Source of the DNA: Bedellia somnulentella
Lineage: Eukaryota > Arthropoda > Insecta > Lepidoptera > Bedelliidae
DNA length: 64,000 nucleotides
Reading direction: 5' to 3'
Assembly (NCBI GenBank): GCA_963576735.1
Contig: CAUYWD010000265.1
Location: 124,001 to 188,000 of the forward strand
Shown here in pieces: positions 1 through 64,000 of this stretch (position 1 is the stretch's first letter; every line of letters begins with the position of its first letter). Under the pieces are notes generated by a model that searched no databases, was not told the DNA's origin, and was given only the letters and a program-made list of their open reading frames with translations. The position numbers were made by a program, and so were the translations under genes.

Positions 1-454
1 TGTCACAGAGTCTAGCGGCTTGCAGAATACTCATAAAACATGAGTTTTAAATGTTTGTAATGTGATATTTTGTTTGTTGCTTATTCCCATAATAAGAAAA
101 AATAAATGAGAAAGCAAGTTAGTTTTCTGTATTTTATGCCACGACAGTTTTCCAAATGTTATAATCGTGATAGTGTATCTATTTGGTCTAAATGACCCTA
201 GAGTTTTTAAAATCTTGTATAATGGCTATTATTTGAGTCAAAAACACTTACATGCTGTTTATTATTGTTAAATTTATGTTAAACGTTGTTTCCTTTCTCT
301 CTCGCATCACTATGCCTCGAACGTAGTTTATGGAATGAATGAGTAACATAATTGTACAGTTTTAAATATTTATGTAATGGTGATAGGTAAATATTATTTC
401 TATACGCGATATTTATTTTTGTTTTATGACTAATCTTTTTAAATTATTTCATAT
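1..454. other. AT-rich subtelomeric flank, no gene seen
   Basis: This stretch is AT-rich, unlike the GC-rich elements to the right. I see no open frame, RNA gene or repeat in it that I can support. Confidence 0.5.
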
Positions 455-784
455 ATGTCTTATCGTTGCATTAATTTAATAACTTATAATTACAATCAGC
501 ACAAAATGAAGATAAACTTCGATAAAAACCGAGCTCCTACAGTTCTGTTTAATAAAGGGGATCTTGTTATGATCCCAAATCATCATAAGCCAAGCGATGT
601 AAAGAGTAAAAAAAAACTATGCCCAAAATTTAGAGGCCCATACAGGATAGCAGCAATTTTGTATAATGACCGGTATGAGGTCTCAAGTATTGCAGGTCAC
701 TCAAAACGTAAATACAAAAGTATTTATCCGGCCGATCAACTAAAACGCTGGATAACTATCTTCTATCCCCGATACAGACGTTGA
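455..784 (+). pseudogene. Ty3/gypsy-type integrase C-terminal remnant
   Basis: A 109-residue open frame carries GDLVMIPN followed by KFRGPYRIAAIL. This is the pattern of the GPY/F module at the C-terminal end of integrase in Ty3/gypsy retrotransposons. The catalytic DD35E core, RNase H and RT are absent upstream, where the sequence is AT-rich and not open, so this is a decayed tail rather than a gene. The first ATG at 455 is arbitrary; homology seems to begin around NFDKNRAP. No LTR is visible. It lies in the subtelomere, left of the first telomeric repeat. An errantivirus or related LTR element is an alternative source; the subfamily cannot be told from this piece. Confidence 0.6.
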
Positions 785-1048
785 TACCGACGATGACAGT
801 AATGAATTAAACCAGAACGCTGGTGATATTTTTCACAATTAAAATAAATTAAAAACAAAATTACAATGCCCGAAACCATATTCGAAAAGCGGATTAATTT
901 GACCTAACTATATTAACTCATTTACTTTTTCAAATGACAATGACATAACCCATTCCTCCTTAGTCCTTCCAGAACCCAATTTTTGTTTCAGAAGTTTTGG
1001 TGAATGGGAGCCAGTAATAAAAAGATAGCTCCTCAAATTAATCGGAAA

Positions 1049-1480
1049 GTGCAAGCGGTACTCACTAATGCGAAGGATGCCGAAGCGCAAGTGGTACTCA
1101 CTAATGTGAAGGATGCCAAAGCGCAAGCGGTACTCGCTACTGTGAAGGATGCCGAAGCGCTAGCACTGTTCTCAGTTATAAAACAGGCCAAAGTGCAAGC
1201 GGTACTCACTAATGCGAAGGATGCCGAAGCGCAAGTGGTACTCACTAATGTGAAGGATGCCAAAGCGCAAGCGGTACTCGCTACTGTGAAGGATGCCGAA
1301 GCGCTAGCACTGTTCTCAGTTATAAAACAGGCCAAAGTGCAAGCGGTACTCACTAATGCGAAGGATGCCGAAGCGCAAGTGGTACTCACTAATGTGAAGG
1401 ATGCCAAAGCGCAAGCGGTACTCGCTACTGTGAAGGATGCCGAAGCACTAGCAGCTCTCTATGTTATGAAATACACCGAA
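1049..1480. repeat. 144-bp minisatellite, three copies, 36-bp sub-units
   Basis: Copies start at 1049, 1193 and 1337, an exact period of 144 bp. Each copy holds four degenerate 36-bp sub-units of the type gaaggatgccgaagcgcaag. All periods are multiples of 3, so several frames stay open through the array: + strand 1004-1585 (193 residues, repeats like VLTNAKDAEAQ) and - strand 1033-1407. The openness is therefore a by-product of the period and is weak evidence for a protein. No family is recognised. Confidence 0.85.
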
Positions 1481-1747
1481 GCGCAAGTGGTACCATTAAC
1501 AATAAGGTTACTGATTCCTGCCTGGCTCGCTGAAACGGATCATTTTCGAATAGAAGATTCAGAAGTATTAAATCATTATGGATAAAACTAAGAATAAGTT
1601 ATATAAGTAGCACAAGTTAAAATTTATTTTGAAATTTAAACATATCATAACATATCGTCATTTTTTGACGATGACGGATGATAGTATTCGGGGAGAGGTG
1701 GTCGCTAGTGATAAAGGATTGACTCCCTTATCGTTGGCCTCACAGGA

Positions 1748-2362
1748 TTGGCGAACCCCGACGGTACCACAGACACTTGTCGAGCATGTGGCCGTCCCGG
1801 AGAGTCACTTAGGCATGTTATTTCCGGTTGTTCGGCTCTTGCTAACACTGAGTACTTGCACAGACACAACCAAGCAGGCAAAATCCTGCATCAGGAGCTC
1901 GCTCTGAAATACGGACTCTTGCAACAGAGGCTGCCGTATTACAAGTATCTGCCGGAGCCAATCCTAGAAAACGACCGTGCCAAAATCTATTGGGACCGAT
2001 CCGTTATCACGGACAGGACTATTCTAGCGAATAAGCCTGATATCGTGGTATGGGATCGGTCGCAGTCGAGGGTATTTCTAGTGGATGTCACTATCCCTCA
2101 TGACGAGGGTCTCGTGAAAGCCGACACCGAGAAGCGTCGGAAATATCTCGATTTGGCTCACGAGATCACTGACATGTGGGGTGTGACTTCGACAGAAATA
2201 ATCCCAATTGTTTTGTCCGCGAACGGGTTAATTCCAACCAGCCTCGCGACCAACTTGAGGCGGTTGGATTTCTGTGGCGTGTCGGTTCCAGCACAGATGC
2301 AGAAAGCGGTGCTGCTCGATACGGCTCGGATCGTCCGTCGGTTCTTGAACCTGACTCCCTGA
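1748..2362 (+). pseudogene. C-terminal end of an R2/R4-type non-LTR retrotransposon (CCHC + restriction-like endonuclease)
   Basis: About 204 residues are open. Near the N-terminus is a CX2CX8HX4C knuckle (CRACGRPGESLRHVISGC). It is followed by a PD-(D/E)XK-like nuclease core, KPDIVVWDRSQSRVFLVDVTIP, then EKRRKY. This order (knuckle, then restriction-like endonuclease, at the extreme C-terminus) is typical of the R2/R4 class and differs from the APE-type endonuclease of the elements to the right. The frame opens with TTG and no ATG, and no RT domain precedes it, so it is a 5'-truncated copy. Its presumed 3' UTR (2363-2471) runs directly into the telomeric repeat. The clade (R2, R4/Dong or another) cannot be fixed from this piece. 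Confidence 0.7.
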
Positions 2363-2471
2363 CCCCGACCGACTGTGCTCTTGTCGGGGAGTACCGCCTC
2401 TCCCATTTAAAATTTATATTTTCTTTTTCGGCCATGGGAGAGGCGAGGAACTAAATGTCATACCCAAAATG

Positions 2472-2558
2472 TTAGGTTAGGTTAGGTTAGGTTAGGTTAG
2501 GTTAGGTTAGGTTAGGTTAGGTTAGGTTAGGTTAGGTTAGGTTAGGTTAGGTTAGGTT
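2472..2558 (+). repeat. Telomeric repeat (TTAGG)n, proximal boundary
   Basis: About 17 uninterrupted TTAGG units, the longest tract in the window and the junction between subtelomere and telomere. It ends ...AGGTT immediately before the CCCCC of E1. The orientation places the chromosome end to the right. Confidence 0.95.
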
Positions 2559-2638
2559 CCCCCACATGGTACAGCCTTGTCGTGGCGTGGGGGCTCAGTA
2601 GCCTCGGGCAATCCAGCCCGGGGTGAAGCCAATGTACC
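2559..2638 (+). ncRNA. HDV-like self-cleaving ribozyme (reference copy, E1)
   Basis: The nested double-pseudoknot order of HDV ribozymes is present. P1 is CCCCCAC 2559-2565 with GTGGGGG 2587-2593; J1/2 is AT; P2 is GGTACA 2568-2573 with TGTACC 2633-2638; P3 is GCC 2574-2576 with GGC 2584-2586, abutting P1'. L3 is TTGTCGT, and G2579 could form P1.1 with C2594. P4 is 2602-2609 with 2616-2623 (8 bp, loop AATCCA). J4/2 ends CCAA, putting the predicted catalytic cytosine at 2629, in the C-N-A-A context of HDV C75. Cleavage is expected before C2559, exactly at the telomere/element junction. HDV-like ribozymes are established at 5' ends of R2 and some other non-LTR elements; activity here is inferred. 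Confidence 0.88.
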
Positions 2639-2982
2639 GATTAGGCGTCGTTGTTGAGTTAGAACCTGGCGTTTGTACCACATTGGTCGGCCAGGTTCTG
2701 TCTTGCGTTCGGTCCCAGCTACCCACATTGGGCGGCTGGTGATGGAGGGGCGGCGGTGTCTTCATGATACCGTCGGCCAAACCGTAAGCCTACTTCGGTG
2801 GGAACGGGGGCTCAGGCCACTGAGGTCTGGGCTGCGAGGAAGAAAACCTCTATAAAAAATTACCCCAATCCCAAGGTTGGCGTGCCGAGGGGATGAGTGT
2901 CTGGAGGGGGTCCAGTGCCTAGCGTCAGGGAAGGGGGGAAAGCTCGATGGTAGGCCGAGGGTAAAGCCTACCAAAACAAATT

Positions 2983-5109
2983 ATGGATAAGGAATTTTTA
3001 AATAGTACTACCCAGGTGGGTCCCCGAAAGGGGGAATCCCACCCTTCCGCTTCTGCGGAAGGCGCCCCCGCGTATTCTGGGGGGGGCAAAAACTTCCAAA
3101 CCAACGACCTTACTGCATGTTTAATGGACTTCGATAATAGCGACGTGGCTGTGGAGATTTTGAGCGACAGCTCATATGCCTCCACATCAAACAGGAATGG
3201 CGCAAGCCAAGAGAATAGGTCAGATTCCCGGCGTAAGCGGACTTACAATGGATCTGAATCAGGATCTTCGGATTCTAACAATGAAGGACTTGAATCTGAT
3301 ACGGACCGTCAGCCGTCCATAACTTCAAGTAAGGCATCTGCCAAGAGAGGGCGCGGACGACCACCAACGACTGGCCAATACATTGGTATTGGAAAGGCCC
3401 GTGCGGAGGCTGCTGCAGCCAAAAGAGAAAGCTTCTTGCGGCAAGAAGCAGAAGAGCTCTCACAACGAGTGGAGAGATACCACTCTCTCCAGGCGAAGAA
3501 AAAGGCTGCTGCGTCAGAGACGATTATACCAGCAACTGAAAAGTGTGCCGCGGATTTGATGCAGTCCGTACAATACCAGATCGGCGAGATACTGCAGGTG
3601 GCACAGAAGTCAAGGGCGTTGAAGGGCACCTACATCAAGGTCCTAAAAGACGCTACAGCGGCAATTAAAGAGTCCTCTGAGGCTCTATTCGAACGGACAT
3701 CCTCTGAAGAAACGAAGCGTCTTCAACAAGACAATGCTCGTTTGAGGGACGAGCTTCAGAGGATGAAAACTAATAACGAGGGTCTCCGGCAAGAGCAAGT
3801 AGCCTTACGAAAGGAGGTTGATGCTCTTCGGGTAGACGTGCAGAGCGCACGCCCAAATATAGAGGTAGGGGATGAATTTGCTCGTTCGATCATGGTCCAA
3901 ATTGGAACCATGGTCAACGCCAGGCTTGAGGCCCTCGAAACGCGTCTTTTGCCGGAAAAGCGCTTAAGACCACCCCTGGCTGCGGATAAGAGGGTCTCCG
4001 GAACGGAAACAGTCCAAACCAATGCCAAGGCAACAGAAGGACTACCCAAAAACAAAGGGAAAGGGAAGGGCAAAAAATCGTCTCTGCCTGCCCGTCCCCA
4101 ACACCCTGCTCCTATTAATTTGGCGCCGGTGGCTTCTTCTGTCCCTGGGACACAGCCTACTCCAGGCCCATCAAATGCCGCCCCTACAGAAACATGGGCT
4201 ACGGTGGTACGCCGTGGGAAAAAGAAGGTGAGGTCGGCTGCTACCGCTCCCGCTAGAGCTCCTCAAAAGTCTGCTGGGAAAGTGGCAGCAAATAAGCTAA
4301 AAGTACCGCGTTCTGCCGCGGTAATTATTAGTCTTAATGATGATGCTGCCAAGAAAGGAGTTACGTTGGGTAACATAATGTCCGATGCCAAGCAGCAGAT
4401 TGACATATCGGCCCTAGGCATCGGGCCAATGCGGATTCGGTCAGCCATTACTGGGGCTCGAAAATTGGAGGTTTCTGGAGCAGAGGCTCAAGAAAAAGCT
4501 GACACGCTGGCCGCAAAACTCCGAGCAGTACTGCCTTCCGAGTTGGTTAGGGTCTCGCGGCCGACAAAAACGGAGGCGGTGCGCTTGGTTGGTATAGACG
4601 ACTCAGTTACCGAGGCTGAAATCATTGCGGCCATTGTTAGATGTTCCGGTTGCACAGGGCCAGAAATCAAAGTTGGTCGAATCACAGTGGGTAACAGGGA
4701 TTGCTCGGTTTTAGTTCGATGCCCTCTGGTGGCGGCCAAAAAGCTCGCCGAAGCCAAACGCTTGCAGGTTGGCTGGGGCGAAGTGGTGGTGCAACTCCTT
4801 CCACGGAGAGAACTGCGCTGTTATAAGTGTCTGGAGCCTGGCCATGTGCGAGCTACCTGCACTTCCGAAGTGGACCGCAGCAGCAACTGCTATCGCTGCG
4901 GTTTGCCAGGGCACTTAGCGGAGTCTTGCTCGGAGAAGCCATGCTGCCCTCTCTGCAAAGCAGCCAGCCGGTCATTTGACCACATGGTAGGGGCCAAATC
5001 TTGTAAAGCAAAAATGCTTCCAAGAAAAACGAAGACGGCCACAAAAAAGGTGGTCACTCGTAGTTGCCCTGGAAACGGGCCAGTGGAGGAACCAATGGCC
5101 GTTAATTAA
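2983..5109 (+). CDS. ORF1 protein (Gag-like RNA-binding protein), E1
   Basis: 708 residues. The N-terminal leader (TTQVGPRKGESHP...AYSGGG) overlaps a folded RNA element at 3015-3087. An AT-hook-like KRGRGRPP sits at about residues 121-128. A Leu-rich heptad region follows at about 240-290 (RLQQDNARLRDELQRMK), then a KGKGKGKK stretch, WATVVRRGKKK, and a conserved domain before the zinc knuckles. Three knuckles lie at about 613-680: two CX2CX4HX4C and one CX2CX8HX6C. In the R1 clade ORF1 packages the RNA and, for SART1, directs it to telomeres. The stop TAA at 5107-5109 overlaps the ORF2 ATG. The start at 2983 is the first ATG after the 5' UTR. Confidence 0.92.
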   Translation: MDKEFLNSTTQVGPRKGESHPSASAEGAPAYSGGGKNFQTNDLTACLMDFDNSDVAVEILSDSSYASTSNRNGASQENRSDSRRKRTYNGSESGSSDSNNEGLESDTDRQPSITSSKASAKRGRGRPPTTGQYIGIGKARAEAAAAKRESFLRQEAEELSQRVERYHSLQAKKKAAASETIIPATEKCAADLMQSVQYQIGEILQVAQKSRALKGTYIKVLKDATAAIKESSEALFERTSSEETKRLQQDNARLRDELQRMKTNNEGLRQEQVALRKEVDALRVDVQSARPNIEVGDEFARSIMVQIGTMVNARLEALETRLLPEKRLRPPLAADKRVSGTETVQTNAKATEGLPKNKGKGKGKKSSLPARPQHPAPINLAPVASSVPGTQPTPGPSNAAPTETWATVVRRGKKKVRSAATAPARAPQKSAGKVAANKLKVPRSAAVIISLNDDAAKKGVTLGNIMSDAKQQIDISALGIGPMRIRSAITGARKLEVSGAEAQEKADTLAAKLRAVLPSELVRVSRPTKTEAVRLVGIDDSVTEAEIIAAIVRCSGCTGPEIKVGRITVGNRDCSVLVRCPLVAAKKLAEAKRLQVGWGEVVVQLLPRRELRCYKCLEPGHVRATCTSEVDRSSNCYRCGLPGHLAESCSEKPCCPLCKAASRSFDHMVGAKSCKAKMLPRKTKTATKKVVTRSCPGNGPVEEPMAVN
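3015..3087 (+). promoter_or_regulatory. Folded RNA element overlapping ORF1 start (E1)
   Basis: Outer stem GGTGGG (3015-3020)/CCCACC encloses a TCCCC-GAAA-GGGGG hairpin. Next come hairpin CTTCCGC-TTCT-GCGGAAG and a final CCCCC...GGGGG hairpin over GCGTATTCT. Homologous positions in other groups have different stem sequences that still pair. A role in initiation or RNA packaging is inferred. Confidence 0.65.
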
Positions 5110-8100
5110 TGGCCATAAAGTTTCTCCAAGCAAACCTCAACCACTGTGCAACTGCTCAGGATTTGTTTTTCCAAAGCACAGCACAGTGGTTGATTCAAGT
5201 GGGGGTAATCTCGGAGCCGTACTTTGTCCCCGCGGGGGTGAATTGGGTGTCGGACCTAAATGGCGTGGCGGCAATCACAGTCAGCCGGTCATCAGGGCTG
5301 CTGCTGGAGGAAGTAGTTCGCGGCAGAGGTTTCGTTGCGGCACGGATAGGGGAGATAGTAGTCATCTCGATTTACTTCTCCCCCAACGATTCCTTTGCCA
5401 ATTTAGAGATCTTTCTACAAGAGCTGGAAGCAGCAGTCCTGCAACGTCGCCCTCGCCAAGTATTGGTTGCTGGAGACTTCAACGCCAAATCGGTGGTCTG
5501 GGGTTCTCCAGCGACAGAGCGCTTCGGCGAGGCAGTGGTGGAGTGGGCGACGACCACGGGTTTGGCCGTGGCCAACAGAGGTTCGACACCTACATGTGTT
5601 AGGCATAACGGGAGTTCGATCGTAGATTTGACCTTCGCAACTCCCGGTCTCTGGGCCCTGATCGAGGGCTGGAGGGTTATCACGGACGTGGAGTCGTACT
5701 CGGACCATCGGTACATCCGGTTCGAGATCTCCACGTCCCAGCCAGCCACCTTACCGGGTGGACCGACGGCAAATGGGGGACCTAGGTGGGCCCTCACCAG
5801 GCTGGACAAAGAAATGATGGTGGAAGCATCTATCGTCCAGTCCTGGATGTCACCGCCGCCCGGTGCGGCTGTCGACATCAATGCCGAGGTGAGCTGGTTT
5901 CGTGATGCCCTCACAGAGATATGCGATGCATCGATGCCCCGCCAGGGACCGATGGCTCCGAGACGCCAAGTGCACTGGTGGAGCGCCGAAATTGCTCAAT
6001 TGCGATTAGCAAGTATGACGGCGCGCCGCCGGTGCAAAAGAAATCGAAGGAGGAGGATCCGGGACGAGGCGGAACAGCTTCGCCGCGTGGAAATATTCCG
6101 CGAGGCAAAGAAGGCCCTGAAGATAGCAATAATCAGGGCCAAAGAAGCCTCGCGAAGGGAGTTACAGGAGGCTCTAGATAACGATCCATGGGGGCGCGCC
6201 TACAGAATGGCTAGACAAAGGCTGCGACCATGGGCGCCCCCACTTACGACGAGCCTCCAGATCCACGTGGTGGAAAACGTGGTTTCGACCTTGTTCCCGG
6301 ACAGGGGGGCGCATCAGCCTCCCGTAATGGCTCTTGAGCGGCAGCGTTCGGCGGACGAACATCTCGTCCCCGAAGTGACCGAACCGGAGTTGGCGGTGGC
6401 CATAGAGCGCCTGAAGAAAAAGAAGACAGCCCCGGGACTGGATGGAATTCCGGGGCAGGCGTGGGTAGTGGCGCTCAAACCGTTCCTGGAGGAGAGGTTT
6501 CGGGGCCTGTTCTCCACGTGCCTGGAACAAGGTGTGTTTCCAGAGCCGTGGAAGACGGGTAAACTCGTGCTTCTGCGAAAGGACGGGCGCCCCGCTGACT
6601 CCACAGAACCCTCAGCTTTTCGGCCGATAGTCCTGCTCGACGAGGCGGGCAAACTTTTGGAAAGGGTGATCTCTGCCCGCATCGTCGAGCACTTAGAGGG
6701 AGCTGGTCCGAATCTCTCGGACCAGCAGTTCGGTTTCAGGCGCTGTCGCTCGACAGTTCATGCAGTTCTGCGGGTCCGCTCAATAGCGGACGAGGCGGTC
6801 TCCCAGGGCGAGGTGGTGTTGGCGGTCTCTCTCGACATCAAAAACGCCTTCAACACCATGCCCTGGTCCTGTATAGCGGAGGCACTGAAATATCACGAAG
6901 TGCCTCCGTACTTGAGGAGGATTCTCGGGTCGTACCTCTCGGATCGGTTCATCACGTATCCGCTTCGGGAGGGTTGGGGTCGCCGCGAAATGTCTTGCGG
7001 TGTTCCACAGGGCTCAGTCTTGGGCCCGCTCCTGTGGAACATTGGCTACGATTGGGTCCTGCGCGGCGCCAACCTCTGGGGTGTCCAACTCACCTGCTAT
7101 GCAGACGACACCCTAGTGACGGCCCGAGGAAAGACGTACAGAGAGGCCGCCATCCGCGGAACTGCGGGTGTGGCGCACGTGGTGCGCCGTATAAGGTCGT
7201 TGGGTCTAGAAGTGGCCCTGAACAAATCCGAGGCCTTGTGGTTCCATGGGCCTCGGAATCGTCCGCCGGTAGGGGAATCCGCCATCGTTGTGGGTGGCGA
7301 GAGGATTGCCGTCGAGTCCACGTTAAAATACTTGGGACTAACACTCGACGGCCGTTGGACGTTTCGCGCTCACTTCGAGCGTCTGGGGCCCCGGTTGATG
7401 GTTGCGGCAGCTGCACTCAGCAGACTCCTGCCGAACCTTGGGGGCCCTGGGAGCGCGTGCAGGCAGCTCTACATGGGGGTCGTACGGTCTATGGCCATGT
7501 ACGGCTCCCCAGTGTGGGCTGACGCCCTGAAGGGGTCGAATGCGGCGCTTCTTCATGCGCCGCAACGGCTCATGGCTGTCAGGGCGTCAAGGGGATACCG
7601 CACGGTATCCCGAGAGGCTGCCTGCCTAATGGCGGGTTCAAAGCCGTGGGAGTTAGACGCGCAAGTTCTCGCGTCGACCTTCCACTGGCGTGAAGAACGG
7701 CGGACACAGGGCCACTGGCCCACGGATCGGGAGACTGCGGCCTACAAACGGGAGGTCGAGTCAGCTGCCCTGGAGGCATGGGCACTCCGGCTGGGTCAGC
7801 CGAGTGCGGGGCACAGGACGGTGGAGGCGATCCTCCCCGTCTTTACGCAGTGGTTGCAGCGAGAGCACGGATCTCTGAGCTTTCGGCTTACACAGGTCCT
7901 TTCCGGGCATGGTTGCTTTGGGAAGTACCTGTGGCGGCTGGGCAAAGAGCAGGCTGCTCGTTGCCACCACTGCCTAAATTGCCCCGAAGAGACGGCGCAG
8001 CATACATTGGAAGTGTGCCCAGCGTGGGATGAAGAGAGGGCAGCACTCCGGGCGGTCATCGGCCCGGATCTCTCTCTGCCAGCCGTAGTCGCGGCTATGG

Positions 8101-8240
8101 TGGAGAGACCCGATGCGTGGGCTGCGGTGGCCTCCTTTTGCGAACAAGTCATCAATGCAAAGGAGGCCGCCGAACGAGAGAGGGAGTTGGCGGACCCAAC
8201 TAGAAGGGGACGTCGTCGCCGCGGTGTCAGGAACCACTGA
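5109..8240 (+). CDS. ORF2 polyprotein: APE-type endonuclease + reverse transcriptase + zinc knuckle, E1
   Basis: 1043 residues. The endonuclease occupies about residues 1-220: QANLNHC, ISEPYF with Glu near residue 36, AGDFNAKS, SIVDLTF and the YSDHR motif. The RT follows: APGLDGIPG, FRPIVLLDEAGK, motif A LDIKNAFNT (Asp 576), motif B GVPQGSVLGPLLWN, motif C YADD (Tyr 664), and LKYLGLTLDG. A C-terminal CX2CX9HX4C knuckle spans about 952-970. The protein would nick the CCTAA strand, prime on it and copy the element RNA in the nucleus. It starts at the TAATG overlap with ORF1 (5107-5111), the stop-start pentamer shown to couple ORF2 translation in Bombyx SART1. All catalytic motifs are intact. 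Confidence 0.95.
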   Translation: MAIKFLQANLNHCATAQDLFFQSTAQWLIQVGVISEPYFVPAGVNWVSDLNGVAAITVSRSSGLLLEEVVRGRGFVAARIGEIVVISIYFSPNDSFANLEIFLQELEAAVLQRRPRQVLVAGDFNAKSVVWGSPATERFGEAVVEWATTTGLAVANRGSTPTCVRHNGSSIVDLTFATPGLWALIEGWRVITDVESYSDHRYIRFEISTSQPATLPGGPTANGGPRWALTRLDKEMMVEASIVQSWMSPPPGAAVDINAEVSWFRDALTEICDASMPRQGPMAPRRQVHWWSAEIAQLRLASMTARRRCKRNRRRRIRDEAEQLRRVEIFREAKKALKIAIIRAKEASRRELQEALDNDPWGRAYRMARQRLRPWAPPLTTSLQIHVVENVVSTLFPDRGAHQPPVMALERQRSADEHLVPEVTEPELAVAIERLKKKKTAPGLDGIPGQAWVVALKPFLEERFRGLFSTCLEQGVFPEPWKTGKLVLLRKDGRPADSTEPSAFRPIVLLDEAGKLLERVISARIVEHLEGAGPNLSDQQFGFRRCRSTVHAVLRVRSIADEAVSQGEVVLAVSLDIKNAFNTMPWSCIAEALKYHEVPPYLRRILGSYLSDRFITYPLREGWGRREMSCGVPQGSVLGPLLWNIGYDWVLRGANLWGVQLTCYADDTLVTARGKTYREAAIRGTAGVAHVVRRIRSLGLEVALNKSEALWFHGPRNRPPVGESAIVVGGERIAVESTLKYLGLTLDGRWTFRAHFERLGPRLMVAAAALSRLLPNLGGPGSACRQLYMGVVRSMAMYGSPVWADALKGSNAALLHAPQRLMAVRASRGYRTVSREAACLMAGSKPWELDAQVLASTFHWREERRTQGHWPTDRETAAYKREVESAALEAWALRLGQPSAGHRTVEAILPVFTQWLQREHGSLSFRLTQVLSGHGCFGKYLWRLGKEQAARCHHCLNCPEETAQHTLEVCPAWDEERAALRAVIGPDLSLPAVVAAMVERPDAWAAVASFCEQVINAKEAAERERELADPTRRGRRRRGVRNH

Positions 8241-8540
8241 CGCCGCGGCCATTGGTAGGGTCTTCTAAGACCACGGAGCCCCCATATGGCGTGCGACGCT
8301 GAAAGTGGGGCTCCACGGCAGGAGGCGCGCAAAGGGGGGCTATTTGCGCGCTAGCCACCCTGCCAAGAAGGACGGACGCTCAAGTGGTTCTGAGCGTCCG
8401 TTACTATGTGCGGGTAATAGGGGGGTTCTGCTCCCCCCTTTGTAGGAATGCCGTGAGGCAAAGGTGCGAGGGGTCCGTGGTAAATTACCTTCGGTAACAG
8501 AGGCCAGGGACCCCGACCATTGTGCACCGAGAAGGACCAC

Positions 8541-8621
8541 CGTGGGGTTTTAGTCAGTAAGAGTCTGACATATCCCCGTCGTTTCCCCCAGCGGCGGGGA
8601 ATCCATGAGGATTTCCCCACG
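8541..8621 (+). other. 3'-terminal cloverleaf (reference copy, E1)
   Basis: Closing stem GTGGGG (8542-8547)/CCCCAC (8615-8620) holds three hairpins: GTCAG 8553-8557/CTGAC 8565-8569; CCCCGTCG 8574-8581/CGGCGGGG 8592-8599; AATCC 8600-8604-ATGA-GGATT 8609-8613. It ends at the A-tail. The 3' UTR of Bombyx SART1 is known to be needed for retrotransposition, so this is the likely RT recognition site. Confidence 0.8.
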
Positions 8622-8646
8622 TAAAAAAAAAAAAAAAAAAAAAAAA

Positions 8647-8661
8647 GGTTAGGTTAGGTTA
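8647..8661 (+). repeat. Telomeric spacer, 15 bp
   Basis: GGTTA three times. It is the only spacer in the window that ends in A instead of GGTT, so E2 has one extra base at its 5' junction. Confidence 0.9.
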
Positions 8662-8740
8662 CCCCCACACGGTGCAGCCTTGTCGTGGCGTGGGGGCTCA
8701 GTAGCCCCGGGTTGGTCACCCGGGGTGAAGCCAATGCACC
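8662..8740 (+). ncRNA. HDV-like ribozyme, E2
   Basis: P2 is GGTGCA/TGCACC here, against GGTACA/TGTACC in E1: a paired change. P4 is CCCCGGGT/ACCCGGGG with loop TGGTC. P1 and P3 match E1. Confidence 0.86.
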
Positions 8741-9211
8741 AAGGGTCCGCTTCTCTCCTCTGTTTTCAGAGTGAGTAGTAAGCGGACTGGGTGAGGAGAA
8801 AACCTCGTTAAAAAATCAAGGGAACTCGTAACCCTGGCAGTCTTGCACTTCCAGGGCCGAGGGTCTTGCCGCGGCGTAGGCTTGACCGCGAGGAGTAAAC
8901 CTCTATAAAAAATCGGAAGAGGAGTAAACCTTCCGCAAAAATCCGAGGATAAAACCTCGTTAAAAAATCCGTGAGGCGGTGGGCTGCGACCGGCGGGTTG
9001 CAGTCTGCTACTCCGCAAGGAGAACCTCGAGGGGGTGGGCGTTTGGAACTTGTGGCCCAAACGCCTGCGGTGCTGAGGAAGCACAAGGAGGAGTGGGGGA
9101 CTTTAAGTCCCCCGAGATGGGCTGCTTTTTGCAGCAGGTGCGTGGAGTCTGTGGATGTTGCCTATGGTAAAGTCGCCAGGGACTCCACACATGTGTACCA
9201 TAGTTGGCCAC

Positions 9212-9292
9212 CGTGGGGTTTTAGTCGGTAAGAGTCCGACATACCTTCGTCACCCCGCCGGGTGACGTCGGATCCATGAGGATTTCCCCACG
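9212..9292 (+). other. 3'-terminal cloverleaf, short-element version (E2)
   Basis: Same closing stem as E1. First hairpin is GTCGG/CCGAC (GTCAG/CTGAC in E1); second is CGTCACC/GGGTGACG; third is GGATCC-ATGA-GGATT-like. Confidence 0.75.
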
Positions 9293-9312
9293 AAAAAAAA
9301 AAAAAAAAAAAA

Positions 9313-9331
9313 GGTTAGGTTAGGTTAGGTT
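9313..9331 (+). repeat. Telomeric spacer, 19 bp
   Basis: GGTT(AGGTT)3 between the E2 A-tail and E3. Confidence 0.95.
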
Positions 9332-9412
9332 CCCCCACATGGTGCAGCCTTGTCGTGGCGTGGGGGCTCAGTAGCCTCGGGCAATCCAGTCCGGGGTGAA
9401 GCCAATGGCATC
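9332..9412 (+). ncRNA. HDV-like ribozyme, E3
   Basis: P2 is GGTGC (9341-9345) with GCATC (9408-9412), including one G-U pair and one extra base in J4/2. P4 is 8 bp with a G-U pair. This is a weaker P2 than in E1, so activity is less certain. Confidence 0.7.
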
Positions 9413-9809
9413 AAGGTGGGTCCGCTTCTCTCCTCTGCTTCCAGAGGTAGCAGTAAGCGGACGAGAAGCCATTGCACTTCATGTGCTTGGCTTATCGAGT
9501 CGTCTTTCCCGCATCGGGTTTATTTAGTGGAGTTTAGCCCCGGCGTCTGTCTCACATTGAGCGGCCTGGTGGTTAGGGGGCGGCAGTTTCTTTACGTCAC
9601 TGTCGGCCAACCCGTAAACTTACTTGTAAGAACGGGGGCTCAGGCCACTGAGGTCTGAGCCGCGAGGAAGAAAACCTCTGTAAAAAATTACCCCAATCCT
9701 AAGGTTGGCGTGCCGAGAGGATGAATGGCTGGAGGGTCTCCAGTCCCTAGCGCGGGTGATAGGGAGAACTCGTTAGTAGGCCGAGTATAAAATTGCCTAC
9801 TAATTCTAA

Positions 9810-11761
9810 ATGATGAGTGTTAATAGAAAACAAATACCCCAGGAGGGTACCACCGGCTCCACCGGTGGAGAATCCCTCCCTGCATCGAAAGATGTAGGCT
9901 GCCCTTCGTATTCTGGGGGGGGCACCACCCATCCACCTAGATCAATAGATCTAGAGACTCGCTTGAGTCAAAATCGCTACGCTGTACTTGACAGTCGTCC
10001 AAGTTCAGCTCAAGGTGCTAACAGGGAACTCGATGATGGAGAAATGAGTGATTCTTCAATTCGTTCCTCTGCTTCTATTTTGTCTTCCGTCTCAGCGGTG
10101 TCAATGGCATCACGGAAGCGAAAAAGTGGCTCTCGGATGAGCACCATCTCATCTCAAAGGAGAAAGGTTGTGTCAAAGGCTGGTGAGTTTGCTGAACCTT
10201 TTCCAGCCGATGATGTTTCAGCCGATGACGTGGACTGGTCAGTGAACTTCAAAGCTCAACCTACAGCCGAAGTGGGTGCCAGAGCATTGGAAGCGGCAAC
10301 AAAAGTTATAAATGTGGCCGATAAGTCAAGGAACTTGAAGGGAACTTTTGTGCGGGACCTTAAAGCAGCGGCACGGCTTTTCGAAGCGGCTACTGCTGAA
10401 CTGACGCAACGGTCGTCCGACCACTTTAACGAAGAGCGCTTGCAGCAGGAAAACTTTGAGCTTAGAGCCCGAGTAGCTGCCTTAGAAGAAAAAATAGGGC
10501 GTATGACTGAGCACGAAAACTCTCCAAGCAGAGTGAGTCCAAGGCCCTCACAACCAAAAGCTACTGCTCCAAGCCCGATAGCTTTAGAGGCAATAGAGGC
10601 GCTCATAACAGAAATCTGAATGCTTTCATGAATGAGCTGTTTCCACAGAGAGCTATAAGGCCTCCTTTGGGTAGGCAAAATGCACCAATTAAAGAGAAGG
10701 CAGTGGAAATAAATAAGCCCACAAAATCTCAAAGAGCGCGCAAGCGGAGAACACCCATGCAGCCCTCCGTTGCTGAACTACCAGCGGTACCGAGGCTTAA
10801 TGTTCCTGCACAAAAACCGCAATCGGAATCATGGGCAACAGTAGCTGGCCGGAGGGCCAAAAAGACTCCAGGGAATACGAAACAGCCAAAGTCTACGTCT
10901 CAGACTAAAGCTGTTTCAAAAAATAAAGGTAGTAAGCGAAAGCCTCCAAAACCTCCGAAAAACGCTGTTATTACTGTCACCGTTCCAGGGGGTTCCAACA
11001 CTTCGTACGCTGAGGTCATGGACACGGCTAAGCAGCGGATCAATTTGAAGGATCTCGGGATAACCGCTGTTCGCCAAAAGCTGACAGCCACTGGAGGACT
11101 CCTTCTGGAAGTACCCGGCCCGGAAAGTGTCACTAAGGCAGATGCGTTAGCAACGCGTATGACAGCTGCTTTGGCTGAATTCAACGTCCATATAGCCCGC
11201 CCCATCAAATGTGGTGAAATTAGAGTGATGGACTTAGACGAATCTATGACTGCTGGGCAAATAGCTCATGCCATAGTGGAATTGAGTGGTTGTTCTCCCA
11301 ATGACATAAAGGTGGGAGAAATTAATAAAGGAAGCAACAGACTTGGTTCTGTATGGGTCAAATGTCCTTTAAAAGTAGTTCATACATTAGCGAAAGCTAA
11401 AGTGTTGCAGGTAGGATGGGTACTTACGCGTGTAGAAGTATTGCCCGCTCGAACATTACAATGTTATAAATGCTTGGAGCCTGGTCACGTAAGAATCCAA
11501 TGCAAAAGCACCGTTGATCGTGGGGACCGGTGCTATAAGTGCGGTGAGAGTGGCCACAAATCACGGCAATGCGTAGCCGTTGCTGCGAATTGTCCGCTAT
11601 GCACCGACCTAGGTAGGCAATCTGACCACCGTCTGGGGACAAAAAAGTGTCAACCGATGTCAGATAAAAGCAAGAGGAAAGGCCAGCTGGAGAGTTTGAA
11701 GACCACTCTGATGCCGGCTGCAGTGAGCACATGCTCACAGGGAGGAGCTATGGATGTTTAA
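9810..11761 (+). pseudogene. Group B ORF1, broken by a 1-bp deletion (E3)
   Basis: Two pieces, 9810-10619 (269 residues) and 10628-11761 (377 residues), together match the uninterrupted 650-residue ORF1 of E12. E3 reads gaaatctgaatg where E12 reads gaaaagctgaatg; this one-base loss near 10614 creates TGA at 10617-10619. The first piece has the leader (PQEGTTGSTGGESLP) over an RNA fold at 9842-9923, a basic KRKS region and a coiled-coil region. The second has three CCHC-type knuckles (CYKCLEPGHVRIQC, CYKCGESGHKSRQC, and a CX2CX8HX6C) near its C-terminus. No KRGRGRPP AT-hook is seen in group B. The second piece may be translated from its own ATG, which is unproven. Confidence 0.88.
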
Positions 11762-14700
11762 AATTCACTCTGAAAATCCTTCAAGCCAACCTGAACCACT
11801 GCCGGGGGGCGCAGGATCTTCTCCTGCAGAACCTCTCGGAACGTTCAGTTGCTGTGGCCATTGTATCGGAGCCATACGTCATACCGAATCACCCCCGCTG
11901 GTTTGGCGATGTAACTGGCTGTGTTGCAATACACTGGGGCGGACAAAGTTACAAATTGCCAATGTCACTTCTTCAAAATGGTCAAGGATGGGTAGCAGTT
12001 TCATGGGGCTCTTTGGCAATAGTAGGCTGCTACATATCTCCAAACTGTAGTCTTGCCGAGTACGAAACATATTTAGACGGACTTTCTGTATGTGTTCGCG
12101 GTCTGGTTTCTGACTCGATAATAGTCCTTGGCGATTTCAACGCTCGCTCACACGTGTGGGGAGACACCACAACTGATCCAAAAAGCGACACTCTACTTGA
12201 ATGGGCTGCGGAACTAAATCTTGGGCTTCTAAATCAGGGTTCTGTCCCGACTTGCATAAGATGGCAAGGGGAGTCCATCGTCGACCTATCTTGGGCAAGT
12301 CCATCTGCTTCTCGACAATTGACCGGATGGAGAGTTTTAGACGGTGAAACCACACTTTCAGACCACCAGTATATTGAGATGGTAATAAATGTGAGGCTTT
12401 CTACTACTGGTCACAACCTTCAAAACGCTAAACCCCGACGATGGTCTCTCCAGAAACTTAACCGAGACCTACTTCTGGCCGCTGCAAATACTGCTGCTTG
12501 GGCTGAAGCGGACGAAGAACCTGATCCAGAAACTGAAGCTGCCTGGTTTCGTGATACGACGACTTCTATTTGCGATGCCTCCATGCCCCGAAGTAGGCCT
12601 GCAATGAACAGAAATCAGTACTGGTGGTCCAATGAAATAGCACGTCTTCGTAATGTGTGCTCGTCCAGTAGACGCCAATACACTCGAGCCCGCAGAAGAC
12701 GGCGATCTACCGCCGAAGAGAAAGCCGCAGCCTACGCTGTTTATAGAGAGGCGACAATTGCACTGCAAACAGCGATAGCGGACGCCAAAGTCAGATCATG
12801 GAAAGAATTATTAGAAGGTCTAGACAGGGACCCATGGGGGCGTCCATATAAGATGGTAATGGGCAAGCTCCGCCCGTGGGTTCCTCCTCTTACTGAAACT
12901 CTGGATATGAACTTTACTGCAACGGTGGTAACAACACTGTTTCCTAGGTCTACAGGGGAACATTCAAATGAGCCGGATCATGTACACCCACCTTCATCCT
13001 CTGAAGAAGACGCCGTGACACCGGAGGAGTTACGGTGGGCCCTGAAACGGATAGGTGCAAAAAATACAGCTCCAGGCCCAGATGGAATTCCAGGTCAGGC
13101 ATTAATTTTAGCACTTTCTGTCCTAGGTGAACGATTGCGGCTACTATTTAGTAACTGTTTCTGCCGGGGCGTTTTTCCTTCGGGCTGGAAAGAAGCAAAG
13201 TTGGTTTTATTACGGAAAGAGGGTAGGACTCCAGAGTCACCCTCGGCATACCGACCTATATGCTTGCTGGATGAAGTTGGCAAAGTATTCGAGCATATTA
13301 TTGCAGACCGGATCAATGACCATCTGTCAAACACAGGCCCAAATCTATCAGAATGCCAGTTTGGTTTCCGGAAGGGGCGCTCTACCATAGATGCAATCCT
13401 TTGCCTACGCTCACTGTCGGAAACAGCTATCAACCAAGGAAATGTTGTGCTGGCAATAAGTATAGATATTGTGAACGCCTTCAATAGTATACCATGGAAA
13501 GCAATACGAGAAGCACTAGTGTATCACAACGTTCCATCATGCTTGTTTAGAATTGTCGATGCATATTTAAGCAACAGGTCAATAACCTATGTCGGAAGAA
13601 ACGGTAATACTGTCCAGAGAGTGGTGGACCGCGGAGTACCGCAAGGTTCTGTACTTGGGCCATTATTATGGAACCTCGCGTACGATAGCATACTACGCAC
13701 GACACTACCAACACGGACGAACCTAGTCTGCTATGCGGATGATACCCTTGTCGTTGTGGAGGATGAAACTTTTCAAAGAACCGCTCGACTCGCTGAACTT
13801 GGTATAGCACGGATAGTTTCTAAAATCGAAGGTATTGGTCTAAAAGTCGCACCACAGAAAACAGAGGCTATATGGTTTCATAACCTTCGTAGAGGCGAGA
13901 CACCACCAGATACGACAATCCGGGTTCATAACGCTGCTGTTGAGGTGGGGCAGTTTATGAAATATTTGGGCGTCGTTCTGGACAGCCGTTGGGAATTCGT
14001 GGAGCATTTTGAGCGCCTAACCCCACGGATTCAAAAGGTAGCGGGTGTCATGCACCGGTTGCTGCCAAATCTTGGGGGACCAAGGGAAGAAGTTCGTCGG
14101 CTATACGCCGGTGTTTTGCGGTCTATAGCTGTTTATGCAGCTCCAGTCTGGTCTGATAAGTTGTCAAGGCGTTGTAAAGCCAAACTACTGAGTGCGCAAC
14201 GATTAATAGCTATAAGAGTCTCCAGAGCCTATCGCACGGTCTCTTACGATGCAGCAACACTTTTAGCTCGAATACCGCCTCTTGACATTCTTGCCGACCT
14301 TGAGTCGAAAGTGTACCACCGTACTCGTACTGCTAATAGGGATGGGACAGAAAGGGAGCTTAGAACACTCCGCAATCAGTCACGGAGACAAGCGGTTGTT
14401 ATATGGCGAGAGAGATTGGAAGAGCCCCTTGCTGCAAGGAGACGTACGGTTAGCGCAATTCTTCCAAACTTCCGAAATTGGTTGGAGCGGTCGAGTGGTA
14501 GCCTTACATATAGGCTCACTCAAATACTTACTGGTCACGGCTGTTTTGGCGAATACCTAAACAGAATCGGACGTGAGCAAACAGCGCAATGCCACCACTG
14601 TGGAGCATCCTGTGATTCTGCTCAACATACACTTGAAAGTTGCCCAGCATGGGCAAATGAGCGACTAATCTTAGTCCGAGCAATTGGCCAAGATCTCTCC

Positions 14701-14871
14701 CTGTCAGCAGTAGTAAAAGCTATGTTAGAAAGTGGGGAAAATTGGAGCGCCGTTGTCTCTTTTTGCGAAGCAGTCATGCTACAAAAAGAGGCAGCTGAGC
14801 GGGACCGGGAGAGGACCGATCCCAATCGACGGCAAAGACGACGCAGGGGCGGTGGTGCACTCCGTCCCTGA
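11731..14871 (+). CDS. ORF2: endonuclease + reverse transcriptase, group B (E3)
   Basis: 1046 residues. Endonuclease motifs are LQANLNHC, VSEPYV, LGDFNARS, SIVDLSWA and SDHQY. RT motifs are APGPDGIPG, YRPICLLDEVGK, IDIVNAFNS, GVPQGSVLGPLLWN and YADD. The C-terminal knuckle is CX2CX8HX4C (CHHCGASCDSAQHTLESC). Unlike group A, it overlaps ORF1 by 31 nt: the ATG at 11731 lies upstream of the ORF1 stop (11759-11761), in the -1 frame relative to ORF1. Internal initiation at 11731 is the simplest reading, with frameshifting as an alternative. Residues from about 455 to 720 differ from E12 much more than the rest does. Confidence 0.93.
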   Translation: MLTGRSYGCLKFTLKILQANLNHCRGAQDLLLQNLSERSVAVAIVSEPYVIPNHPRWFGDVTGCVAIHWGGQSYKLPMSLLQNGQGWVAVSWGSLAIVGCYISPNCSLAEYETYLDGLSVCVRGLVSDSIIVLGDFNARSHVWGDTTTDPKSDTLLEWAAELNLGLLNQGSVPTCIRWQGESIVDLSWASPSASRQLTGWRVLDGETTLSDHQYIEMVINVRLSTTGHNLQNAKPRRWSLQKLNRDLLLAAANTAAWAEADEEPDPETEAAWFRDTTTSICDASMPRSRPAMNRNQYWWSNEIARLRNVCSSSRRQYTRARRRRRSTAEEKAAAYAVYREATIALQTAIADAKVRSWKELLEGLDRDPWGRPYKMVMGKLRPWVPPLTETLDMNFTATVVTTLFPRSTGEHSNEPDHVHPPSSSEEDAVTPEELRWALKRIGAKNTAPGPDGIPGQALILALSVLGERLRLLFSNCFCRGVFPSGWKEAKLVLLRKEGRTPESPSAYRPICLLDEVGKVFEHIIADRINDHLSNTGPNLSECQFGFRKGRSTIDAILCLRSLSETAINQGNVVLAISIDIVNAFNSIPWKAIREALVYHNVPSCLFRIVDAYLSNRSITYVGRNGNTVQRVVDRGVPQGSVLGPLLWNLAYDSILRTTLPTRTNLVCYADDTLVVVEDETFQRTARLAELGIARIVSKIEGIGLKVAPQKTEAIWFHNLRRGETPPDTTIRVHNAAVEVGQFMKYLGVVLDSRWEFVEHFERLTPRIQKVAGVMHRLLPNLGGPREEVRRLYAGVLRSIAVYAAPVWSDKLSRRCKAKLLSAQRLIAIRVSRAYRTVSYDAATLLARIPPLDILADLESKVYHRTRTANRDGTERELRTLRNQSRRQAVVIWRERLEEPLAARRRTVSAILPNFRNWLERSSGSLTYRLTQILTGHGCFGEYLNRIGREQTAQCHHCGASCDSAQHTLESCPAWANERLILVRAIGQDLSLSAVVKAMLESGENWSAVVSFCEAVMLQKEAAERDRERTDPNRRQRRRRGGGALRP

Positions 14872-15169
14872 TACTTTCCTCACACCCTGTAGCGTTGGGT
14901 GGAAGAATAGACCTACAGCATTTTCCCGCTTGGCGTAAGAGGCAGCCTAAAGGAACAACAGTAGATCGTAGGCGTCCGATGTAGGGACATTAGACGTCAT
15001 ACCAGCGATCTCGAGAAGTAAATAACAATCTTCGATCGATTGCTATCAAGCTGGAGGTCTGGGGACTATAAATTCCCCAGTGAAGTGCCCCATAGGGCGC
15101 GTACAAGGGAGTCATTGGTGTGTTCCTTGGAGATCCCTATGACTCCCAACAAGTGCTGAGGTTGGCCAA

Positions 15170-15255
15170 CGAGGGGGTTTTAGTGGGTAGAAATCCCACA
15201 TAACCCGAACATGTCCCTATCATGTCCGGGTATCTTTCTGAAGATTTCCCCCTCG
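15170..15255 (+). other. 3'-terminal cloverleaf, group B version (E3)
   Basis: Closing stem CGAGGGGG (15170-15177)/CCCCCTCG (15248-15255). Hairpins are GTGGG/CCCAC, ACCCG-ACATG/CATGT-CGGGT and ATCTT/AAGAT. The architecture matches group A while nearly every helix has a different sequence. Confidence 0.78.
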
Positions 15256-15281
15256 GAAAAAAAAAAAAAAAAAAAAAATAA

Positions 15282-15340
15282 GGTTAGGTTAGGTTAGGTT
15301 AGGTTAGGTTAGGTTAGGTTAGGTTAGGTTAGGTTAGGTT
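15282..15340 (+). repeat. Telomeric spacer, 59 bp
   Basis: GGTT(AGGTT)11 between E3 and the E4 scrap. Confidence 0.95.
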
Positions 15341-15510
15341 CCCCGTGGTAAATTACCTCCGGTAACAGAGGCCAGGGACCCCGACCATTGTGCACCAAGA
15401 AGGACCACCGTGGGGTTTTAGTCAGTAGGAGTCTGACATATCCCCGTCGCTCCCCCCCAGCGGCGGGGAATCCATGAGGATTTCCCCACGTAAAAAAAAA
15501 AAAAAAAAAA
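15341..15510 (+). mobile_element. E4: 5'-truncated 3' end of a group A element
   Basis: 170 bp matching the last part of the E1 3' UTR (gtggtaaattacct...), the cloverleaf (15409-15490) and an A-tail (15492-15510). The 5' junction is GGTT|CCCCGTGG, so truncation did not change the upstream cut phase. There is no ORF. Confidence 0.88.
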
Positions 15511-15519
15511 GGTTAGGTT
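15511..15519 (+). repeat. Telomeric spacer, 9 bp
   Basis: GGTTAGGTT between E4 and E5. Confidence 0.9.
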
Positions 15520-15599
15520 CCCCCACATGGTACAGCCTTGTCGTGGCGTGGGGGCTCAGTAGCCTCGGGCAATCCAGCCCGGGGTGAAGCCAATGTACC
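15520..15599 (+). ncRNA. HDV-like ribozyme, E5
   Basis: Identical in all helices to the E1 copy (P2 GGTACA/TGTACC; P4 with loop AATCCA). Confidence 0.87.
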
Positions 15600-15946
15600 G
15601 ATTAGGCGTCGTTGTTGAGTTAGAACCTGGCGTTTGTACCACATTGGTCGGCCAGGTTCTGTCTTGCGTTCGGTCCCAGCTACCCACATTGGGCGGCTGG
15701 TGATGGAGGGGCGGCAGTGTCTTCATGATACTGCCGGCCAACCCGTAAGCCTACTTCGGTGGGAACGGGGGCTTAGGCCACTGAGGTCTGGGCTGCGAGG
15801 AAGAAAACCTCTATAAAAAATTACCCCAATCCCAAGGTCGGCGTGCCGAGGGGATGAGTGTCTGGAGGGGGTCCAGTGCCTAGCGTCAGGGAAGGGGGGG
15901 ATAGCTCGATGGTAGGCCGAGGATAAAGCCTACCAAACAAAACAAA

Positions 15947-18208
15947 ATGGATCAAAAGGCAATTTTCAATAGTACTACCCAGGTGGGTCCCCGAAAGGGG
16001 GAATCCCACCCTTCCGCAGCCGCGGGAGGCGCCCCCACGTATTCTGGGGGGGGCAAAAACTGCCTCGCAGGTTCTTTATCCAAGGGCCTGCGTAAAAACA
16101 ACGACAACAGCTTTTCTTTAATGGACGATGATTCAGCGACTAATATGGACTATTCCTATATGGGAAGTATTGAGGACATAGAACTGGCTTCAGGCACAGA
16201 CTTGGCTGTAGCTGAGTCTGAAGAAGACTATAATACACCGGCTACGGGTCAAAGTACCCGGTGCAATTCTGAATGCAGAAAGCGGTCAAGAATCGGTGAA
16301 GAATCTGGTCCATCAGATTCGGATACCAGTAGAGACTCGGTGCCAGGTAGTACCCTTTCCAAAAGAGGTAGAGGGAGACCACCCACTTCCGGCAAATTTA
16401 TTGGTGTTGGCAGAGCTAGGGCCGAGCTAGCAGCTGCAAAGAGGGAAGATTTCCTACTTCGGCAGCAAAAAGAAAACGAGGACCTATCCGACAAAATGGA
16501 AAAGTCTCACAAGAGAAAGGAAAGAACTCGGGCAAAAGTAGTCATTGACGCAACACCAGCTGGAGATAAAATTGCTGCTGATTTGGCAAAAATAGTAAAG
16601 AGAGAATTAGATGTAATCCTTGGTGTGGCAAATAGGTCAAGGAATCTAAAGGGTACATTCGTAAGGGACCTTCAGAAAGCTGCTAAATCAATAAGCGATG
16701 CATCTGAGGCTCTTGTAGAAAGAACTTCTTCTGAAGAAGTGAGGAAACTTCAAGAAGATAACGCAAGACTAAAAGAAGAACTCAAAAATATTAGAGAATT
16801 CCATGATCGGGAACAAGCGTCTTTACGCTCTGAATTGGTTGCTCTAAGAGAGGAAATTAGGGGCCAGCGATCGAACCCTGAGCCCATAGGAAACGAGGAT
16901 TTTATCCGCTCTGTCATGGTACAAGTAGGTACCATGATGAACGCTCGACTGGAGGCATTAGAGGAGCGCCTTCTACCTAGAAAGATTATACGCCCGCCGC
17001 TGGCAGCGGACAAAAGGCCTTTGAGTACGCCTCATAACACAGTACCTGCCGTACTTGCAGATGCAACTGCACCTGCAGCGGAGGTCGGTAAAGAAAAGGG
17101 GAAGAGCAAGGGAAAAGGGAAAGGGAGTGGGTCAACTGTCACCAACAAAACTCTCCCAGTAACTTCCTCCCAACCTAAGAAAACATCAGTCACAAAAGGC
17201 GGCCAAAAATCAGGCTCGCAGGTGCAACCAACCGCTAGCACATCTGTGACACCGCAGGTAGAGACCTGGTCCACAGTGGTACGTCGTGGTAAAAAGACGA
17301 AATCAGTAAGTGCTGCTCCTGCAATGCCTAAAACTAAACCAACTAAAGCCACAAAGTTACGCACTCCTCGCTCGGTAGCGGTGGTAATCACGTTGGAACA
17401 GGGGGCCAAGGAAAGAGGTGTCACCTATAAGACAATAATGACCGAGGCTAAGGAAAAACTTGACTTGCTTAGTCTTGGGATAGGAGGAGCCCGAATGAGA
17501 ACGGGTATTACTGGAGCCAGGAAAATTGAGCTTCCTGCATCTCAAGCAGAAAAGGCTGATGCGTTAGCAGAAAAGCTCCGAGAGATTCTCCCGCTGGATA
17601 TTGCACGGGTCTCCAGGCCAATGAAATGTGCTGAATTGCGAATAACAGGACTAGATGACTCCGTAACTCCAAAAGAAGTGGCGGAAGCGGTAGCCAGAGA
17701 CGGTGGTTGCTCCGTAACTGATGTGTCTGTTGGGAATATTAGAGAGGTCCCGCGAGCACTAGGCGCTGTCTGGGTTCGCTGTCCGGTTGAAGCAGCGAAA
17801 AAACTCACAAACGCCAAATCAATCTTGGTAGGATGGTCAGAGGCACGAGTACGTCTTCTGCCCCAAAGAGAGCTTAGATGCTATAAATGCCTCTTAGTCG
17901 GACACGTTGGTGTCAACTGCACTTCGAGCATTGATCGGAGTAACACATGTTTCCGCTGTGGCCAGCCCGGTCACAAAGCTAACTCATGCGTTAATAAACC
18001 ATCGTGTCCAGTCTGCATAGATAGCTCGAAACCGGGCGAACACAGAATTGGCGCTAAATCTTGCATGGCAACCAAAAACGGCAGCAAGAAATCCAAAAAG
18101 AGTGGGAAAACTTCAGAAACAGTTCACCCATCTGCATCCACACTGCAACATGCAATTGTACGTGTGGAGCGAATGGAAGAAGGGGAACCCGTAGCCGTCG
18201 TTAATTGA
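15947..18208 (+). CDS. ORF1 protein, E5
   Basis: 753 residues. The leader NSTTQVGPRKGESHPS overlaps an RNA fold at 15982-16054. It then has an acidic segment, AT-hook-like KRGRGRPPTSGK, a coiled-coil region (RKLQEDNARLKEELKN), a KGKGKGSG stretch and WSTVVRRGKK. Three knuckles lie near the C-terminus: CYKCLLVGHVGVNC, CFRCGQPGHKANSC and CPVC...H...C. It ends in TGA at 18206-18208, overlapping the ORF2 ATG as TGATG. Compared with E1 it has the same N-terminal leader type but a distinct body. Confidence 0.92.
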   Translation: MDQKAIFNSTTQVGPRKGESHPSAAAGGAPTYSGGGKNCLAGSLSKGLRKNNDNSFSLMDDDSATNMDYSYMGSIEDIELASGTDLAVAESEEDYNTPATGQSTRCNSECRKRSRIGEESGPSDSDTSRDSVPGSTLSKRGRGRPPTSGKFIGVGRARAELAAAKREDFLLRQQKENEDLSDKMEKSHKRKERTRAKVVIDATPAGDKIAADLAKIVKRELDVILGVANRSRNLKGTFVRDLQKAAKSISDASEALVERTSSEEVRKLQEDNARLKEELKNIREFHDREQASLRSELVALREEIRGQRSNPEPIGNEDFIRSVMVQVGTMMNARLEALEERLLPRKIIRPPLAADKRPLSTPHNTVPAVLADATAPAAEVGKEKGKSKGKGKGSGSTVTNKTLPVTSSQPKKTSVTKGGQKSGSQVQPTASTSVTPQVETWSTVVRRGKKTKSVSAAPAMPKTKPTKATKLRTPRSVAVVITLEQGAKERGVTYKTIMTEAKEKLDLLSLGIGGARMRTGITGARKIELPASQAEKADALAEKLREILPLDIARVSRPMKCAELRITGLDDSVTPKEVAEAVARDGGCSVTDVSVGNIREVPRALGAVWVRCPVEAAKKLTNAKSILVGWSEARVRLLPQRELRCYKCLLVGHVGVNCTSSIDRSNTCFRCGQPGHKANSCVNKPSCPVCIDSSKPGEHRIGAKSCMATKNGSKKSKKSGKTSETVHPSASTLQHAIVRVERMEEGEPVAVVN
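15982..16054 (+). promoter_or_regulatory. Folded RNA element overlapping ORF1 start (E5)
   Basis: Same outer and first stems as E1. The second hairpin is CTTCCGC-AGCC-GCGGGAG, so both loop and stem changed while pairing is kept. Confidence 0.62.
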
Positions 18209-21200
18209 TGGCTATGAGGTTACTCCAAGTGAATCTCAACCACTGCGCCACTGCTCAAGATCTGTTTTTCCAGAGCATGGCGGAGTGGTTGATAGAAGTG
18301 GGGGTGGTCTCGGAGCCATACTTTGTCCCTGCAGGGGTAAATTGGGTGTCGGACCTGGATGGCGTGGCGGCGATTACCGTCAGCCAGTCATCAGGACTGC
18401 TGCTTGAAGAAGTGATTAGAGGCAGGGGTTTCGTCTCAGCTCGTGTCGGGGAAATAGTAATCTTTTCTGTATACTTTTCCCCAAATGAAACCCTTGCCAA
18501 CTATGAAGTGTTTATGCAGGAGGTAGAAGCAGCAGTCCTGCAACGCTCTCCTCGTCAAGTCCTGGTCGCCGGAGATTTCAATGCCAAGTCTGTGGCTTGG
18601 GGATCTCCGGCCACTGATCGTTTTGGCGAGACTGTGCTGGAGTGGGCGACGTCCACGGGCGTAGCCATCGTAAATAGGGGCTCGACACCCACATGCGTTC
18701 GGCATAACGGGAGTTCGATTGTCGATCTGACTTTCGCAACTCCCGGTCTCTGGGCCCTTATCAAGGGCTGGAGAGTCATCACAGACGTGGAGTCGTTTTC
18801 GGATCACCGATACATCCGTTACGATCTCTCCACGTCCCGTGCAGCCACCTTACCAGGCGGTCAGTCGACAAATGGGGGACCCAGATGGGCCCTCAGCAAG
18901 CTGGACAAAGAAGTAATGGTCGAGGCTGCTATTGTCCAGTCCTGGTTGGCACCGTCTGGTACAGCAGTCGACATCCGTGCTGAGGTGGACTGGTTTCGTG
19001 AGGCTCTCACAGAGATTTGCGATGCGTCTATGCCCCGAGTGGGACCTATGGCTCCGAGACGCCAAGTGCACTGGTGGTCTGCCGAAATTGCTCGCCTACG
19101 ACAGGCGAGCATCGTGGCACGCCGCCGGTGCAAAAGACAGAGGAGGAGAAGACCCCGGGACGAGGCCGAGGAACTCCGCCGCGTGGAGGTATTTCGCGAG
19201 GCGAAAAAGGCCCTGAAAATTGCTATCATCAGGGCCAAAGAAGAGTCAAGAAATGAACTCCGGGAGGCTCTTAATAGAGATCCGTGGGGGCGCCCCTATA
19301 GAGTGGCGATGCAGAGGCTCCGCCCCTGGGCTCCCCCACTCACGACGAGCCTCCAGCCCCACGTGGTGGAGAATGTCGTCTCGGCATTGTTCCCGGATAG
19401 GGGGGCGCATCAGCCCCCCGTGATGATATGTGAGCGGCAACGTCCGGTGGACGACCGGCTGGTTCCCGAGGTGACGGAGCCGGAGTTGGCGGTGGCTATC
19501 GAGCGCCTCAAAGCAAAGAAGACAGCCCCGGGTCTAGATGGAATCCCGGGGCAGGCTTGGGTCGTGGCGCTCAAGCCCTTCCTTGAAGTGAGGTTCAGGG
19601 GCCTGTTTTCTGCGTGCCTGGAAGAAGGAGTATTTCCAGAGCCGTGGAAAACGGGCAAACTCGTTTTGTTACGGAAGGAGGGGCGCCCCGCCGACTCCAT
19701 TGAGCCTTCGGCATTTCGGCCAATCGTTCTGCTCGACGAGGCGGGCAAGCTTTTAGAGAGGGTGATCTCTGCCCGTATCGTCGATCATCTCGAAGGAACC
19801 GGTCCAAACCTCTCGGACCACCAGTATGGTTTTCGGCGTTGTCGTTCAACTGTTCATGCGGTTCTGCGGGTCCGCTCAATAGCGGACGAGGCGGTCTGCC
19901 AGGGTGAGGTGGTATTGGCGGTCTCCATCGACATCAAAAACGCCTTTAACACCATGCCCTGGTCTTGCATCGAGGAGGCACTGAAGTACCATGACGTGCC
20001 TCCCTACATCAAGAGGATTCTCGGGTCGTACCTCTCGGATCGGTACATTACGTATCCGCTTCGGGAGGGTTGGGGTCGCCGCGAAATGTCTTGCGGTGTT
20101 CCACAGGGCTCAGTCTTGGGCCCGCTCCTGTGGAACATCGGCTACGACTGGGTCTTACGCGGCGCCAATCTCTGGGGTGTCCAACTCACCTGTTACGCAG
20201 ACGACACCCTAGTGACGGCCCGAGGCAAGACCTACAGAGAGGCCGCCATCCGCGGAACTGCGGGAGTGGCGCACGTGGTGCGCCGAATAAGGTCGTTGGG
20301 TCTGGAAGTGGCCCTGAATAAGTCCGAGGCCATGTGGTTCCATGGTCCTCGGAACGGTCCGCCGGTTGGGGAATCCGCCATCGTCGTGGGTGGCGAGAGG
20401 ATTGCCGTCGAGTCAAGTTTGAAATACCTTGGATTAGTGCTCGACGGCCGTTGGACGTTCCGCGCTCACTTCGAGCGTTTAGGGCCCCGGTTGATGGTTG
20501 CGGCAGCTGCACTCTGCAGACTCCTGCCGAACCTTGGGGGCCCTAGGGACGCATGCAGGCAGCTCTATATGGGAGTCGTACGGTCCATGGCTATGTACGG
20601 CTCCCCAGTGTGGGCTGACGCCCTGAAAGGGTCAAACGCGGCGCTTCTTCATGCGCCGCAACGACTCATGGCTGTCAGGGCGTCAAGGGGATACCGCACG
20701 GTATCCCGAGAGGCTGCCTGCCTAATGGCGGGTTCAAAGCCGTGGGAGTTAGACGCGCAAGTTCTCGCGTCGACCTTCCACTGGCGTGAAGAACGGCGGA
20801 CACAGGGCCACTGGCCCACGGATCGGGAGACTGCGGCCTACAAACGGGAGGTCGAGTCAGCTGCCCTGGAGGCCTGGGCACTGCGGCTGGGTCAGCCGAG
20901 TGCGGGGCACAGGACGGTGGAGGCGATCCTCCCCGTCTTTACGCAGTGGTTGCAGCGAGAGCACGGATCTCTGAGCTTTCGGCTTACACAGGTCCTTTCC
21001 GGGCATGGTTGCTTTGGGAAGTACCTGTGGCGGCTGGGCAAGGAGCAGGCTGCTCGTTGCCACCACTGCCTAAATTGCCCCGAAGAGACGGCGCAGCACA
21101 CATTGGAAGTGTGCCCAGCGTGGGACGAAGAGAGGGCAGCACTCCGGGCGGTCATCGGCCCGGATCTCTCTCTGCCGGCCGTGGTCGCGGCTATGGTGGA

Positions 21201-21336
21201 GAGACCCGATGCGTGGGCGGCGGCGGCCTCCTTTTGCGAACGAGTCATGCTTGCAAAGGAGGCCGCCGAACGAGAGAGGGAGTTGGCGGACCCCACCAGA
21301 AGGGGCCGTCGTCGCCGCGGTGCCAGGAACCCTTGA
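18208..21336 (+). CDS. ORF2: endonuclease + reverse transcriptase, E5
   Basis: 1042 residues from the ATG at 18208, the last base of the ORF1 TGA; a TTG just upstream extends the frame but is an unlikely start. Endonuclease motifs VSEPYF, AGDFNAKS and FSDHRY, RT motifs LDG/IDIKNAFNT/YADD and the CX2CX9HX4C knuckle are all intact. The C-terminal half is nearly identical to E1, E8, E9 and E16; the first 400 residues differ more from E1. Confidence 0.94.
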   Translation: MAMRLLQVNLNHCATAQDLFFQSMAEWLIEVGVVSEPYFVPAGVNWVSDLDGVAAITVSQSSGLLLEEVIRGRGFVSARVGEIVIFSVYFSPNETLANYEVFMQEVEAAVLQRSPRQVLVAGDFNAKSVAWGSPATDRFGETVLEWATSTGVAIVNRGSTPTCVRHNGSSIVDLTFATPGLWALIKGWRVITDVESFSDHRYIRYDLSTSRAATLPGGQSTNGGPRWALSKLDKEVMVEAAIVQSWLAPSGTAVDIRAEVDWFREALTEICDASMPRVGPMAPRRQVHWWSAEIARLRQASIVARRRCKRQRRRRPRDEAEELRRVEVFREAKKALKIAIIRAKEESRNELREALNRDPWGRPYRVAMQRLRPWAPPLTTSLQPHVVENVVSALFPDRGAHQPPVMICERQRPVDDRLVPEVTEPELAVAIERLKAKKTAPGLDGIPGQAWVVALKPFLEVRFRGLFSACLEEGVFPEPWKTGKLVLLRKEGRPADSIEPSAFRPIVLLDEAGKLLERVISARIVDHLEGTGPNLSDHQYGFRRCRSTVHAVLRVRSIADEAVCQGEVVLAVSIDIKNAFNTMPWSCIEEALKYHDVPPYIKRILGSYLSDRYITYPLREGWGRREMSCGVPQGSVLGPLLWNIGYDWVLRGANLWGVQLTCYADDTLVTARGKTYREAAIRGTAGVAHVVRRIRSLGLEVALNKSEAMWFHGPRNGPPVGESAIVVGGERIAVESSLKYLGLVLDGRWTFRAHFERLGPRLMVAAAALCRLLPNLGGPRDACRQLYMGVVRSMAMYGSPVWADALKGSNAALLHAPQRLMAVRASRGYRTVSREAACLMAGSKPWELDAQVLASTFHWREERRTQGHWPTDRETAAYKREVESAALEAWALRLGQPSAGHRTVEAILPVFTQWLQREHGSLSFRLTQVLSGHGCFGKYLWRLGKEQAARCHHCLNCPEETAQHTLEVCPAWDEERAALRAVIGPDLSLPAVVAAMVERPDAWAAAASFCERVMLAKEAAERERELADPTRRGRRRRGARNP

Positions 21337-21754
21337 TGCACCGCGGCCTTTGGTAGGGTCTTCTTAGACCACGGAGCCCCCATATGGCGTGCGTCGCCGA
21401 AAGTGGGGCTCCACGGACAGGAGGCGCGCAAAGGGGGTTATTTGCGCGCTACCAAACCCTGCCCGAGATGAAGCGGACGCTCAGGTGGCCCTGAGCGTCC
21501 GCTGCAAGCTGAAGGTGAATTTAAAGGGGGGTGGAATAACACCCTCCCGTGAGTCACGCCATTTGGCGTAGGTGCAAGGGGTCCGAGGAATATTACCTCC
21601 GGTGAAGTCTTCAAGGACCCCTAACACAGTTATGCACCGAGAAGGGCCACCGTGGGGTTTTAGTCAGTAAGAGTCTGACATATCCCCGTCGCAACCCCCA
21701 TGCGGCGGGGAATCCATGAGGATTTCCCCACGTAAAAAAAAAAAAAAAAAAAAA

Positions 21755-21768
21755 GGTTAGGTTAGGTT
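21755..21768 (+). repeat. Telomeric spacer, 14 bp
   Basis: GGTT(AGGTT)2. Confidence 0.95.
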
Positions 21769-22400
21769 CCCCCCACACGGTGCAGCCTTGTCGTGGCGTG
21801 GGGGCTCAGTAGCCCCGGGCTGGTCACCCGGGGTGAAGCCAATGCACCAAGGGTCCGCTTCTCTCCTCTGTTTTCAGAGTGAGCAGTAAGCGGACTGGGT
21901 TAGGAGAAAACCTCGTTAAAAAATCAAGAGAACTCGTAACCCTGGCAGTCTTGCACTTCCCGGGCCGAGGGTCTTGCCGCGGCGTAGGCTTGACCGCGAG
22001 GAGTAAACCTCTATAAAAAATCGGAAGAGGAGTAAACCTTCCGCAAAAATCCGAGGACAAAACCTCGTTAAAAAATCCGTGAGGTGGTGGGCTGCGACCG
22101 GCGGGTTGCAGTCTGCTACTCCGCAAGGAGAACCTCGAGGGGGTGGGCGTTTGGAACTTGTGGCCCAAACGCCTGCAGTGCTGAGGAAGCACAAGGAGGA
22201 GTGGGGGACTTTAAGTCCCCCGAGATGGGCTGCTTTTTGCAGCAGGTGCGTGGAGTCTGTGGATGTTGCCTACGGTAAAGTTGCCAGGGACTCCACACAT
22301 GTGTACCATAGGTGGCCACCGTGGGGTTTTAGTCGGTAAGAGTCCGACATACCTTCGTCACCCCGCCGGGTGACGTCGGATCCATGAGGATTTCCCCACG

Positions 22401-22443
<43 letters not shown>
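21769..22443 (+). mobile_element. E6: short non-autonomous element, type a
   Basis: Near-identical to E2, E11 and E15. It begins with six C residues instead of five. Cloverleaf 22320-22400. The A-tail of 42 residues (22401-22442) is the longest in the window and ends in a C before GGTTAGG. Confidence 0.86.
21770..21848 (+). ncRNA. HDV-like ribozyme, E6
   Basis: P2 GGTGCA/TGCACC. P4 CCCCGGGC/ACCCGGGG differs from E2 in its loop-side pair. One extra C precedes the predicted cleavage site. Confidence 0.84.
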
Positions 22444-22457
22444 GGTTAGGTTAGGTT
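22444..22457 (+). repeat. Telomeric spacer, 14 bp
   Basis: GGTT(AGGTT)2. Confidence 0.95.
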
Positions 22458-23271
22458 CCCCCACATCCCCCACACGGTGCAGCCTTGTCGTGGCGTGGGG
22501 GCTCAGTAGCCCCGGACTAGCCATCCGGGGTGAAGCTAATGCACCGAGGTGGCGTCGCTCCCAGTATCCCTCTCATTAGGAGAGGGGACAGGGGAAGCGA
22601 CGCAAATCGTAACCCTAGCAACAGTAGCCGCTGTTGCTGGGACCGAGGGCCTTGCCGTCACTGGCAGGTCGCGAGGAGTCAACCTCTATAAAAAATCGGA
22701 GGAGAAAACCTCGTTAAAAATCATGGGGTGGGTTGCTCCCGTTTTCCTTTCGAGGTGTAGAGAGGGAACGGGAGCAAGAGGGGAACTCGTAACCCTGGCA
22801 GTATTGCACTACCAGGGCCGAGGGTCTTGCCGAGGTGTAGGCTTGACCGCGAGGAGTAAACCTCTATAAAAAATCGGAAGAGGAGTAAACCTTCCGCAAA
22901 AATCCGAGGACAAAACCTCGTTAAAAAATCCGTGAGGTGGTGGGCTGCGACCGGCGGGTTGCAGTCTGCTACTCCGCAAGGAGAACCTCGAGGGGGCGGG
23001 CGTTTGGAACTTGTGGCCCAAACGTCTGTGGTGCTGAGGAAGCACAGAGGGGAGTGGGGGACTTCATGTCCCCCGAGATGGACGCCGAGAGGCGTGGTGC
23101 GCGGGATTGGAGGTAGACTGCCACGGGCGTTCCCACCAATCCCGCATCAAAGCACCGAAGATGGCCACCGTGGGGTTTTAGTCGGTACGAGTCCGACATA
23201 CCTTCGTCACCCCGCCGGGTGACGTCGGATCCATGAGGATTTCCCCACGACAAAAAAAAAAAAAAAAAAAA
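22458..23271 (+). mobile_element. E7: short non-autonomous element, type b
   Basis: 814 bp. It starts with a 9-nt partial 5' end (CCCCCACAT, 22458-22466) before the real ribozyme. A GCGTCGCT...AGCGACGC hairpin follows, then two copies of a block of the type CGTAACCC-hairpin-GGGNCCGAGG-GCGAGGAGT-AACCTCTATAAAAAATC (about 22607-22699 and 22789-22881), and further GAGG/CCTC modules to about 22928. Cloverleaf 23169-23249; A-tail 23252-23271. No ORF with family resemblance is present. Confidence 0.85.
22467..22545 (+). ncRNA. HDV-like ribozyme, E7
   Basis: P2 GGTGCA/TGCACC, extendable by a C-G pair. P4 is CCCCGGA/TCCGGGG. J4/2 ends CTAA, still C-N-A-A. It lies downstream of a 9-nt duplicated 5' end, so cleavage would remove that duplicate. 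Confidence 0.84.
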
Positions 23272-23275
23272 GGTT
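23272..23275 (+). repeat. Minimal telomeric spacer GGTT
   Basis: Only four bases separate the E7 A-tail from E8. Confidence 0.85.
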
Positions 23276-23355
23276 CCCCCACATGGTACAGCCTTGTCGT
23301 GGCGTGGGGGCTCAGTAGCCTCGGGCAATCCAGCCCGGGGTGAAGCCAATGTACC
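23276..23355 (+). ncRNA. HDV-like ribozyme, E8
   Basis: Same helices as E1. Only GGTT and an A-tail lie upstream, so read-through RNA from E7 would be cut directly at this junction. Confidence 0.87.
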
Positions 23356-23706
23356 GAGTAGGCGTCGTTGTTAAGTTAGAACCTGGCGTTTGTGTCGTAT
23401 CGGTCGGCCAGGTTCTGTCTTGCGTTCGGTCCCAGCGACTGTCCACATTGGGCGGCTGGTGATGGAGGGGCGGCAGTGTCTTCATGATACTGCCGGCCAA
23501 CCCGTAAGCCCACTTCGGTGGGAACGGGGGCTCAGGCCACTGAGGTCTGGGCTGCGAGGAAGAAAACCTCTATAAAAAATTACCCCAATCCCAAGGTCAG
23601 CGTGCCGAGGGGATGAGTGTCTGGAGGGGGTCCAGTGCCTAGCGCAGGGGTAGGGGGGGTTAAGCTCGATGGTAGGCCGAGGGTAAAATTGCCTACCAAA
23701 ACATGA

Positions 23707-25842
23707 ATGATGAGTGAAAATAGAAAGTTATTACCCCAGGAGGGTACCGTCGGCTCCGCCGGCGGAGAATCCCTCCCTACATCTTTTGATGTAGGCCGTC
23801 CCTTGTATTCTGGGGGGGACAACACCCATCTTTTGCGATACAACGACTTATGCGAACGACTATCGGACTCCGATCTTACTGATGAAAATATGAGTGTGAG
23901 CTCACATACGACTGTGGAAGGTGAAAACAGGCTGTGGGACCTACACAGAAAACGGCGTGCTGGCAGTGGCTTAAGTGCCTCAGATTCAGACGGCAGTGCA
24001 GTTTCCTCAAATTCCAAAGCAACTGCGAAAAGAGGGCGTGGTAGGCCACCAACAACAGGCCAGTTCATTGGCGTCGGCAGAGCTCGTGAAGAACTCGCAA
24101 AGGCGAAAAGAGACAGTTTCTTACTGAAAAACTCAGAAGAGCTGTCTCAGAGAATGGAACGGAATAACCCTGTCCAAGAGAAGAAGAGACTGCAAAGGCC
24201 ACAAATTACAGAGGCACCGATACCAGCCTCTGAAAAGACGGCAGCTGAAATTCTAGCATCGGTTCAGGAAGGGATAGCTAAAATAATGGATGTTGCTCAT
24301 AATTCGAAGGCGTTGAAGGGCACGTTCATTAAAAAGCTCAAGGAGGCAACGTCGACGATCAAAGAGTCCACAGAAGCTCTGTTAGAACGATCGTCGACTG
24401 ATGAAACGAGGAGGCTACAAGATGACAATGCTCGACTAAAAAACGAATTGAAAGTCTTGAAATCATCAAACGAAGGTCTCCGGTCGGAGCAGGAAGCACT
24501 CCGAAAGGAACTAGAAGCCTTTAGGGTAGAAATTCGGGGATGCAACCTAAATTCTGAGGCTACTGACAGCCTAGCTCAAAAAATCATGGTCCAAGTAGGG
24601 ACCATGGTCAACGCTCGGCTGGAAGCTCTGGAGGGCCGATTGCTTCCCGAAAAACGCTTACGGCCACCTCTAGCGGCGGACAAGAGAGCCCAGCTGCTTA
24701 CCGACCCTGCACAGTCTACAAAGTCTTCCACGACCGAAAAAAGGCTGCAGGGTAAAGGAAAGGGTAAGGGCGGGGGGAAAACTTCAGTACGACCTGCTAT
24801 TTTACCCTTACCTGCTGTAAAACCGGTGTCAAGACCAGCTGTTGTGGTGCGAGATTCAATGTCGCAACAACCAAGCACATCTTCGGCAAACACGGAGGAG
24901 TCGTGGGCAACAGTTGTCCGACGAAAAAATAAAAAAGGGCAGAAAAACACGCCAGCAGCCCCAGTAGCTACTGGCCAACATATGGCGAAAAAAGCTGCAA
25001 AGCCGAAGGTGCGTAAACTCCGGACGCCACGATCTGCGGCAGTGGTTGTAAGACTTGATGCGGAGGCGGAAAAGAAAGGAGCAAACTATGGCGATATTCT
25101 ATCTCAGGCCAGGAAGCAAATTGATATGAGTGGTCTGGGAATCGGGCCTTTGCGGATACGAACAGCTATCACAGGGGCCCGAAAATACGAGATATCAGGA
25201 GAGCAGTCCTCCGAAAAAGCCGATGCCTTCGCAAAAAGGCTAAAAGAAGTTCTTCCATCTGACTTGGTAACTGTGTTTAGACCAATGAAACTTGAAGACC
25301 TCCGTCTATTTGGTCTGGACGACTCAGTTTCCACAAATGAGGTGGCCGAAGCCGTTGCTAGCGCCGGGGACTGTTCAAAGTCTGATGTGAAGGTTGGTCG
25401 GATAACCGAAGGGCAACGTGGGCTATCAACAGTCCACGTCAGGTGCCCGCTTATTGCGGCAAAGAATTTGCTCCAGAAGGGGAATATTCAAATTGGATGG
25501 GGAGAAGTGCGCGTGCAGCTATTACCACGAAAGGAGCTACGCTGTTATAAGTGCCTCCAAGTGGGCCATGTCCGTGCAAAATGTGACTCACAAATCGACC
25601 GTAGCGATCTCTGTTATCGCTGCGGTTTGGCCGGCCACATAGCAGACACATGCCATGCAAAGCCAAGCTGTCCCATCTGCACGGCTGATGGAAGGCCTGC
25701 AGGCCACAAAATTGGAGCCAAAACCTGTGCCGCAAACAAAACTAAGCGGGCAGGTCATAAGAGGGTTGGCATAGGGCATCCAAGCTCTACTCAGGCAAAT
25801 ACAAAGCCAAGAGCTGAGGAGGAACCCATGACTATCGGATAA
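23707..25842 (+). CDS. ORF1 protein, E8
   Basis: 711 residues. The leader LPQEGTVGSAGGESLP...YSGG overlaps an RNA fold at 23739-23820. It has AT-hook-like KRGRGRPPTTGQ, a coiled-coil region (RRLQDDNARLKNELKVLKS), KGKGKGGGK, ESWATVVRRKNKK, and three knuckles (CYKCLQVGHVRAKC, CYRCGLAGHIADTC, CX2CX8HX6C). It ends TAA at 25840-25842, followed in frame by a second TAA whose last base begins the ORF2 ATG. An upstream ATG at 23703 opens only a four-codon frame. Confidence 0.92.
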   Translation: MMSENRKLLPQEGTVGSAGGESLPTSFDVGRPLYSGGDNTHLLRYNDLCERLSDSDLTDENMSVSSHTTVEGENRLWDLHRKRRAGSGLSASDSDGSAVSSNSKATAKRGRGRPPTTGQFIGVGRAREELAKAKRDSFLLKNSEELSQRMERNNPVQEKKRLQRPQITEAPIPASEKTAAEILASVQEGIAKIMDVAHNSKALKGTFIKKLKEATSTIKESTEALLERSSTDETRRLQDDNARLKNELKVLKSSNEGLRSEQEALRKELEAFRVEIRGCNLNSEATDSLAQKIMVQVGTMVNARLEALEGRLLPEKRLRPPLAADKRAQLLTDPAQSTKSSTTEKRLQGKGKGKGGGKTSVRPAILPLPAVKPVSRPAVVVRDSMSQQPSTSSANTEESWATVVRRKNKKGQKNTPAAPVATGQHMAKKAAKPKVRKLRTPRSAAVVVRLDAEAEKKGANYGDILSQARKQIDMSGLGIGPLRIRTAITGARKYEISGEQSSEKADAFAKRLKEVLPSDLVTVFRPMKLEDLRLFGLDDSVSTNEVAEAVASAGDCSKSDVKVGRITEGQRGLSTVHVRCPLIAAKNLLQKGNIQIGWGEVRVQLLPRKELRCYKCLQVGHVRAKCDSQIDRSDLCYRCGLAGHIADTCHAKPSCPICTADGRPAGHKIGAKTCAANKTKRAGHKRVGIGHPSSTQANTKPRAEEEPMTIG
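23739..23820 (+). promoter_or_regulatory. Folded RNA element overlapping ORF1 start (E8)
   Basis: Outer stem GGAGGG (23739-23744)/CCCTCC (23771-23776) with an inner GUCGGC/GCCGGC hairpin; hairpin TACATC-TTTT-GATGTA (23778-23793); hairpin GTCCC (23798-23802)/GGGAC (23816-23820). All three helices differ in sequence from E1 but pair. Confidence 0.65.
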
Positions 25843-25844
25843 TA

Positions 25845-28800
25845 ATGGCCATGCGATTCCTCCAGGTGAATCTCAACCACTGCGCCACTGCCCAGGATTT
25901 GTTCTTCCAAAGCATGGCGGAGTGGTTGATACAAATAGGAGTGGTCTCGGAGCCATACTTTGTCCCTTCAGGGGTAAACTGGGTGTCGGACCTGGATGGC
26001 GTGGCGGCGATAACCGTCAGCCAGTCATCAGGACTGCTGCTGGAAGAGGTGGTTAGAGGCAGGGGTTTCGTCTCAGCTCGTGTCGGGGAAATAGTGATTT
26101 TTTCAATATACTTTTCCCCAAATGAAACCCTTGCCAACTATGAAGTGTTCATGCAGGAGGTAGAAGCAGCAGTCCTGCAACGCTCTCCTCGTCAAGTCCT
26201 GGTCGCCGGAGATTTCAATGCCAAGTCTGTGGCTTGGGGATCTCCGGCCACTGATCGTTTTGGCGAGGTCGTGCTAGAGTGGGCTACAGCCACGGGTGTG
26301 GCCATTGTAAATAGGGGTTCGACACCCACATGCGTTCGGCATAACGGGAGTTCGATTGTCGATCTGACTTTCGCAACTCCCGGTCTCTGGGCCCTGATCA
26401 AGGGCTGGAGAGTCATCACAGACGTGGAGTCGTTTTCGGATCATCATTACATCCGTTACGACCTCTCCACGTCCCGTGCAGCCACCTTACCAGGCGGTCA
26501 GTCGACGAATGGGGGGCCCAGATGGGCCCTCAGCAGGCTGGACAAAGAGACTATGGTCGAGGCAGCTATTGTTCAGTCCTGGGTGGCACCGTCTGGTACA
26601 GCAATTGACATCCGTGCTGAGGTGGACTGGTTTCGTGAGGCTCTCACAGAGATTTGCGATGCGTCTATGCCCCGAGTGGGGCCTATGGCTCCGAGACGCC
26701 AAGTGCACTGGTGGTCTGCCGAAATTGCTCGCCTACGAGAGGCGAGCATCGTGGCACGCCGCCGGTGCAAAAGACAGAGGAGGAGAAGACCCCGGGACGA
26801 GGCCGAGGAACTCCGCCGCGTGGAGGTCTTTCGCGAGGCGAAAAAGGCCCTGAAAATTGCTATCATCAGGGCCAAAGAAGAGTCCAGAAAGGAACTTCGG
26901 GAGGCTCTTAATAGAGATCCGTGGGGGCGCCCCTATAGACTGGCGATGCAAAGGCTCCGCCCCTGGGCTCCCCCACTCACGACGAGCCTCCAGCCCCACG
27001 TGGTGGAAAATGTCGTCTCGGCACTGTTCCCGGATAGGGGGGTGCATCAACCCCCCGTGATGATATGCGAACGGCAACGTCCGGTGGACGACCAGCTGGT
27101 TCCCGAGGTGACGGAGCCAGAGTTGGCGGTGGCCATCGAGCGCCTTAAAGCTAAGAAGACAGCCCCGGGTCTAGATGGAATCCCGGGGCAGGCGTGGGTT
27201 GTGGCGCTCAAGCCCTTCCTTGAAGTGAAGTTTCGCGGCCTGTTTTCTGCGTGCCTGGAGGAAGGCGTATTTCCGGAGCCGTGGAAGACGGGCAAACTCG
27301 TCTTGTTGAGAAAGGAGGGGCGCCCCGCCGACTCCATAGAGCCTTCGGCATTCCGGCCAATCGTCTTGCTTGATGAGGCGGGCAAGCTCTTGGAGCGGGT
27401 GGTTTCGGCCCGCATCGTCAATCACCTCGAAGAAATTGGTCCGAACCTCTCGGACCACCAGTACGGTTTCCGGCGTTGTCGTTCCACCGTTCATGCGGTT
27501 CTGCGGGTCCGCTCAATAGCGGACGAGGCGGTCTCCCAGGGCGAGGTGGTGTTGGCGGTCTCGATCGACATTAAAAACGCCTTTAACACCATGCCCTGGT
27601 CTTGCATTGAGGAGGCACTGAAGTACCATGACGTGCCTCCCTACATCAGGAGGATTCTCGGGTCGTACCTCTCGGACCGGTACATTACGTATCCGCTTCG
27701 GGAGGGTTGGGGTCGCCGCGAAATGTCTTGCGGTGTTCCACAGGGCTCAGTGTTGGGCCCGCTTCTGTGGAACATCGGCTACGATTGGGTCTTACGCGGC
27801 GCCAACCTCTGGGGTGTCCAACTCACCTGCTATGCAGACGACACCCTAGTGACGGCTCGAGGCAAGACCTACAGAGAGGCCGCCATCCGCGGGACTGCGG
27901 GAGTGGCGCACGTGGTGCGCCGAATAAGGTCGTTGGGTCTGGAAGTGGCCCTGAATAAGTCCGAGGCCATGTGGTTCCATGGTCCTCGGAACGGTCCGCC
28001 GGTTGGGGAATCCGCCATCGTCGTGGGTGGCGAGAGGATTGCCGTCGAGTCAAGTTTGAAATACCTTGGATTAGTACTCGACGGCCGTTGGACGTTCCGC
28101 GCTCACTTCGAGCGTTTGGGGCCCCGGTTGATGGTTGCGGCAGCTGCACTCTGCAGACTCCTGCCGAACCTTGGGGGCCCTAGGGACGGGTGCAGGCAGC
28201 TCTATATGGGAGTCGTACGGTCCATGGCTATGTACGGCTCCCCAGTGTGGGCTGACGCCCTGAAAGGGTCAAACGCGGCGCTTCTTCATGCGCCGCAACG
28301 ACTCATGGCTGTCAGGGCGTCAAGGGGATACCGCACGGTATCCCGAGAGGCTGCCTGCCTAATGGCGGGTTCAAAGCCGTGGGAGTTAGACGCGCAAGTT
28401 CTCGCGTCGACCTTCCACTGGCGTGAAGAACGGCGGACACAGGGCCACTGGCCCACGGATCGGGAGACTGCGGCCTACAAACGGGAGGTCGAGTCAGCTG
28501 CCCTAGAGGCCTGGGCACTGCGGCTGGGTCAGCCGAGTGCGGGGCACAGGACGGTGGAGGCGATCCTCCCCGTCTTTACGCAGTGGTTGCAGCGAGAGCA
28601 CGGATCTCTGAGCTTTCGGCTGACACAGGTCCTTTCCGGGCATGGTTGCTTCGGGAAATACCTGTGGCGGCTGGGCAAGGAGCAGGCTGCTCGTTGCCAC
28701 CACTGTCTAAATTGCCCCGAGGAGACGGCACAACACACATTAGAAGTGTGCCCAGCGTGGGATGAAGAGAGGGCAGCACTCCGGGCGGTCATCGGCCCGG

Positions 28801-28973
28801 ATCTCTCTCTGCCGGCCGTGGTCGCGGCTATGGTGGAGAGACCCGATGCGTGGGCGGCGGCGGCCTCCTTTTGCGAACGAGTCATGCTTGCAAAGGAGGC
28901 CGCCGAACGAGAGAGGGAGTTGGCGGACCCCACCAGAAGGGGCCGTCGTCGCCGCGGTGCCAGGAACCCTTGA
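25845..28973 (+). CDS. ORF2: endonuclease + reverse transcriptase, E8
   Basis: 1042 residues. Endonuclease Glu 36 (VSEPYF), AGDFNAKS, SDHH (His in place of the usual Arg after SDH), IDIKNAFNT, YADD and the terminal CX2CX9HX4C knuckle are present. The start lies in TAATAATG (25840-25847), where two in-frame ORF1 stops precede the ATG. It is very similar to the ORF2 of E16, E9 and E5. Confidence 0.94.
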   Translation: MAMRFLQVNLNHCATAQDLFFQSMAEWLIQIGVVSEPYFVPSGVNWVSDLDGVAAITVSQSSGLLLEEVVRGRGFVSARVGEIVIFSIYFSPNETLANYEVFMQEVEAAVLQRSPRQVLVAGDFNAKSVAWGSPATDRFGEVVLEWATATGVAIVNRGSTPTCVRHNGSSIVDLTFATPGLWALIKGWRVITDVESFSDHHYIRYDLSTSRAATLPGGQSTNGGPRWALSRLDKETMVEAAIVQSWVAPSGTAIDIRAEVDWFREALTEICDASMPRVGPMAPRRQVHWWSAEIARLREASIVARRRCKRQRRRRPRDEAEELRRVEVFREAKKALKIAIIRAKEESRKELREALNRDPWGRPYRLAMQRLRPWAPPLTTSLQPHVVENVVSALFPDRGVHQPPVMICERQRPVDDQLVPEVTEPELAVAIERLKAKKTAPGLDGIPGQAWVVALKPFLEVKFRGLFSACLEEGVFPEPWKTGKLVLLRKEGRPADSIEPSAFRPIVLLDEAGKLLERVVSARIVNHLEEIGPNLSDHQYGFRRCRSTVHAVLRVRSIADEAVSQGEVVLAVSIDIKNAFNTMPWSCIEEALKYHDVPPYIRRILGSYLSDRYITYPLREGWGRREMSCGVPQGSVLGPLLWNIGYDWVLRGANLWGVQLTCYADDTLVTARGKTYREAAIRGTAGVAHVVRRIRSLGLEVALNKSEAMWFHGPRNGPPVGESAIVVGGERIAVESSLKYLGLVLDGRWTFRAHFERLGPRLMVAAAALCRLLPNLGGPRDGCRQLYMGVVRSMAMYGSPVWADALKGSNAALLHAPQRLMAVRASRGYRTVSREAACLMAGSKPWELDAQVLASTFHWREERRTQGHWPTDRETAAYKREVESAALEAWALRLGQPSAGHRTVEAILPVFTQWLQREHGSLSFRLTQVLSGHGCFGKYLWRLGKEQAARCHHCLNCPEETAQHTLEVCPAWDEERAALRAVIGPDLSLPAVVAAMVERPDAWAAAASFCERVMLAKEAAERERELADPTRRGRRRRGARNP

Positions 28974-29389
28974 TGCACCGCGGCCTTTGGTAGGGTCTTC
29001 TTAGACCACGGAGCCCCCATATGGCGTGCGTCGCCGAAAGTGGGGCTCCACGGGCAGGAGGCGCGCAGAGTGGGGTTATCTGCGCGCTACTCAACCCTGC
29101 CCGAGAAGGGCGGACCCTCAGGTGGCCCTGAGCGTCCGCTGCTTGGTGATGGCAAAAAGGGGGGTACCAAAAACCCCCTATTGAGGTACGCCACAAGGCG
29201 TTAGGTGCTGGGGGTCCGAGGAATATTGCCTCTGGTTAAAGTCTTCAAGGACCCCCAAACTGTATGCACCAAGAAGGGTCACCGTGGGGTTTTAGTCAGT
29301 AGAAGTCTGACATATCCTCGTCGCACCCCCATGCGGCGGGGAATCCATGAGGATTTCCCCACGAAAAAAAAAAAAAAAAAAAAAAAAAA

Positions 29390-29408
29390 GGTTAGGTTAG
29401 GTTAGGTT
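29390..29408 (+). repeat. Telomeric spacer, 19 bp
   Basis: GGTT(AGGTT)3. Confidence 0.95.
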
Positions 29409-29488
29409 CCCCCACATGGTACAGCCTTGTCGTGGCGTGGGGGCTCAGTAGCCTCGGGCAATCCAGCCCGGGGTGAAGCCAATGTACC
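29409..29488 (+). ncRNA. HDV-like ribozyme, E9
   Basis: All helices as in E1; preserved despite the damaged coding capacity of this copy. Confidence 0.87.
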
Positions 29489-29839
29489 GAGTAGGCGTCG
29501 TTGTTAAGTTAGAACCTGGCGTTTGTGTCGTATCGGTCGGCCAGGTTCTGTCTTGCGTTCGGTCCCAGCGACTGTCCACATTGGGCGGCTGGTGATGGAG
29601 GGGCGGCAGTGTCTTCATGATACTGCCGGCCAAACCGTAAACCTACTTCGGTGGGAACGGGGGCTCGGGCCACTGAGGTCTGGGCTGCGAGGAAGAAAAC
29701 CTCTATAAAAAATTACCCCAATCCCAAGGTCGGCGTGCCGAGGGGATGAGTGTCTGGAGGGGGTCCAGTGCCTAGCGTCAGGGAAGGGGGGGGATAGCTC
29801 GATGGTAGGCCGAGGATAAAGCCTACCAAACAAAACAAA

Positions 29840-32072
29840 ATGGATCAAAAGGCAATTTTCAATAGTACTACCCAGGTGGGTCCCCGAAAGGGGGAATCCC
29901 ACCCTTCCGCAGCCGCGGGAGGCGCCCCCACGTATTCTGGGGGGGGCAAAAACTGCCTCGCAGGTTCTTTATCCAAAGGCCTGCGTAAAAACAACGACAA
30001 CAGCTTTTCTTTAATGGACGATGATTCAGCGACTAATATGGACTATTCCTATATGGGAAGTATTGAGGACATAGATCTGGCTTCAGGCACAGACTTGGCT
30101 GTAGCTGAGTCTGAAGAAGACTATAATACACCGGCTACGGGTCAAAGTACCCGGTGCAATTCTGAATGCAGAAAGCGGTCAAGAATCGGTGAAGAATCTG
30201 GACCATCAGATTCGGATACCAGTAGAGACTCGGTGCCAGGAAGTACCCTTTCCAAAAGAGGTAGAGGGAGACCACCCACTTCCGGCAAATTTATTGGTGT
30301 TGGCAGAGCTAGGGCCGAACTAGCAGCTGCAAAGAGGGAAGATTTCCTACTTCGGCAGCAAAAAGAAAAAGAGGACCTATCCGACAAAATGGAAAAGTCT
30401 CACAAGAGAAAGGAAAGAACAAAAGTAGTCATTGACGCAACACCAGCTGGGGACAAAATCGCTGATGACTTGGCAAAAATGGTGAGGAATGAAGTTGAAA
30501 TAATCCTTAAAGTGGCGAATAAGTCAAGGAACTTAAAAGGGACATATGTAAGGGACCTCCAGAATGCTGCTACATCAATCAGGGATGCATCTGAGGCTCT
30601 TTTAGGAAGAACTTCTTCTGAAGAAGTTAAAAAGCTTCAAGAAGATAATGCTAGACTTCGAGAAGAAATTAAAGTTATAAGAGAATTCCACGACCAGGAA
30701 CAAGCTTTTTTTACGCTCCGAACTGGTTGCTCTTAGAGAAGAAATCAGGGGCTCTCAATCAAACCCTCAGCCAATAGGAAGCGAGGATTTTATTCGGTCT
30801 GTCATGGTACAAGTAGGTACCATGATGAACGCCCGACTTGAAGCCCTAGAGGAACGCCTTTTGCCGCGAAAAAATATACGTCCACCGCTGGCAGCAGATA
30901 GGAGGCCTCTCAGTGTACCAAAAACGGCGCAACCTACTGTGGAGGTGAATAAAAGCAAGGGAAAAGGCAAAGGGAAGGGGAGTGGTAACACAGCCACCAA
31001 ACAAACCCTCCCAGTAGCCTCCTCCCAAACAACATCAGCCTCAAGAGGCAATGAAAACTCAGGCTCGAAAGTGCAACCATCTCCTACCACATCTGTGATA
31101 CCGCCAGCAGAGACTTGGTCTACAGTGGTTCGTCGCGGTAAAAAGGCGAAAGCAGTAAGTGCTGTTGCCGCTGCTCGCGCAGTGCCTCAGCCAAGAAACA
31201 AACCGACTGCGGCCACAAAGTTACGTACCCCTCGTTCGGTAGCGGTGGTTATCACGCTGGAGCAGGGTGCTAAGGAGAAAGGTGTCACCTACAAAACGAT
31301 AATGACCGAGGCTAAGGAAAAACTTGACTTGCTAAGCCTCGGAATAGGAGGAGCCCGAATGCGAACGGGTATTACTGGTGCCCGGAAAATTGAGCTTCCT
31401 GCATCTCAAGCAGTAAAGGCTGACGCGTTAGCGGAAAAGCTTCGCGAAATCCTTCCAGCGAACATTGCACGGATCTCCAGGCCAAAAAAATGTGCCGAAC
31501 TGCGCATCACGGGACTGGACGACTCTGTTACTCCAAAGGAAGTGGCAGATGCTGTTTCCAGAGATGGCGGTTGCTCAGTAACCGATATCTTGGTCGGAAC
31601 TATTAGAGAGGTTCCTCGAGCACTTGGCGCTGTGTGGGTTCGCTGTCCGGTTGAAGCAGCCAAGAAGCTTACAAACGCTAAGTCAATTAACATTGGGTGG
31701 TCTGAGGCACGGGTGCGTCTTCTGCCTCAACGAGAGCTAAGGTGCTATAAATGCCTCTTAGTCGGGCATGTCGGTGTCAACTGCACCTCGAGCATCGATC
31801 GAAGCAACATATGCTTTCGCTGCGGCCAGCCCGGCCACAAAGCAAACTCGTGCGGAAACAATCCGTCGTGTCCAGTCTGCATAGATAGTTCTAAGCCGGG
31901 AGAACATAGAATTGGCGCAAAATCTTGCCTGGCCACCAAAAAGGGCAGCCAAAGATCGAAAAAGAGAGATAGAGCTTCAACTAAAACTCACCAATCTGCG
32001 TCCACACAGCAACCTGCAACTACTAGTGTGGAGCAAATGGAAGAAGGGGAACCCGTAGCCGTCGTTAATTGA
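29840..32072 (+). pseudogene. ORF1 broken by a +1 T-run frameshift (E9)
   Basis: Open to 30736 (298 residues), then continued in another frame; the downstream open part is 30804-32072 (422 residues with the three knuckles). Alignment by eye with E5 shows a T7 run (caagcttttttta) where E5 has gcgtcttta, one base longer, just after the coiled-coil region. The leader with its RNA fold (29875-29947) and the KRGRGRPP motif are in the first piece. The frame ends TGATG with ORF2. A sequencing error in the homopolymer is an alternative to a real mutation. Confidence 0.85.
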
Positions 32073-35000
32073 TGGCTATGAGGTTACTCCAAGTGAATCT
32101 CAACCACTGCGCCACTGCCCAGGATCTGTTCTTCCAAAGCATGGCGGAGTGGTTGATACAAATAGGAGTGGTCTCGAAGCCATACTTTGTCCCTTCAGGG
32201 GTAAACTGGGTGTCGGACCTGGATGGCGTGGCGGCGATAACCGTCAGCCAGTCATCAGGACTGCTGCTGGAAGAGGTGATAAGAGGCAGGGGTTTCGTCT
32301 CAGCTCGTGTCGGGGAAATAGTGATTTTTTCTATATACTTTTCCCCAAACGAAACCCTTGCCAACTTTGAAGTGTTTATGCAGGAGATAGAAGCAGCAGT
32401 CCTGCAACGCTCTCCTCGTCAGGTCCTGGTCGCCGGAGACTTCAATGCCAAGTCTGTGGCTTGGGGATCTCCGGCCACTAATCGTTTTGGCGAGGTCGTG
32501 CTAGAGTGGGCGACGGCCACGGGTGTGGCCATTGTAAATAGGGGTTCGACACCCACATGCATTCGGCATAACGGGAGTTCGATTGTCGATCTGACCTTCG
32601 CAACTCCCGGTCTCTGGGCCCTTATCAAGGGCTGGAGAGTCATCACAGACGTGGAGTCGTTTTCGGATCACCGATACATCCGTTACGACCTCTCCACGTC
32701 CCGTGCAGCCACCTTACCAGGCGGTCAGTCGACAAATGGGGGACCCAGGTGGGCCCTCAGCAGGTTGGATAAAGAAGTTATGGTCGAGGCAGCTATTGTC
32801 CAGTCCTGGGTGGCACCGTCTGGTACAGCAATCGACATCCGTGCTGAGGTGGACTGGTTTCGTGAGGCTCTCACAGAGATTTGCGATGCGTCTATGCCCC
32901 GAGTGGGGCCTATGGCTCCGAGACGCCAAGTGCACTGGTGGTCTGCCGAAATTGCTAGCCTACGACAGGCGAGCATCGTGGCACGCCGCCGGTGCAAAAG
33001 ACAGAGGAGGAGAAGACCCCGAGACGAGGCCGAGGAACTCCGCCGCGTGGAGGTATTTCGCGAGGCGAAAAAGGCCCTGAAAATTGCTATCATCAGGGCC
33101 AAAGAAGAGTCAAGGAAAGAACTCCGGGAGGCTCTTAATAGGGATCCATGGGGGCGCCCTTATAGAGTGGCGATGCAAAGACTTCGCCCCTGGGCTCCCC
33201 CGCTCACGACAAGCCTCCAGCCCCACGTGGTGGAGAATGTCGTCTCGGCATTGTTCCCGGATAGGGGGGCGCATCAGCCCCCCGTGATGATATGTGAGCG
33301 GCAACGTCCGGTGGACGACCGGCTGGTTCCCGAGGTGACGGAGCCAGAGTTGGCGGTGGCTATCGAGCGCCTTAAAGCTAAGAAAACAGCCCCGGGTCTA
33401 GATGGAATCCCGGGGCAGGCGTGGGTTGTGGCGCTCAAGCCCTTCCTTGAAGTGAAATTTCGGGGCCTGTTTTCTGCGTGCCTGGAGGAAGGCGTATTTC
33501 CGGAGCCGTGGAAGACGGGCAAACTCGTCTTGTTGAGAAAGGAGGGGCGCCCCGCCGACTCCATAGAGCCTTCGGCATTCCGCCCAATCGTCTTGCTTGA
33601 TGAGGCGGGCAAGCTCTTGGAGCGGGTGGTTTCGGCCCGCATCGTCAATCACCTCGAGGAAATTGGTCCGAACCTCTCGGACCACCAGTACGGTTTCCGG
33701 CGCTGTCGTTCCACCGTTCATGCGGTTCTGCGGGTCCGCTCTATAGCGGACGAGGCGGTCTCCCAGGGCGAGGTGGTGTTGGCGGTCTCGATCGACATTA
33801 AAAACGCTTTTAACACCATGCCCTGGTCTTGCATTGAGGAGGCACTGAAGTACCATGACGTGCCTCCCTACATCAGGAGGATTCTCGGGTCGTACCTCTC
33901 GGACCGGTACATTACGTATCCGCTTCGGGAGGGTTGGGGTCGCCGCGAAATGTCTTGCGGTGTTCCACAGGGCTCAGTCTTGGGCCCGCTTCTGTGGAAC
34001 ATCGGCTACGACTGGGTCTTACGCGGCGCCAACCTCTGGGGTGTCCAACTCACCTGCTATGCAGACGAAACCCTAGTGACGGCTCGAGGCAAGACCTACA
34101 GAGAGGCCGCCATCCGCGGGACTGCGGGAGTGGCGCACGTGGTGCGTCGAATAAGGTCGTTGGGTCTGGAAGTGGCCCTGAATAAGTCCGAGGCCATGTG
34201 GTTCCATGGTCCTCGGAACGGTCCGCCGGTTGGGGAATCCGCCATCGTCGTGGGTGGCGAGAGGATTGCCGTCGAGTCAAGTTTGAAATACCTTGGATTA
34301 GTACTCGACGGCCGTTGGACGTTCCGCGCTCACTTCGAGCGTCTGGGGCCCCGGTTGATGGTTGCGGCAGCTGCACTCTGCAGACTCCTGCCGAACCTTG
34401 GGGGCCCTAGGGACGGGTGCAGGCAGCTCTATATGGGAGTCGTACGGTCCATGGCTATGTACGGCTCCCCAGTGTGGGCTGACGCCCTGAAAGGGTCAAA
34501 CGCGGCGCTTCTTCATGCGCCGCAACGACTCATGGCTGTCAGGGCGTCAAGGGGATACCGCACGGTATCCCGAGAGGCTGCCTGCCTAATGGCGGGTTCA
34601 AAGCCGTGGGAGTTAGACGCGCAAGTTCTCGCGTCGACCTTCCACTGGCGTGAAGAACGGCGGACACAGGGCCACTGGCCCACGGATCGGGAGACTGCGG
34701 CCTACAAACGGGAGGTCGAGTCAGCTGCCCTGGAGGCCTGGGCACTGCGGCTGGGTCAGCCGAGTGCGGGGCACAGGACGGTGGAGGCGATCCTCCCCGT
34801 CTTTACGCAGTGGTTGCAGCGAGAGCACGGATCTCTGAGCTTTCGGCTTACACAGGTCCTTTCCGGGCATGGCTGCTTCGGGAAGTACCTGTGGCGGCTG
34901 GGCAAGGAGCAGGCTGCTCGTTGCCACCACTGCCTAAATTGCCCCGAGGAGACGGCACAACACACATTAGAAGTGTGCCCAGCGTGGGATGAAGAGAGGG

Positions 35001-35200
35001 CAGCACTCCGGGCGGTCATCGGCCCGGATCTCTCTCTGCCGGCCGTGGTCGCGGCTATGGTGGAGAGACCCGATGCGTGGGCGGCGGCGGCCTCCTTTTG
35101 CGAACGAGTCATGCTTGCAAAGGAGGCCGCCGAACGAGAGAGGGAGTTGGCGGACCCCACCAGAAGGGGCCGTCGTCGCCGCGGTGCCAGGAACCCTTGA
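32072..35200 (+). CDS. ORF2 with altered catalytic residues (E9)
   Basis: 1042 residues, uninterrupted. Two core positions differ from every other copy here. Endonuclease Glu 36 is Lys (VSKPYF, codon AAG at 32177-32179). RT motif C is YADE instead of YADD (GAA at 34067-34069, residue 666). The first residue is a metal ligand in APE-type nucleases and the second is one of the catalytic Asp pair, so the protein is probably inactive for both steps. The ATG at 32072 is the last base of the ORF1 TGA; an upstream TTG is not a likely start. The rest is nearly identical to E8. Confidence 0.92.
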   Translation: MAMRLLQVNLNHCATAQDLFFQSMAEWLIQIGVVSKPYFVPSGVNWVSDLDGVAAITVSQSSGLLLEEVIRGRGFVSARVGEIVIFSIYFSPNETLANFEVFMQEIEAAVLQRSPRQVLVAGDFNAKSVAWGSPATNRFGEVVLEWATATGVAIVNRGSTPTCIRHNGSSIVDLTFATPGLWALIKGWRVITDVESFSDHRYIRYDLSTSRAATLPGGQSTNGGPRWALSRLDKEVMVEAAIVQSWVAPSGTAIDIRAEVDWFREALTEICDASMPRVGPMAPRRQVHWWSAEIASLRQASIVARRRCKRQRRRRPRDEAEELRRVEVFREAKKALKIAIIRAKEESRKELREALNRDPWGRPYRVAMQRLRPWAPPLTTSLQPHVVENVVSALFPDRGAHQPPVMICERQRPVDDRLVPEVTEPELAVAIERLKAKKTAPGLDGIPGQAWVVALKPFLEVKFRGLFSACLEEGVFPEPWKTGKLVLLRKEGRPADSIEPSAFRPIVLLDEAGKLLERVVSARIVNHLEEIGPNLSDHQYGFRRCRSTVHAVLRVRSIADEAVSQGEVVLAVSIDIKNAFNTMPWSCIEEALKYHDVPPYIRRILGSYLSDRYITYPLREGWGRREMSCGVPQGSVLGPLLWNIGYDWVLRGANLWGVQLTCYADETLVTARGKTYREAAIRGTAGVAHVVRRIRSLGLEVALNKSEAMWFHGPRNGPPVGESAIVVGGERIAVESSLKYLGLVLDGRWTFRAHFERLGPRLMVAAAALCRLLPNLGGPRDGCRQLYMGVVRSMAMYGSPVWADALKGSNAALLHAPQRLMAVRASRGYRTVSREAACLMAGSKPWELDAQVLASTFHWREERRTQGHWPTDRETAAYKREVESAALEAWALRLGQPSAGHRTVEAILPVFTQWLQREHGSLSFRLTQVLSGHGCFGKYLWRLGKEQAARCHHCLNCPEETAQHTLEVCPAWDEERAALRAVIGPDLSLPAVVAAMVERPDAWAAAASFCERVMLAKEAAERERELADPTRRGRRRRGARNP

Positions 35201-35609
35201 TGCACCGCGGCCTTTGGTAGGGTCTTCTTAGACCACGGAGCCCCCATATGGCGTGCGTCGCCGAAAGTGGGGCTCCACGGGCAGGAGGCGCGCAGAGTGG
35301 GGTTATCTGCGCGCTACTCAACCCTGCCCGAGAAGGGCGGACGCTCAGGTGGCCCTGAGCGTCCGCTGCTTGGTGATGGTAAAAAAGGGGGGTACCAAAA
35401 ACCCCCCATTGAGGTACGCCACAAGGCGTTAGGTGCTGGGGGTCCGAGGAATATTGCCTCTGGTTAAAGTCTTCAAGGACCCCCAAACTGTATACACCAA
35501 GAAGGGCCACCGTGGGGTTTTAGTCAGTAGAAGTCTGACATATCCCCGTCGCACCCCCATGCGGCGGGGAATCCATGAGGATTTCCCCACGAAAAAAAAA
35601 AAAAAAAAA

Positions 35610-35638
35610 GGTTAGGTTAGGTTAGGTTAGGTTAGGTT
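35610..35638 (+). repeat. Telomeric spacer, 29 bp
   Basis: GGTT(AGGTT)5. Confidence 0.95.
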
Positions 35639-37565
35639 CGGACCAGCAATTTGGCTTCCGCGGCTGCCGCTCAGCGGTTGATGCGGTGCAATGCGTCCGC
35701 AATATAGCGGACGAGGCGGTCTCTCAGGGCGAGGTGGTGCTGGCAACCTCTTTGGACATAAAGAATGCCTTCAACACCTTGCCCTATTCGTGCATAAGGG
35801 AGGCACTTATCTATCACCAAGTGCCTCCCTATTTGAGGGAAATTCTCGAGTCGTACCTCTCGAACCGGCAAATCACTTATCCGGTTCGGGAGGGGTGGTG
35901 TCGTCGCGAAGTTACGTGCGGTGTTCCGCAGGGGTCAGTTTTAGGGCCGCTCCTGTGGAACATCGGGTATGATTGGGTTCTGCGCGGCGCCAACCTCTGG
36001 GGTGTTAAGGTAGTTTGTTATGCCGATGACACCCTGGTTACGGCTCGAGGGAAAACGTTTCGAGAGGCCGCCATCCGGGCTACGGCTGGCGTAGCCCAAG
36101 TGGTGCACCGCATCAAGCTGTTGGGCCTAGAAGTGGCCCTGAATAAATCCGAGGCCATGTGGTTTCATGGGCCTCGGAATCGCCCGCCGGTGGACTCCGC
36201 CATTGTAGTGGGCGGGGTGAGGATTGCCGTCGAGACAACGCTGCATTATTTGGGTTTAATTCTCGACGGCCGTTGGACCTTCCGCGCCCACTTCGAGCGC
36301 CTGGGGCCGAGATTGATAGTGGCAGCAGCGGCGCTTTGTAAGCTGCTGCCAAACCTGGGGGGCCCCAGGTCAGGTTGCAGGCAGCTATATGCGGGGGTCG
36401 TGCGGTCGATGGCCATGTACGGCGCCCCGATATGGGCTGACACCCTGGATGGGCCAAATGCGGCGTTGCTTCATGCGCCGCAAAGGCTCATGGCCACCAG
36501 GGTGTCGAGAGGCTACCGCACAGTCTCTCGCGAGGCTGCCTGCCTTATGGCGGGGTCGATGCCGTGGGACCTAGACGCGAAAGTCCTCGCGTCGACGTTC
36601 CACTGGCGGAAGGAACGGCGGGCTCAGGGTCACTGGCCCACGCAGAGGGAGACGGCTGCCTACCGCTTGGAGGTAGAGACGGCTGCCCGCGAGGCTTGGG
36701 CGCTAAGGCTTGCTGTGCCTAGCGCCGGGCATAGGACGGTGGAGGCAATTCTCCCCGTCTTCGAGCAGTGGTTGCAGCGGGGACACGGAGCTCTCAGTTT
36801 CCGGCTTACGCAGATACTTACAGGGCATGGTTGCTTTGGAAGGTATCTGTGGAGGCTGGGCAGGGAGCAGTCTGCCCGTTGCCATCACTGCGCGGTGTGT
36901 CCGGAGGACACGGCCCAGCATACCTTAGAGGTATGCCCTGCCTGGAGTGGAGAGAGGGCGATCCTCCAAGCGGAGATCGGCCCCGATTTGTCGTTGGGGG
37001 CCGTTGTGGCGGCCATGGTCGATCGGTCGTCTGCGTGGGCTGCGGTGGCCTCCTTTTGCGAGACTGTCATGCTTGCGAAGGAGGCCGCCGAGAGAGAGAG
37101 GGAGATTGCGGACCCAGCTCGGAGAAGGGTCCGCCGCCGTGGTGTTCGACACTAGCACCGCGGCTCCTGGTGCGTCCATTCGGACGTGAGGCCCCGTTAG
37201 TGTAGTCACAAATCTGCCTAGCGGGGTTTCAGAGGCAGGGGGTGCTCAGAGTGAGGGCTTCTGGGTGCCCATTAAAACCTGCCTCGAGAAGATCGGAGGC
37301 TCAGGGGTGGCCTTGAGTTTCCGAACAAGAAGAGGGCATAAGGGAGGGGATTTGTCTTACCCCTCCCGAGAAGTGCGCCAAAAGGCGTGGTGCGCGGGAC
37401 CGACGGTAGACTTCCTAGGGTGCTTCCCGTTGGTCCCGCACTAAATGCACCTAAGATGGCCACCCGTGGGGTTTTAGTCAGTAGAAGTCTGACATATCCC
37501 CGTCGCACCCTCATGCGGCGGGGAATCCATGAGGATTTCCCCACGTAAAAAAAAAAAAAAAAAAA
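35639..37565 (+). mobile_element. E10: 5'-truncated group A' element
   Basis: Begins inside the RT domain of ORF2 at GGTT|CGGACCAG. The rest is closest to E17. The 3' UTR keeps paired GGCCCCG.../CGGGG, GCAGG/CCTGC and GGAGGCTCA-type hairpins; cloverleaf 37465-37545; A-tail 37547-37565. It has no ribozyme. Confidence 0.9.
35641..37155 (+). pseudogene. Truncated ORF2, RT to C-terminus (E10)
   Basis: About 504 residues open from the junction: DQQFGFRGCRS, LDIKNAFNT, GVPQGSVLGPLLWN, YADDTLVTARG and the terminal CX2CX9HX4C knuckle (CHHCAVCPEDTAQHTLEVC). The endonuclease and the first RT motifs are missing because reverse transcription stopped early. It cannot act alone. It is closest to residues from about 535 on in E17. 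Confidence 0.9.
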
Positions 37566-37624
37566 GGTTAGGTTAGGTTAGGTTAGGTTAGGTTAGGTTA
37601 GGTTAGGTTAGGTTAGGTTAGGTT
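37566..37624 (+). repeat. Telomeric spacer, 59 bp
   Basis: GGTT(AGGTT)11, the same length as the spacer after E3. Confidence 0.95.
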
Positions 37625-38290
37625 CCCCCACATCCCCCACACGGTGCAGCCTTGTCGTGGCGTGGGGGCTCAGTAGCCCCGGGCTGGTCACCCGGGGTGA
37701 AGCCAATGCACCAAGGGTCCGCTTCTCTCCTCTGTTTTCAGAGTGATTAGTAAGCGGACTGGGTGAGGAGAAAACCTCGTTAAAAAATCAAGAGAACTCG
37801 TAACCCTGGCAGTCTTGCACTTCCCGGGCCGAGGGTCTTGCCGCGGCGTAGGCTTGACCGCGAGGAGTAAACCTCTATAAAAAATCGGAAGAGGAGTAAA
37901 CCTTCCGCAAAAATCCGAGGACAAAACCTCGTTAAAAAATCCGTGAGGTGGTGGGCTGCGACCGGCGGGTTGCAGTCTGCTACTCCGCAAGGAGAACCTC
38001 GAGGGGGTGGGCGTTTGGAACTTGTGGCCCAAACGCCTGCAGTGCTGAGGAAGCACAAGGAGGAGTGGGGGACTTTAAGTCCCCCGAGATGGGCTGCTTT
38101 TTGCAGCAGGTGCGTGGAGTCTGTGGATGTTGCCTACGGTAAAGTTGCCAGGGACTCCACACATGTGTACCATAGGTGGCCACCGTGGGGTTTTAGTCGG
38201 TAAGAGTCCGACATACCTTCGTCACCCCGCCGGGTGATGTCGGATCCATGAGGATTTCCCCACGAAAAAAAAAAAAAAAAAAAAAAAAAA
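37625..38290 (+). mobile_element. E11: short non-autonomous element, type a, with 5' partial duplication
   Basis: CCCCCACAT (37625-37633) precedes the true 5' end at 37634. The body is almost identical to E6 and E15. Cloverleaf 38184-38264; A-tail 38265-38290. It is followed, after only GGTT, by group B element E12, paralleling the E2-E3 order. Confidence 0.86.
37634..37712 (+). ncRNA. HDV-like ribozyme, E11
   Basis: P2 GGTGCA/TGCACC; P4 as in E6. It is preceded by a 9-nt duplicated 5' end. Confidence 0.84.
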
Positions 38291-38294
38291 GGTT
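38291..38294 (+). repeat. Minimal telomeric spacer GGTT
   Basis: Four bases between the E11 A-tail and E12. Confidence 0.85.
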
Positions 38295-38375
38295 CCCCCA
38301 CATGGTGCAGCCTTGTCGTGGCGTGGGGGCTCAGTAGCCTCGGGCAATCCAGTCCGGGGTGAAGCCAATGGCATC
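38295..38375 (+). ncRNA. HDV-like ribozyme, E12
   Basis: Same weak P2 as E3 (GGTGC with GCATC, one G-U pair). Confidence 0.7.
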
Positions 38376-38772
38376 GAGGTGGGTCCGCTTCTCTCCTCTG
38401 CTTCCAGAGGTAGCAGTAAGCGGACGAGAAGCCACTGCACTTCATGTGCTTGGCTAATCGAGTCGTCTTTCCCGCATCGGGTTTATTTAGTGGAGTTTAG
38501 CCCCGGCGTCTGTCTCACATTGAGCGGCCTGGTGGTTAGGGGGCGGCAGTTTCGTTACGTCACTGTCGGCCAACCCGTAAACTTACTTGTAAGAACGGGG
38601 GCTCAGGCCACTGAGGTCTGAGCCGCGAGGAAGAAAACCTCTGTAAAAAATTACCCCAATCCTAAGGTTGGCGTGCCGAGAGGATGAATGGCTGGAGGGT
38701 CTCCAGTCCCTAGCGCGGGTGATAGGGAGAACTCGTTAGTAGGCCGAGTATAAAATTGCCTACTAATTTTAA

Positions 38773-40725
38773 ATGATGAGTGTTAATAGAAAACAAATAC
38801 CCCAGGAGGGTACCACCGGCTCCACCGGTGGAGAATCCCTCCCTGCATCGAAAGATGTAGGCTGCCCTTCGTATTCTGGGGGGGGCACCACCCATCCACC
38901 TAGATCAATAGATCTAGAGACTCGCTTGAGTCAAAATCGCTACGCTGTACTTGACAGTCGTCCAAGTTCAGCTCAAGGTGCTAACAGGGAACTCGATGAT
39001 GGAGAAATGAGTGATTCTTCAATTCGTTCCTCTGCTTCTATTTTGTCTTCCGTCTCAGCGGTGTCAATGGCATCACGGAAGCGAAAAAGTGGCTCTCGGA
39101 TGAGCACTATCTCATCCCAAAGGAGAAAGGTTGTGTCAAAGGCTGGTGAGTTTGCTGAACCTTTTCCAGCCGATGATGTTTCAGCTGATGACGTGGACTG
39201 GTCAGTGGACTTGAAAGCGCAACCTACTGCCGAAGTGGGTGCCAGAGCATTGGAAGCGGCAACAAAAGTTATAAATGTGGCCGATAAGTCAAGGAACTTG
39301 AAGGGAACTTTTGTGCGGGACCTTAAAGCAGCGGCACGGCTTTTCGAAGCGGCTACTGCTGAACTGACGCAACGGTCGTCCGACCACTTTAACGAAGAGC
39401 GCTTGCAGCAGGAAAACTTTGAGCTTAGAGCCCGAGTAGCTGCCCTAGAGGAAAAAATAGGGCGTATGACTGAGCACGAAAACTCTCCAAGCAGAGTGAG
39501 TCCAAGGTCCTCACAACCAAAAGCTGCTGCTCCAAGCCCGATAGCTTTAGAGGCAATAGAGGCGCTCATAACAGAAAAGCTGAATGCTTTCATGAATGAG
39601 CTGTTTCCACAGAGAGCTATAAGGCCTCCTTTAGGCAGGCAAAATGCACCAAATAAAGAGAAGGCAGTGGAAATAAATAAGCCCACAAAATCTCAAAGAG
39701 CGCGCAAGCGGAGAACACCCATGCAGCCCTCCGTTGCTGAACTACCAGCGGTGCCGAGGCTTAATGTTCCTGCACAAAAACCGCAATCGGAATCATGGGC
39801 AACAGTAGCTGGCCGGAGGGCCAAAAAGACTCAAGGGAATACGAAACAGCCAAAGTCTGCGTCTCAGACTAAAGCTGTTTCAAAAAATAAAGGTAATAAG
39901 CGAAAGCCTCCAAAACCTCCGAAAAACGCTGTTATTACTGTCACCGTTCCAGGGGGTTCCAACACTTCATACGCTGAGGTCATGGACACGGCTAAGCAGC
40001 GGATCAATTTGAAGGATCTCGGGATAACCGCTGTTCGCCAAAAGCTGACAGCCACTGGAGGGCTCCTTCTGGAAGTACCCGGCCCGGAAAGTGTCACTAA
40101 GGCAGATGCGCTAGCAACGCGTATGACAGCTGCTTTAGCTGAATTCAACGTCCATATAGCCCGCCCCATCAAATGTGGTGAAATGAGGGTGATGGACTTA
40201 GACGAATCTATGACTGCTGGGCAAATAGCTCATGCCATAGTGGAATTGAGTGGTTGTTCTCCGAATGACATAAAGGTGGGAGAAATTAATAAAGGAAGCA
40301 ACAGACTTGGTTCTGTATGGGTCAAATGCCCTTTAAAAGTGGTTCATACATTAGCGAAAGCTAAAGTGTTGCAGGTAGGATGGGTACTTACGCGTGTAGA
40401 AGTATTGCCCACTCGAACATTGCAATGTTATAAATGCTTGGAGCCTGGTCACGTAAGAATCCAATGCAAAAGCACCGTTGATCGTGGGGACCGGTGCTAT
40501 AAGTGCGGTGAGAGTGGCCACAAAGCACGTCAATGCGTAGCCGTTGCTGCGAATTGTCCGCTATGCACCGACCTAGGTAGGCAATCTGACCACCGTCTGG
40601 GGACAAAAAAGTGTCAACCGATGTCAGATAAAGGCAAGAGGAAAGGCCAGCTGGAGAGTTTGAAGACCACTCTGATGCCGGCTGCAGTGAGCACATGCTC
40701 GCAGGGAGGAGCTATGGATGTTTAA
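38773..40725 (+). CDS. ORF1 protein, group B (E12)
   Basis: 650 residues, shorter than group A. The leader PQEGTTGSTGGESLP overlaps an RNA fold at 38805-38886. It has basic SRKRKSGSR, a coiled-coil region (RLQQENFELRARVAALEEKIG), a basic stretch (QRARKRRTP), ESWATVAGRRAKK, a conserved pre-knuckle domain, and three knuckles (CYKCLEPGHVRIQC, CYKCGESGHKARQC, CX2CX8HX6C). There is no KRGRGRPP. It stops with TAA at 40723-40725, 28 nt after the ORF2 ATG. Confidence 0.92.
   Translation: MMSVNRKQIPQEGTTGSTGGESLPASKDVGCPSYSGGGTTHPPRSIDLETRLSQNRYAVLDSRPSSAQGANRELDDGEMSDSSIRSSASILSSVSAVSMASRKRKSGSRMSTISSQRRKVVSKAGEFAEPFPADDVSADDVDWSVDLKAQPTAEVGARALEAATKVINVADKSRNLKGTFVRDLKAAARLFEAATAELTQRSSDHFNEERLQQENFELRARVAALEEKIGRMTEHENSPSRVSPRSSQPKAAAPSPIALEAIEALITEKLNAFMNELFPQRAIRPPLGRQNAPNKEKAVEINKPTKSQRARKRRTPMQPSVAELPAVPRLNVPAQKPQSESWATVAGRRAKKTQGNTKQPKSASQTKAVSKNKGNKRKPPKPPKNAVITVTVPGGSNTSYAEVMDTAKQRINLKDLGITAVRQKLTATGGLLLEVPGPESVTKADALATRMTAALAEFNVHIARPIKCGEMRVMDLDESMTAGQIAHAIVELSGCSPNDIKVGEINKGSNRLGSVWVKCPLKVVHTLAKAKVLQVGWVLTRVEVLPTRTLQCYKCLEPGHVRIQCKSTVDRGDRCYKCGESGHKARQCVAVAANCPLCTDLGRQSDHRLGTKKCQPMSDKGKRKGQLESLKTTLMPAAVSTCSQGGAMDV
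38805..38886 (+). promoter_or_regulatory. Folded RNA element overlapping ORF1 start (E12)
   Basis: Outer GGAGGG/CCCTCC; inner ACCGG/CCGGT; hairpin TGCATC-GAAA-GATGTA; last hairpin GCCC/GGGC around TTCGTATTCT. The E3 copy lies at 9842-9923 with the same helices. Confidence 0.62.
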
Positions 40726-43700
40726 AATTCACTCTGAAAATCCTTCAAGCCAACCTGAACCACTGCCGGGGGGCGCAGGATCTTCTTCTGCAGAACCTCT
40801 CGGAACGTTCAGTTGCTGTGGCCGTTGTATCAGAGCCATACGTCATACCGAATCACCCCCGCTGGTTTGGCGATGTAACTGGCTGTGTTGCAATACACTG
40901 GGGCGGACAAAGTAACAATTTGCCAATGTCACTTCTTCAAAATGGTCAAGGATGGGTAGCAGTTTCATGGGGCTCCTTGGCAATAGTAGGCTGCTACATA
41001 TCTCCAAACTGTAGTCTGGCTGAGTACGAAACATACTTAGACGGACTTTCTGTATGTGTTCGCGGTCTGGTTTCTGACTCGATAATAGTCCTTGGCGATT
41101 TCAACGCTCGCTCACACGTGTGGGGAGACACCACAACTGAGCCAAAAAGTGACACTCTACTTGAATGGGCTGCGGAACTAAACCTTGGGCTTCTAAATCA
41201 GGGTTCTGTCCCGACTTGCATGAGATGGCAAGGGGAGTCCATCGTCGACCTATCTTGGGCAAGTCCATCTGCTTCTCGACAATTGACCGGGTGGAGAGTT
41301 TTAGACGGTGAAACTACACTTTCAGACCACCAGTATATTGAGATGGTAATAAATGTGAGGCTTCCTACTACTGGTCACAGCCCTCAAAACACTAAGCCCC
41401 GACGATGGTCTCTCCAGAAACTTAATCGAGACCTACTTCTGGCCGCTGCAAACACTGCTGCTTGGGCTGAAGCGGACGAAGAACCTGATCCAGAAACTGA
41501 AGCTGCCTGGTTTCGTGATACGATGACTTCTATCTGCGATGCCTCCATGCCCCGAAGTAGGCCTGCAATGAACAGAAATCAGTACTGGTGGTCCAATGAA
41601 ATAGCACGTCTTCGTAATGTGTGCTCGTCCAGCAGACGCCAATACACTCGAGCCCGCAGAAGACGGCGATCTACCGCCGAAGAGAAAGCCGCAGCCTACG
41701 CTGTTTATAGAGAGGCGACAATTGCACTGCAAACAGCGATAGCGGACGCCAAAGCCAGATCATGGAAAGAACTATTAGAAGGTCTAGACAGGGACCCATG
41801 GGGGCGTCCATATAAGATGGTAATGGGCAAGCTCCGCCCGTGGGTTCCTCCTCTTACTGAAACTCTGGACATGAACTTTACTGCAACGGTGGTAACAACA
41901 CTGTTTCCTAGGTCTACAGGGGAACATTCAAATGAGCCGGATCATGTACACCCACCTTCATCCTCTGAAGAAGACGCCGTGACACCGGAGGAGTTACGGT
42001 GGGCCCTGAAACGGATAGGTGCAAAAAATACAGCTCCGGGCCCAGATGGAATCCCAGGTAGGGCATTGGTTTTAGCGCTCACAGTTCTAGGTGAAAGAAT
42101 GCGGCTTCTGCTAACTAACTGCCTTCGCCGTGGAGTCTTTCCTTCAGATTGGAAACAAGCAAAGTTAGTTTTACTGCGGAAAGAGGGTAGAACTTCAGAG
42201 TCACCCTCGGCATACCGACCCATTTGCTTGTTGGATGAGATTGGGAAGCTGTTTGAGCATATAATCGCAGGCCGTCTAAATGACCATTTATCAAACACAG
42301 GCCCAAATCTCTCTGAATGCCAGTTTGGATTTCGAAAGGGGCGCTCCACTATAGATGCCATCCTTCATCTACGCTCACGGTCGGAAGAAGCCATAGATCG
42401 GGGGAGGGTTGTGCTAGCCGTAAGTTTAGACATTGTGAACGCTTTCAATACTGTTCCGTGGCAAGCAATACGAGAGGCACTAGAGCATCACAACTTTCCG
42501 TCTGACTTGTACAGAATCGTGGATGCATATCTGAGCAATAGGTCTATAACTTATGTGGGAAGGAATGGTTATTCTGTTCAGAGAGAGGTGGACCGCGGGG
42601 TACCTCAAGGTTCCGTGCTTGGGCCATTACTATGGAACCTTGCATACGACTCCATTCTACGCACAACACTACCAGAAGGGACAAGCCTAATCTGTTATGC
42701 GGATGACACCCTTGTGATTGTGGAGGAAGAATCGTTTGAAAGAACCGCTCGACTCGCTGAACTAAGTGTGGCACGGGTTGTTTCAAAGATCGAAGATCTT
42801 GGTCTAAAGGTAGCACCACAAAAAACAGAGGCTATATGGTTTCATAACCTTCACAGAGGCGAAACACCACCGGATACAACAATCCGAGTCCAAAACGCTG
42901 CTGTTGAGGTGGGGCAGTTTATGAAATATTTGGGTGTCGTACTGGATAGCCGTTGGGAATTCGTGGAACACTTTGAGCGCCTAACCCCACGGATTCAGAG
43001 GGTAGCGGGTGCTATGCACCGGTTGCTACCAAATCTCGGGGGGCCAAGGGAAGAAGTCCGCCGGCTGTACGCCGGTGTTTTGCGGTCTATAGCTGTTTAT
43101 GCAGCTCCAGTCTGGTCCGACAAGTTATCAAGGCGTTGTAGGGCTAAACTACTAAGTGCACAACGACTAATAGCTTTAAGAGTCTCTAGAGCCTATCGCA
43201 CGGTCTCTTACGATGCAGCAACACTTCTGGCTCGAATACCACCTCTCGACATTCTTGCTGACCTGGAGTCGAAAGTGTACCATCGTACCCGTAATGCTAA
43301 TAGGGACGGGACAGAAAGGGAGCTTAGAACTCTTCGTAATCAATCCCGGAGACAAGCGCTTGTTATATGGCGAGAGAGATTAGAAGAGCCTCCTTCTGTA
43401 AGGAGACGTACTATCAGCGCAATCCTTCCAAATTTCAGAAATTGGTTAGATCGGTCGAGTGGTAGCCTTACTTATAGGCTCACTCAAATACTTACTGGAC
43501 ACGGCTGTTTTGGCGAGTACTTAAACAGAATTGGGCGTGAGCAAACAGCACAATGTCACCACTGTGGAGCATCCTGTGATTCTGCTCAACACACACTCGA
43601 AAGTTGCCCAGCATGGGCCAATGAGCGACACATCTTAGTCCGAACAATTGGTCAAGATCTCTCCCTACCGAGTGTAGTAAAAACTATGCTGGAAAGTGGA

Positions 43701-43835
43701 GAAAATTGGAGCGCCGTTGTCTCTTTTTGCGAAGCAGTCATGCTACAAAAAGAGGCAGCTGAGCGGGACCGGGAGAGGACCGATCCCAATCGACGGCAAA
43801 GACGACGCAGGGGCGGTGGTGCACTCCGTCCCTGA
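40695..43835 (+). CDS. ORF2: endonuclease + reverse transcriptase, group B (E12)
   Basis: 1046 residues. VSEPYV, LGDFNARS, SDHQY, LDIVNAFNT, GVPQGSVLGPLLWN, YADD and the CX2CX8HX4C knuckle are intact. The ATG at 40695 lies inside ORF1, in the -1 frame. The segment from about residue 455 to 720 is clearly more different from E3 than the flanking parts, which suggests a mosaic origin. Confidence 0.93.
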   Translation: MLAGRSYGCLKFTLKILQANLNHCRGAQDLLLQNLSERSVAVAVVSEPYVIPNHPRWFGDVTGCVAIHWGGQSNNLPMSLLQNGQGWVAVSWGSLAIVGCYISPNCSLAEYETYLDGLSVCVRGLVSDSIIVLGDFNARSHVWGDTTTEPKSDTLLEWAAELNLGLLNQGSVPTCMRWQGESIVDLSWASPSASRQLTGWRVLDGETTLSDHQYIEMVINVRLPTTGHSPQNTKPRRWSLQKLNRDLLLAAANTAAWAEADEEPDPETEAAWFRDTMTSICDASMPRSRPAMNRNQYWWSNEIARLRNVCSSSRRQYTRARRRRRSTAEEKAAAYAVYREATIALQTAIADAKARSWKELLEGLDRDPWGRPYKMVMGKLRPWVPPLTETLDMNFTATVVTTLFPRSTGEHSNEPDHVHPPSSSEEDAVTPEELRWALKRIGAKNTAPGPDGIPGRALVLALTVLGERMRLLLTNCLRRGVFPSDWKQAKLVLLRKEGRTSESPSAYRPICLLDEIGKLFEHIIAGRLNDHLSNTGPNLSECQFGFRKGRSTIDAILHLRSRSEEAIDRGRVVLAVSLDIVNAFNTVPWQAIREALEHHNFPSDLYRIVDAYLSNRSITYVGRNGYSVQREVDRGVPQGSVLGPLLWNLAYDSILRTTLPEGTSLICYADDTLVIVEEESFERTARLAELSVARVVSKIEDLGLKVAPQKTEAIWFHNLHRGETPPDTTIRVQNAAVEVGQFMKYLGVVLDSRWEFVEHFERLTPRIQRVAGAMHRLLPNLGGPREEVRRLYAGVLRSIAVYAAPVWSDKLSRRCRAKLLSAQRLIALRVSRAYRTVSYDAATLLARIPPLDILADLESKVYHRTRNANRDGTERELRTLRNQSRRQALVIWRERLEEPPSVRRRTISAILPNFRNWLDRSSGSLTYRLTQILTGHGCFGEYLNRIGREQTAQCHHCGASCDSAQHTLESCPAWANERHILVRTIGQDLSLPSVVKTMLESGENWSAVVSFCEAVMLQKEAAERDRERTDPNRRQRRRRGGGALRP

Positions 43836-44241
43836 TACTTTCCTCACACCCTGTAGCGTTGGGTGGAAGAATAGACCTACAGCATTTTCCCGCTTGGCGT
43901 AAGAGGCAGCCTAAAGGAACAACAGCAGATCGTAGGCGTCCGATGTAGGGACATTAGACGTCATACCAGCGATCTCGAGATGTAAATAACAATCTTTGAT
44001 CGATTGCTACCAAGCTGGAGGTCTGGGGACTATAAAAATCCCCAGTGAAGTGCCCCATAGGGCGCGTACAAGGGAGTCATTGGTGTGTTCGGCGAGATCC
44101 CTATGACTCCCAACAAGTGCTGAGGTTGGCCAACGAGGGGGTTTTAGTGGGTAGAAATCCCACATAACCCGAACATGTCCCTATCATGTCCGGGTATCTT
44201 TCTGAAGATTTCCCCCTCGGAAAAAAAAAAAAAAAAAAAAA

Positions 44242-44270
44242 GGTTAGGTTAGGTTAGGTTAGGTTAGGTT
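44242..44270 (+). repeat. Telomeric spacer, 29 bp
   Basis: GGTT(AGGTT)5. Confidence 0.95.
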
Positions 44271-44349
44271 CCCCCACACGGTGCAGCCTTGTCGTGGCGT
44301 GGGGGCTCAGTAGCCCCGGACTAGCCACCCGGGGTGAAGCTAATGCACC
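44271..44349 (+). ncRNA. HDV-like ribozyme, E13
   Basis: P2 GGTGCA/TGCACC. P4 CCCCGG/CCGGGG has an A-C mismatch where E7 has A-U. Confidence 0.82.
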
Positions 44350-45078
44350 GAGGTGGCGTCGCTCCCAGTATCCCTCTTATTAGGAGAGGGGACAGGGGAA
44401 GCGACGCAGATCGTAACCCCAGCAACAGTTGTAGCCGCTGTTGCTGGGACCGAGGGCCTTGCCGTCACCGGCAGGTCGCGAGGAGTCAACCTCTATAAAA
44501 AATCGGAGGAGAAAACCTCGTTAAAAATCATGGGGTGGGTTGCTCCCGTTTTCCTTTCGAGGTGTAGAGAGGGAACGGGAGCAAGAGGGGAACTCGTAAC
44601 CCTGGCAGTATTGCACTACCAGGGCCGAGGGTCTTGCCGTGGTGTAGGCTTGACCGCGAGGAGTAAACCTCTATAAAAAATCGGAAGAGGAGTAAACCTT
44701 CCGCCAAAATCCGAGGACAAAACCTCGTTAAAAAATCCGTGAGGTGGTGGGCTGCGACCGGCGGGTTGCAGTCTGCTACTCCGCAAGGAGAACCTCGAGG
44801 GGGCGGGCGTTTGGAACGTGTGGCCCAAGCGTCTGCGGTGCTGAGGAAGCACAAGGGGGAGTGGGGGACTTCAAGTCCCCCGAGATGGACGCCGAGAGGC
44901 GTGGTGCGCGGGATTGGAGGTAGACTGCCACGGGCGTTCCCACCAATCCCGCATCAAAGCACCGAAGAAGGCCACCGTGGGGTTTTAGTCGGTAAGAGTC
45001 CGACATACCTTCGTCACCCCGCCGGGTGACGTTGGATCCATGAGGATTTCCCCACGACAAAAAAAAAAAAAAAAAAAA
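44271..45078 (+). mobile_element. E13: short non-autonomous element, type b
   Basis: Near-identical to E7 without its 9-nt 5' duplication. Cloverleaf 44976-45056; A-tail 45059-45078. The repeated CGTAACCC...CCTCTATAAAAAATC blocks are kept. Confidence 0.86.
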
Positions 45079-45097
45079 GGTTAGGTTAGGTTAGGTT
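45079..45097 (+). repeat. Telomeric spacer, 19 bp
   Basis: GGTT(AGGTT)3. Confidence 0.95.
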
Positions 45098-45108
45098 CCC
45101 CCACACGG

Positions 45109-45188
45109 CCCCCACATGGTACAGCCTTGTCGTGGCGTGGGGGCTCAGTAGCCTCGGGCAATCCAGCCCGGGGTGAAGCCAATGTACC
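45109..45188 (+). ncRNA. HDV-like ribozyme, E14
   Basis: P2 GGTACA/TGTACC, P4 as in E1. The 11-nt duplicate upstream is of the ACGG type and so came from a different RNA. Confidence 0.85.
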
Positions 45189-45549
45189 GAGTAGGCGTCG
45201 TTGTTAAGTTAGAACCTGGCGTTTGTGTCGTATCGGTCGGCCAGGTTCTGTCCTGCGTTCGGCGTTCGGTCCCAGCGACTGTCCACATTGGGCGGCTGGT
45301 GATGGAGGGGCGGTAGTGTCTTCATGATACTGCCGGCCAACCCGTAAGCCCACTTCGGTGGGAACGGGGGCTCAGGCCACTGAGGTTCGGGCTGCGAGGA
45401 AGAAAACCTCTATAAAAAAAAATTACCCTAATCCCAAGGTTGACGTGCCGAGGGGATGAATGGCTGGTAGGTATCCAGTGCCTAGCGTCAGGGAATGGGG
45501 GGATAGCTCGATGGTAGGCCGAGGGTAAAATTGCCTACCACATTATGAA

Positions 45550-47883
45550 ATGATGGCCTGTAAAAACAAAGTTTTACCCCAGGAGGGTACCGCTGGCTCT
45601 GCCAGTGGAGAATCCCTCCCTGTACGATCCCGTACAGGCTGCCCCTCGTATTCTGGGGGGGGCAACACCCATCTTCTGGGAAATATTTCCCCAAAAATTA
45701 TTCTTACAAAACTAACAATGGATTCGGCAATTTTGAATAAAACTACCCAGGTGGGTCCCCGAAAGGGGGAATCCCACCCTTCCGCGGCCGCGGGAGGCGC
45801 CCCCACGTATTCTGGGGGGGGCAAAAACTGCCAAACAAACGACACAAGCGCATTCACAACGGATTTCGATTTAAGCGACACGACGGTTGAGGTTATGAGT
45901 GACAGCTCATATGTTTCAGCCGCAAATAAAGAGGGCTCCAATTCTTTGGAAGAATCAATATTTTCTCCAAGGAAGCGAACTTTTGGAGGATCCGAATCGG
46001 TGTCATCCAACTCTGACACTGATCATAGTATGGATATTGACCAGAGGGACCGTACGCAAAGGGACTCTAAAAAAGTTCCTGCAAAGAGGGGCCGCGGCAG
46101 GCCACCGACAACAGGGCAGTACATAGGTGTTGGCAAAGCCCGCGAAGAAGCAGCCGCGGCAAAACGCGAGAGCTTTTTGATCAAAGAATCGGAGGATCTC
46201 TCTGAAAGAATGGCTCGATACAACCTTCAACAAGAGAAAAAGCGGGCTCAAGCTTTGGAAAGGCCAGTACCTGCCACCCAAAAGACCGCCAATGACTTAC
46301 TTGCCTCAGTTGATGAGCACATTGGGGTTATAATGGATGTGGCGTATAAATCTAAAGCGATCAAAGGTACTTTAATCAGGGCCATCAAAAATGCAGTCAC
46401 AAACATTAAAGAGTCTTCGGAGGCGTTAGGCGAACGGTCCTCGACTGAGGAAACAAGGAAGCTCGAAAGTGAAAATGCTCGTCTGAAATCCGAGCTCAGA
46501 CAAATGAAGGAAAGTAATGAGAGCCTCCACTTAGAGCAGGTGGCTCTCAGAAAAGAGCTGGATACCCTTCGGATCGAAATTCGAAGCGGTGGATCTAGCC
46601 TCGAGATTAGTGAAAATCTTGCTCAAACGATCATGGTCCAGGTGGGGACCATGATGAATGCGCGACTAGAGGCTCTGGAAGGACGACTCTTACCAGAAAA
46701 GCGCTTAAGGCCACCACTAGCAGGAGATAAAGCTAGGGACCAAGCTCAAAGTGTTCCGGTTCCGCAAAGTAAACCAGCACCCCCAGCTAAACCCATGCAA
46801 GAGAGGCCGACCAACAAAGGAAAAGGCAAGGGAAAAAAGAGCTTTGTCCAACCAACAGCTGCTTATTCAAACAACCCACGACCAACCGTCATAGAGCCAA
46901 CTCCTGGCCCTTCAGCACTTCCAACGGTTGAGACATGGGCAACAGTTGTTAAAAAAGGGAAAAAGAATAAGGCTAAAAATGTGGCTAACCCTGTTCAAGC
47001 CCCAAAACAAAAGACGCCGCAAGCTGCAGGAAAGAAGCTTAAGCCACCAAAATCTGCGGCCGTTGTTATTAGCATCAGCGAAGAGGCTTTGAAGGAGGGA
47101 CTTACTTACCCAAAGGTGATAGGAGACGCTAAGTCGAAAATAAACCTATCTGTCTTAGAGCTCGGGCCCATCCGAATGCGATCTGCCCTAACCGGTGCGA
47201 GAATGATCGAGATCTCGGGGGAGCAAGCATCGACCAAAGCCAACACTTTGGCCGAAAAGCTACGAGAGGTTTTACCCTCTGGCCTCGTCAAAGTATCGAG
47301 GCCCATGAAAACGGAAGTCATCAGGCTTATCGGTCTCGATGACTCAGTTCAAATAGAGGAAGTTACCCAATCAGTCGCTAGTGCTGGTGACTGTGCACCT
47401 GAGGATCTAAGGGTAGGGAAAATTATAGATGGCCGCAGAGGTCTTTCTACTGTGGTCGTGACGTGCCCAGTAACCACAGCCAAAAAGCTCCTTCAGAAAG
47501 GGTCGATACAAGTCGGCTGGAGTTGGCCTAAAGTGCTGCACCTTCCCCAGAGAGAACTAAGATGTTATAAATGTCTCGGTGCTGGGCATGTGCGTGCACA
47601 ATGCAAGGCAGAAGTGGACCGTAGCAATTTATGTTATCGTTGCGGTTCGCCAGACCACATAAAGGGGAATTGCGACAATAAACCCTGCTGTCCAATCTGT
47701 AAGGCGGGGAATAAGCCAGCCGATCATATGATTGGCGCAAAAACTTGTTCCGCAACGACGAAGAAACACGGAAAAGGTAAAAAACCGATTCCTAAAAAAG
47801 GAAAAGAGCCTCAAGAAGCAGGTCGCTCGATGCCAGATATTAGCACGCAAAGAGCTCAGGAGGAACCAATGGTAATCAACTGA
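45550..47883 (+). CDS. ORF1 protein with two fused N-terminal leaders (E14)
   Basis: 777 residues, the longest ORF1 here. Residues 1-57 resemble the E8/E17 type leader (LPQEGTAGSASGESLP, YSGGGNTHLLG). A second Met (45718) then starts an E5/E1 type leader (LNKTTQVGPRKGESHPS, YSGGGKNC). Each leader overlaps its own RNA fold (45582-45663 and 45750-45822). Next come KRGRGRPPTTGQ, a coiled-coil region (RKLESENARLKSELRQMK), KGKGKGKK, WATVVKKGKK and three knuckles (CYKCLGAGHVRAQC, CYRCGSPDHIKGNC, CX2CX8HX6C). Starting at 45718 would give a standard-length protein. TGA at 47881-47883 is followed by TAATG. Confidence 0.9.
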   Translation: MMACKNKVLPQEGTAGSASGESLPVRSRTGCPSYSGGGNTHLLGNISPKIILTKLTMDSAILNKTTQVGPRKGESHPSAAAGGAPTYSGGGKNCQTNDTSAFTTDFDLSDTTVEVMSDSSYVSAANKEGSNSLEESIFSPRKRTFGGSESVSSNSDTDHSMDIDQRDRTQRDSKKVPAKRGRGRPPTTGQYIGVGKAREEAAAAKRESFLIKESEDLSERMARYNLQQEKKRAQALERPVPATQKTANDLLASVDEHIGVIMDVAYKSKAIKGTLIRAIKNAVTNIKESSEALGERSSTEETRKLESENARLKSELRQMKESNESLHLEQVALRKELDTLRIEIRSGGSSLEISENLAQTIMVQVGTMMNARLEALEGRLLPEKRLRPPLAGDKARDQAQSVPVPQSKPAPPAKPMQERPTNKGKGKGKKSFVQPTAAYSNNPRPTVIEPTPGPSALPTVETWATVVKKGKKNKAKNVANPVQAPKQKTPQAAGKKLKPPKSAAVVISISEEALKEGLTYPKVIGDAKSKINLSVLELGPIRMRSALTGARMIEISGEQASTKANTLAEKLREVLPSGLVKVSRPMKTEVIRLIGLDDSVQIEEVTQSVASAGDCAPEDLRVGKIIDGRRGLSTVVVTCPVTTAKKLLQKGSIQVGWSWPKVLHLPQRELRCYKCLGAGHVRAQCKAEVDRSNLCYRCGSPDHIKGNCDNKPCCPICKAGNKPADHMIGAKTCSATTKKHGKGKKPIPKKGKEPQEAGRSMPDISTQRAQEEPMVIN
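45582..45822 (+). promoter_or_regulatory. Two tandem ORF1-start RNA folds (E14)
   Basis: First fold: GGAGGG/CCCTCC, inner CTGGC-TCT-GCCAG, hairpin TGTACG-ATCC-CGTACA. Second fold: GGTGGG/CCCACC, TCCCC-GAAA-GGGGG, CTTCCGC-GGCC-GCGGGAG. All other elements have one. Confidence 0.62.
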
Positions 47884-47885
47884 TA

Positions 47886-50800
47886 ATGGCTAAAAGGTTC
47901 CTTCAAGCAAACCTCAACCACTGCGCCACTGCCCAAGACCTGTTTTTTCAGAGCATGGCGGAGTGGTTGATTCAAGTGGGAGTGGTCTCGGAGCCATACT
48001 TTGTCCCTACAGGGGTAAACTGGGTGTCGGACCTGGATGGCGTGGCGGCAATAACCGTCAGCCGATCATCAGGACTGCTGCTCGAAGAGATAGTTAGAGG
48101 CAGGGGTTTTGTCTCAGCACGAGTCGGGGAAATAGTCATACTTTCTTTATACTTTTCCCCGAATGATACCCTTGCCAACTACGAAACTTTCATGCAAGAG
48201 GTAGAAGCAGCAGTTCTGCAACGCTATCCTCGCCAGGTTCTGGTCGTCGGAGATTTCAATGCAAAGTCTGTTGCCTGGGGATCTCCGACCACTGATCGCT
48301 TTGGTGAGGTCGTGTTAGAGTGGGCGACGGCCGCAGGTGTGGCCGTTGCTAATAGGGGTTCGACACCCACATGCGTTCGGCACAATGGGAGTTCGATTGT
48401 CGATCTGACTTTCGCAACTCCCGGTCTCTGCGCCCTGATCAAGGGCTGGAGGGTCATCACAGACGTGGAGTCGTACTCGGACCATCGGTATATCCGGTTC
48501 GAGATCTCCGCGTCCGGGCAAGCCACCTCGTCGGGCGGCTCATCGGCAAATGGGGGACCAAGATGGGCCCTCAGTAGGCTGGATAAGGATATAATGGTCG
48601 AAGCAGCCATTGTCCAGTCCTGGTCTGCACCGCCTGACTTTGCCAATGACATCATGGCTGAGGTGGCCTGGTTTAGTGGGGCCCTCACAGAGATTTGTGA
48701 CGCGTCTATGCCCCGGGTGGGACCAATGGCTCCGAGAAAACAAGTTCATTGGTGGTCCGCGGAGGTTGCTCAGCTCCGCCGATCTAGCTTGGAGGCGGGC
48801 CGCCGCTGCCAACGTTACAGGAGGAGAAGGCGCCGGGACGAGGCTGAGGAACAAACTATTGTTGAAGCGTACCGTGAGGCGAAAAAAGCCCTGAAGATCG
48901 CTATTCTCAGGGCCAAACTTGCCTCAAAGGCGGAATCGCTGGAGACTCTGAACAACGACCCATGGGGCAGGCCGTACAAAGTAGTGCGGCAGCAGCTTCG
49001 CCCTTGGGCGCCCCCTCTGACGACGAGTCTCCAGCCCCACGTAGTGGAAGATGTGGTCTCAGCCTTGTTTCCGGCAAGGGCAGCTCATATGCCCCCAGTG
49101 ATGGCTGCAGAGCGGCAGCATGAGGAGGAAGAACTGATGGTCCCAGAAGTGACTGAACCAGAGTTGGCGGTGGCAATAAAGCGACTCAAGGCGAAGAAGA
49201 CAGCCCCGGGATTAGACGGCATCCCGGGGCGAGCCTGGGTGGTCGCACTGGAACCCTTCCTGGAGGAGAAGTTCCGGGGCCTGCTTTCCCTGTGCCTGGC
49301 ACAAGGGGTATTTCCAGAGCCTTGGAAGGTGGGCAAGCTCGTCCTCCTACGAAAGGAAGGGCGCCCCGCTGACTCCGTCGAACCTTCGTCTTTTCGGCCT
49401 ATCGTTCTGCTCGACGAGGCGGGCAAACTTTTCGAGAGGGTGATCTCTGCCCGAATCGTCGAGCACCTTGATGGTGTGGGTCCAAACATATCGGACCAGC
49501 AGTTCGGATTTCGTCGTTGCCGTTCAACGGTGCACGCTGTGTTGCGCGTTCGCGCAATAGCAGATGAGGCGGTCGCACAGGGCGAGGTGGTTTTGGCGGT
49601 GTCACTTGACATCGCCAACGCCTTTAACACCATGCCCTGGCCCTGTATTAAAGAGGCACTTAAGTATCACGTAGTGCCTCCATACATATTGAGGGTCCTC
49701 GAGTCGTACCTCTCGGACCGTTCTATTACTTACCCGGTTCGGGAGGGGTGGAAAAGCCGCGCTATGTCATGCGGTGTGCCACAGGGGTCAGTCTTAGGTC
49801 CGCTCCTGTGGAACATCGGCTACGATTGGGTCCTGCGCGGCGCCAACCTCTGGGGTGTCCAACTCACCTGCTATGCAGACGACACCCTAGTGACGGCTCG
49901 AGGGAAAACATACAGGGAGGCCGCCATCCGCGCAACAGCGGGAGTGGCGCACGTTGTGCGCCGCATAAGGCTTCTGGGCCTTGAAGTGGCCCTGAATAAG
50001 TCCGAGGCCATGTGGTTCCACGGGCCTCGGAATCGCCCGCCAGAGGGAGAATCCGCCATCGTCGTGGGCGGCGTGAGGATTGCCGTCGAGTCCACTTTGA
50101 AATACCTTGGATTAGTGCTCGACGGCCGCTGGACGTTCCGCGCTCACTTCGAGCGTCTAGGGCCCCGCCTAATGGTTGCGGCTGCTGCACTATGCAGACT
50201 CATGCCGAACCTCGGGGGCCCTCGGAACGGGTGCAGGCAGCTCTACATGGGGGTCGTACGGTCGATGGCCATGTACGGCTCCCCAATTTGGTCAGACGCC
50301 CTAAAAGGATCAAATGCGGCGCTACTAAACGCGCCGCAACGTCTCATGGCCGTAAGGGCGTCAAGGGGATACCGAACGGTATCCCGGGAAGCTGCCTGCC
50401 TTATGGCGGGTTCTTTGCCCTGGGATTTGGATGCAAATGTGCTTGCGTCCACTTTCCACTGGCGGGAGGAGCGACGGACTCAGGGCCACTGGCCCACTCC
50501 AAGGGAAACTGCGGCCTATAAGCAGGAGGTCGAGGCTGCTGCCTTGGACGCATGGGCGCTCAGGCTGGGACAGCCGAGCGCGGGGCACAAGACGGTGGAG
50601 GCCATTCTCCCCGTCTTCACGCAGTGGTTGCAGCGGGAGCACGGATCCCTTAGCTTTCGGCTGACACAGGTCCTTTCCGGGCATGGTTGCTTCGGGAAAT
50701 ACCTGTGGCGGCTGGGCAGGGAGCAGGCTGCTCGTTGTCACCACTGCCTGAATTGCCCCGAGGATACGGCACAACACACCCTCGAGGTGTGCCCAGCTTG

Positions 50801-51014
50801 GGCTGGGGAGAGAACTGCACTCCAAGAAGTCATCGGCACGGATTTATCCCTTCCGGCCGTAGTGGCAGCAATGCTAGAAAGCCCCGAAGCGTGGGCAGCG
50901 GCGGCCTCTTTCTGCGAACAAGTTATGCTTGCAAAAGAGGCCGCCGAAAGGGAGAGGGAGCTGGCGGACCCCACCAGAAGGGGCCGTCGTCGCCGCGGTG
51001 CCAGGAACCCCTGA
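47886..51014 (+). CDS. ORF2: endonuclease + reverse transcriptase, E14
   Basis: 1042 residues. VSEPYF, VGDFNAKS, YSDHRY, LDIANAFNT, GVPQGSVLGPLLWN, YADD and the CX2CX9HX4C knuckle are intact. The start lies in TGATAATG (47881-47888): the ORF1 stop, then a second stop overlapping the ATG. It is more divergent from the E5/E8/E9/E16 cluster than those are from each other. Confidence 0.94.
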   Translation: MAKRFLQANLNHCATAQDLFFQSMAEWLIQVGVVSEPYFVPTGVNWVSDLDGVAAITVSRSSGLLLEEIVRGRGFVSARVGEIVILSLYFSPNDTLANYETFMQEVEAAVLQRYPRQVLVVGDFNAKSVAWGSPTTDRFGEVVLEWATAAGVAVANRGSTPTCVRHNGSSIVDLTFATPGLCALIKGWRVITDVESYSDHRYIRFEISASGQATSSGGSSANGGPRWALSRLDKDIMVEAAIVQSWSAPPDFANDIMAEVAWFSGALTEICDASMPRVGPMAPRKQVHWWSAEVAQLRRSSLEAGRRCQRYRRRRRRDEAEEQTIVEAYREAKKALKIAILRAKLASKAESLETLNNDPWGRPYKVVRQQLRPWAPPLTTSLQPHVVEDVVSALFPARAAHMPPVMAAERQHEEEELMVPEVTEPELAVAIKRLKAKKTAPGLDGIPGRAWVVALEPFLEEKFRGLLSLCLAQGVFPEPWKVGKLVLLRKEGRPADSVEPSSFRPIVLLDEAGKLFERVISARIVEHLDGVGPNISDQQFGFRRCRSTVHAVLRVRAIADEAVAQGEVVLAVSLDIANAFNTMPWPCIKEALKYHVVPPYILRVLESYLSDRSITYPVREGWKSRAMSCGVPQGSVLGPLLWNIGYDWVLRGANLWGVQLTCYADDTLVTARGKTYREAAIRATAGVAHVVRRIRLLGLEVALNKSEAMWFHGPRNRPPEGESAIVVGGVRIAVESTLKYLGLVLDGRWTFRAHFERLGPRLMVAAAALCRLMPNLGGPRNGCRQLYMGVVRSMAMYGSPIWSDALKGSNAALLNAPQRLMAVRASRGYRTVSREAACLMAGSLPWDLDANVLASTFHWREERRTQGHWPTPRETAAYKQEVEAAALDAWALRLGQPSAGHKTVEAILPVFTQWLQREHGSLSFRLTQVLSGHGCFGKYLWRLGREQAARCHHCLNCPEDTAQHTLEVCPAWAGERTALQEVIGTDLSLPAVVAAMLESPEAWAAAASFCEQVMLAKEAAERERELADPTRRGRRRRGARNP

Positions 51015-51427
51015 TGCACCGCGGCACTGAACTGGTCTTTTAAGACCACGGAGCCCCGTTAGCGTTCATCGCTGAAGACGGGGCTCCAAGGGCAGGAGGC
51101 GCGCAGAGTGGGGCTATCTGCGCGCTACCAAACCCTGCCCGAGAAGGACGGACGCTTGAGTGGTTCCGAGCGTTCGTTACTATAAGAGGTGGAAACAGGG
51201 GGGTTCTGTCCCCCCCTCTGAAGGAACGCCTAGCGGCGTTAGGTGTGTGGAGCCCGCGGCGATGAATTGCCTAAGGCCAGACGACCCGTGGGCTCTACAA
51301 ATTCGCACCTGGAAGGACCACCGTGGGGTTTTAGTCAGTAGAAGTCTGACATATCCCCGTCGCACCCCCATGCGGCGGGGAATCCATGAGGATTTCCCCA
51401 CGTAAAAAAAAAAAAAAAAAAAAAAAA

Positions 51428-51431
51428 GGTT
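51428..51431 (+). repeat. Minimal telomeric spacer GGTT
   Basis: Four bases between the E14 A-tail and E15. Confidence 0.85.
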
Positions 51432-52113
51432 CCCCCACACGGTGCAGCCTTGTCCCCCCACACGGTGCAGCCTTGTCGTGGCGTGGGGGCTCAGTAGCCC
51501 CGGGCTGGTCACCCGGGGTGAAGCCAATGCACCAAGGGTCCGCTTCTCTCCTCTGTTTTCAGAGTGAGCAGTAAGCGGACTGGGTGAGGAGAAAACCTCG
51601 TTAAAAAATCAAGAGAACTCGTAACCCTGGCAGTCTTGCACTTCCCGGGCCGAGGGTCTTGCCGCGGCGTAGGCTTGACCGCGAGGAGTAAACCTCTATA
51701 AAAAATCGGAAGAGGAGTAAACCTTCCGCAAAAATCCGAGGACAAAACCTCGTTAAAAAATCCGTGAGGTGGTGGGCTGCGACCGGCGGGTTGCAGTCTG
51801 TTTCTCCGCAAGGAGAACCTCGAGGGGGTGGGCGTTTGGAACTTTTGGCCCAAACGCCTGCAGTGCTGAGGAAGCATAAGGAGGAGTGGGGGACTTTAAG
51901 TCCCCCGAGATGGGCTGCTTTTTGCAGCAGGTGCGTGGAGTCTGTGGATGTTGCCTACGGTAAAGTTGCCAGGGACTCCACACATGTGTACCATAGGTGG
52001 CCACCGTGGGGTTTTAGTCGGTAAGAGTCCGACATACCTTCGTCACCCCGCCGGGTGACGTCGGATCCATGAGGATTTCCCCACGAAAAAAAAAAAAAAA
52101 AAAAAAAAAAAAA
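51432..52113 (+). mobile_element. E15: short non-autonomous element, type a, with 5' partial duplication
   Basis: The first 22-23 nt of a type ACGG 5' end (51432-51454) are followed by a complete 5' end from 51455. The body matches E6/E11. Cloverleaf 52005-52085; A-tail 52086-52113. Confidence 0.86.
51455..51533 (+). ncRNA. HDV-like ribozyme, E15
   Basis: P2 GGTGCA/TGCACC; P4 as in E6. The upstream duplicate contains P1 5', P2 5' and P3 5' strands only, so it could compete with the real 5' strands in the uncut RNA. Confidence 0.82.
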
Positions 52114-52142
52114 GGTTAGGTTAGGTTAGGTTAGGTTAGGTT
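52114..52142 (+). repeat. Telomeric spacer, 29 bp
   Basis: GGTT(AGGTT)5. Confidence 0.95.
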
Positions 52143-54173
52143 GGGGGGGACAACACCCATCTTATGCCAAACAACAACGACTTATGCGAACGATTATCGG
52201 ACTCCGATCTTACTGACGGAAATATGAGTGTGAGCTCATATTCGACTGTGGATGGTGAACACAGGCTGTGGGACCTACACAGAAAACGGCGTGCTGGCAG
52301 TGGCTTAAGTGCCTCAGATTCAGACGACAGTGCAGTTTCCTCGAATTCCAAAACAACTGCGAAAAGAGGGCGTGGTAGGCCACCAACAACAGGCCAGTAC
52401 ATTGGCGTCGGCAGAGCTCGGGAAGAACTCGCAAAGGCGAAAAGAGACAGTTTCTTACTGAGAAACTCAGAAGAGCTGTCTCAGAGAATGGAACGGAATA
52501 ACCCTGTCCAAGAGAAGAAGAGACTGCAAAGGCCACAAATTACAGAGGCACCAATACCAGCTTCTGAAAAGACCGCAGCTGACATACTTGCTTCTGTGCA
52601 AGAAGGAATAGCTCAAATTATGGATGTTGCCCACAATTCTAAGTCGTTGAAGGGCACCTTCATTAAAAAGCTCAAAGACGCAACGTCAACGATTAAAGAG
52701 TCCACAGAAGCTCTGTTAGAACGGTCTTCGACTGATGAAACGAGGAGGCTACAAGATGACAATGTTCGACTAAAAAATGAGTTGAAAGTCTTGAAATCAT
52801 CAAACGAAGGTCTCCGGTCGGAGCAGGAAGCACTCCGAAAGGAACTAGAAGCCTTTAGGGTAGAAATTCGGGGATGCAACCTAAATTCTGAGGCTACTGA
52901 CAGCCTAGCTCAAAAAATCATGGTCCAAGTAGGGACCATGGTCAACGCTCGGCTGGAAGCTCTGGAGGGCCGATTGCTTCCCGAAAAACGCTTACGGCCT
53001 CCTCTAGCGGCGGACAAGAGAGCCCAGCTGCTTACCGACCCTGCACAGTCTACAAAGTCTTCAACGACCGAAAAAAGGCTGCAGGGTAAGGGAAAGGGTA
53101 AAGGTAAGGGGGAAAGCACTGTACGACCTGCTAGTTTACCCTTACCTGCTCAAAAACCGGTGTCAAGACCAGCTGTTGTGGTGCGAGAATCGATGTCGCA
53201 ACAACCGAGCACATCTTCAGCAACCACAGAGGAGTCGTGGGCTACAGTTGCCCGACGCAAAACTAAAAAAGGGCAGAAAAACACGCCTGCAGCCCCAGCT
53301 ACTGGTAAACAAATGGCAAAAAAAGCTGCAAAACCAAAGGTGCGGAAACTCCGAACGCCTCGATCTGCGGCAGTGGTCGTAAGACTCGATGCGGAGGCGG
53401 AAAAGAACGGAGCTAACTATGGCGATATCCTATCCCAGGCCAGGAAGCAAATTGACATGAGTGGTCTGGGAATCGGGCCTTTGCGGATACGAACCGCTAT
53501 CACCGGGGCCCGAAAATACGAGATATCGGGAGAACAATCTTCCGAAAAAGCCGATGCCTTCGCAAATAGGCTAAGAGAAGTCCTTCCACCTGACCTGGTA
53601 ACTGTGTTCAGACCAATGAAGCTTGAAGACCTCCGTCTATTTGGTCTGGACGACTCAGTTTCTAGCAGCGAGGTGGCCGAAGCCGTAGCTAGCGCCGGCG
53701 GCTGTTCAAAGGCTGATGTAAAGGTTGGGCGGATAACCGAAGGACAACGTGGGCTATCAACAGTCCACGTCAGGTGTCCGCTGGTTGCGGCAAAGAATAT
53801 GCTCCAGGTGGGGCATATTCAGATTGGATGGGGAGAAGTGCGCGTGCAGTTGTTGCCACGAAAAGAGCTACGCTGTTACAAGTGCCTCCAAGTAGGCCAC
53901 GTACGCGCAAAATGTGATTCGCAAATCGACCGTAGCGATCTCTGCTATCGCTGCGGTTTGCCCGGCCACATAGCGGACAAATGCAATGCAAAGGCATGCT
54001 GTCCCATCTGCACGGCTGATGGAAGGCCTGCAGGCCACAAAATTGGAGCCAAAACCTGTGCCGCAAACAAAACTAAGCGGGCAGGTCATAAGAAGGCTGG
54101 CATAGGGCATTCAAGCTCTACTCAGGCTAATACAAAGCCAAGAGCTGAGGAGGAACCCATGACCATCGGATAA
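52143..54173 (+). pseudogene. 5'-truncated ORF1 (E16)
   Basis: Open in the E8 ORF1 frame from the junction; the first internal ATG is at 52164 (669 residues). It lacks the N-terminal leader but retains KRGRGRPPTTGQ, the coiled-coil region, KGKGKGKG, ESWATVARRKTKK and all three knuckles. It could still make a nearly complete protein from 52164 if transcribed. TAA at 54171-54173 is followed by TAATG. Confidence 0.88.
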
Positions 54174-54175
54174 TA

Positions 54176-57100
54176 ATGGCCATGCGATTCCTCCAGGTGA
54201 ATCTCAACCACTGCGCCACTGCCCAGGATCTGTTCTTTCAAAGCATGGCGGAGTGGTTGATACAAATAGGAGTGGTCTCGGAGCCATACTTTGTCCCTTC
54301 AGGGGTAAACTGGGTGTCGGACCTGGATGGCGTGGCGGCGATAACTGTCAGCCAATCATCAGGACTGCTGCTGGAAGAGGTAATTAGAGGCAGGGGTTTC
54401 GTCTCAGCTCGTGTCGGGGAAATAGTGATTTTTTCAGTATACTTTTCCCCAAATGAAACCCTTGCCAACTATGAAGTGTTCATGCAGGAGGTAGAAGCAG
54501 CAGTCCTGCAACGCTCTCCTCGTCAAGTCCTGGTCGCCGGAGATTTCAATGCCAAGTCTGTGGCTTGGGGATCTCCGGCCACTGATCGTTTTGGCGAGGT
54601 CGTGCTAGAGTGGGCTACAGCCACGGGTGTGGCCATTGTAAATAGGGGTTCGACACCCACATGCGTTCGGCATAACGGGAGTTCGATTGTCGATCTGACT
54701 TTCGCAACTCCCGGTCTCTGGGCCCTGATCAAGGGCTGGAGAGTCATCACAGACGTGGAGTCGTTTTCGGATCATCATTACATCCGTTACGACCTCTTCA
54801 CGTCCTGTGCAGCCACCTTACCAGGCGGTCAGTCGACGAATGGGGGGCCCAGATGGGCCCTCAGCAGGTTGAACAAAGAAACTATGGTCGAGGCAGCTAT
54901 TGTTCAGTCCTGGGTGGCACCGTCTGGTACAGCAATTGACATCCGTGCTGAGGTGGACTGGTTTCGTGAGGCTCTCACAGAGATTTGCGATGCATCTATG
55001 CCCCGAGTGGGGCCTATGGCTCCGAGACGCCAAGTGCACTGGTGGTCTGCCGAAATTGCTCGCCTACGACAGGCGAGCATCGTGGCACGCCGCCGGTGCA
55101 AAAGACAGAGGAGGAGAAGACCCCGGGACGAGGCCGAGGAACTCCGCCGCGTGGAGGTATTTCGCGAGGCGAAAAAGGCCCTGAAAATTGCTATCATCAG
55201 GGCCAAAGAAGAGTCCAGAAAGGAACTTCGGGAGGCTCTTAATAGAGATCCGTGGGGGCGCCCCTATAGAGTGGCGATGCAAAGGCTCCGCCCCTGGGCT
55301 CCCCCACTCACGACGAGCCTCCAGCCCCACGTGGTGGAAAATGTCGTCTCGGCACTGTTCCCGGATAGGGGGGTGCATCAACCCCCTGTGATGATATGCG
55401 AACGGCAACGTCCGGTGGACGACCAGCTGGTTCCCGAGGTGACGGAGCCAGAGTTGGCGGTGGCCATCGAGCGCCTTAAAGCTAAGAAGACAGCCCCGGG
55501 TCTAGATGGAATCCCGGGGCAGGCGTGGGTTGTGGCGCTCAAGCCCTTCCTTGAAGTGAAGTTTCGGGGCCTGTTTTCTGCGTGCCTGGAGGAAGGCGTA
55601 TTTCCGGAGCCGTGGAAGACGGGCAAACTCGTCTTGTTGAGAAAGGAGGGGCGCCCCGCCAACTCCATAGAGCCTTCGGCATTCCGGCCAATCGTCTTGC
55701 TTGATGAGGCGGGCAAGCTCTTGGAGCGGGTGGTTTCGGCCCGCATCGTCAATCACCTCGAGGAAATTGGTCCGAACCTCTCGGACCACCAGTACGGTTT
55801 CCGGCGTTGTCGTTCCACCGTTCATGCGGTTCTGCGGGTCCGCTCAATAGCGGACGAGGCGGTCTCCCAGGGCGAGGTGGTGTTGGCGGTCTCGATCGAC
55901 ATCAAAAACGCCTTTAACACCATGCCCTGGTCTTGCATTGAGGAGGCACTGAAGTACCATGACGTGCCTCCCTACATCAGGAGGATTCTCGGGTCGTACC
56001 TCTCGGACCGGTACATTACGTATCCGCTTCGGGAGGGTTGGGGTCGCCGCGAAATGTCTTGCGGTGTTCCACAGGGCTCAGTGTTGGGCCCGCTTCTGTG
56101 GAACATCGGCTACGATTGGGTCTTACGCGGCGCCAACCTCTGGGGTGTCCAACTCACCTGCTATGCAGACGACACCCTAGTGACGGCTCGAGGCAAGACC
56201 TACAGAGAGGCCGCCATCCGCGGGACTGCGGGAGTGGCGCACGTGGTGCGCCGAATAAGGTCGTTGGGTCTGGAAGTGGCCCTGAATAAGTCCGAGGCCA
56301 TGTGGTTCCATGGTCCTCGGAACGGTCCGCCGGTTGGGGAATCCGCCATCGTCGTGGGTGGCGAGAGGATTGCCGTCGAGTCAAGTTTGAAATACCTTGG
56401 ATTAGTACTCGACGGCCGTTGGACGTTCCGCGCTCACTTCGAGCGTTTGGGGCCCCGGTTGATGGTTGCGGCAGCTGCACTCTGCAGACTTCTGCCGAAC
56501 CTTGGGGGCCCTAGGGACGCGTGCAGGCAGCTCTATATGGGAGTCGTACGGTCCATGGCTATGTACGGCTCCCCAGTGTGGGCTGACGCCCTGAAAGGGT
56601 CAAACGCGGCGCTTCTTCGTGCGCCGCAACGACTCATGGCTGTCAGGGCGTCAAGGGGATACCGCACGGTATCCCGAGAGGCTGCCTGCCTAATGGCGGG
56701 TTCAAAGCCGTGGGAGTTAGACGCGCAAGTTCTCGCGTCGACCTTCCACTGGCGTGAAGAACGGCGGACACAGGGCCACTGGCCCACGGATCGGGAGACT
56801 GCGGCCTACAAACAGGAGGTCGAGTCAGCTGCCCTGGAGGCCTGGGCACTGCGGCTGGGTCAGCCGAGTGCGGGGCACAGGACGGTGGAGGCGATCCTCC
56901 CCGTCTTTACGCAGTGGTTGCAGCGAGAGCACGGATCTCTGAGCTTTCGGCTTTCACAGGTCCTTTCCGGGCATGGTTGCTTCGGGAAGTACCTGTGGCG
57001 GCTGGGCAAGGAGCAGGCTGCTCGTTGCCACCACTGCCTAAATTGCCCCGAGGAGACAGCACAGCACACCCTAGAAGTGTGCCCAGCGTGGGATGAAGAG

Positions 57101-57304
57101 AGGGCAGCACTCCGGGCGGTCATCGGCCCGGATCTCTCTCTGCCGGCCGTGGTCGCGGCTATGGTGGAGAGACCCGATGCGTGGGCGGCGGCGGCCTCCT
57201 TTTGCGAACGAGTCATGCTTGCAAAGGAGGCTGCCGAACGAGAGAGGGAGTTGGCGGACCCCACCAGAAGGGGCCGTCGTCGCCGCGGTGCCAGGAACCC
57301 TTGA
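54176..57304 (+). CDS. ORF2: endonuclease + reverse transcriptase, E16
   Basis: 1042 residues. Endonuclease (VSEPYF, AGDFNAKS, SDHH), RT (IDIKNAFNT, YADD) and the terminal knuckle are intact. It is nearly identical to E8. The start is in TAATAATG (54171-54178). It is coding-competent but sits in a copy without a 5' ribozyme. Confidence 0.93.
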   Translation: MAMRFLQVNLNHCATAQDLFFQSMAEWLIQIGVVSEPYFVPSGVNWVSDLDGVAAITVSQSSGLLLEEVIRGRGFVSARVGEIVIFSVYFSPNETLANYEVFMQEVEAAVLQRSPRQVLVAGDFNAKSVAWGSPATDRFGEVVLEWATATGVAIVNRGSTPTCVRHNGSSIVDLTFATPGLWALIKGWRVITDVESFSDHHYIRYDLFTSCAATLPGGQSTNGGPRWALSRLNKETMVEAAIVQSWVAPSGTAIDIRAEVDWFREALTEICDASMPRVGPMAPRRQVHWWSAEIARLRQASIVARRRCKRQRRRRPRDEAEELRRVEVFREAKKALKIAIIRAKEESRKELREALNRDPWGRPYRVAMQRLRPWAPPLTTSLQPHVVENVVSALFPDRGVHQPPVMICERQRPVDDQLVPEVTEPELAVAIERLKAKKTAPGLDGIPGQAWVVALKPFLEVKFRGLFSACLEEGVFPEPWKTGKLVLLRKEGRPANSIEPSAFRPIVLLDEAGKLLERVVSARIVNHLEEIGPNLSDHQYGFRRCRSTVHAVLRVRSIADEAVSQGEVVLAVSIDIKNAFNTMPWSCIEEALKYHDVPPYIRRILGSYLSDRYITYPLREGWGRREMSCGVPQGSVLGPLLWNIGYDWVLRGANLWGVQLTCYADDTLVTARGKTYREAAIRGTAGVAHVVRRIRSLGLEVALNKSEAMWFHGPRNGPPVGESAIVVGGERIAVESSLKYLGLVLDGRWTFRAHFERLGPRLMVAAAALCRLLPNLGGPRDACRQLYMGVVRSMAMYGSPVWADALKGSNAALLRAPQRLMAVRASRGYRTVSREAACLMAGSKPWELDAQVLASTFHWREERRTQGHWPTDRETAAYKQEVESAALEAWALRLGQPSAGHRTVEAILPVFTQWLQREHGSLSFRLSQVLSGHGCFGKYLWRLGKEQAARCHHCLNCPEETAQHTLEVCPAWDEERAALRAVIGPDLSLPAVVAAMVERPDAWAAAASFCERVMLAKEAAERERELADPTRRGRRRRGARNP

Positions 57305-57692
57305 TGCACCGCGGCCTTTGGTAGGGTCTTCTTAGACCATGGAGCCCCCATATGGCGTGCGTCGCCGAAAGTGGGGCTCCACGGGCAGGAGGCGCGCAGA
57401 GTGGGGTTATCTACGCGCTACTCAACCCTGCCCGAGAAGGGCGGACGCTCAGGTGGCCCTGAGCGTCCGCTGCTTGGAGATGGTAAAAGGGGGTACCAAA
57501 AACCCCCTCTTGAGGTACGCCATAAGGCGTGAGGTGCTGGGGGTCCGAGGAATATTGCCTACGGTTAAAGTCTTCAAGGACCCCCAAACTGTATGCACCA
57601 AGAAGGGCCACCGTGGGGTTTTAGTCAGTAGAAGTCTGACATATCCCCGTCGCACCCCCATGCGGCGGGGAATCCATGAGGATTTCCCCACG

Positions 57693-57727
<35 letters not shown>

Positions 57728-57729
<2 letters not shown>

Positions 57730-57741
57730 TTAGGTTAGGTT
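57728..57741 (+). repeat. Telomeric spacer, 14 bp
   Basis: GGTT(AGGTT)2. Confidence 0.95.
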
Positions 57742-57821
57742 CCCCACATGGTACAGCCTTGTCGTGGCGTGGGGGCTCAGTAGCCTCGGGCAATCCAGTC
57801 CGGGGTGAAGCCAATGGTACC
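57742..57821 (+). ncRNA. HDV-like ribozyme, E17
   Basis: P1 is 6 bp because one 5' C is missing. P2 is GGTAC/GTACC (57817-57821) with the extra J4/2 base seen in group B, so the E3/E12 G-U is replaced by full pairing. Confidence 0.78.
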
Positions 57822-58216
57822 GAGGTGGATCCGCTTCTCTCCTCTGCTTCCAGAGGTAGCAGTAAGCGGACGAGAAGCCATGCACTTCATGTGCTTGGCT
57901 TATCGAGTCGTCTCTCCCGCATCGGGTTTACTTTGTGGAGTTTAGCCCCGGCGTCTGTCTCACATTGAGCGGCCTGGTGGTTAGGGGGCGGCAGTTTCTT
58001 TACGTCACTGTCGGCCAACCCGTAAACTTACTTGTAAGAACGGGGGCTCAGGCCACTGAGGTCTGAGCCGCGAGGAAGAAAACCTCTATAAAAAATCACC
58101 CCAATCTTAAGGTCAGCGTGCCGACAAGATGAATGGCTGGAGGGTCTCCAGTCCCTAGCGCGTAGGATAGTAAAACTCGATAGTAGGCCGAGTATAAAAA
58201 TGCCTACTAATTAAAA

Positions 58217-60370
58217 ATGATGAGTGAAAATATACAGTTTTTACCTCAGGAGGGTACCACCGGCCCCGTCGGTGGAGAATCCCTCCCTGTATCTTCGGAT
58301 ACAGGCAGCCCCTCGTATTCTGGGGGGGGCAACACCCATCTCTTGGGAGGTCGTATTGACCTCCAAAACGACAACTCTGGCATGATTATGGACTCTGACA
58401 CCGAAGGGGACGTAAGTGATTCGTCTCTCGTTGCGGCGGGAAGTTCCAATAATTTATTGGAACTGCAGAGGAAACGACCTGCTACAAGCGGGTTGAGTAC
58501 CTCCGATTCGGATGGAAGCGTTCGGACTGCTGCTTCTACCAGCAAGGCGCCATCCAAAAGAGGCCGCGGAAGACCACCCTCGACGGGTCAATATGTTGGG
58601 GTTGGTAAGGCAAGGGCTGAAGCTGCAGCTATGAGGAAGCAATTCTTAAGAGAAGAGCTTAAAAGCAGCGAGCAGGAAGTCCTGTCAAAGAAAGTGGACA
58701 GGTATGTATCTAAGAGAGTAACTCTTAGGTCATCGCCTACTCCCAGGGAGGTTCAATCTGCGGCGGATCTTGCCCAAGCTGTGAAGGAAGGTGCAAATAT
58801 TGTTCTTGAGGTTGCCAGGAAATCAGGCAACCTTAAAGGCACATTTGTGAGGGCATTAAAAAACGCAGCGGAGGATATCACCGAGTATACCGAGCGGCTT
58901 CGAGAATGCTCATCCTCGTCAGAAGTGGTTTCTTTACGGGAGGAGATAACCCGCTTGAGAGAACAAAATACTAAGGCGCTTGAGGAAAAAGCGAACCTGG
59001 CAAACCAGCTTGACTGCCTGCGCCGGGAGCTCGTTGAACTCAAGGCTGAAGTGATGAGTGCTCGTTCTTCTCCTGGTGTAGTCACCCCTAACAGTGACGA
59101 TCTGGCGCGCTCCATCATGATCCAGGTGGGATCGATGATAAACGCTAGGTTTGAGGGCCTTGAGGAACGACTTCTGCCAGCTCAACGAGTTCGTCCACCC
59201 CTTGCCGCAGATGCTGCAAAGAAAGTTCCGGCAAAACCTTCTGACGCAAGTGAGGAACCAGCACAGGCTAGTGGAAAGGCGAAAGGGAAAGGAAAGGGGA
59301 AAAAGTCGGCCAACAAACCGGCGCAATCCAAAGCTCCATCCCCGTCCAAGCCGGAAACTGCCAGCACCAGAGTGCCTTCCTCATCAAGGCTTCCACAGGA
59401 CCTGCCCTTGCCAGGCCCGTCTGTTCGGGAACCAGACACGTGGGCTACTGTGGTAAGGCGCAAGAAGAAGCCTTCACCGACAACACCAGCTGCAGCTAAA
59501 ATCGCGGATAAGAAGAAAGCTTCTTCACTGATTAGGGTCCCTCGATCTGCAGCGGTTAGTGTCACCCTTAAAGAGGGGGCCGAAGCTGAAGGCTCTTCAT
59601 ACCCTTCAGTCATGAGGCAAGCTAGGCAGGCTATTGACCTAGCTGGAATCGGCATCAACAAGATTCGGACACGCAAGACGATTACTGGAGCGAGATTAAT
59701 TGAGGTGTCCGGTGCTGACGCAAAAATCAAAGCAGACGTGCTGGCCTCCAAACTTAAAGAAGTCTTGCCTCCTGAAGCGAAGGTGGCTAGACCGATGAAG
59801 ATGAGGGATATGCGTCTGGTCGGCCTGGACGACTCGATATCACCTGAAGAGGTGTCAGAGGCCGTTGCCAATGCAGGTGAATGTCCTGCTGCCGACGTTA
59901 AAATCGGAGAGATAAGGGAAGGCCCGAGAGGAAAGGGATCAGTTTGGGTTCGCTGCCCCGTTGAAACGCTCAAAAAGGTGAGCAAGATCGGGGCAATTCA
60001 GATTGGCTGGAGTTTGGCCCGCGTACAAATTTTGCCTCGCCAGGACTTAAGGTGCTATAAGTGCCTAGAAACCGGGCATGTTCGTAGCACCTGCCTCTCA
60101 AGCACAGACCGCAGTGGGCTTTGTTTCCGCTGTGGAGAAGAGGGCCACCAAGCTAGGAACTGTGATAAAAAGCCCTACTGCCCCATCTGCGCTGCTGACA
60201 ATAAGCCAGCAGAGCACCGGATTGGGGCAAAGTCGTGCACAAAGAAGGCCAATAAAAAGTCCAGTCCTGGGGCTGTATCAAAACAGCAGCCAACAAAATC
60301 TTCTCGCTCGCTGACTATCAACAGTGAGCCTATGGAAGAAGGGGGGGAGCCCGTGGTCATTGATCAATAA
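58217..60370 (+). CDS. ORF1 protein, E17
   Basis: 717 residues. The leader LPQEGTTGPVGGESLP overlaps an RNA fold at 58249-58330. It has KRGRGRPPSTGQ, a coiled-coil region (EVVSLREEITRLREQNTKALE), KGKGKGKK, DTWATVVRRKKK and three knuckles (CYKCLETGHVRSTC, CFRCGEEGHQARNC, CX2CX8HX6C). The TAA at 60368-60370 overlaps the ORF2 ATG as TAATG. Confidence 0.92.
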   Translation: MMSENIQFLPQEGTTGPVGGESLPVSSDTGSPSYSGGGNTHLLGGRIDLQNDNSGMIMDSDTEGDVSDSSLVAAGSSNNLLELQRKRPATSGLSTSDSDGSVRTAASTSKAPSKRGRGRPPSTGQYVGVGKARAEAAAMRKQFLREELKSSEQEVLSKKVDRYVSKRVTLRSSPTPREVQSAADLAQAVKEGANIVLEVARKSGNLKGTFVRALKNAAEDITEYTERLRECSSSSEVVSLREEITRLREQNTKALEEKANLANQLDCLRRELVELKAEVMSARSSPGVVTPNSDDLARSIMIQVGSMINARFEGLEERLLPAQRVRPPLAADAAKKVPAKPSDASEEPAQASGKAKGKGKGKKSANKPAQSKAPSPSKPETASTRVPSSSRLPQDLPLPGPSVREPDTWATVVRRKKKPSPTTPAAAKIADKKKASSLIRVPRSAAVSVTLKEGAEAEGSSYPSVMRQARQAIDLAGIGINKIRTRKTITGARLIEVSGADAKIKADVLASKLKEVLPPEAKVARPMKMRDMRLVGLDDSISPEEVSEAVANAGECPAADVKIGEIREGPRGKGSVWVRCPVETLKKVSKIGAIQIGWSLARVQILPRQDLRCYKCLETGHVRSTCLSSTDRSGLCFRCGEEGHQARNCDKKPYCPICAADNKPAEHRIGAKSCTKKANKKSSPGAVSKQQPTKSSRSLTINSEPMEEGGEPVVIDQ
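58249..58330 (+). promoter_or_regulatory. Folded RNA element overlapping ORF1 start (E17)
   Basis: Outer GGAGGG (58249-58254)/CCCTCC (58281-58286); inner ACCGGC-CCC-GTCGGT; hairpin TGTATC-TTCG-GATACA (58288-58303) with a stable UUCG loop; final GCCCC/GGGGC hairpin. Confidence 0.65.
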
Positions 60371-63300
60371 TGGCCACGCGGTTCCTCCAGGCGAACCTGA
60401 ACCACTGTGCCTGCGCCCAGAACCTGTTTCTACAGAGCATGGCACAGTGGTCAATTAAAATTGGAATGGTTTCGGAGCCATACTTTGTCCCTGCGGGGGC
60501 AAACTGGGTGTCGGACCTAGACGGTGTAGCGGCTATCACTATCTCGGGGGCTGCTGGTTTGCAGTTTCAGGACGTGACTCGGGGTCACAGCTTTGTTTCG
60601 GCATTGGTGGGAGAGGAGGTTCTGGTCTCCGTTTATTTCTCCCCCAACCGACCGCGCGCTGACCTCGAGGTCTTGCTTGGGGAATTGGAAGCAGTAGTCC
60701 TGCGAAGCCGCCCTCGCCGAGTGTTGATTGCCGGGGATTTTAATGCCAAGTCTTTAGCTTGGGGCTCCCCGGTCGATGATCCATTCGGCGACACCGTCGT
60801 TGAGTGGCTGACAGCTACAGGAATGGTTGTCGCCAACAGGGGTTCGGTACCCACCTGTGTGCGTCGCAACGGGAGTTCTCTTGTCGACCTGACACTAGCG
60901 ACTCCCGACCTCTGCGCCCTTATCCAGGGCTGGAGAGTCATCACGGACGTGGAGGTGTTCTCGGATCACCGTTACATTCGCTTCGACATCTCCGCGTCTC
61001 GCCAGGCCACCACGTCAAGTGGCCCGTCGGCCAACGAGGGACCAAGATGGGCCCTCAGCAGGCTGGACAAGGAGCTCATGACGGAAGCTGCCATTGTCCA
61101 GTCTTGGGTGGCCAGCCCAGATAGGGCCGCCAACCTGAACGACGAGGTGACCTGGTTTCGTGAGGCTCTCACAGAGATCTGCGACGCATCGATGCCCCGC
61201 GCGGGCCCGATGGCTCCGAGACGACGGGTGTACTGGTGGAATGACCACATTGCGCAGCTTCGCACGGCATGCGTTGCGGCAAGGCGCCAGTACGCCCGTC
61301 ACAGAAGAAGAAGACGCCGGGACGAGGCCGAGGAAGGCCGTCTCTACGACGCCTATAAGGAGGCAAAGCAGGCCCTTAAACTGGAAATCTTTAGGGCCCA
61401 AATCGCCTCCAGGAAGGAACTGTTGGAGACTCTCAACGATGACCCATGGGGGCGGCCGTACAGGATGGCGCGGCAAAAACTGCGTCCCTGGGCACCCCCA
61501 TTGACCAGTAGTCTCCAGCCGGACGTCGTGGAGAACGTTGTCTCGGTCTTGTTCCCATCAAGGCCGGAACACCCGGCCCCGGAGATGGGCGGGTCTATAG
61601 CAGCTGCGGAGGTTGAAGAGGTGGTGCCGGAGGTCACTGAGCCAGAGTTGGCGGTGGCCGTCAAGCGCCTCCAGGCAAAGAAGACGGCCCCGGGCTTAGA
61701 TGGAATCCCGGGGCAGGCCTGGGTTGTGGCGCTGAAGCCCTTCCTTGCTGATAGGTTGTGTAACCTGTTCTCCATGTGCCTGGAAAGAGGAGTGTTTCCT
61801 GAGCCTTGGAGAACAGGTAAATTGGTGTTGTTGCGCAAGGAGGGGCGCCCCGCCGACTCACTTGAGCCCTCGGCGTTCCGGCCCATCGTACTGCTCGACG
61901 AGGTGGGAAAACTTCTGGAGAGAGTCATCTCTTCCCGCGTCGTCGAGCATCTGGAGGAGTCTGGTCCGAATATATCGGACCAGCAATTCGGCTTCCGCAG
62001 CTGCCGCTCAACAATTGATGCGGTGCAACGCGTCCGAGGTATAGCGGACGAGGCGGTCTCTCGGGGCGAGGTGGTGCTGGCGTGTTCCTTGGACATTAGG
62101 AACGCCTTCAACACCTTGCCCTTCTCGTGTATCAGGGAGGCACTTGTATACCACGGAGTGCCTCCCTATTTGAGGGATATTCTCGGGTCGTACCTCTCGA
62201 ACCGGCAAATTTCGTATCCGGGTCGGGAGGGTTGGTGCCGCCGTAGTATGTCTTGCGGTGTTCCGCAGGGGTCGGTCCTCGGACCGCTTCTGTGGAACAT
62301 TGGCTACGATTGGGTGTTGCGCGGCGCCTTCATCCCGGGTGTTCAAGTGGTATGCTACGCTGATGACACCCTGGTAACGACCCGAGGGAAGACGTTCAGA
62401 GAGGCCGCCATCCGGGCTACGGCTGGCGTGGCCCAGGTGGTGCACCGCATTAAGTTGTTGGGCCTTGAAGTGGCCCTGAACAAATCCCAGGCCCTGTGGT
62501 TTCACGGGGCCCGGAATCGCCCGCCGGTAGACTCCGCCATTGTTGTGGGTAGGGTAAGGATTGCCGTCGAGACAACTCTGCAGTACCTCGGATTGATTCT
62601 CGACGGCCGTTGGACCTTCCGCGCCCACTTCGAGCGCCTGGGGCCGAGATTGATAGTGGCAGCAGCGGCGCTTTGTAAGCTGCTGCCAAACCTGGGGGGC
62701 CCCAGGTCAGGTTGCAGGCAGCTATATGCGGGGGTCGTGCGGTCGATGGCCATGTACGGCTCCCCGATATGGGCTGACACCCTGAATGGGCCGAACGCGG
62801 CGCTGCTTCATGCGCCGCAAAGGCTCATTGCGACCAGGGTGTTGAGAGGCTACCGCACAATCTCTCGCGAGGCTGCCTGCTTATTGGCGGGGTCAATGCC
62901 GTGGGACCTAGACGCGAGAGTCCTCGCGTCGACGTTCCACTGGCGGAAGGAACGGCGGGCTCAGGGCCACTGGCCCACGCAGACGGAGACGGCTGCCTAC
63001 CGCTTGGAGGTAGAGGCAGTCGCCCTCGAGGCTTGGGCGCTTAGGCTGGGTGAGCCGAGCACCGGGCACAGGACGGTGGAGGCGATTCTCCCCGTCTTCG
63101 AGCGGTGGTTGCAGCGGGAACACGGAGCTCTCAGCTTTCGGCTTACACAGGTGCTGACAGGGCATGGCTGCTTTGGAAGGTACCTGTGGAGGCTGGGCAG
63201 GGAGCAGTGTGCCCGATGTCACCACTGCTTGGCGTGCCCAGAGGACACGGCCGAGCACACACTTGAAGTGTGCCCGGCCTGGTCTCGAGAGAGGGCGATT

Positions 63301-63492
63301 CTCCAAGCGGAGATCGGCCCGGATTTGTCGTTGCGGGCCGTGGTGGCGGCCATGGTCGAAAGACCGTCTGCGTGGACAGCAATGGCTTCCTTCTGCGAGA
63401 TAGTCATGCTCGCGAAGGAGGCAGCGGAAAGAGAAAGAGAGTTGGCGGACCCGAACCGCAGAAGGGTCCGCCGCCGCGGCGCGCGTCATTAG
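60370..63492 (+). CDS. ORF2: endonuclease + reverse transcriptase, E17
   Basis: 1040 residues. QANLNHC, VSEPYF, AGDFNAKS, SLVDLTLA and FSDHRY mark the endonuclease. APGLDGIPG, LDIRNAFNT, GVPQGSVLGPLLWN and YADDTLVTTRG mark the RT. The terminal knuckle is CX2CX9HX4C (CHHCLACPEDTAEHTLEVC). It is the most divergent full-length group A ORF2 here and starts at TAATG. All catalytic residues are present. Confidence 0.94.
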   Translation: MATRFLQANLNHCACAQNLFLQSMAQWSIKIGMVSEPYFVPAGANWVSDLDGVAAITISGAAGLQFQDVTRGHSFVSALVGEEVLVSVYFSPNRPRADLEVLLGELEAVVLRSRPRRVLIAGDFNAKSLAWGSPVDDPFGDTVVEWLTATGMVVANRGSVPTCVRRNGSSLVDLTLATPDLCALIQGWRVITDVEVFSDHRYIRFDISASRQATTSSGPSANEGPRWALSRLDKELMTEAAIVQSWVASPDRAANLNDEVTWFREALTEICDASMPRAGPMAPRRRVYWWNDHIAQLRTACVAARRQYARHRRRRRRDEAEEGRLYDAYKEAKQALKLEIFRAQIASRKELLETLNDDPWGRPYRMARQKLRPWAPPLTSSLQPDVVENVVSVLFPSRPEHPAPEMGGSIAAAEVEEVVPEVTEPELAVAVKRLQAKKTAPGLDGIPGQAWVVALKPFLADRLCNLFSMCLERGVFPEPWRTGKLVLLRKEGRPADSLEPSAFRPIVLLDEVGKLLERVISSRVVEHLEESGPNISDQQFGFRSCRSTIDAVQRVRGIADEAVSRGEVVLACSLDIRNAFNTLPFSCIREALVYHGVPPYLRDILGSYLSNRQISYPGREGWCRRSMSCGVPQGSVLGPLLWNIGYDWVLRGAFIPGVQVVCYADDTLVTTRGKTFREAAIRATAGVAQVVHRIKLLGLEVALNKSQALWFHGARNRPPVDSAIVVGRVRIAVETTLQYLGLILDGRWTFRAHFERLGPRLIVAAAALCKLLPNLGGPRSGCRQLYAGVVRSMAMYGSPIWADTLNGPNAALLHAPQRLIATRVLRGYRTISREAACLLAGSMPWDLDARVLASTFHWRKERRAQGHWPTQTETAAYRLEVEAVALEAWALRLGEPSTGHRTVEAILPVFERWLQREHGALSFRLTQVLTGHGCFGRYLWRLGREQCARCHHCLACPEDTAEHTLEVCPAWSRERAILQAEIGPDLSLRAVVAAMVERPSAWTAMASFCEIVMLAKEAAERERELADPNRRRVRRRGARH

Positions 63493-63887
63493 CGCTGCGG
63501 TCCCGATGAGCCCTGCTAGTGTGGTGATGATGATAAGCCACCTAGCGGGGCACTGAGGCAGGGGGTGCCCAGAGGAAGGGCTCTTGGGCACCCATCCAAC
63601 CCTGCCTCGAGGAGGCCGGAAGCTCAGGGTGGCCTTGAGCTTCCGTTGAAAAGATGGCGTGAAAGGGGGCACATAAGGTCAGCCCCCTCGAGAGGTTCGC
63701 CGAAAGGCGTGGTGCGTGGGGCACGCGGACGTCATGCCTCTGGCGATTCCCGTATGCCCCGCAAGGAAGCACGTAAGATGGCCACCGTGGGGTTTTAGCC
63801 GGTAGGAGTCCGGCATATCCCCGCCGCACCCTTCACGTGGCGGGGAATCCATGAGGATTTCCCCACGACAAAAAAAAAAAAAAAAAA

Positions 63888-63901
63888 GGTTAGGTTAGGT
63901 T
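63888..63901 (+). repeat. Telomeric spacer, 14 bp
   Basis: GGTT(AGGTT)2. Confidence 0.95.
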
Positions 63902-63981
63902 CCCCCACATGGTACAGCCTTGTCGTGGCGTGGGGGCTCAGTAGCTTCGGGCAATCCAGTCCGGGGTGAAGCTAATGTACC
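63902..63981 (+). ncRNA. HDV-like ribozyme, E18
   Basis: P2 GGTACA/TGTACC; P4 CTTCGGGC/GTCCGGGG with G-U pairs; J4/2 ends CTAA. Confidence 0.83.
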
Positions 63982-64000
63982 AAAAGTCCGCTTCTCTCCT
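63902..64000 (+). mobile_element. E18: 5' end of a further element, cut by the window edge
   Basis: Ribozyme followed by gtccgcttctctcct, the sequence found after the ribozyme in type a short elements and, with a few extra bases, in E3, E12 and E17. The element type cannot be told from 99 bp. Confidence 0.85.

Follow-up and report, generated by a model that had tools for sequence, protein, structure and literature searches.

HDV-like ribozyme motifs at the 5' ends of SART-like telomeric retrotransposons in Bedellia somnulentella: a probable means of trimming read-through RNA

HDV-like ribozymes have been described at the head of several non-LTR retrotransposons. The site-specific R2 element of Drosophila and other animals begins with such a fold, and in Drosophila R2 the trimming of the co-transcript at the junction has been shown. 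The R2 ribozymes have the same anatomy as the motif described below and tested activity, and short riders, the SIDEs, retain a functional ribozyme at the 5' end together with the 3' end (PMC3414825; PMC3774820). Several R2s cut up to 36 nt upstream, inside 28S. The L1Tc element of Trypanosoma cruzi likewise carries an HDV-like ribozyme of about 77 nt (Pr77) at its 5' end, and here promoter activity has also been described, promoter and ribozyme being combined in the 77 nt (PMC8256844). An eLife paper of 2024 (PMC11620745) lists HDV-like ribozymes in rDNA-specific R2, R4, R6, RTE, telomere-specific SART, Baggins and L1Tc, with reference to Ruminski 2011 and Weinberg 2019. The first-pass annotation of the present DNA had known of no such ribozyme in telomeric SART elements, and its claim of novelty fails in view of this list. 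The abstract of Ruminski et al. 2011 itself reportedly names SART. The telomere-specific SART ribozyme of that work, as reported in PMC11620745, agrees with the motif studied here in element family, 5' place, ribozyme class and proposed role.

The window is the whole stretch of 64,000 nucleotides analysed, and the elements and motifs described in it lie on the + strand. The first motif occupies positions 2559-2638. It is preceded, 5' of the first element, by a telomeric (GGTTA)nGGTT tract at 2471-2558 (17.6 copies of GTTAG, 100% match), so that the predicted 5' cleavage product would end in GGTT. P1 (7 bp) pairs CCCCCAC (2559-2565) with GTGGGGG (2587-2593), and the predicted cut is just 5' of 2559. 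J1/2 is AT (2566-2567), replaced by AC in other subfamilies. P2 (6 bp) is formed by GGTACA (2568-2573) and TGTACC (2633-2638), its fourth base A2571 pairing with T2635; the 3' strand ends the motif, and similarity between representatives falls just 3' of it. P3 consists of GCC (2574-2576) and GGC (2584-2586) around L3, TTGTCGT (2577-2583). J1.1/4, CTCAGTAG (2594-2601), leads to the 8-bp P4 hairpin CCTCGGGC-AATCCA-GCCCGGGG (2602-2623; one U-G pair), which is followed by J4/2, TGAAGCCAA (2624-2632). The four helices P1, P2, P3 and P4 make a nested double pseudoknot in the HDV order, P3' running directly into P1'. The putative catalytic C is C2629, and C2629-C-A-A before P2' fits the HDV pattern of a J4/2 C followed by N-R-A. 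The first pair of P1 is C-G, where HDV has G-U. P1.1 is one G-C pair only (G2579-C2594), as the first-pass annotation had noted in naming it the weakest part; the adjacent pair would be U-U. L3 includes U-C-G, and in a comparison of letters only these are compatible with the L3 G/L3 U reverse wobble; the importance of L3 G in HDV-like ribozymes is treated in section 12 of PMC3774820.

The five helices, their nested order, C-N-A-A before P2' and the position at the junction were all found at 2559-2638 and in 14 further elements of the window, which bears out the proposed structure. The window contains 18 element starts, and 15 of them open with the same motif of 79-81 bases; the other three (15341, 35639 and 52143) are 5'-truncated and motif-less. 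The elements stand head to tail within (TTAGG)n, and a poly(A) tract ends each of the 17 whose end falls in the window. Fourteen motifs lie 4-68 nt past the poly(A) of the preceding element; ahead of the first there are 88 bases of telomere repeat. At three or fewer mismatches the 24-base start has 16 matches in the window, all on the + strand, one of which (51432) is a 23-base partial copy ahead of 51455.

The first motif heads an autonomous SART-like element (2559-8622) with ORF1 at 2983-5109 (CCHC), ORF2 at 5109-8240 (endonuclease, RT), a 3' UTR and then poly(A). Further autonomous elements begin with the copies at 15520-15599 (element 15520-21733), 23276-23355 (23276-29363), 45109-45188 (45109-51403) and 57741-57821. 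The copy at 29409-29488 opens an element (29409-35591) whose ORF1 is split in two ORFs, and that at 63902-63981 an element ending beyond the window. The copies at 9332-9412 and 38295-38375 belong to lineage B, and 57741 is lineage C. Six short non-autonomous elements also carry the motif, four of 631 nt (motifs at 8662-8740, in element 8662-9292, and at 21770-21848, 37634-37712 and 51455-51533) and two of 785-788 nt (22467-22545, 785 nt; 44271-44349, 788 nt). The anatomy is present in all 15 copies if we allow an extra G in P2' (9332, 38295, 57741), the loss of the first C (57741) and one A-C mismatch in P4 (44271). P1 has 7 bp throughout, with U-G as first pair in 57741. In the subfamily with J1/2 AC, L4 is shorter by one base and P4 has 7 pairs, or 8 including U-A. 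The 5' end had been annotated as exact, with the cut between GGTT and CCCCC; this is true of eight of the 15 starts, while the other seven junctions show one extra A (8662), one extra C (21770), one C fewer (57741), or 9, 9, 11 and 23 extra bases.

A general HDV descriptor, which was composed after the finding had been seen and was therefore not blind, gave 11 starts on the + strand of the window, each at a known motif, and none on the − strand. It skipped the three copies with an extra G in P2' (9332, 38295, 57741), and 63902 was outside its reach, too near the window end. From 652 dinucleotide-shuffled versions of the window (+ strand only) came 50 descriptor starts, or 0.08 per 64 kb. Among local dinucleotide shuffles the descriptor was matched at the exact first base in 1 of 1,781,288, and in 4 of 2,916,658 when CCCCC was held in place. 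A covariance model built from the 15 window copies matched those 15 at 103.5 bits or more, as it does by construction, and the next best of its 22 matches had 12.0 bits. In Rfam, no family reached its gathering score, and no HDV family appeared for the whole window at E 10. On two short stretches HDV families were the best hits and aligned with the motif end to end: RF02682 at 2559-2639 (13.9 bits, E 1.6, gathering 44), and RF00094 at 21768-21851 (14.9 bits, E 2.9, gathering 50) with RF02682 at 21770-21849 (13 bits, E 1.9). The structure lines of these matches contain no P2 pairs. All three scores are far below gathering. Plain MFE folding gave weak z-scores (−0.14 to −1.28 on six stretches) and favoured a fold without P1 at 21770; it cannot form a pseudoknot and is uninformative here.

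In the same assembly (549 Mb, 486 contigs) the 24-base start has 783 exact matches, and the reversed pattern has none. Among 100 matches listed, 89 sit on contigs C1, C2, C3, C5, C7 and C8. Forty-two of these 89 are within 150 kb of a contig end and all 42 point outward; as copies within one array are not independent, they count as six contig ends. The remaining 47 are interior, and the other 11 of the 100 (C6, C9, C10) are separated from the contig ends by roughly 1 Mb or more. Interior copies that were read outside the C5 array described next mostly continue like the short riders. The 47 include a nine-motif array (G000:C5:20221253-20260611), about 0.73 Mb from the contig end and inward-pointing, which could be a buried telomere, an inversion or an assembly join. 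Distinct starts were roughly classified by the sequence before them: 74 were in telomeric context, 42 of these exact and the remainder with extra or altered bases, and 27 were in other context. A viral contig collection gave no pattern match and no protein relative, and the 17 loci of a second genome-contig collection, at 21-31% identity, were of no use here.

Sequence was taken for 60 of the 100 listed places, and apart from L040, which was without body, all 59 matched the covariance model R1. Fifty-four scored at least 93 bits over the full length, and five were lower (L072, 81.7; L064, 70.2; L048, 62.2; L057, 39.4; L051, 28.3 bits). Three of the low-scoring copies have internal ribozyme deletions (L048:101-154, L051:170-196, L057:101-160). 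We also looked upstream of 20 genomic ORF2s, our pick from 44 listed, and a nearly identical motif was found in 13 of the 20 stretches. It was absent from seven: L104, where the contig ends; L112, L117 and L118, in which no telomere tract lies within reach; L120, truncated at the telomere; L123, with other sequence; and L121. In L121, an ORF2-bearing element, only about the first 14 motif bases are left before a deletion. Both telomeric and interior sites are represented among L048, L051, L057 and L121.

For pair covariation we used a 52-copy alignment (A5; 41 distinct copies), which excluded the three deletion copies, L064 and L072 (altered P1') and most identical duplicates. It includes 14 of 15 motifs that were located upstream of ORF2s, not picked by the 24-base start. 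Standard pairs fill 98.8% of the 1003 pair cells of the 41 distinct copies, a value biased for P1 and P3 because the other loci were picked by the 24-base start, which fixes the 5' strands of P1, P2 and P3 except at positions 9 and 13. When partners were slid by 1-3 columns the value was 35-49%. Four pairs are altered on both sides. Of 500 shuffles, none reached the observed percentage paired or the observed number of doubly changed cells; the covariation score was reached in 2, the number of pairs altered on both sides in 15 and that of further pair types in 328. The fourth P2 pair (the position of A2571-T2635) is GC in 30 distinct copies, AU in 9, GU in 1 and unpaired in 1, and the P1.1 pair is G-C in 40 and G-U in 1. 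In the window alone (9 distinct rows) covariation was not clearly beyond shuffles (34, 415, 116, 482 and 34 of 500 reached the five observed values). Covariation was not above shuffles either in alignment A3, from which P2 was omitted, so the pair evidence depends on all helices including P2.

From the sequence evidence, the motif at 2559-2638 and its 14 window copies are very probably a self-cleaving ribozyme of the HDV-like class, by which read-through RNA would be cut at the first base of CCCCC. The structure, the position and the read-through trimming proposed in the first-pass annotation are supported by sequence, chance figures, conservation and the comparison with R2. Within the motif, TCAGT (2595-2599), which we take to resemble an arthropod initiator, is unchanged in all 15 window copies. 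The ribozyme could double as an internal promoter, for which L1Tc Pr77 is a precedent (PMC8256844), but an initiator at TCAGT would start the RNA inside the motif with loss of about its first 38 bases, and we consider this double role unlikely. A promoter at the DNA level that starts at the first C, with the RNA structure incidental or secondary, could draw on the same TCAGT and the same L1Tc union of promoter and ribozyme. It would also suit R1 lineages outside 28S, for example telomeric ones, which suggest an own promoter, although PMC3414825 notes no direct evidence of one. Such a promoter has no need of a double pseudoknot and leaves the chance figures and the both-side pair changes unexplained; promoter motifs of SART and TRAS had moreover not been identified according to a 2016 review (PMC4700185), and this reading appears highly improbable.

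Equally slight is the probability that the motif is a ribozyme fossil which no longer cuts and is bound by SART protein or aids translation. The weak P1.1, the C-G first pair and competing folds would be in keeping with a fossil, as would the binding of R2 protein to a pseudoknot in the 5' region of R2 RNA (PMC8256844). However, 51 of 52 aligned copies retain the C at the putative catalytic position of J4/2 (L055 has lost it), all 52 keep A-A two bases on, and the riders retain the motif although they have no ORF.

Among five representatives the mean identity of the motif is 96% in columns 1-40 and 84% in columns 41-80, followed by 47, 32 and 25%, and farther on it varies from 0 to 77%. In 10-column steps the least conserved parts of the motif are L4 (68%) and P2' (69%, a value due partly to alignment gaps), and the first step beyond has 48%. 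The ORF2 protein of lineage B is 48-49% identical to that of lineage A and 48% to that of lineage C. Between lineages A and B the ORF2 DNA has 51-52% identity, compared with 95% for the motif. ORF1 of lineage B, for which 38295 alone was comparable, gave 29-35% identity. Since L4 is identical in lineages A and B, part of the conservation may reflect recent exchange rather than constraint, and the identity of this loop hints at some cassette exchange. That SART lineages recently swapped their 5' cassette, through template jumps or through conversion, and that this took the place of ribozyme selection would fit the identical L4, the contrast of motif and ORF2 protein, the fall in similarity just past P2' and the R2 template jumps on record (PMC3414825), but swaps do not account for the HDV anatomy, may hold alongside the ribozyme, and as a substitute for it have next to no probability.

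Five proteins were subjected to domain search: zf-CCHC was found in both ORF1 products, and Exo_endo_phos_2 with RVT_1 in all three ORF2 products. For ORF2, 175 relatives were obtained at E 0.001 (7988 candidates scored). Among the 120 matches listed, those named by organism were mostly lepidopteran, including a Helicoverpa armigera protein (59% identical) and a Papilio xuthus reverse transcriptase (55%), presumably SARTPx; no protein in this set was labelled SART. The arrangement GGTT-element-poly(A)-GGTTAGG places the insertion between T and A of the (TTAGG)n strand, with the element sense along that strand; the SART insertion site is given in PMC7265360. We conclude from the sequence that the window elements are a SART-like family of the R1 clade. 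Unlike R2 they have two ORFs, and their target is TTAGG repeats and the tails of upstream elements, compared with 28S rRNA for R2. In B. mori telomeres only full-length elements were found according to a review (PMC4700185), whereas 3 of 18 are 5'-truncated in this window.

None of the six short elements has a + strand ORF of 200 codons. What they have in common with the autonomous elements in blastn matches above 60 nt is limited to some 80-130 nt at the 5' end and some 85-190 nt at the 3' end. In this they match the make-up of R2 SIDEs, with the 5' ribozyme and 3' end of an autonomous element and no ORF (PMC3414825, PMC3774820). They differ from R2 and R2/R1 SIDEs in lying in telomeric SART arrays with other sequence between the ends, and rider-type motifs also occur at interior genomic sites.

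At the 3' ends, the terminal 300 nt contained neither AATAAA nor ATTAAA in 16 of 17 elements, an absence expected by chance in GC-rich sequence and so of little weight. The lineage-B 3' ends at 15169-15255 and 44133-44219 match RF00524, the R2 retrotransposon 3' UTR RNA, with 34.7 bits against a gathering score of 38 (E 0.0023 for the whole window, where 44133-44219 was listed, and 1.1e-5 for each on 311 bases). An R2-like 3' RNA on an R1-clade element was unexpected. Other SART 3' ends have GGGGTTTTAG and GAnGATTTCC in common. The terminal stem is maintained, both strands having changed to match: CGTGGGG/CCCCACG compared with CGAGGGGG/CCCCCTCG.

Extra bases at four of the 5' junctions were compared with the flanking elements. 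The 9 extra bases CCCCCACAT at 22458-22466 equal the start of the downstream neighbour 23276 (9/9), and together with AGGTT they form a 14-bp target-site duplication. The same 9 bases at 37625-37633 equal the start of neighbour 38295 (9/9) and again give 14 bp with AGGTT. A run of 11 extra bases, CCCCCACACGG, at 45098-45108 repeats the beginning of the downstream neighbour (11/11) and makes, with AGGTT, a duplication of 16 bp. These lengths count the A common to poly(A); R1 target duplications are 14 bp (PMC3414825). Among the 17 elements only 22467, 37634 and 45109 are followed by a single GGTT. Template jumps were ruled out as the source of the extra bases in these three of the four cases, because the bases equal the start of the downstream neighbour and only those elements are then followed by a single GGTT. 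The same two features indicate that a new insertion took place at the border of an already present element. The duplication is visible here because the target was not pure repeat, and would normally be hidden within telomere repeats. In the fourth case the 23 bases at 51432-51454 are a partial second copy of the ribozyme start and show no match (0/23) with the downstream flank of 51455, so the present neighbour does not account for them. The full motif follows the extra bases in every case, and a cut at the motif start would drop them in the next round. The loss of 5' junction variation was argued in this way for R2 (PMC3774820), and by prediction such variation is not passed on in the present elements either.

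With the motif acting as a ribozyme, transcription would enter from upstream telomeric or neighbouring-element DNA. A polymerase coming from the subtelomere or from a copy farther upstream, and moving toward the end of the chromosome, would transcribe poly(A) and GGUUA repeats on its way. In the nascent RNA the first 80 bases of the element would fold, with C2629 of J4/2 taking part in catalysis, and cleavage beside the telomeric GGUU would free a CCCCC end with 5'-OH, the product being translated and reverse transcribed. As this product would start at CCCCC, preceding target duplications and extra bases would be lost in each generation. Co-transcript trimming, shown for Drosophila R2, is thus predicted here. 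For the short elements the same cut would serve, and they may reach the SART machinery via the common 3' end. An efficient cut would also give the upstream RNA a poly(A)-(GGUUA)nGGUU tail. In a SART1Bm construct without poly(A), addition of AGG raised accurate initiation from 36 to 76% (PMC7265360), so such a tail could matter.

A wider proposal, which we hold tentatively and regard as rather doubtful, is that SART parasitises telomere-directed (TERRA-like) transcription with one cut making two ends. Each cut would yield both the downstream copy's 5' end, CCCCC, and the upstream copy's 3' tail; this poly(A)-(GGUUA)n-GGUU tail could base-pair with the nicked strand of the telomere and position reverse transcription. 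As the arrays at contig ends are outward and head to tail, one long transcript could be diced at every ribozyme, the riders alike, and the cassette would be kept or traded across lineages 48% identical. The head-to-tail arrays toward the chromosome end, the motif-bearing short riders and the visible target duplications of 14-16 bp may be new; a literature search in titles, abstract starts and passages, with few subscription papers, found no telomeric SART riders and no account of one cut with two ends. A ribozyme at nearly every junction of the outward arrays makes the origin of unit-length RNA of telomeric SART elements directly testable, and if the ribozyme holds, it would tie telomere transcription to retrotransposon-based telomere maintenance.

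Two minor observations concern other parts of the window. Matches to mir-3389 (RF03780, gathering 75) of 50-68 bits were seen on the − strand at eight places, antisense to SART ORF2 or a remnant of it (6989-7055, 20085-20151, 27722-27788, 33949-34015, 35908-35976, 49763-49829, 56053-56119 and 62247-62313), so that this family may be a retrotransposon piece. Ahead of the array, 1-2470 has a GC content of 41% compared with 55%. This region contains a coding-like 36/144-bp tandem repeat (1046-1493). It also has an open frame (1715-2362), and we take the product of this frame to resemble the C-terminal part of a retroelement protein.
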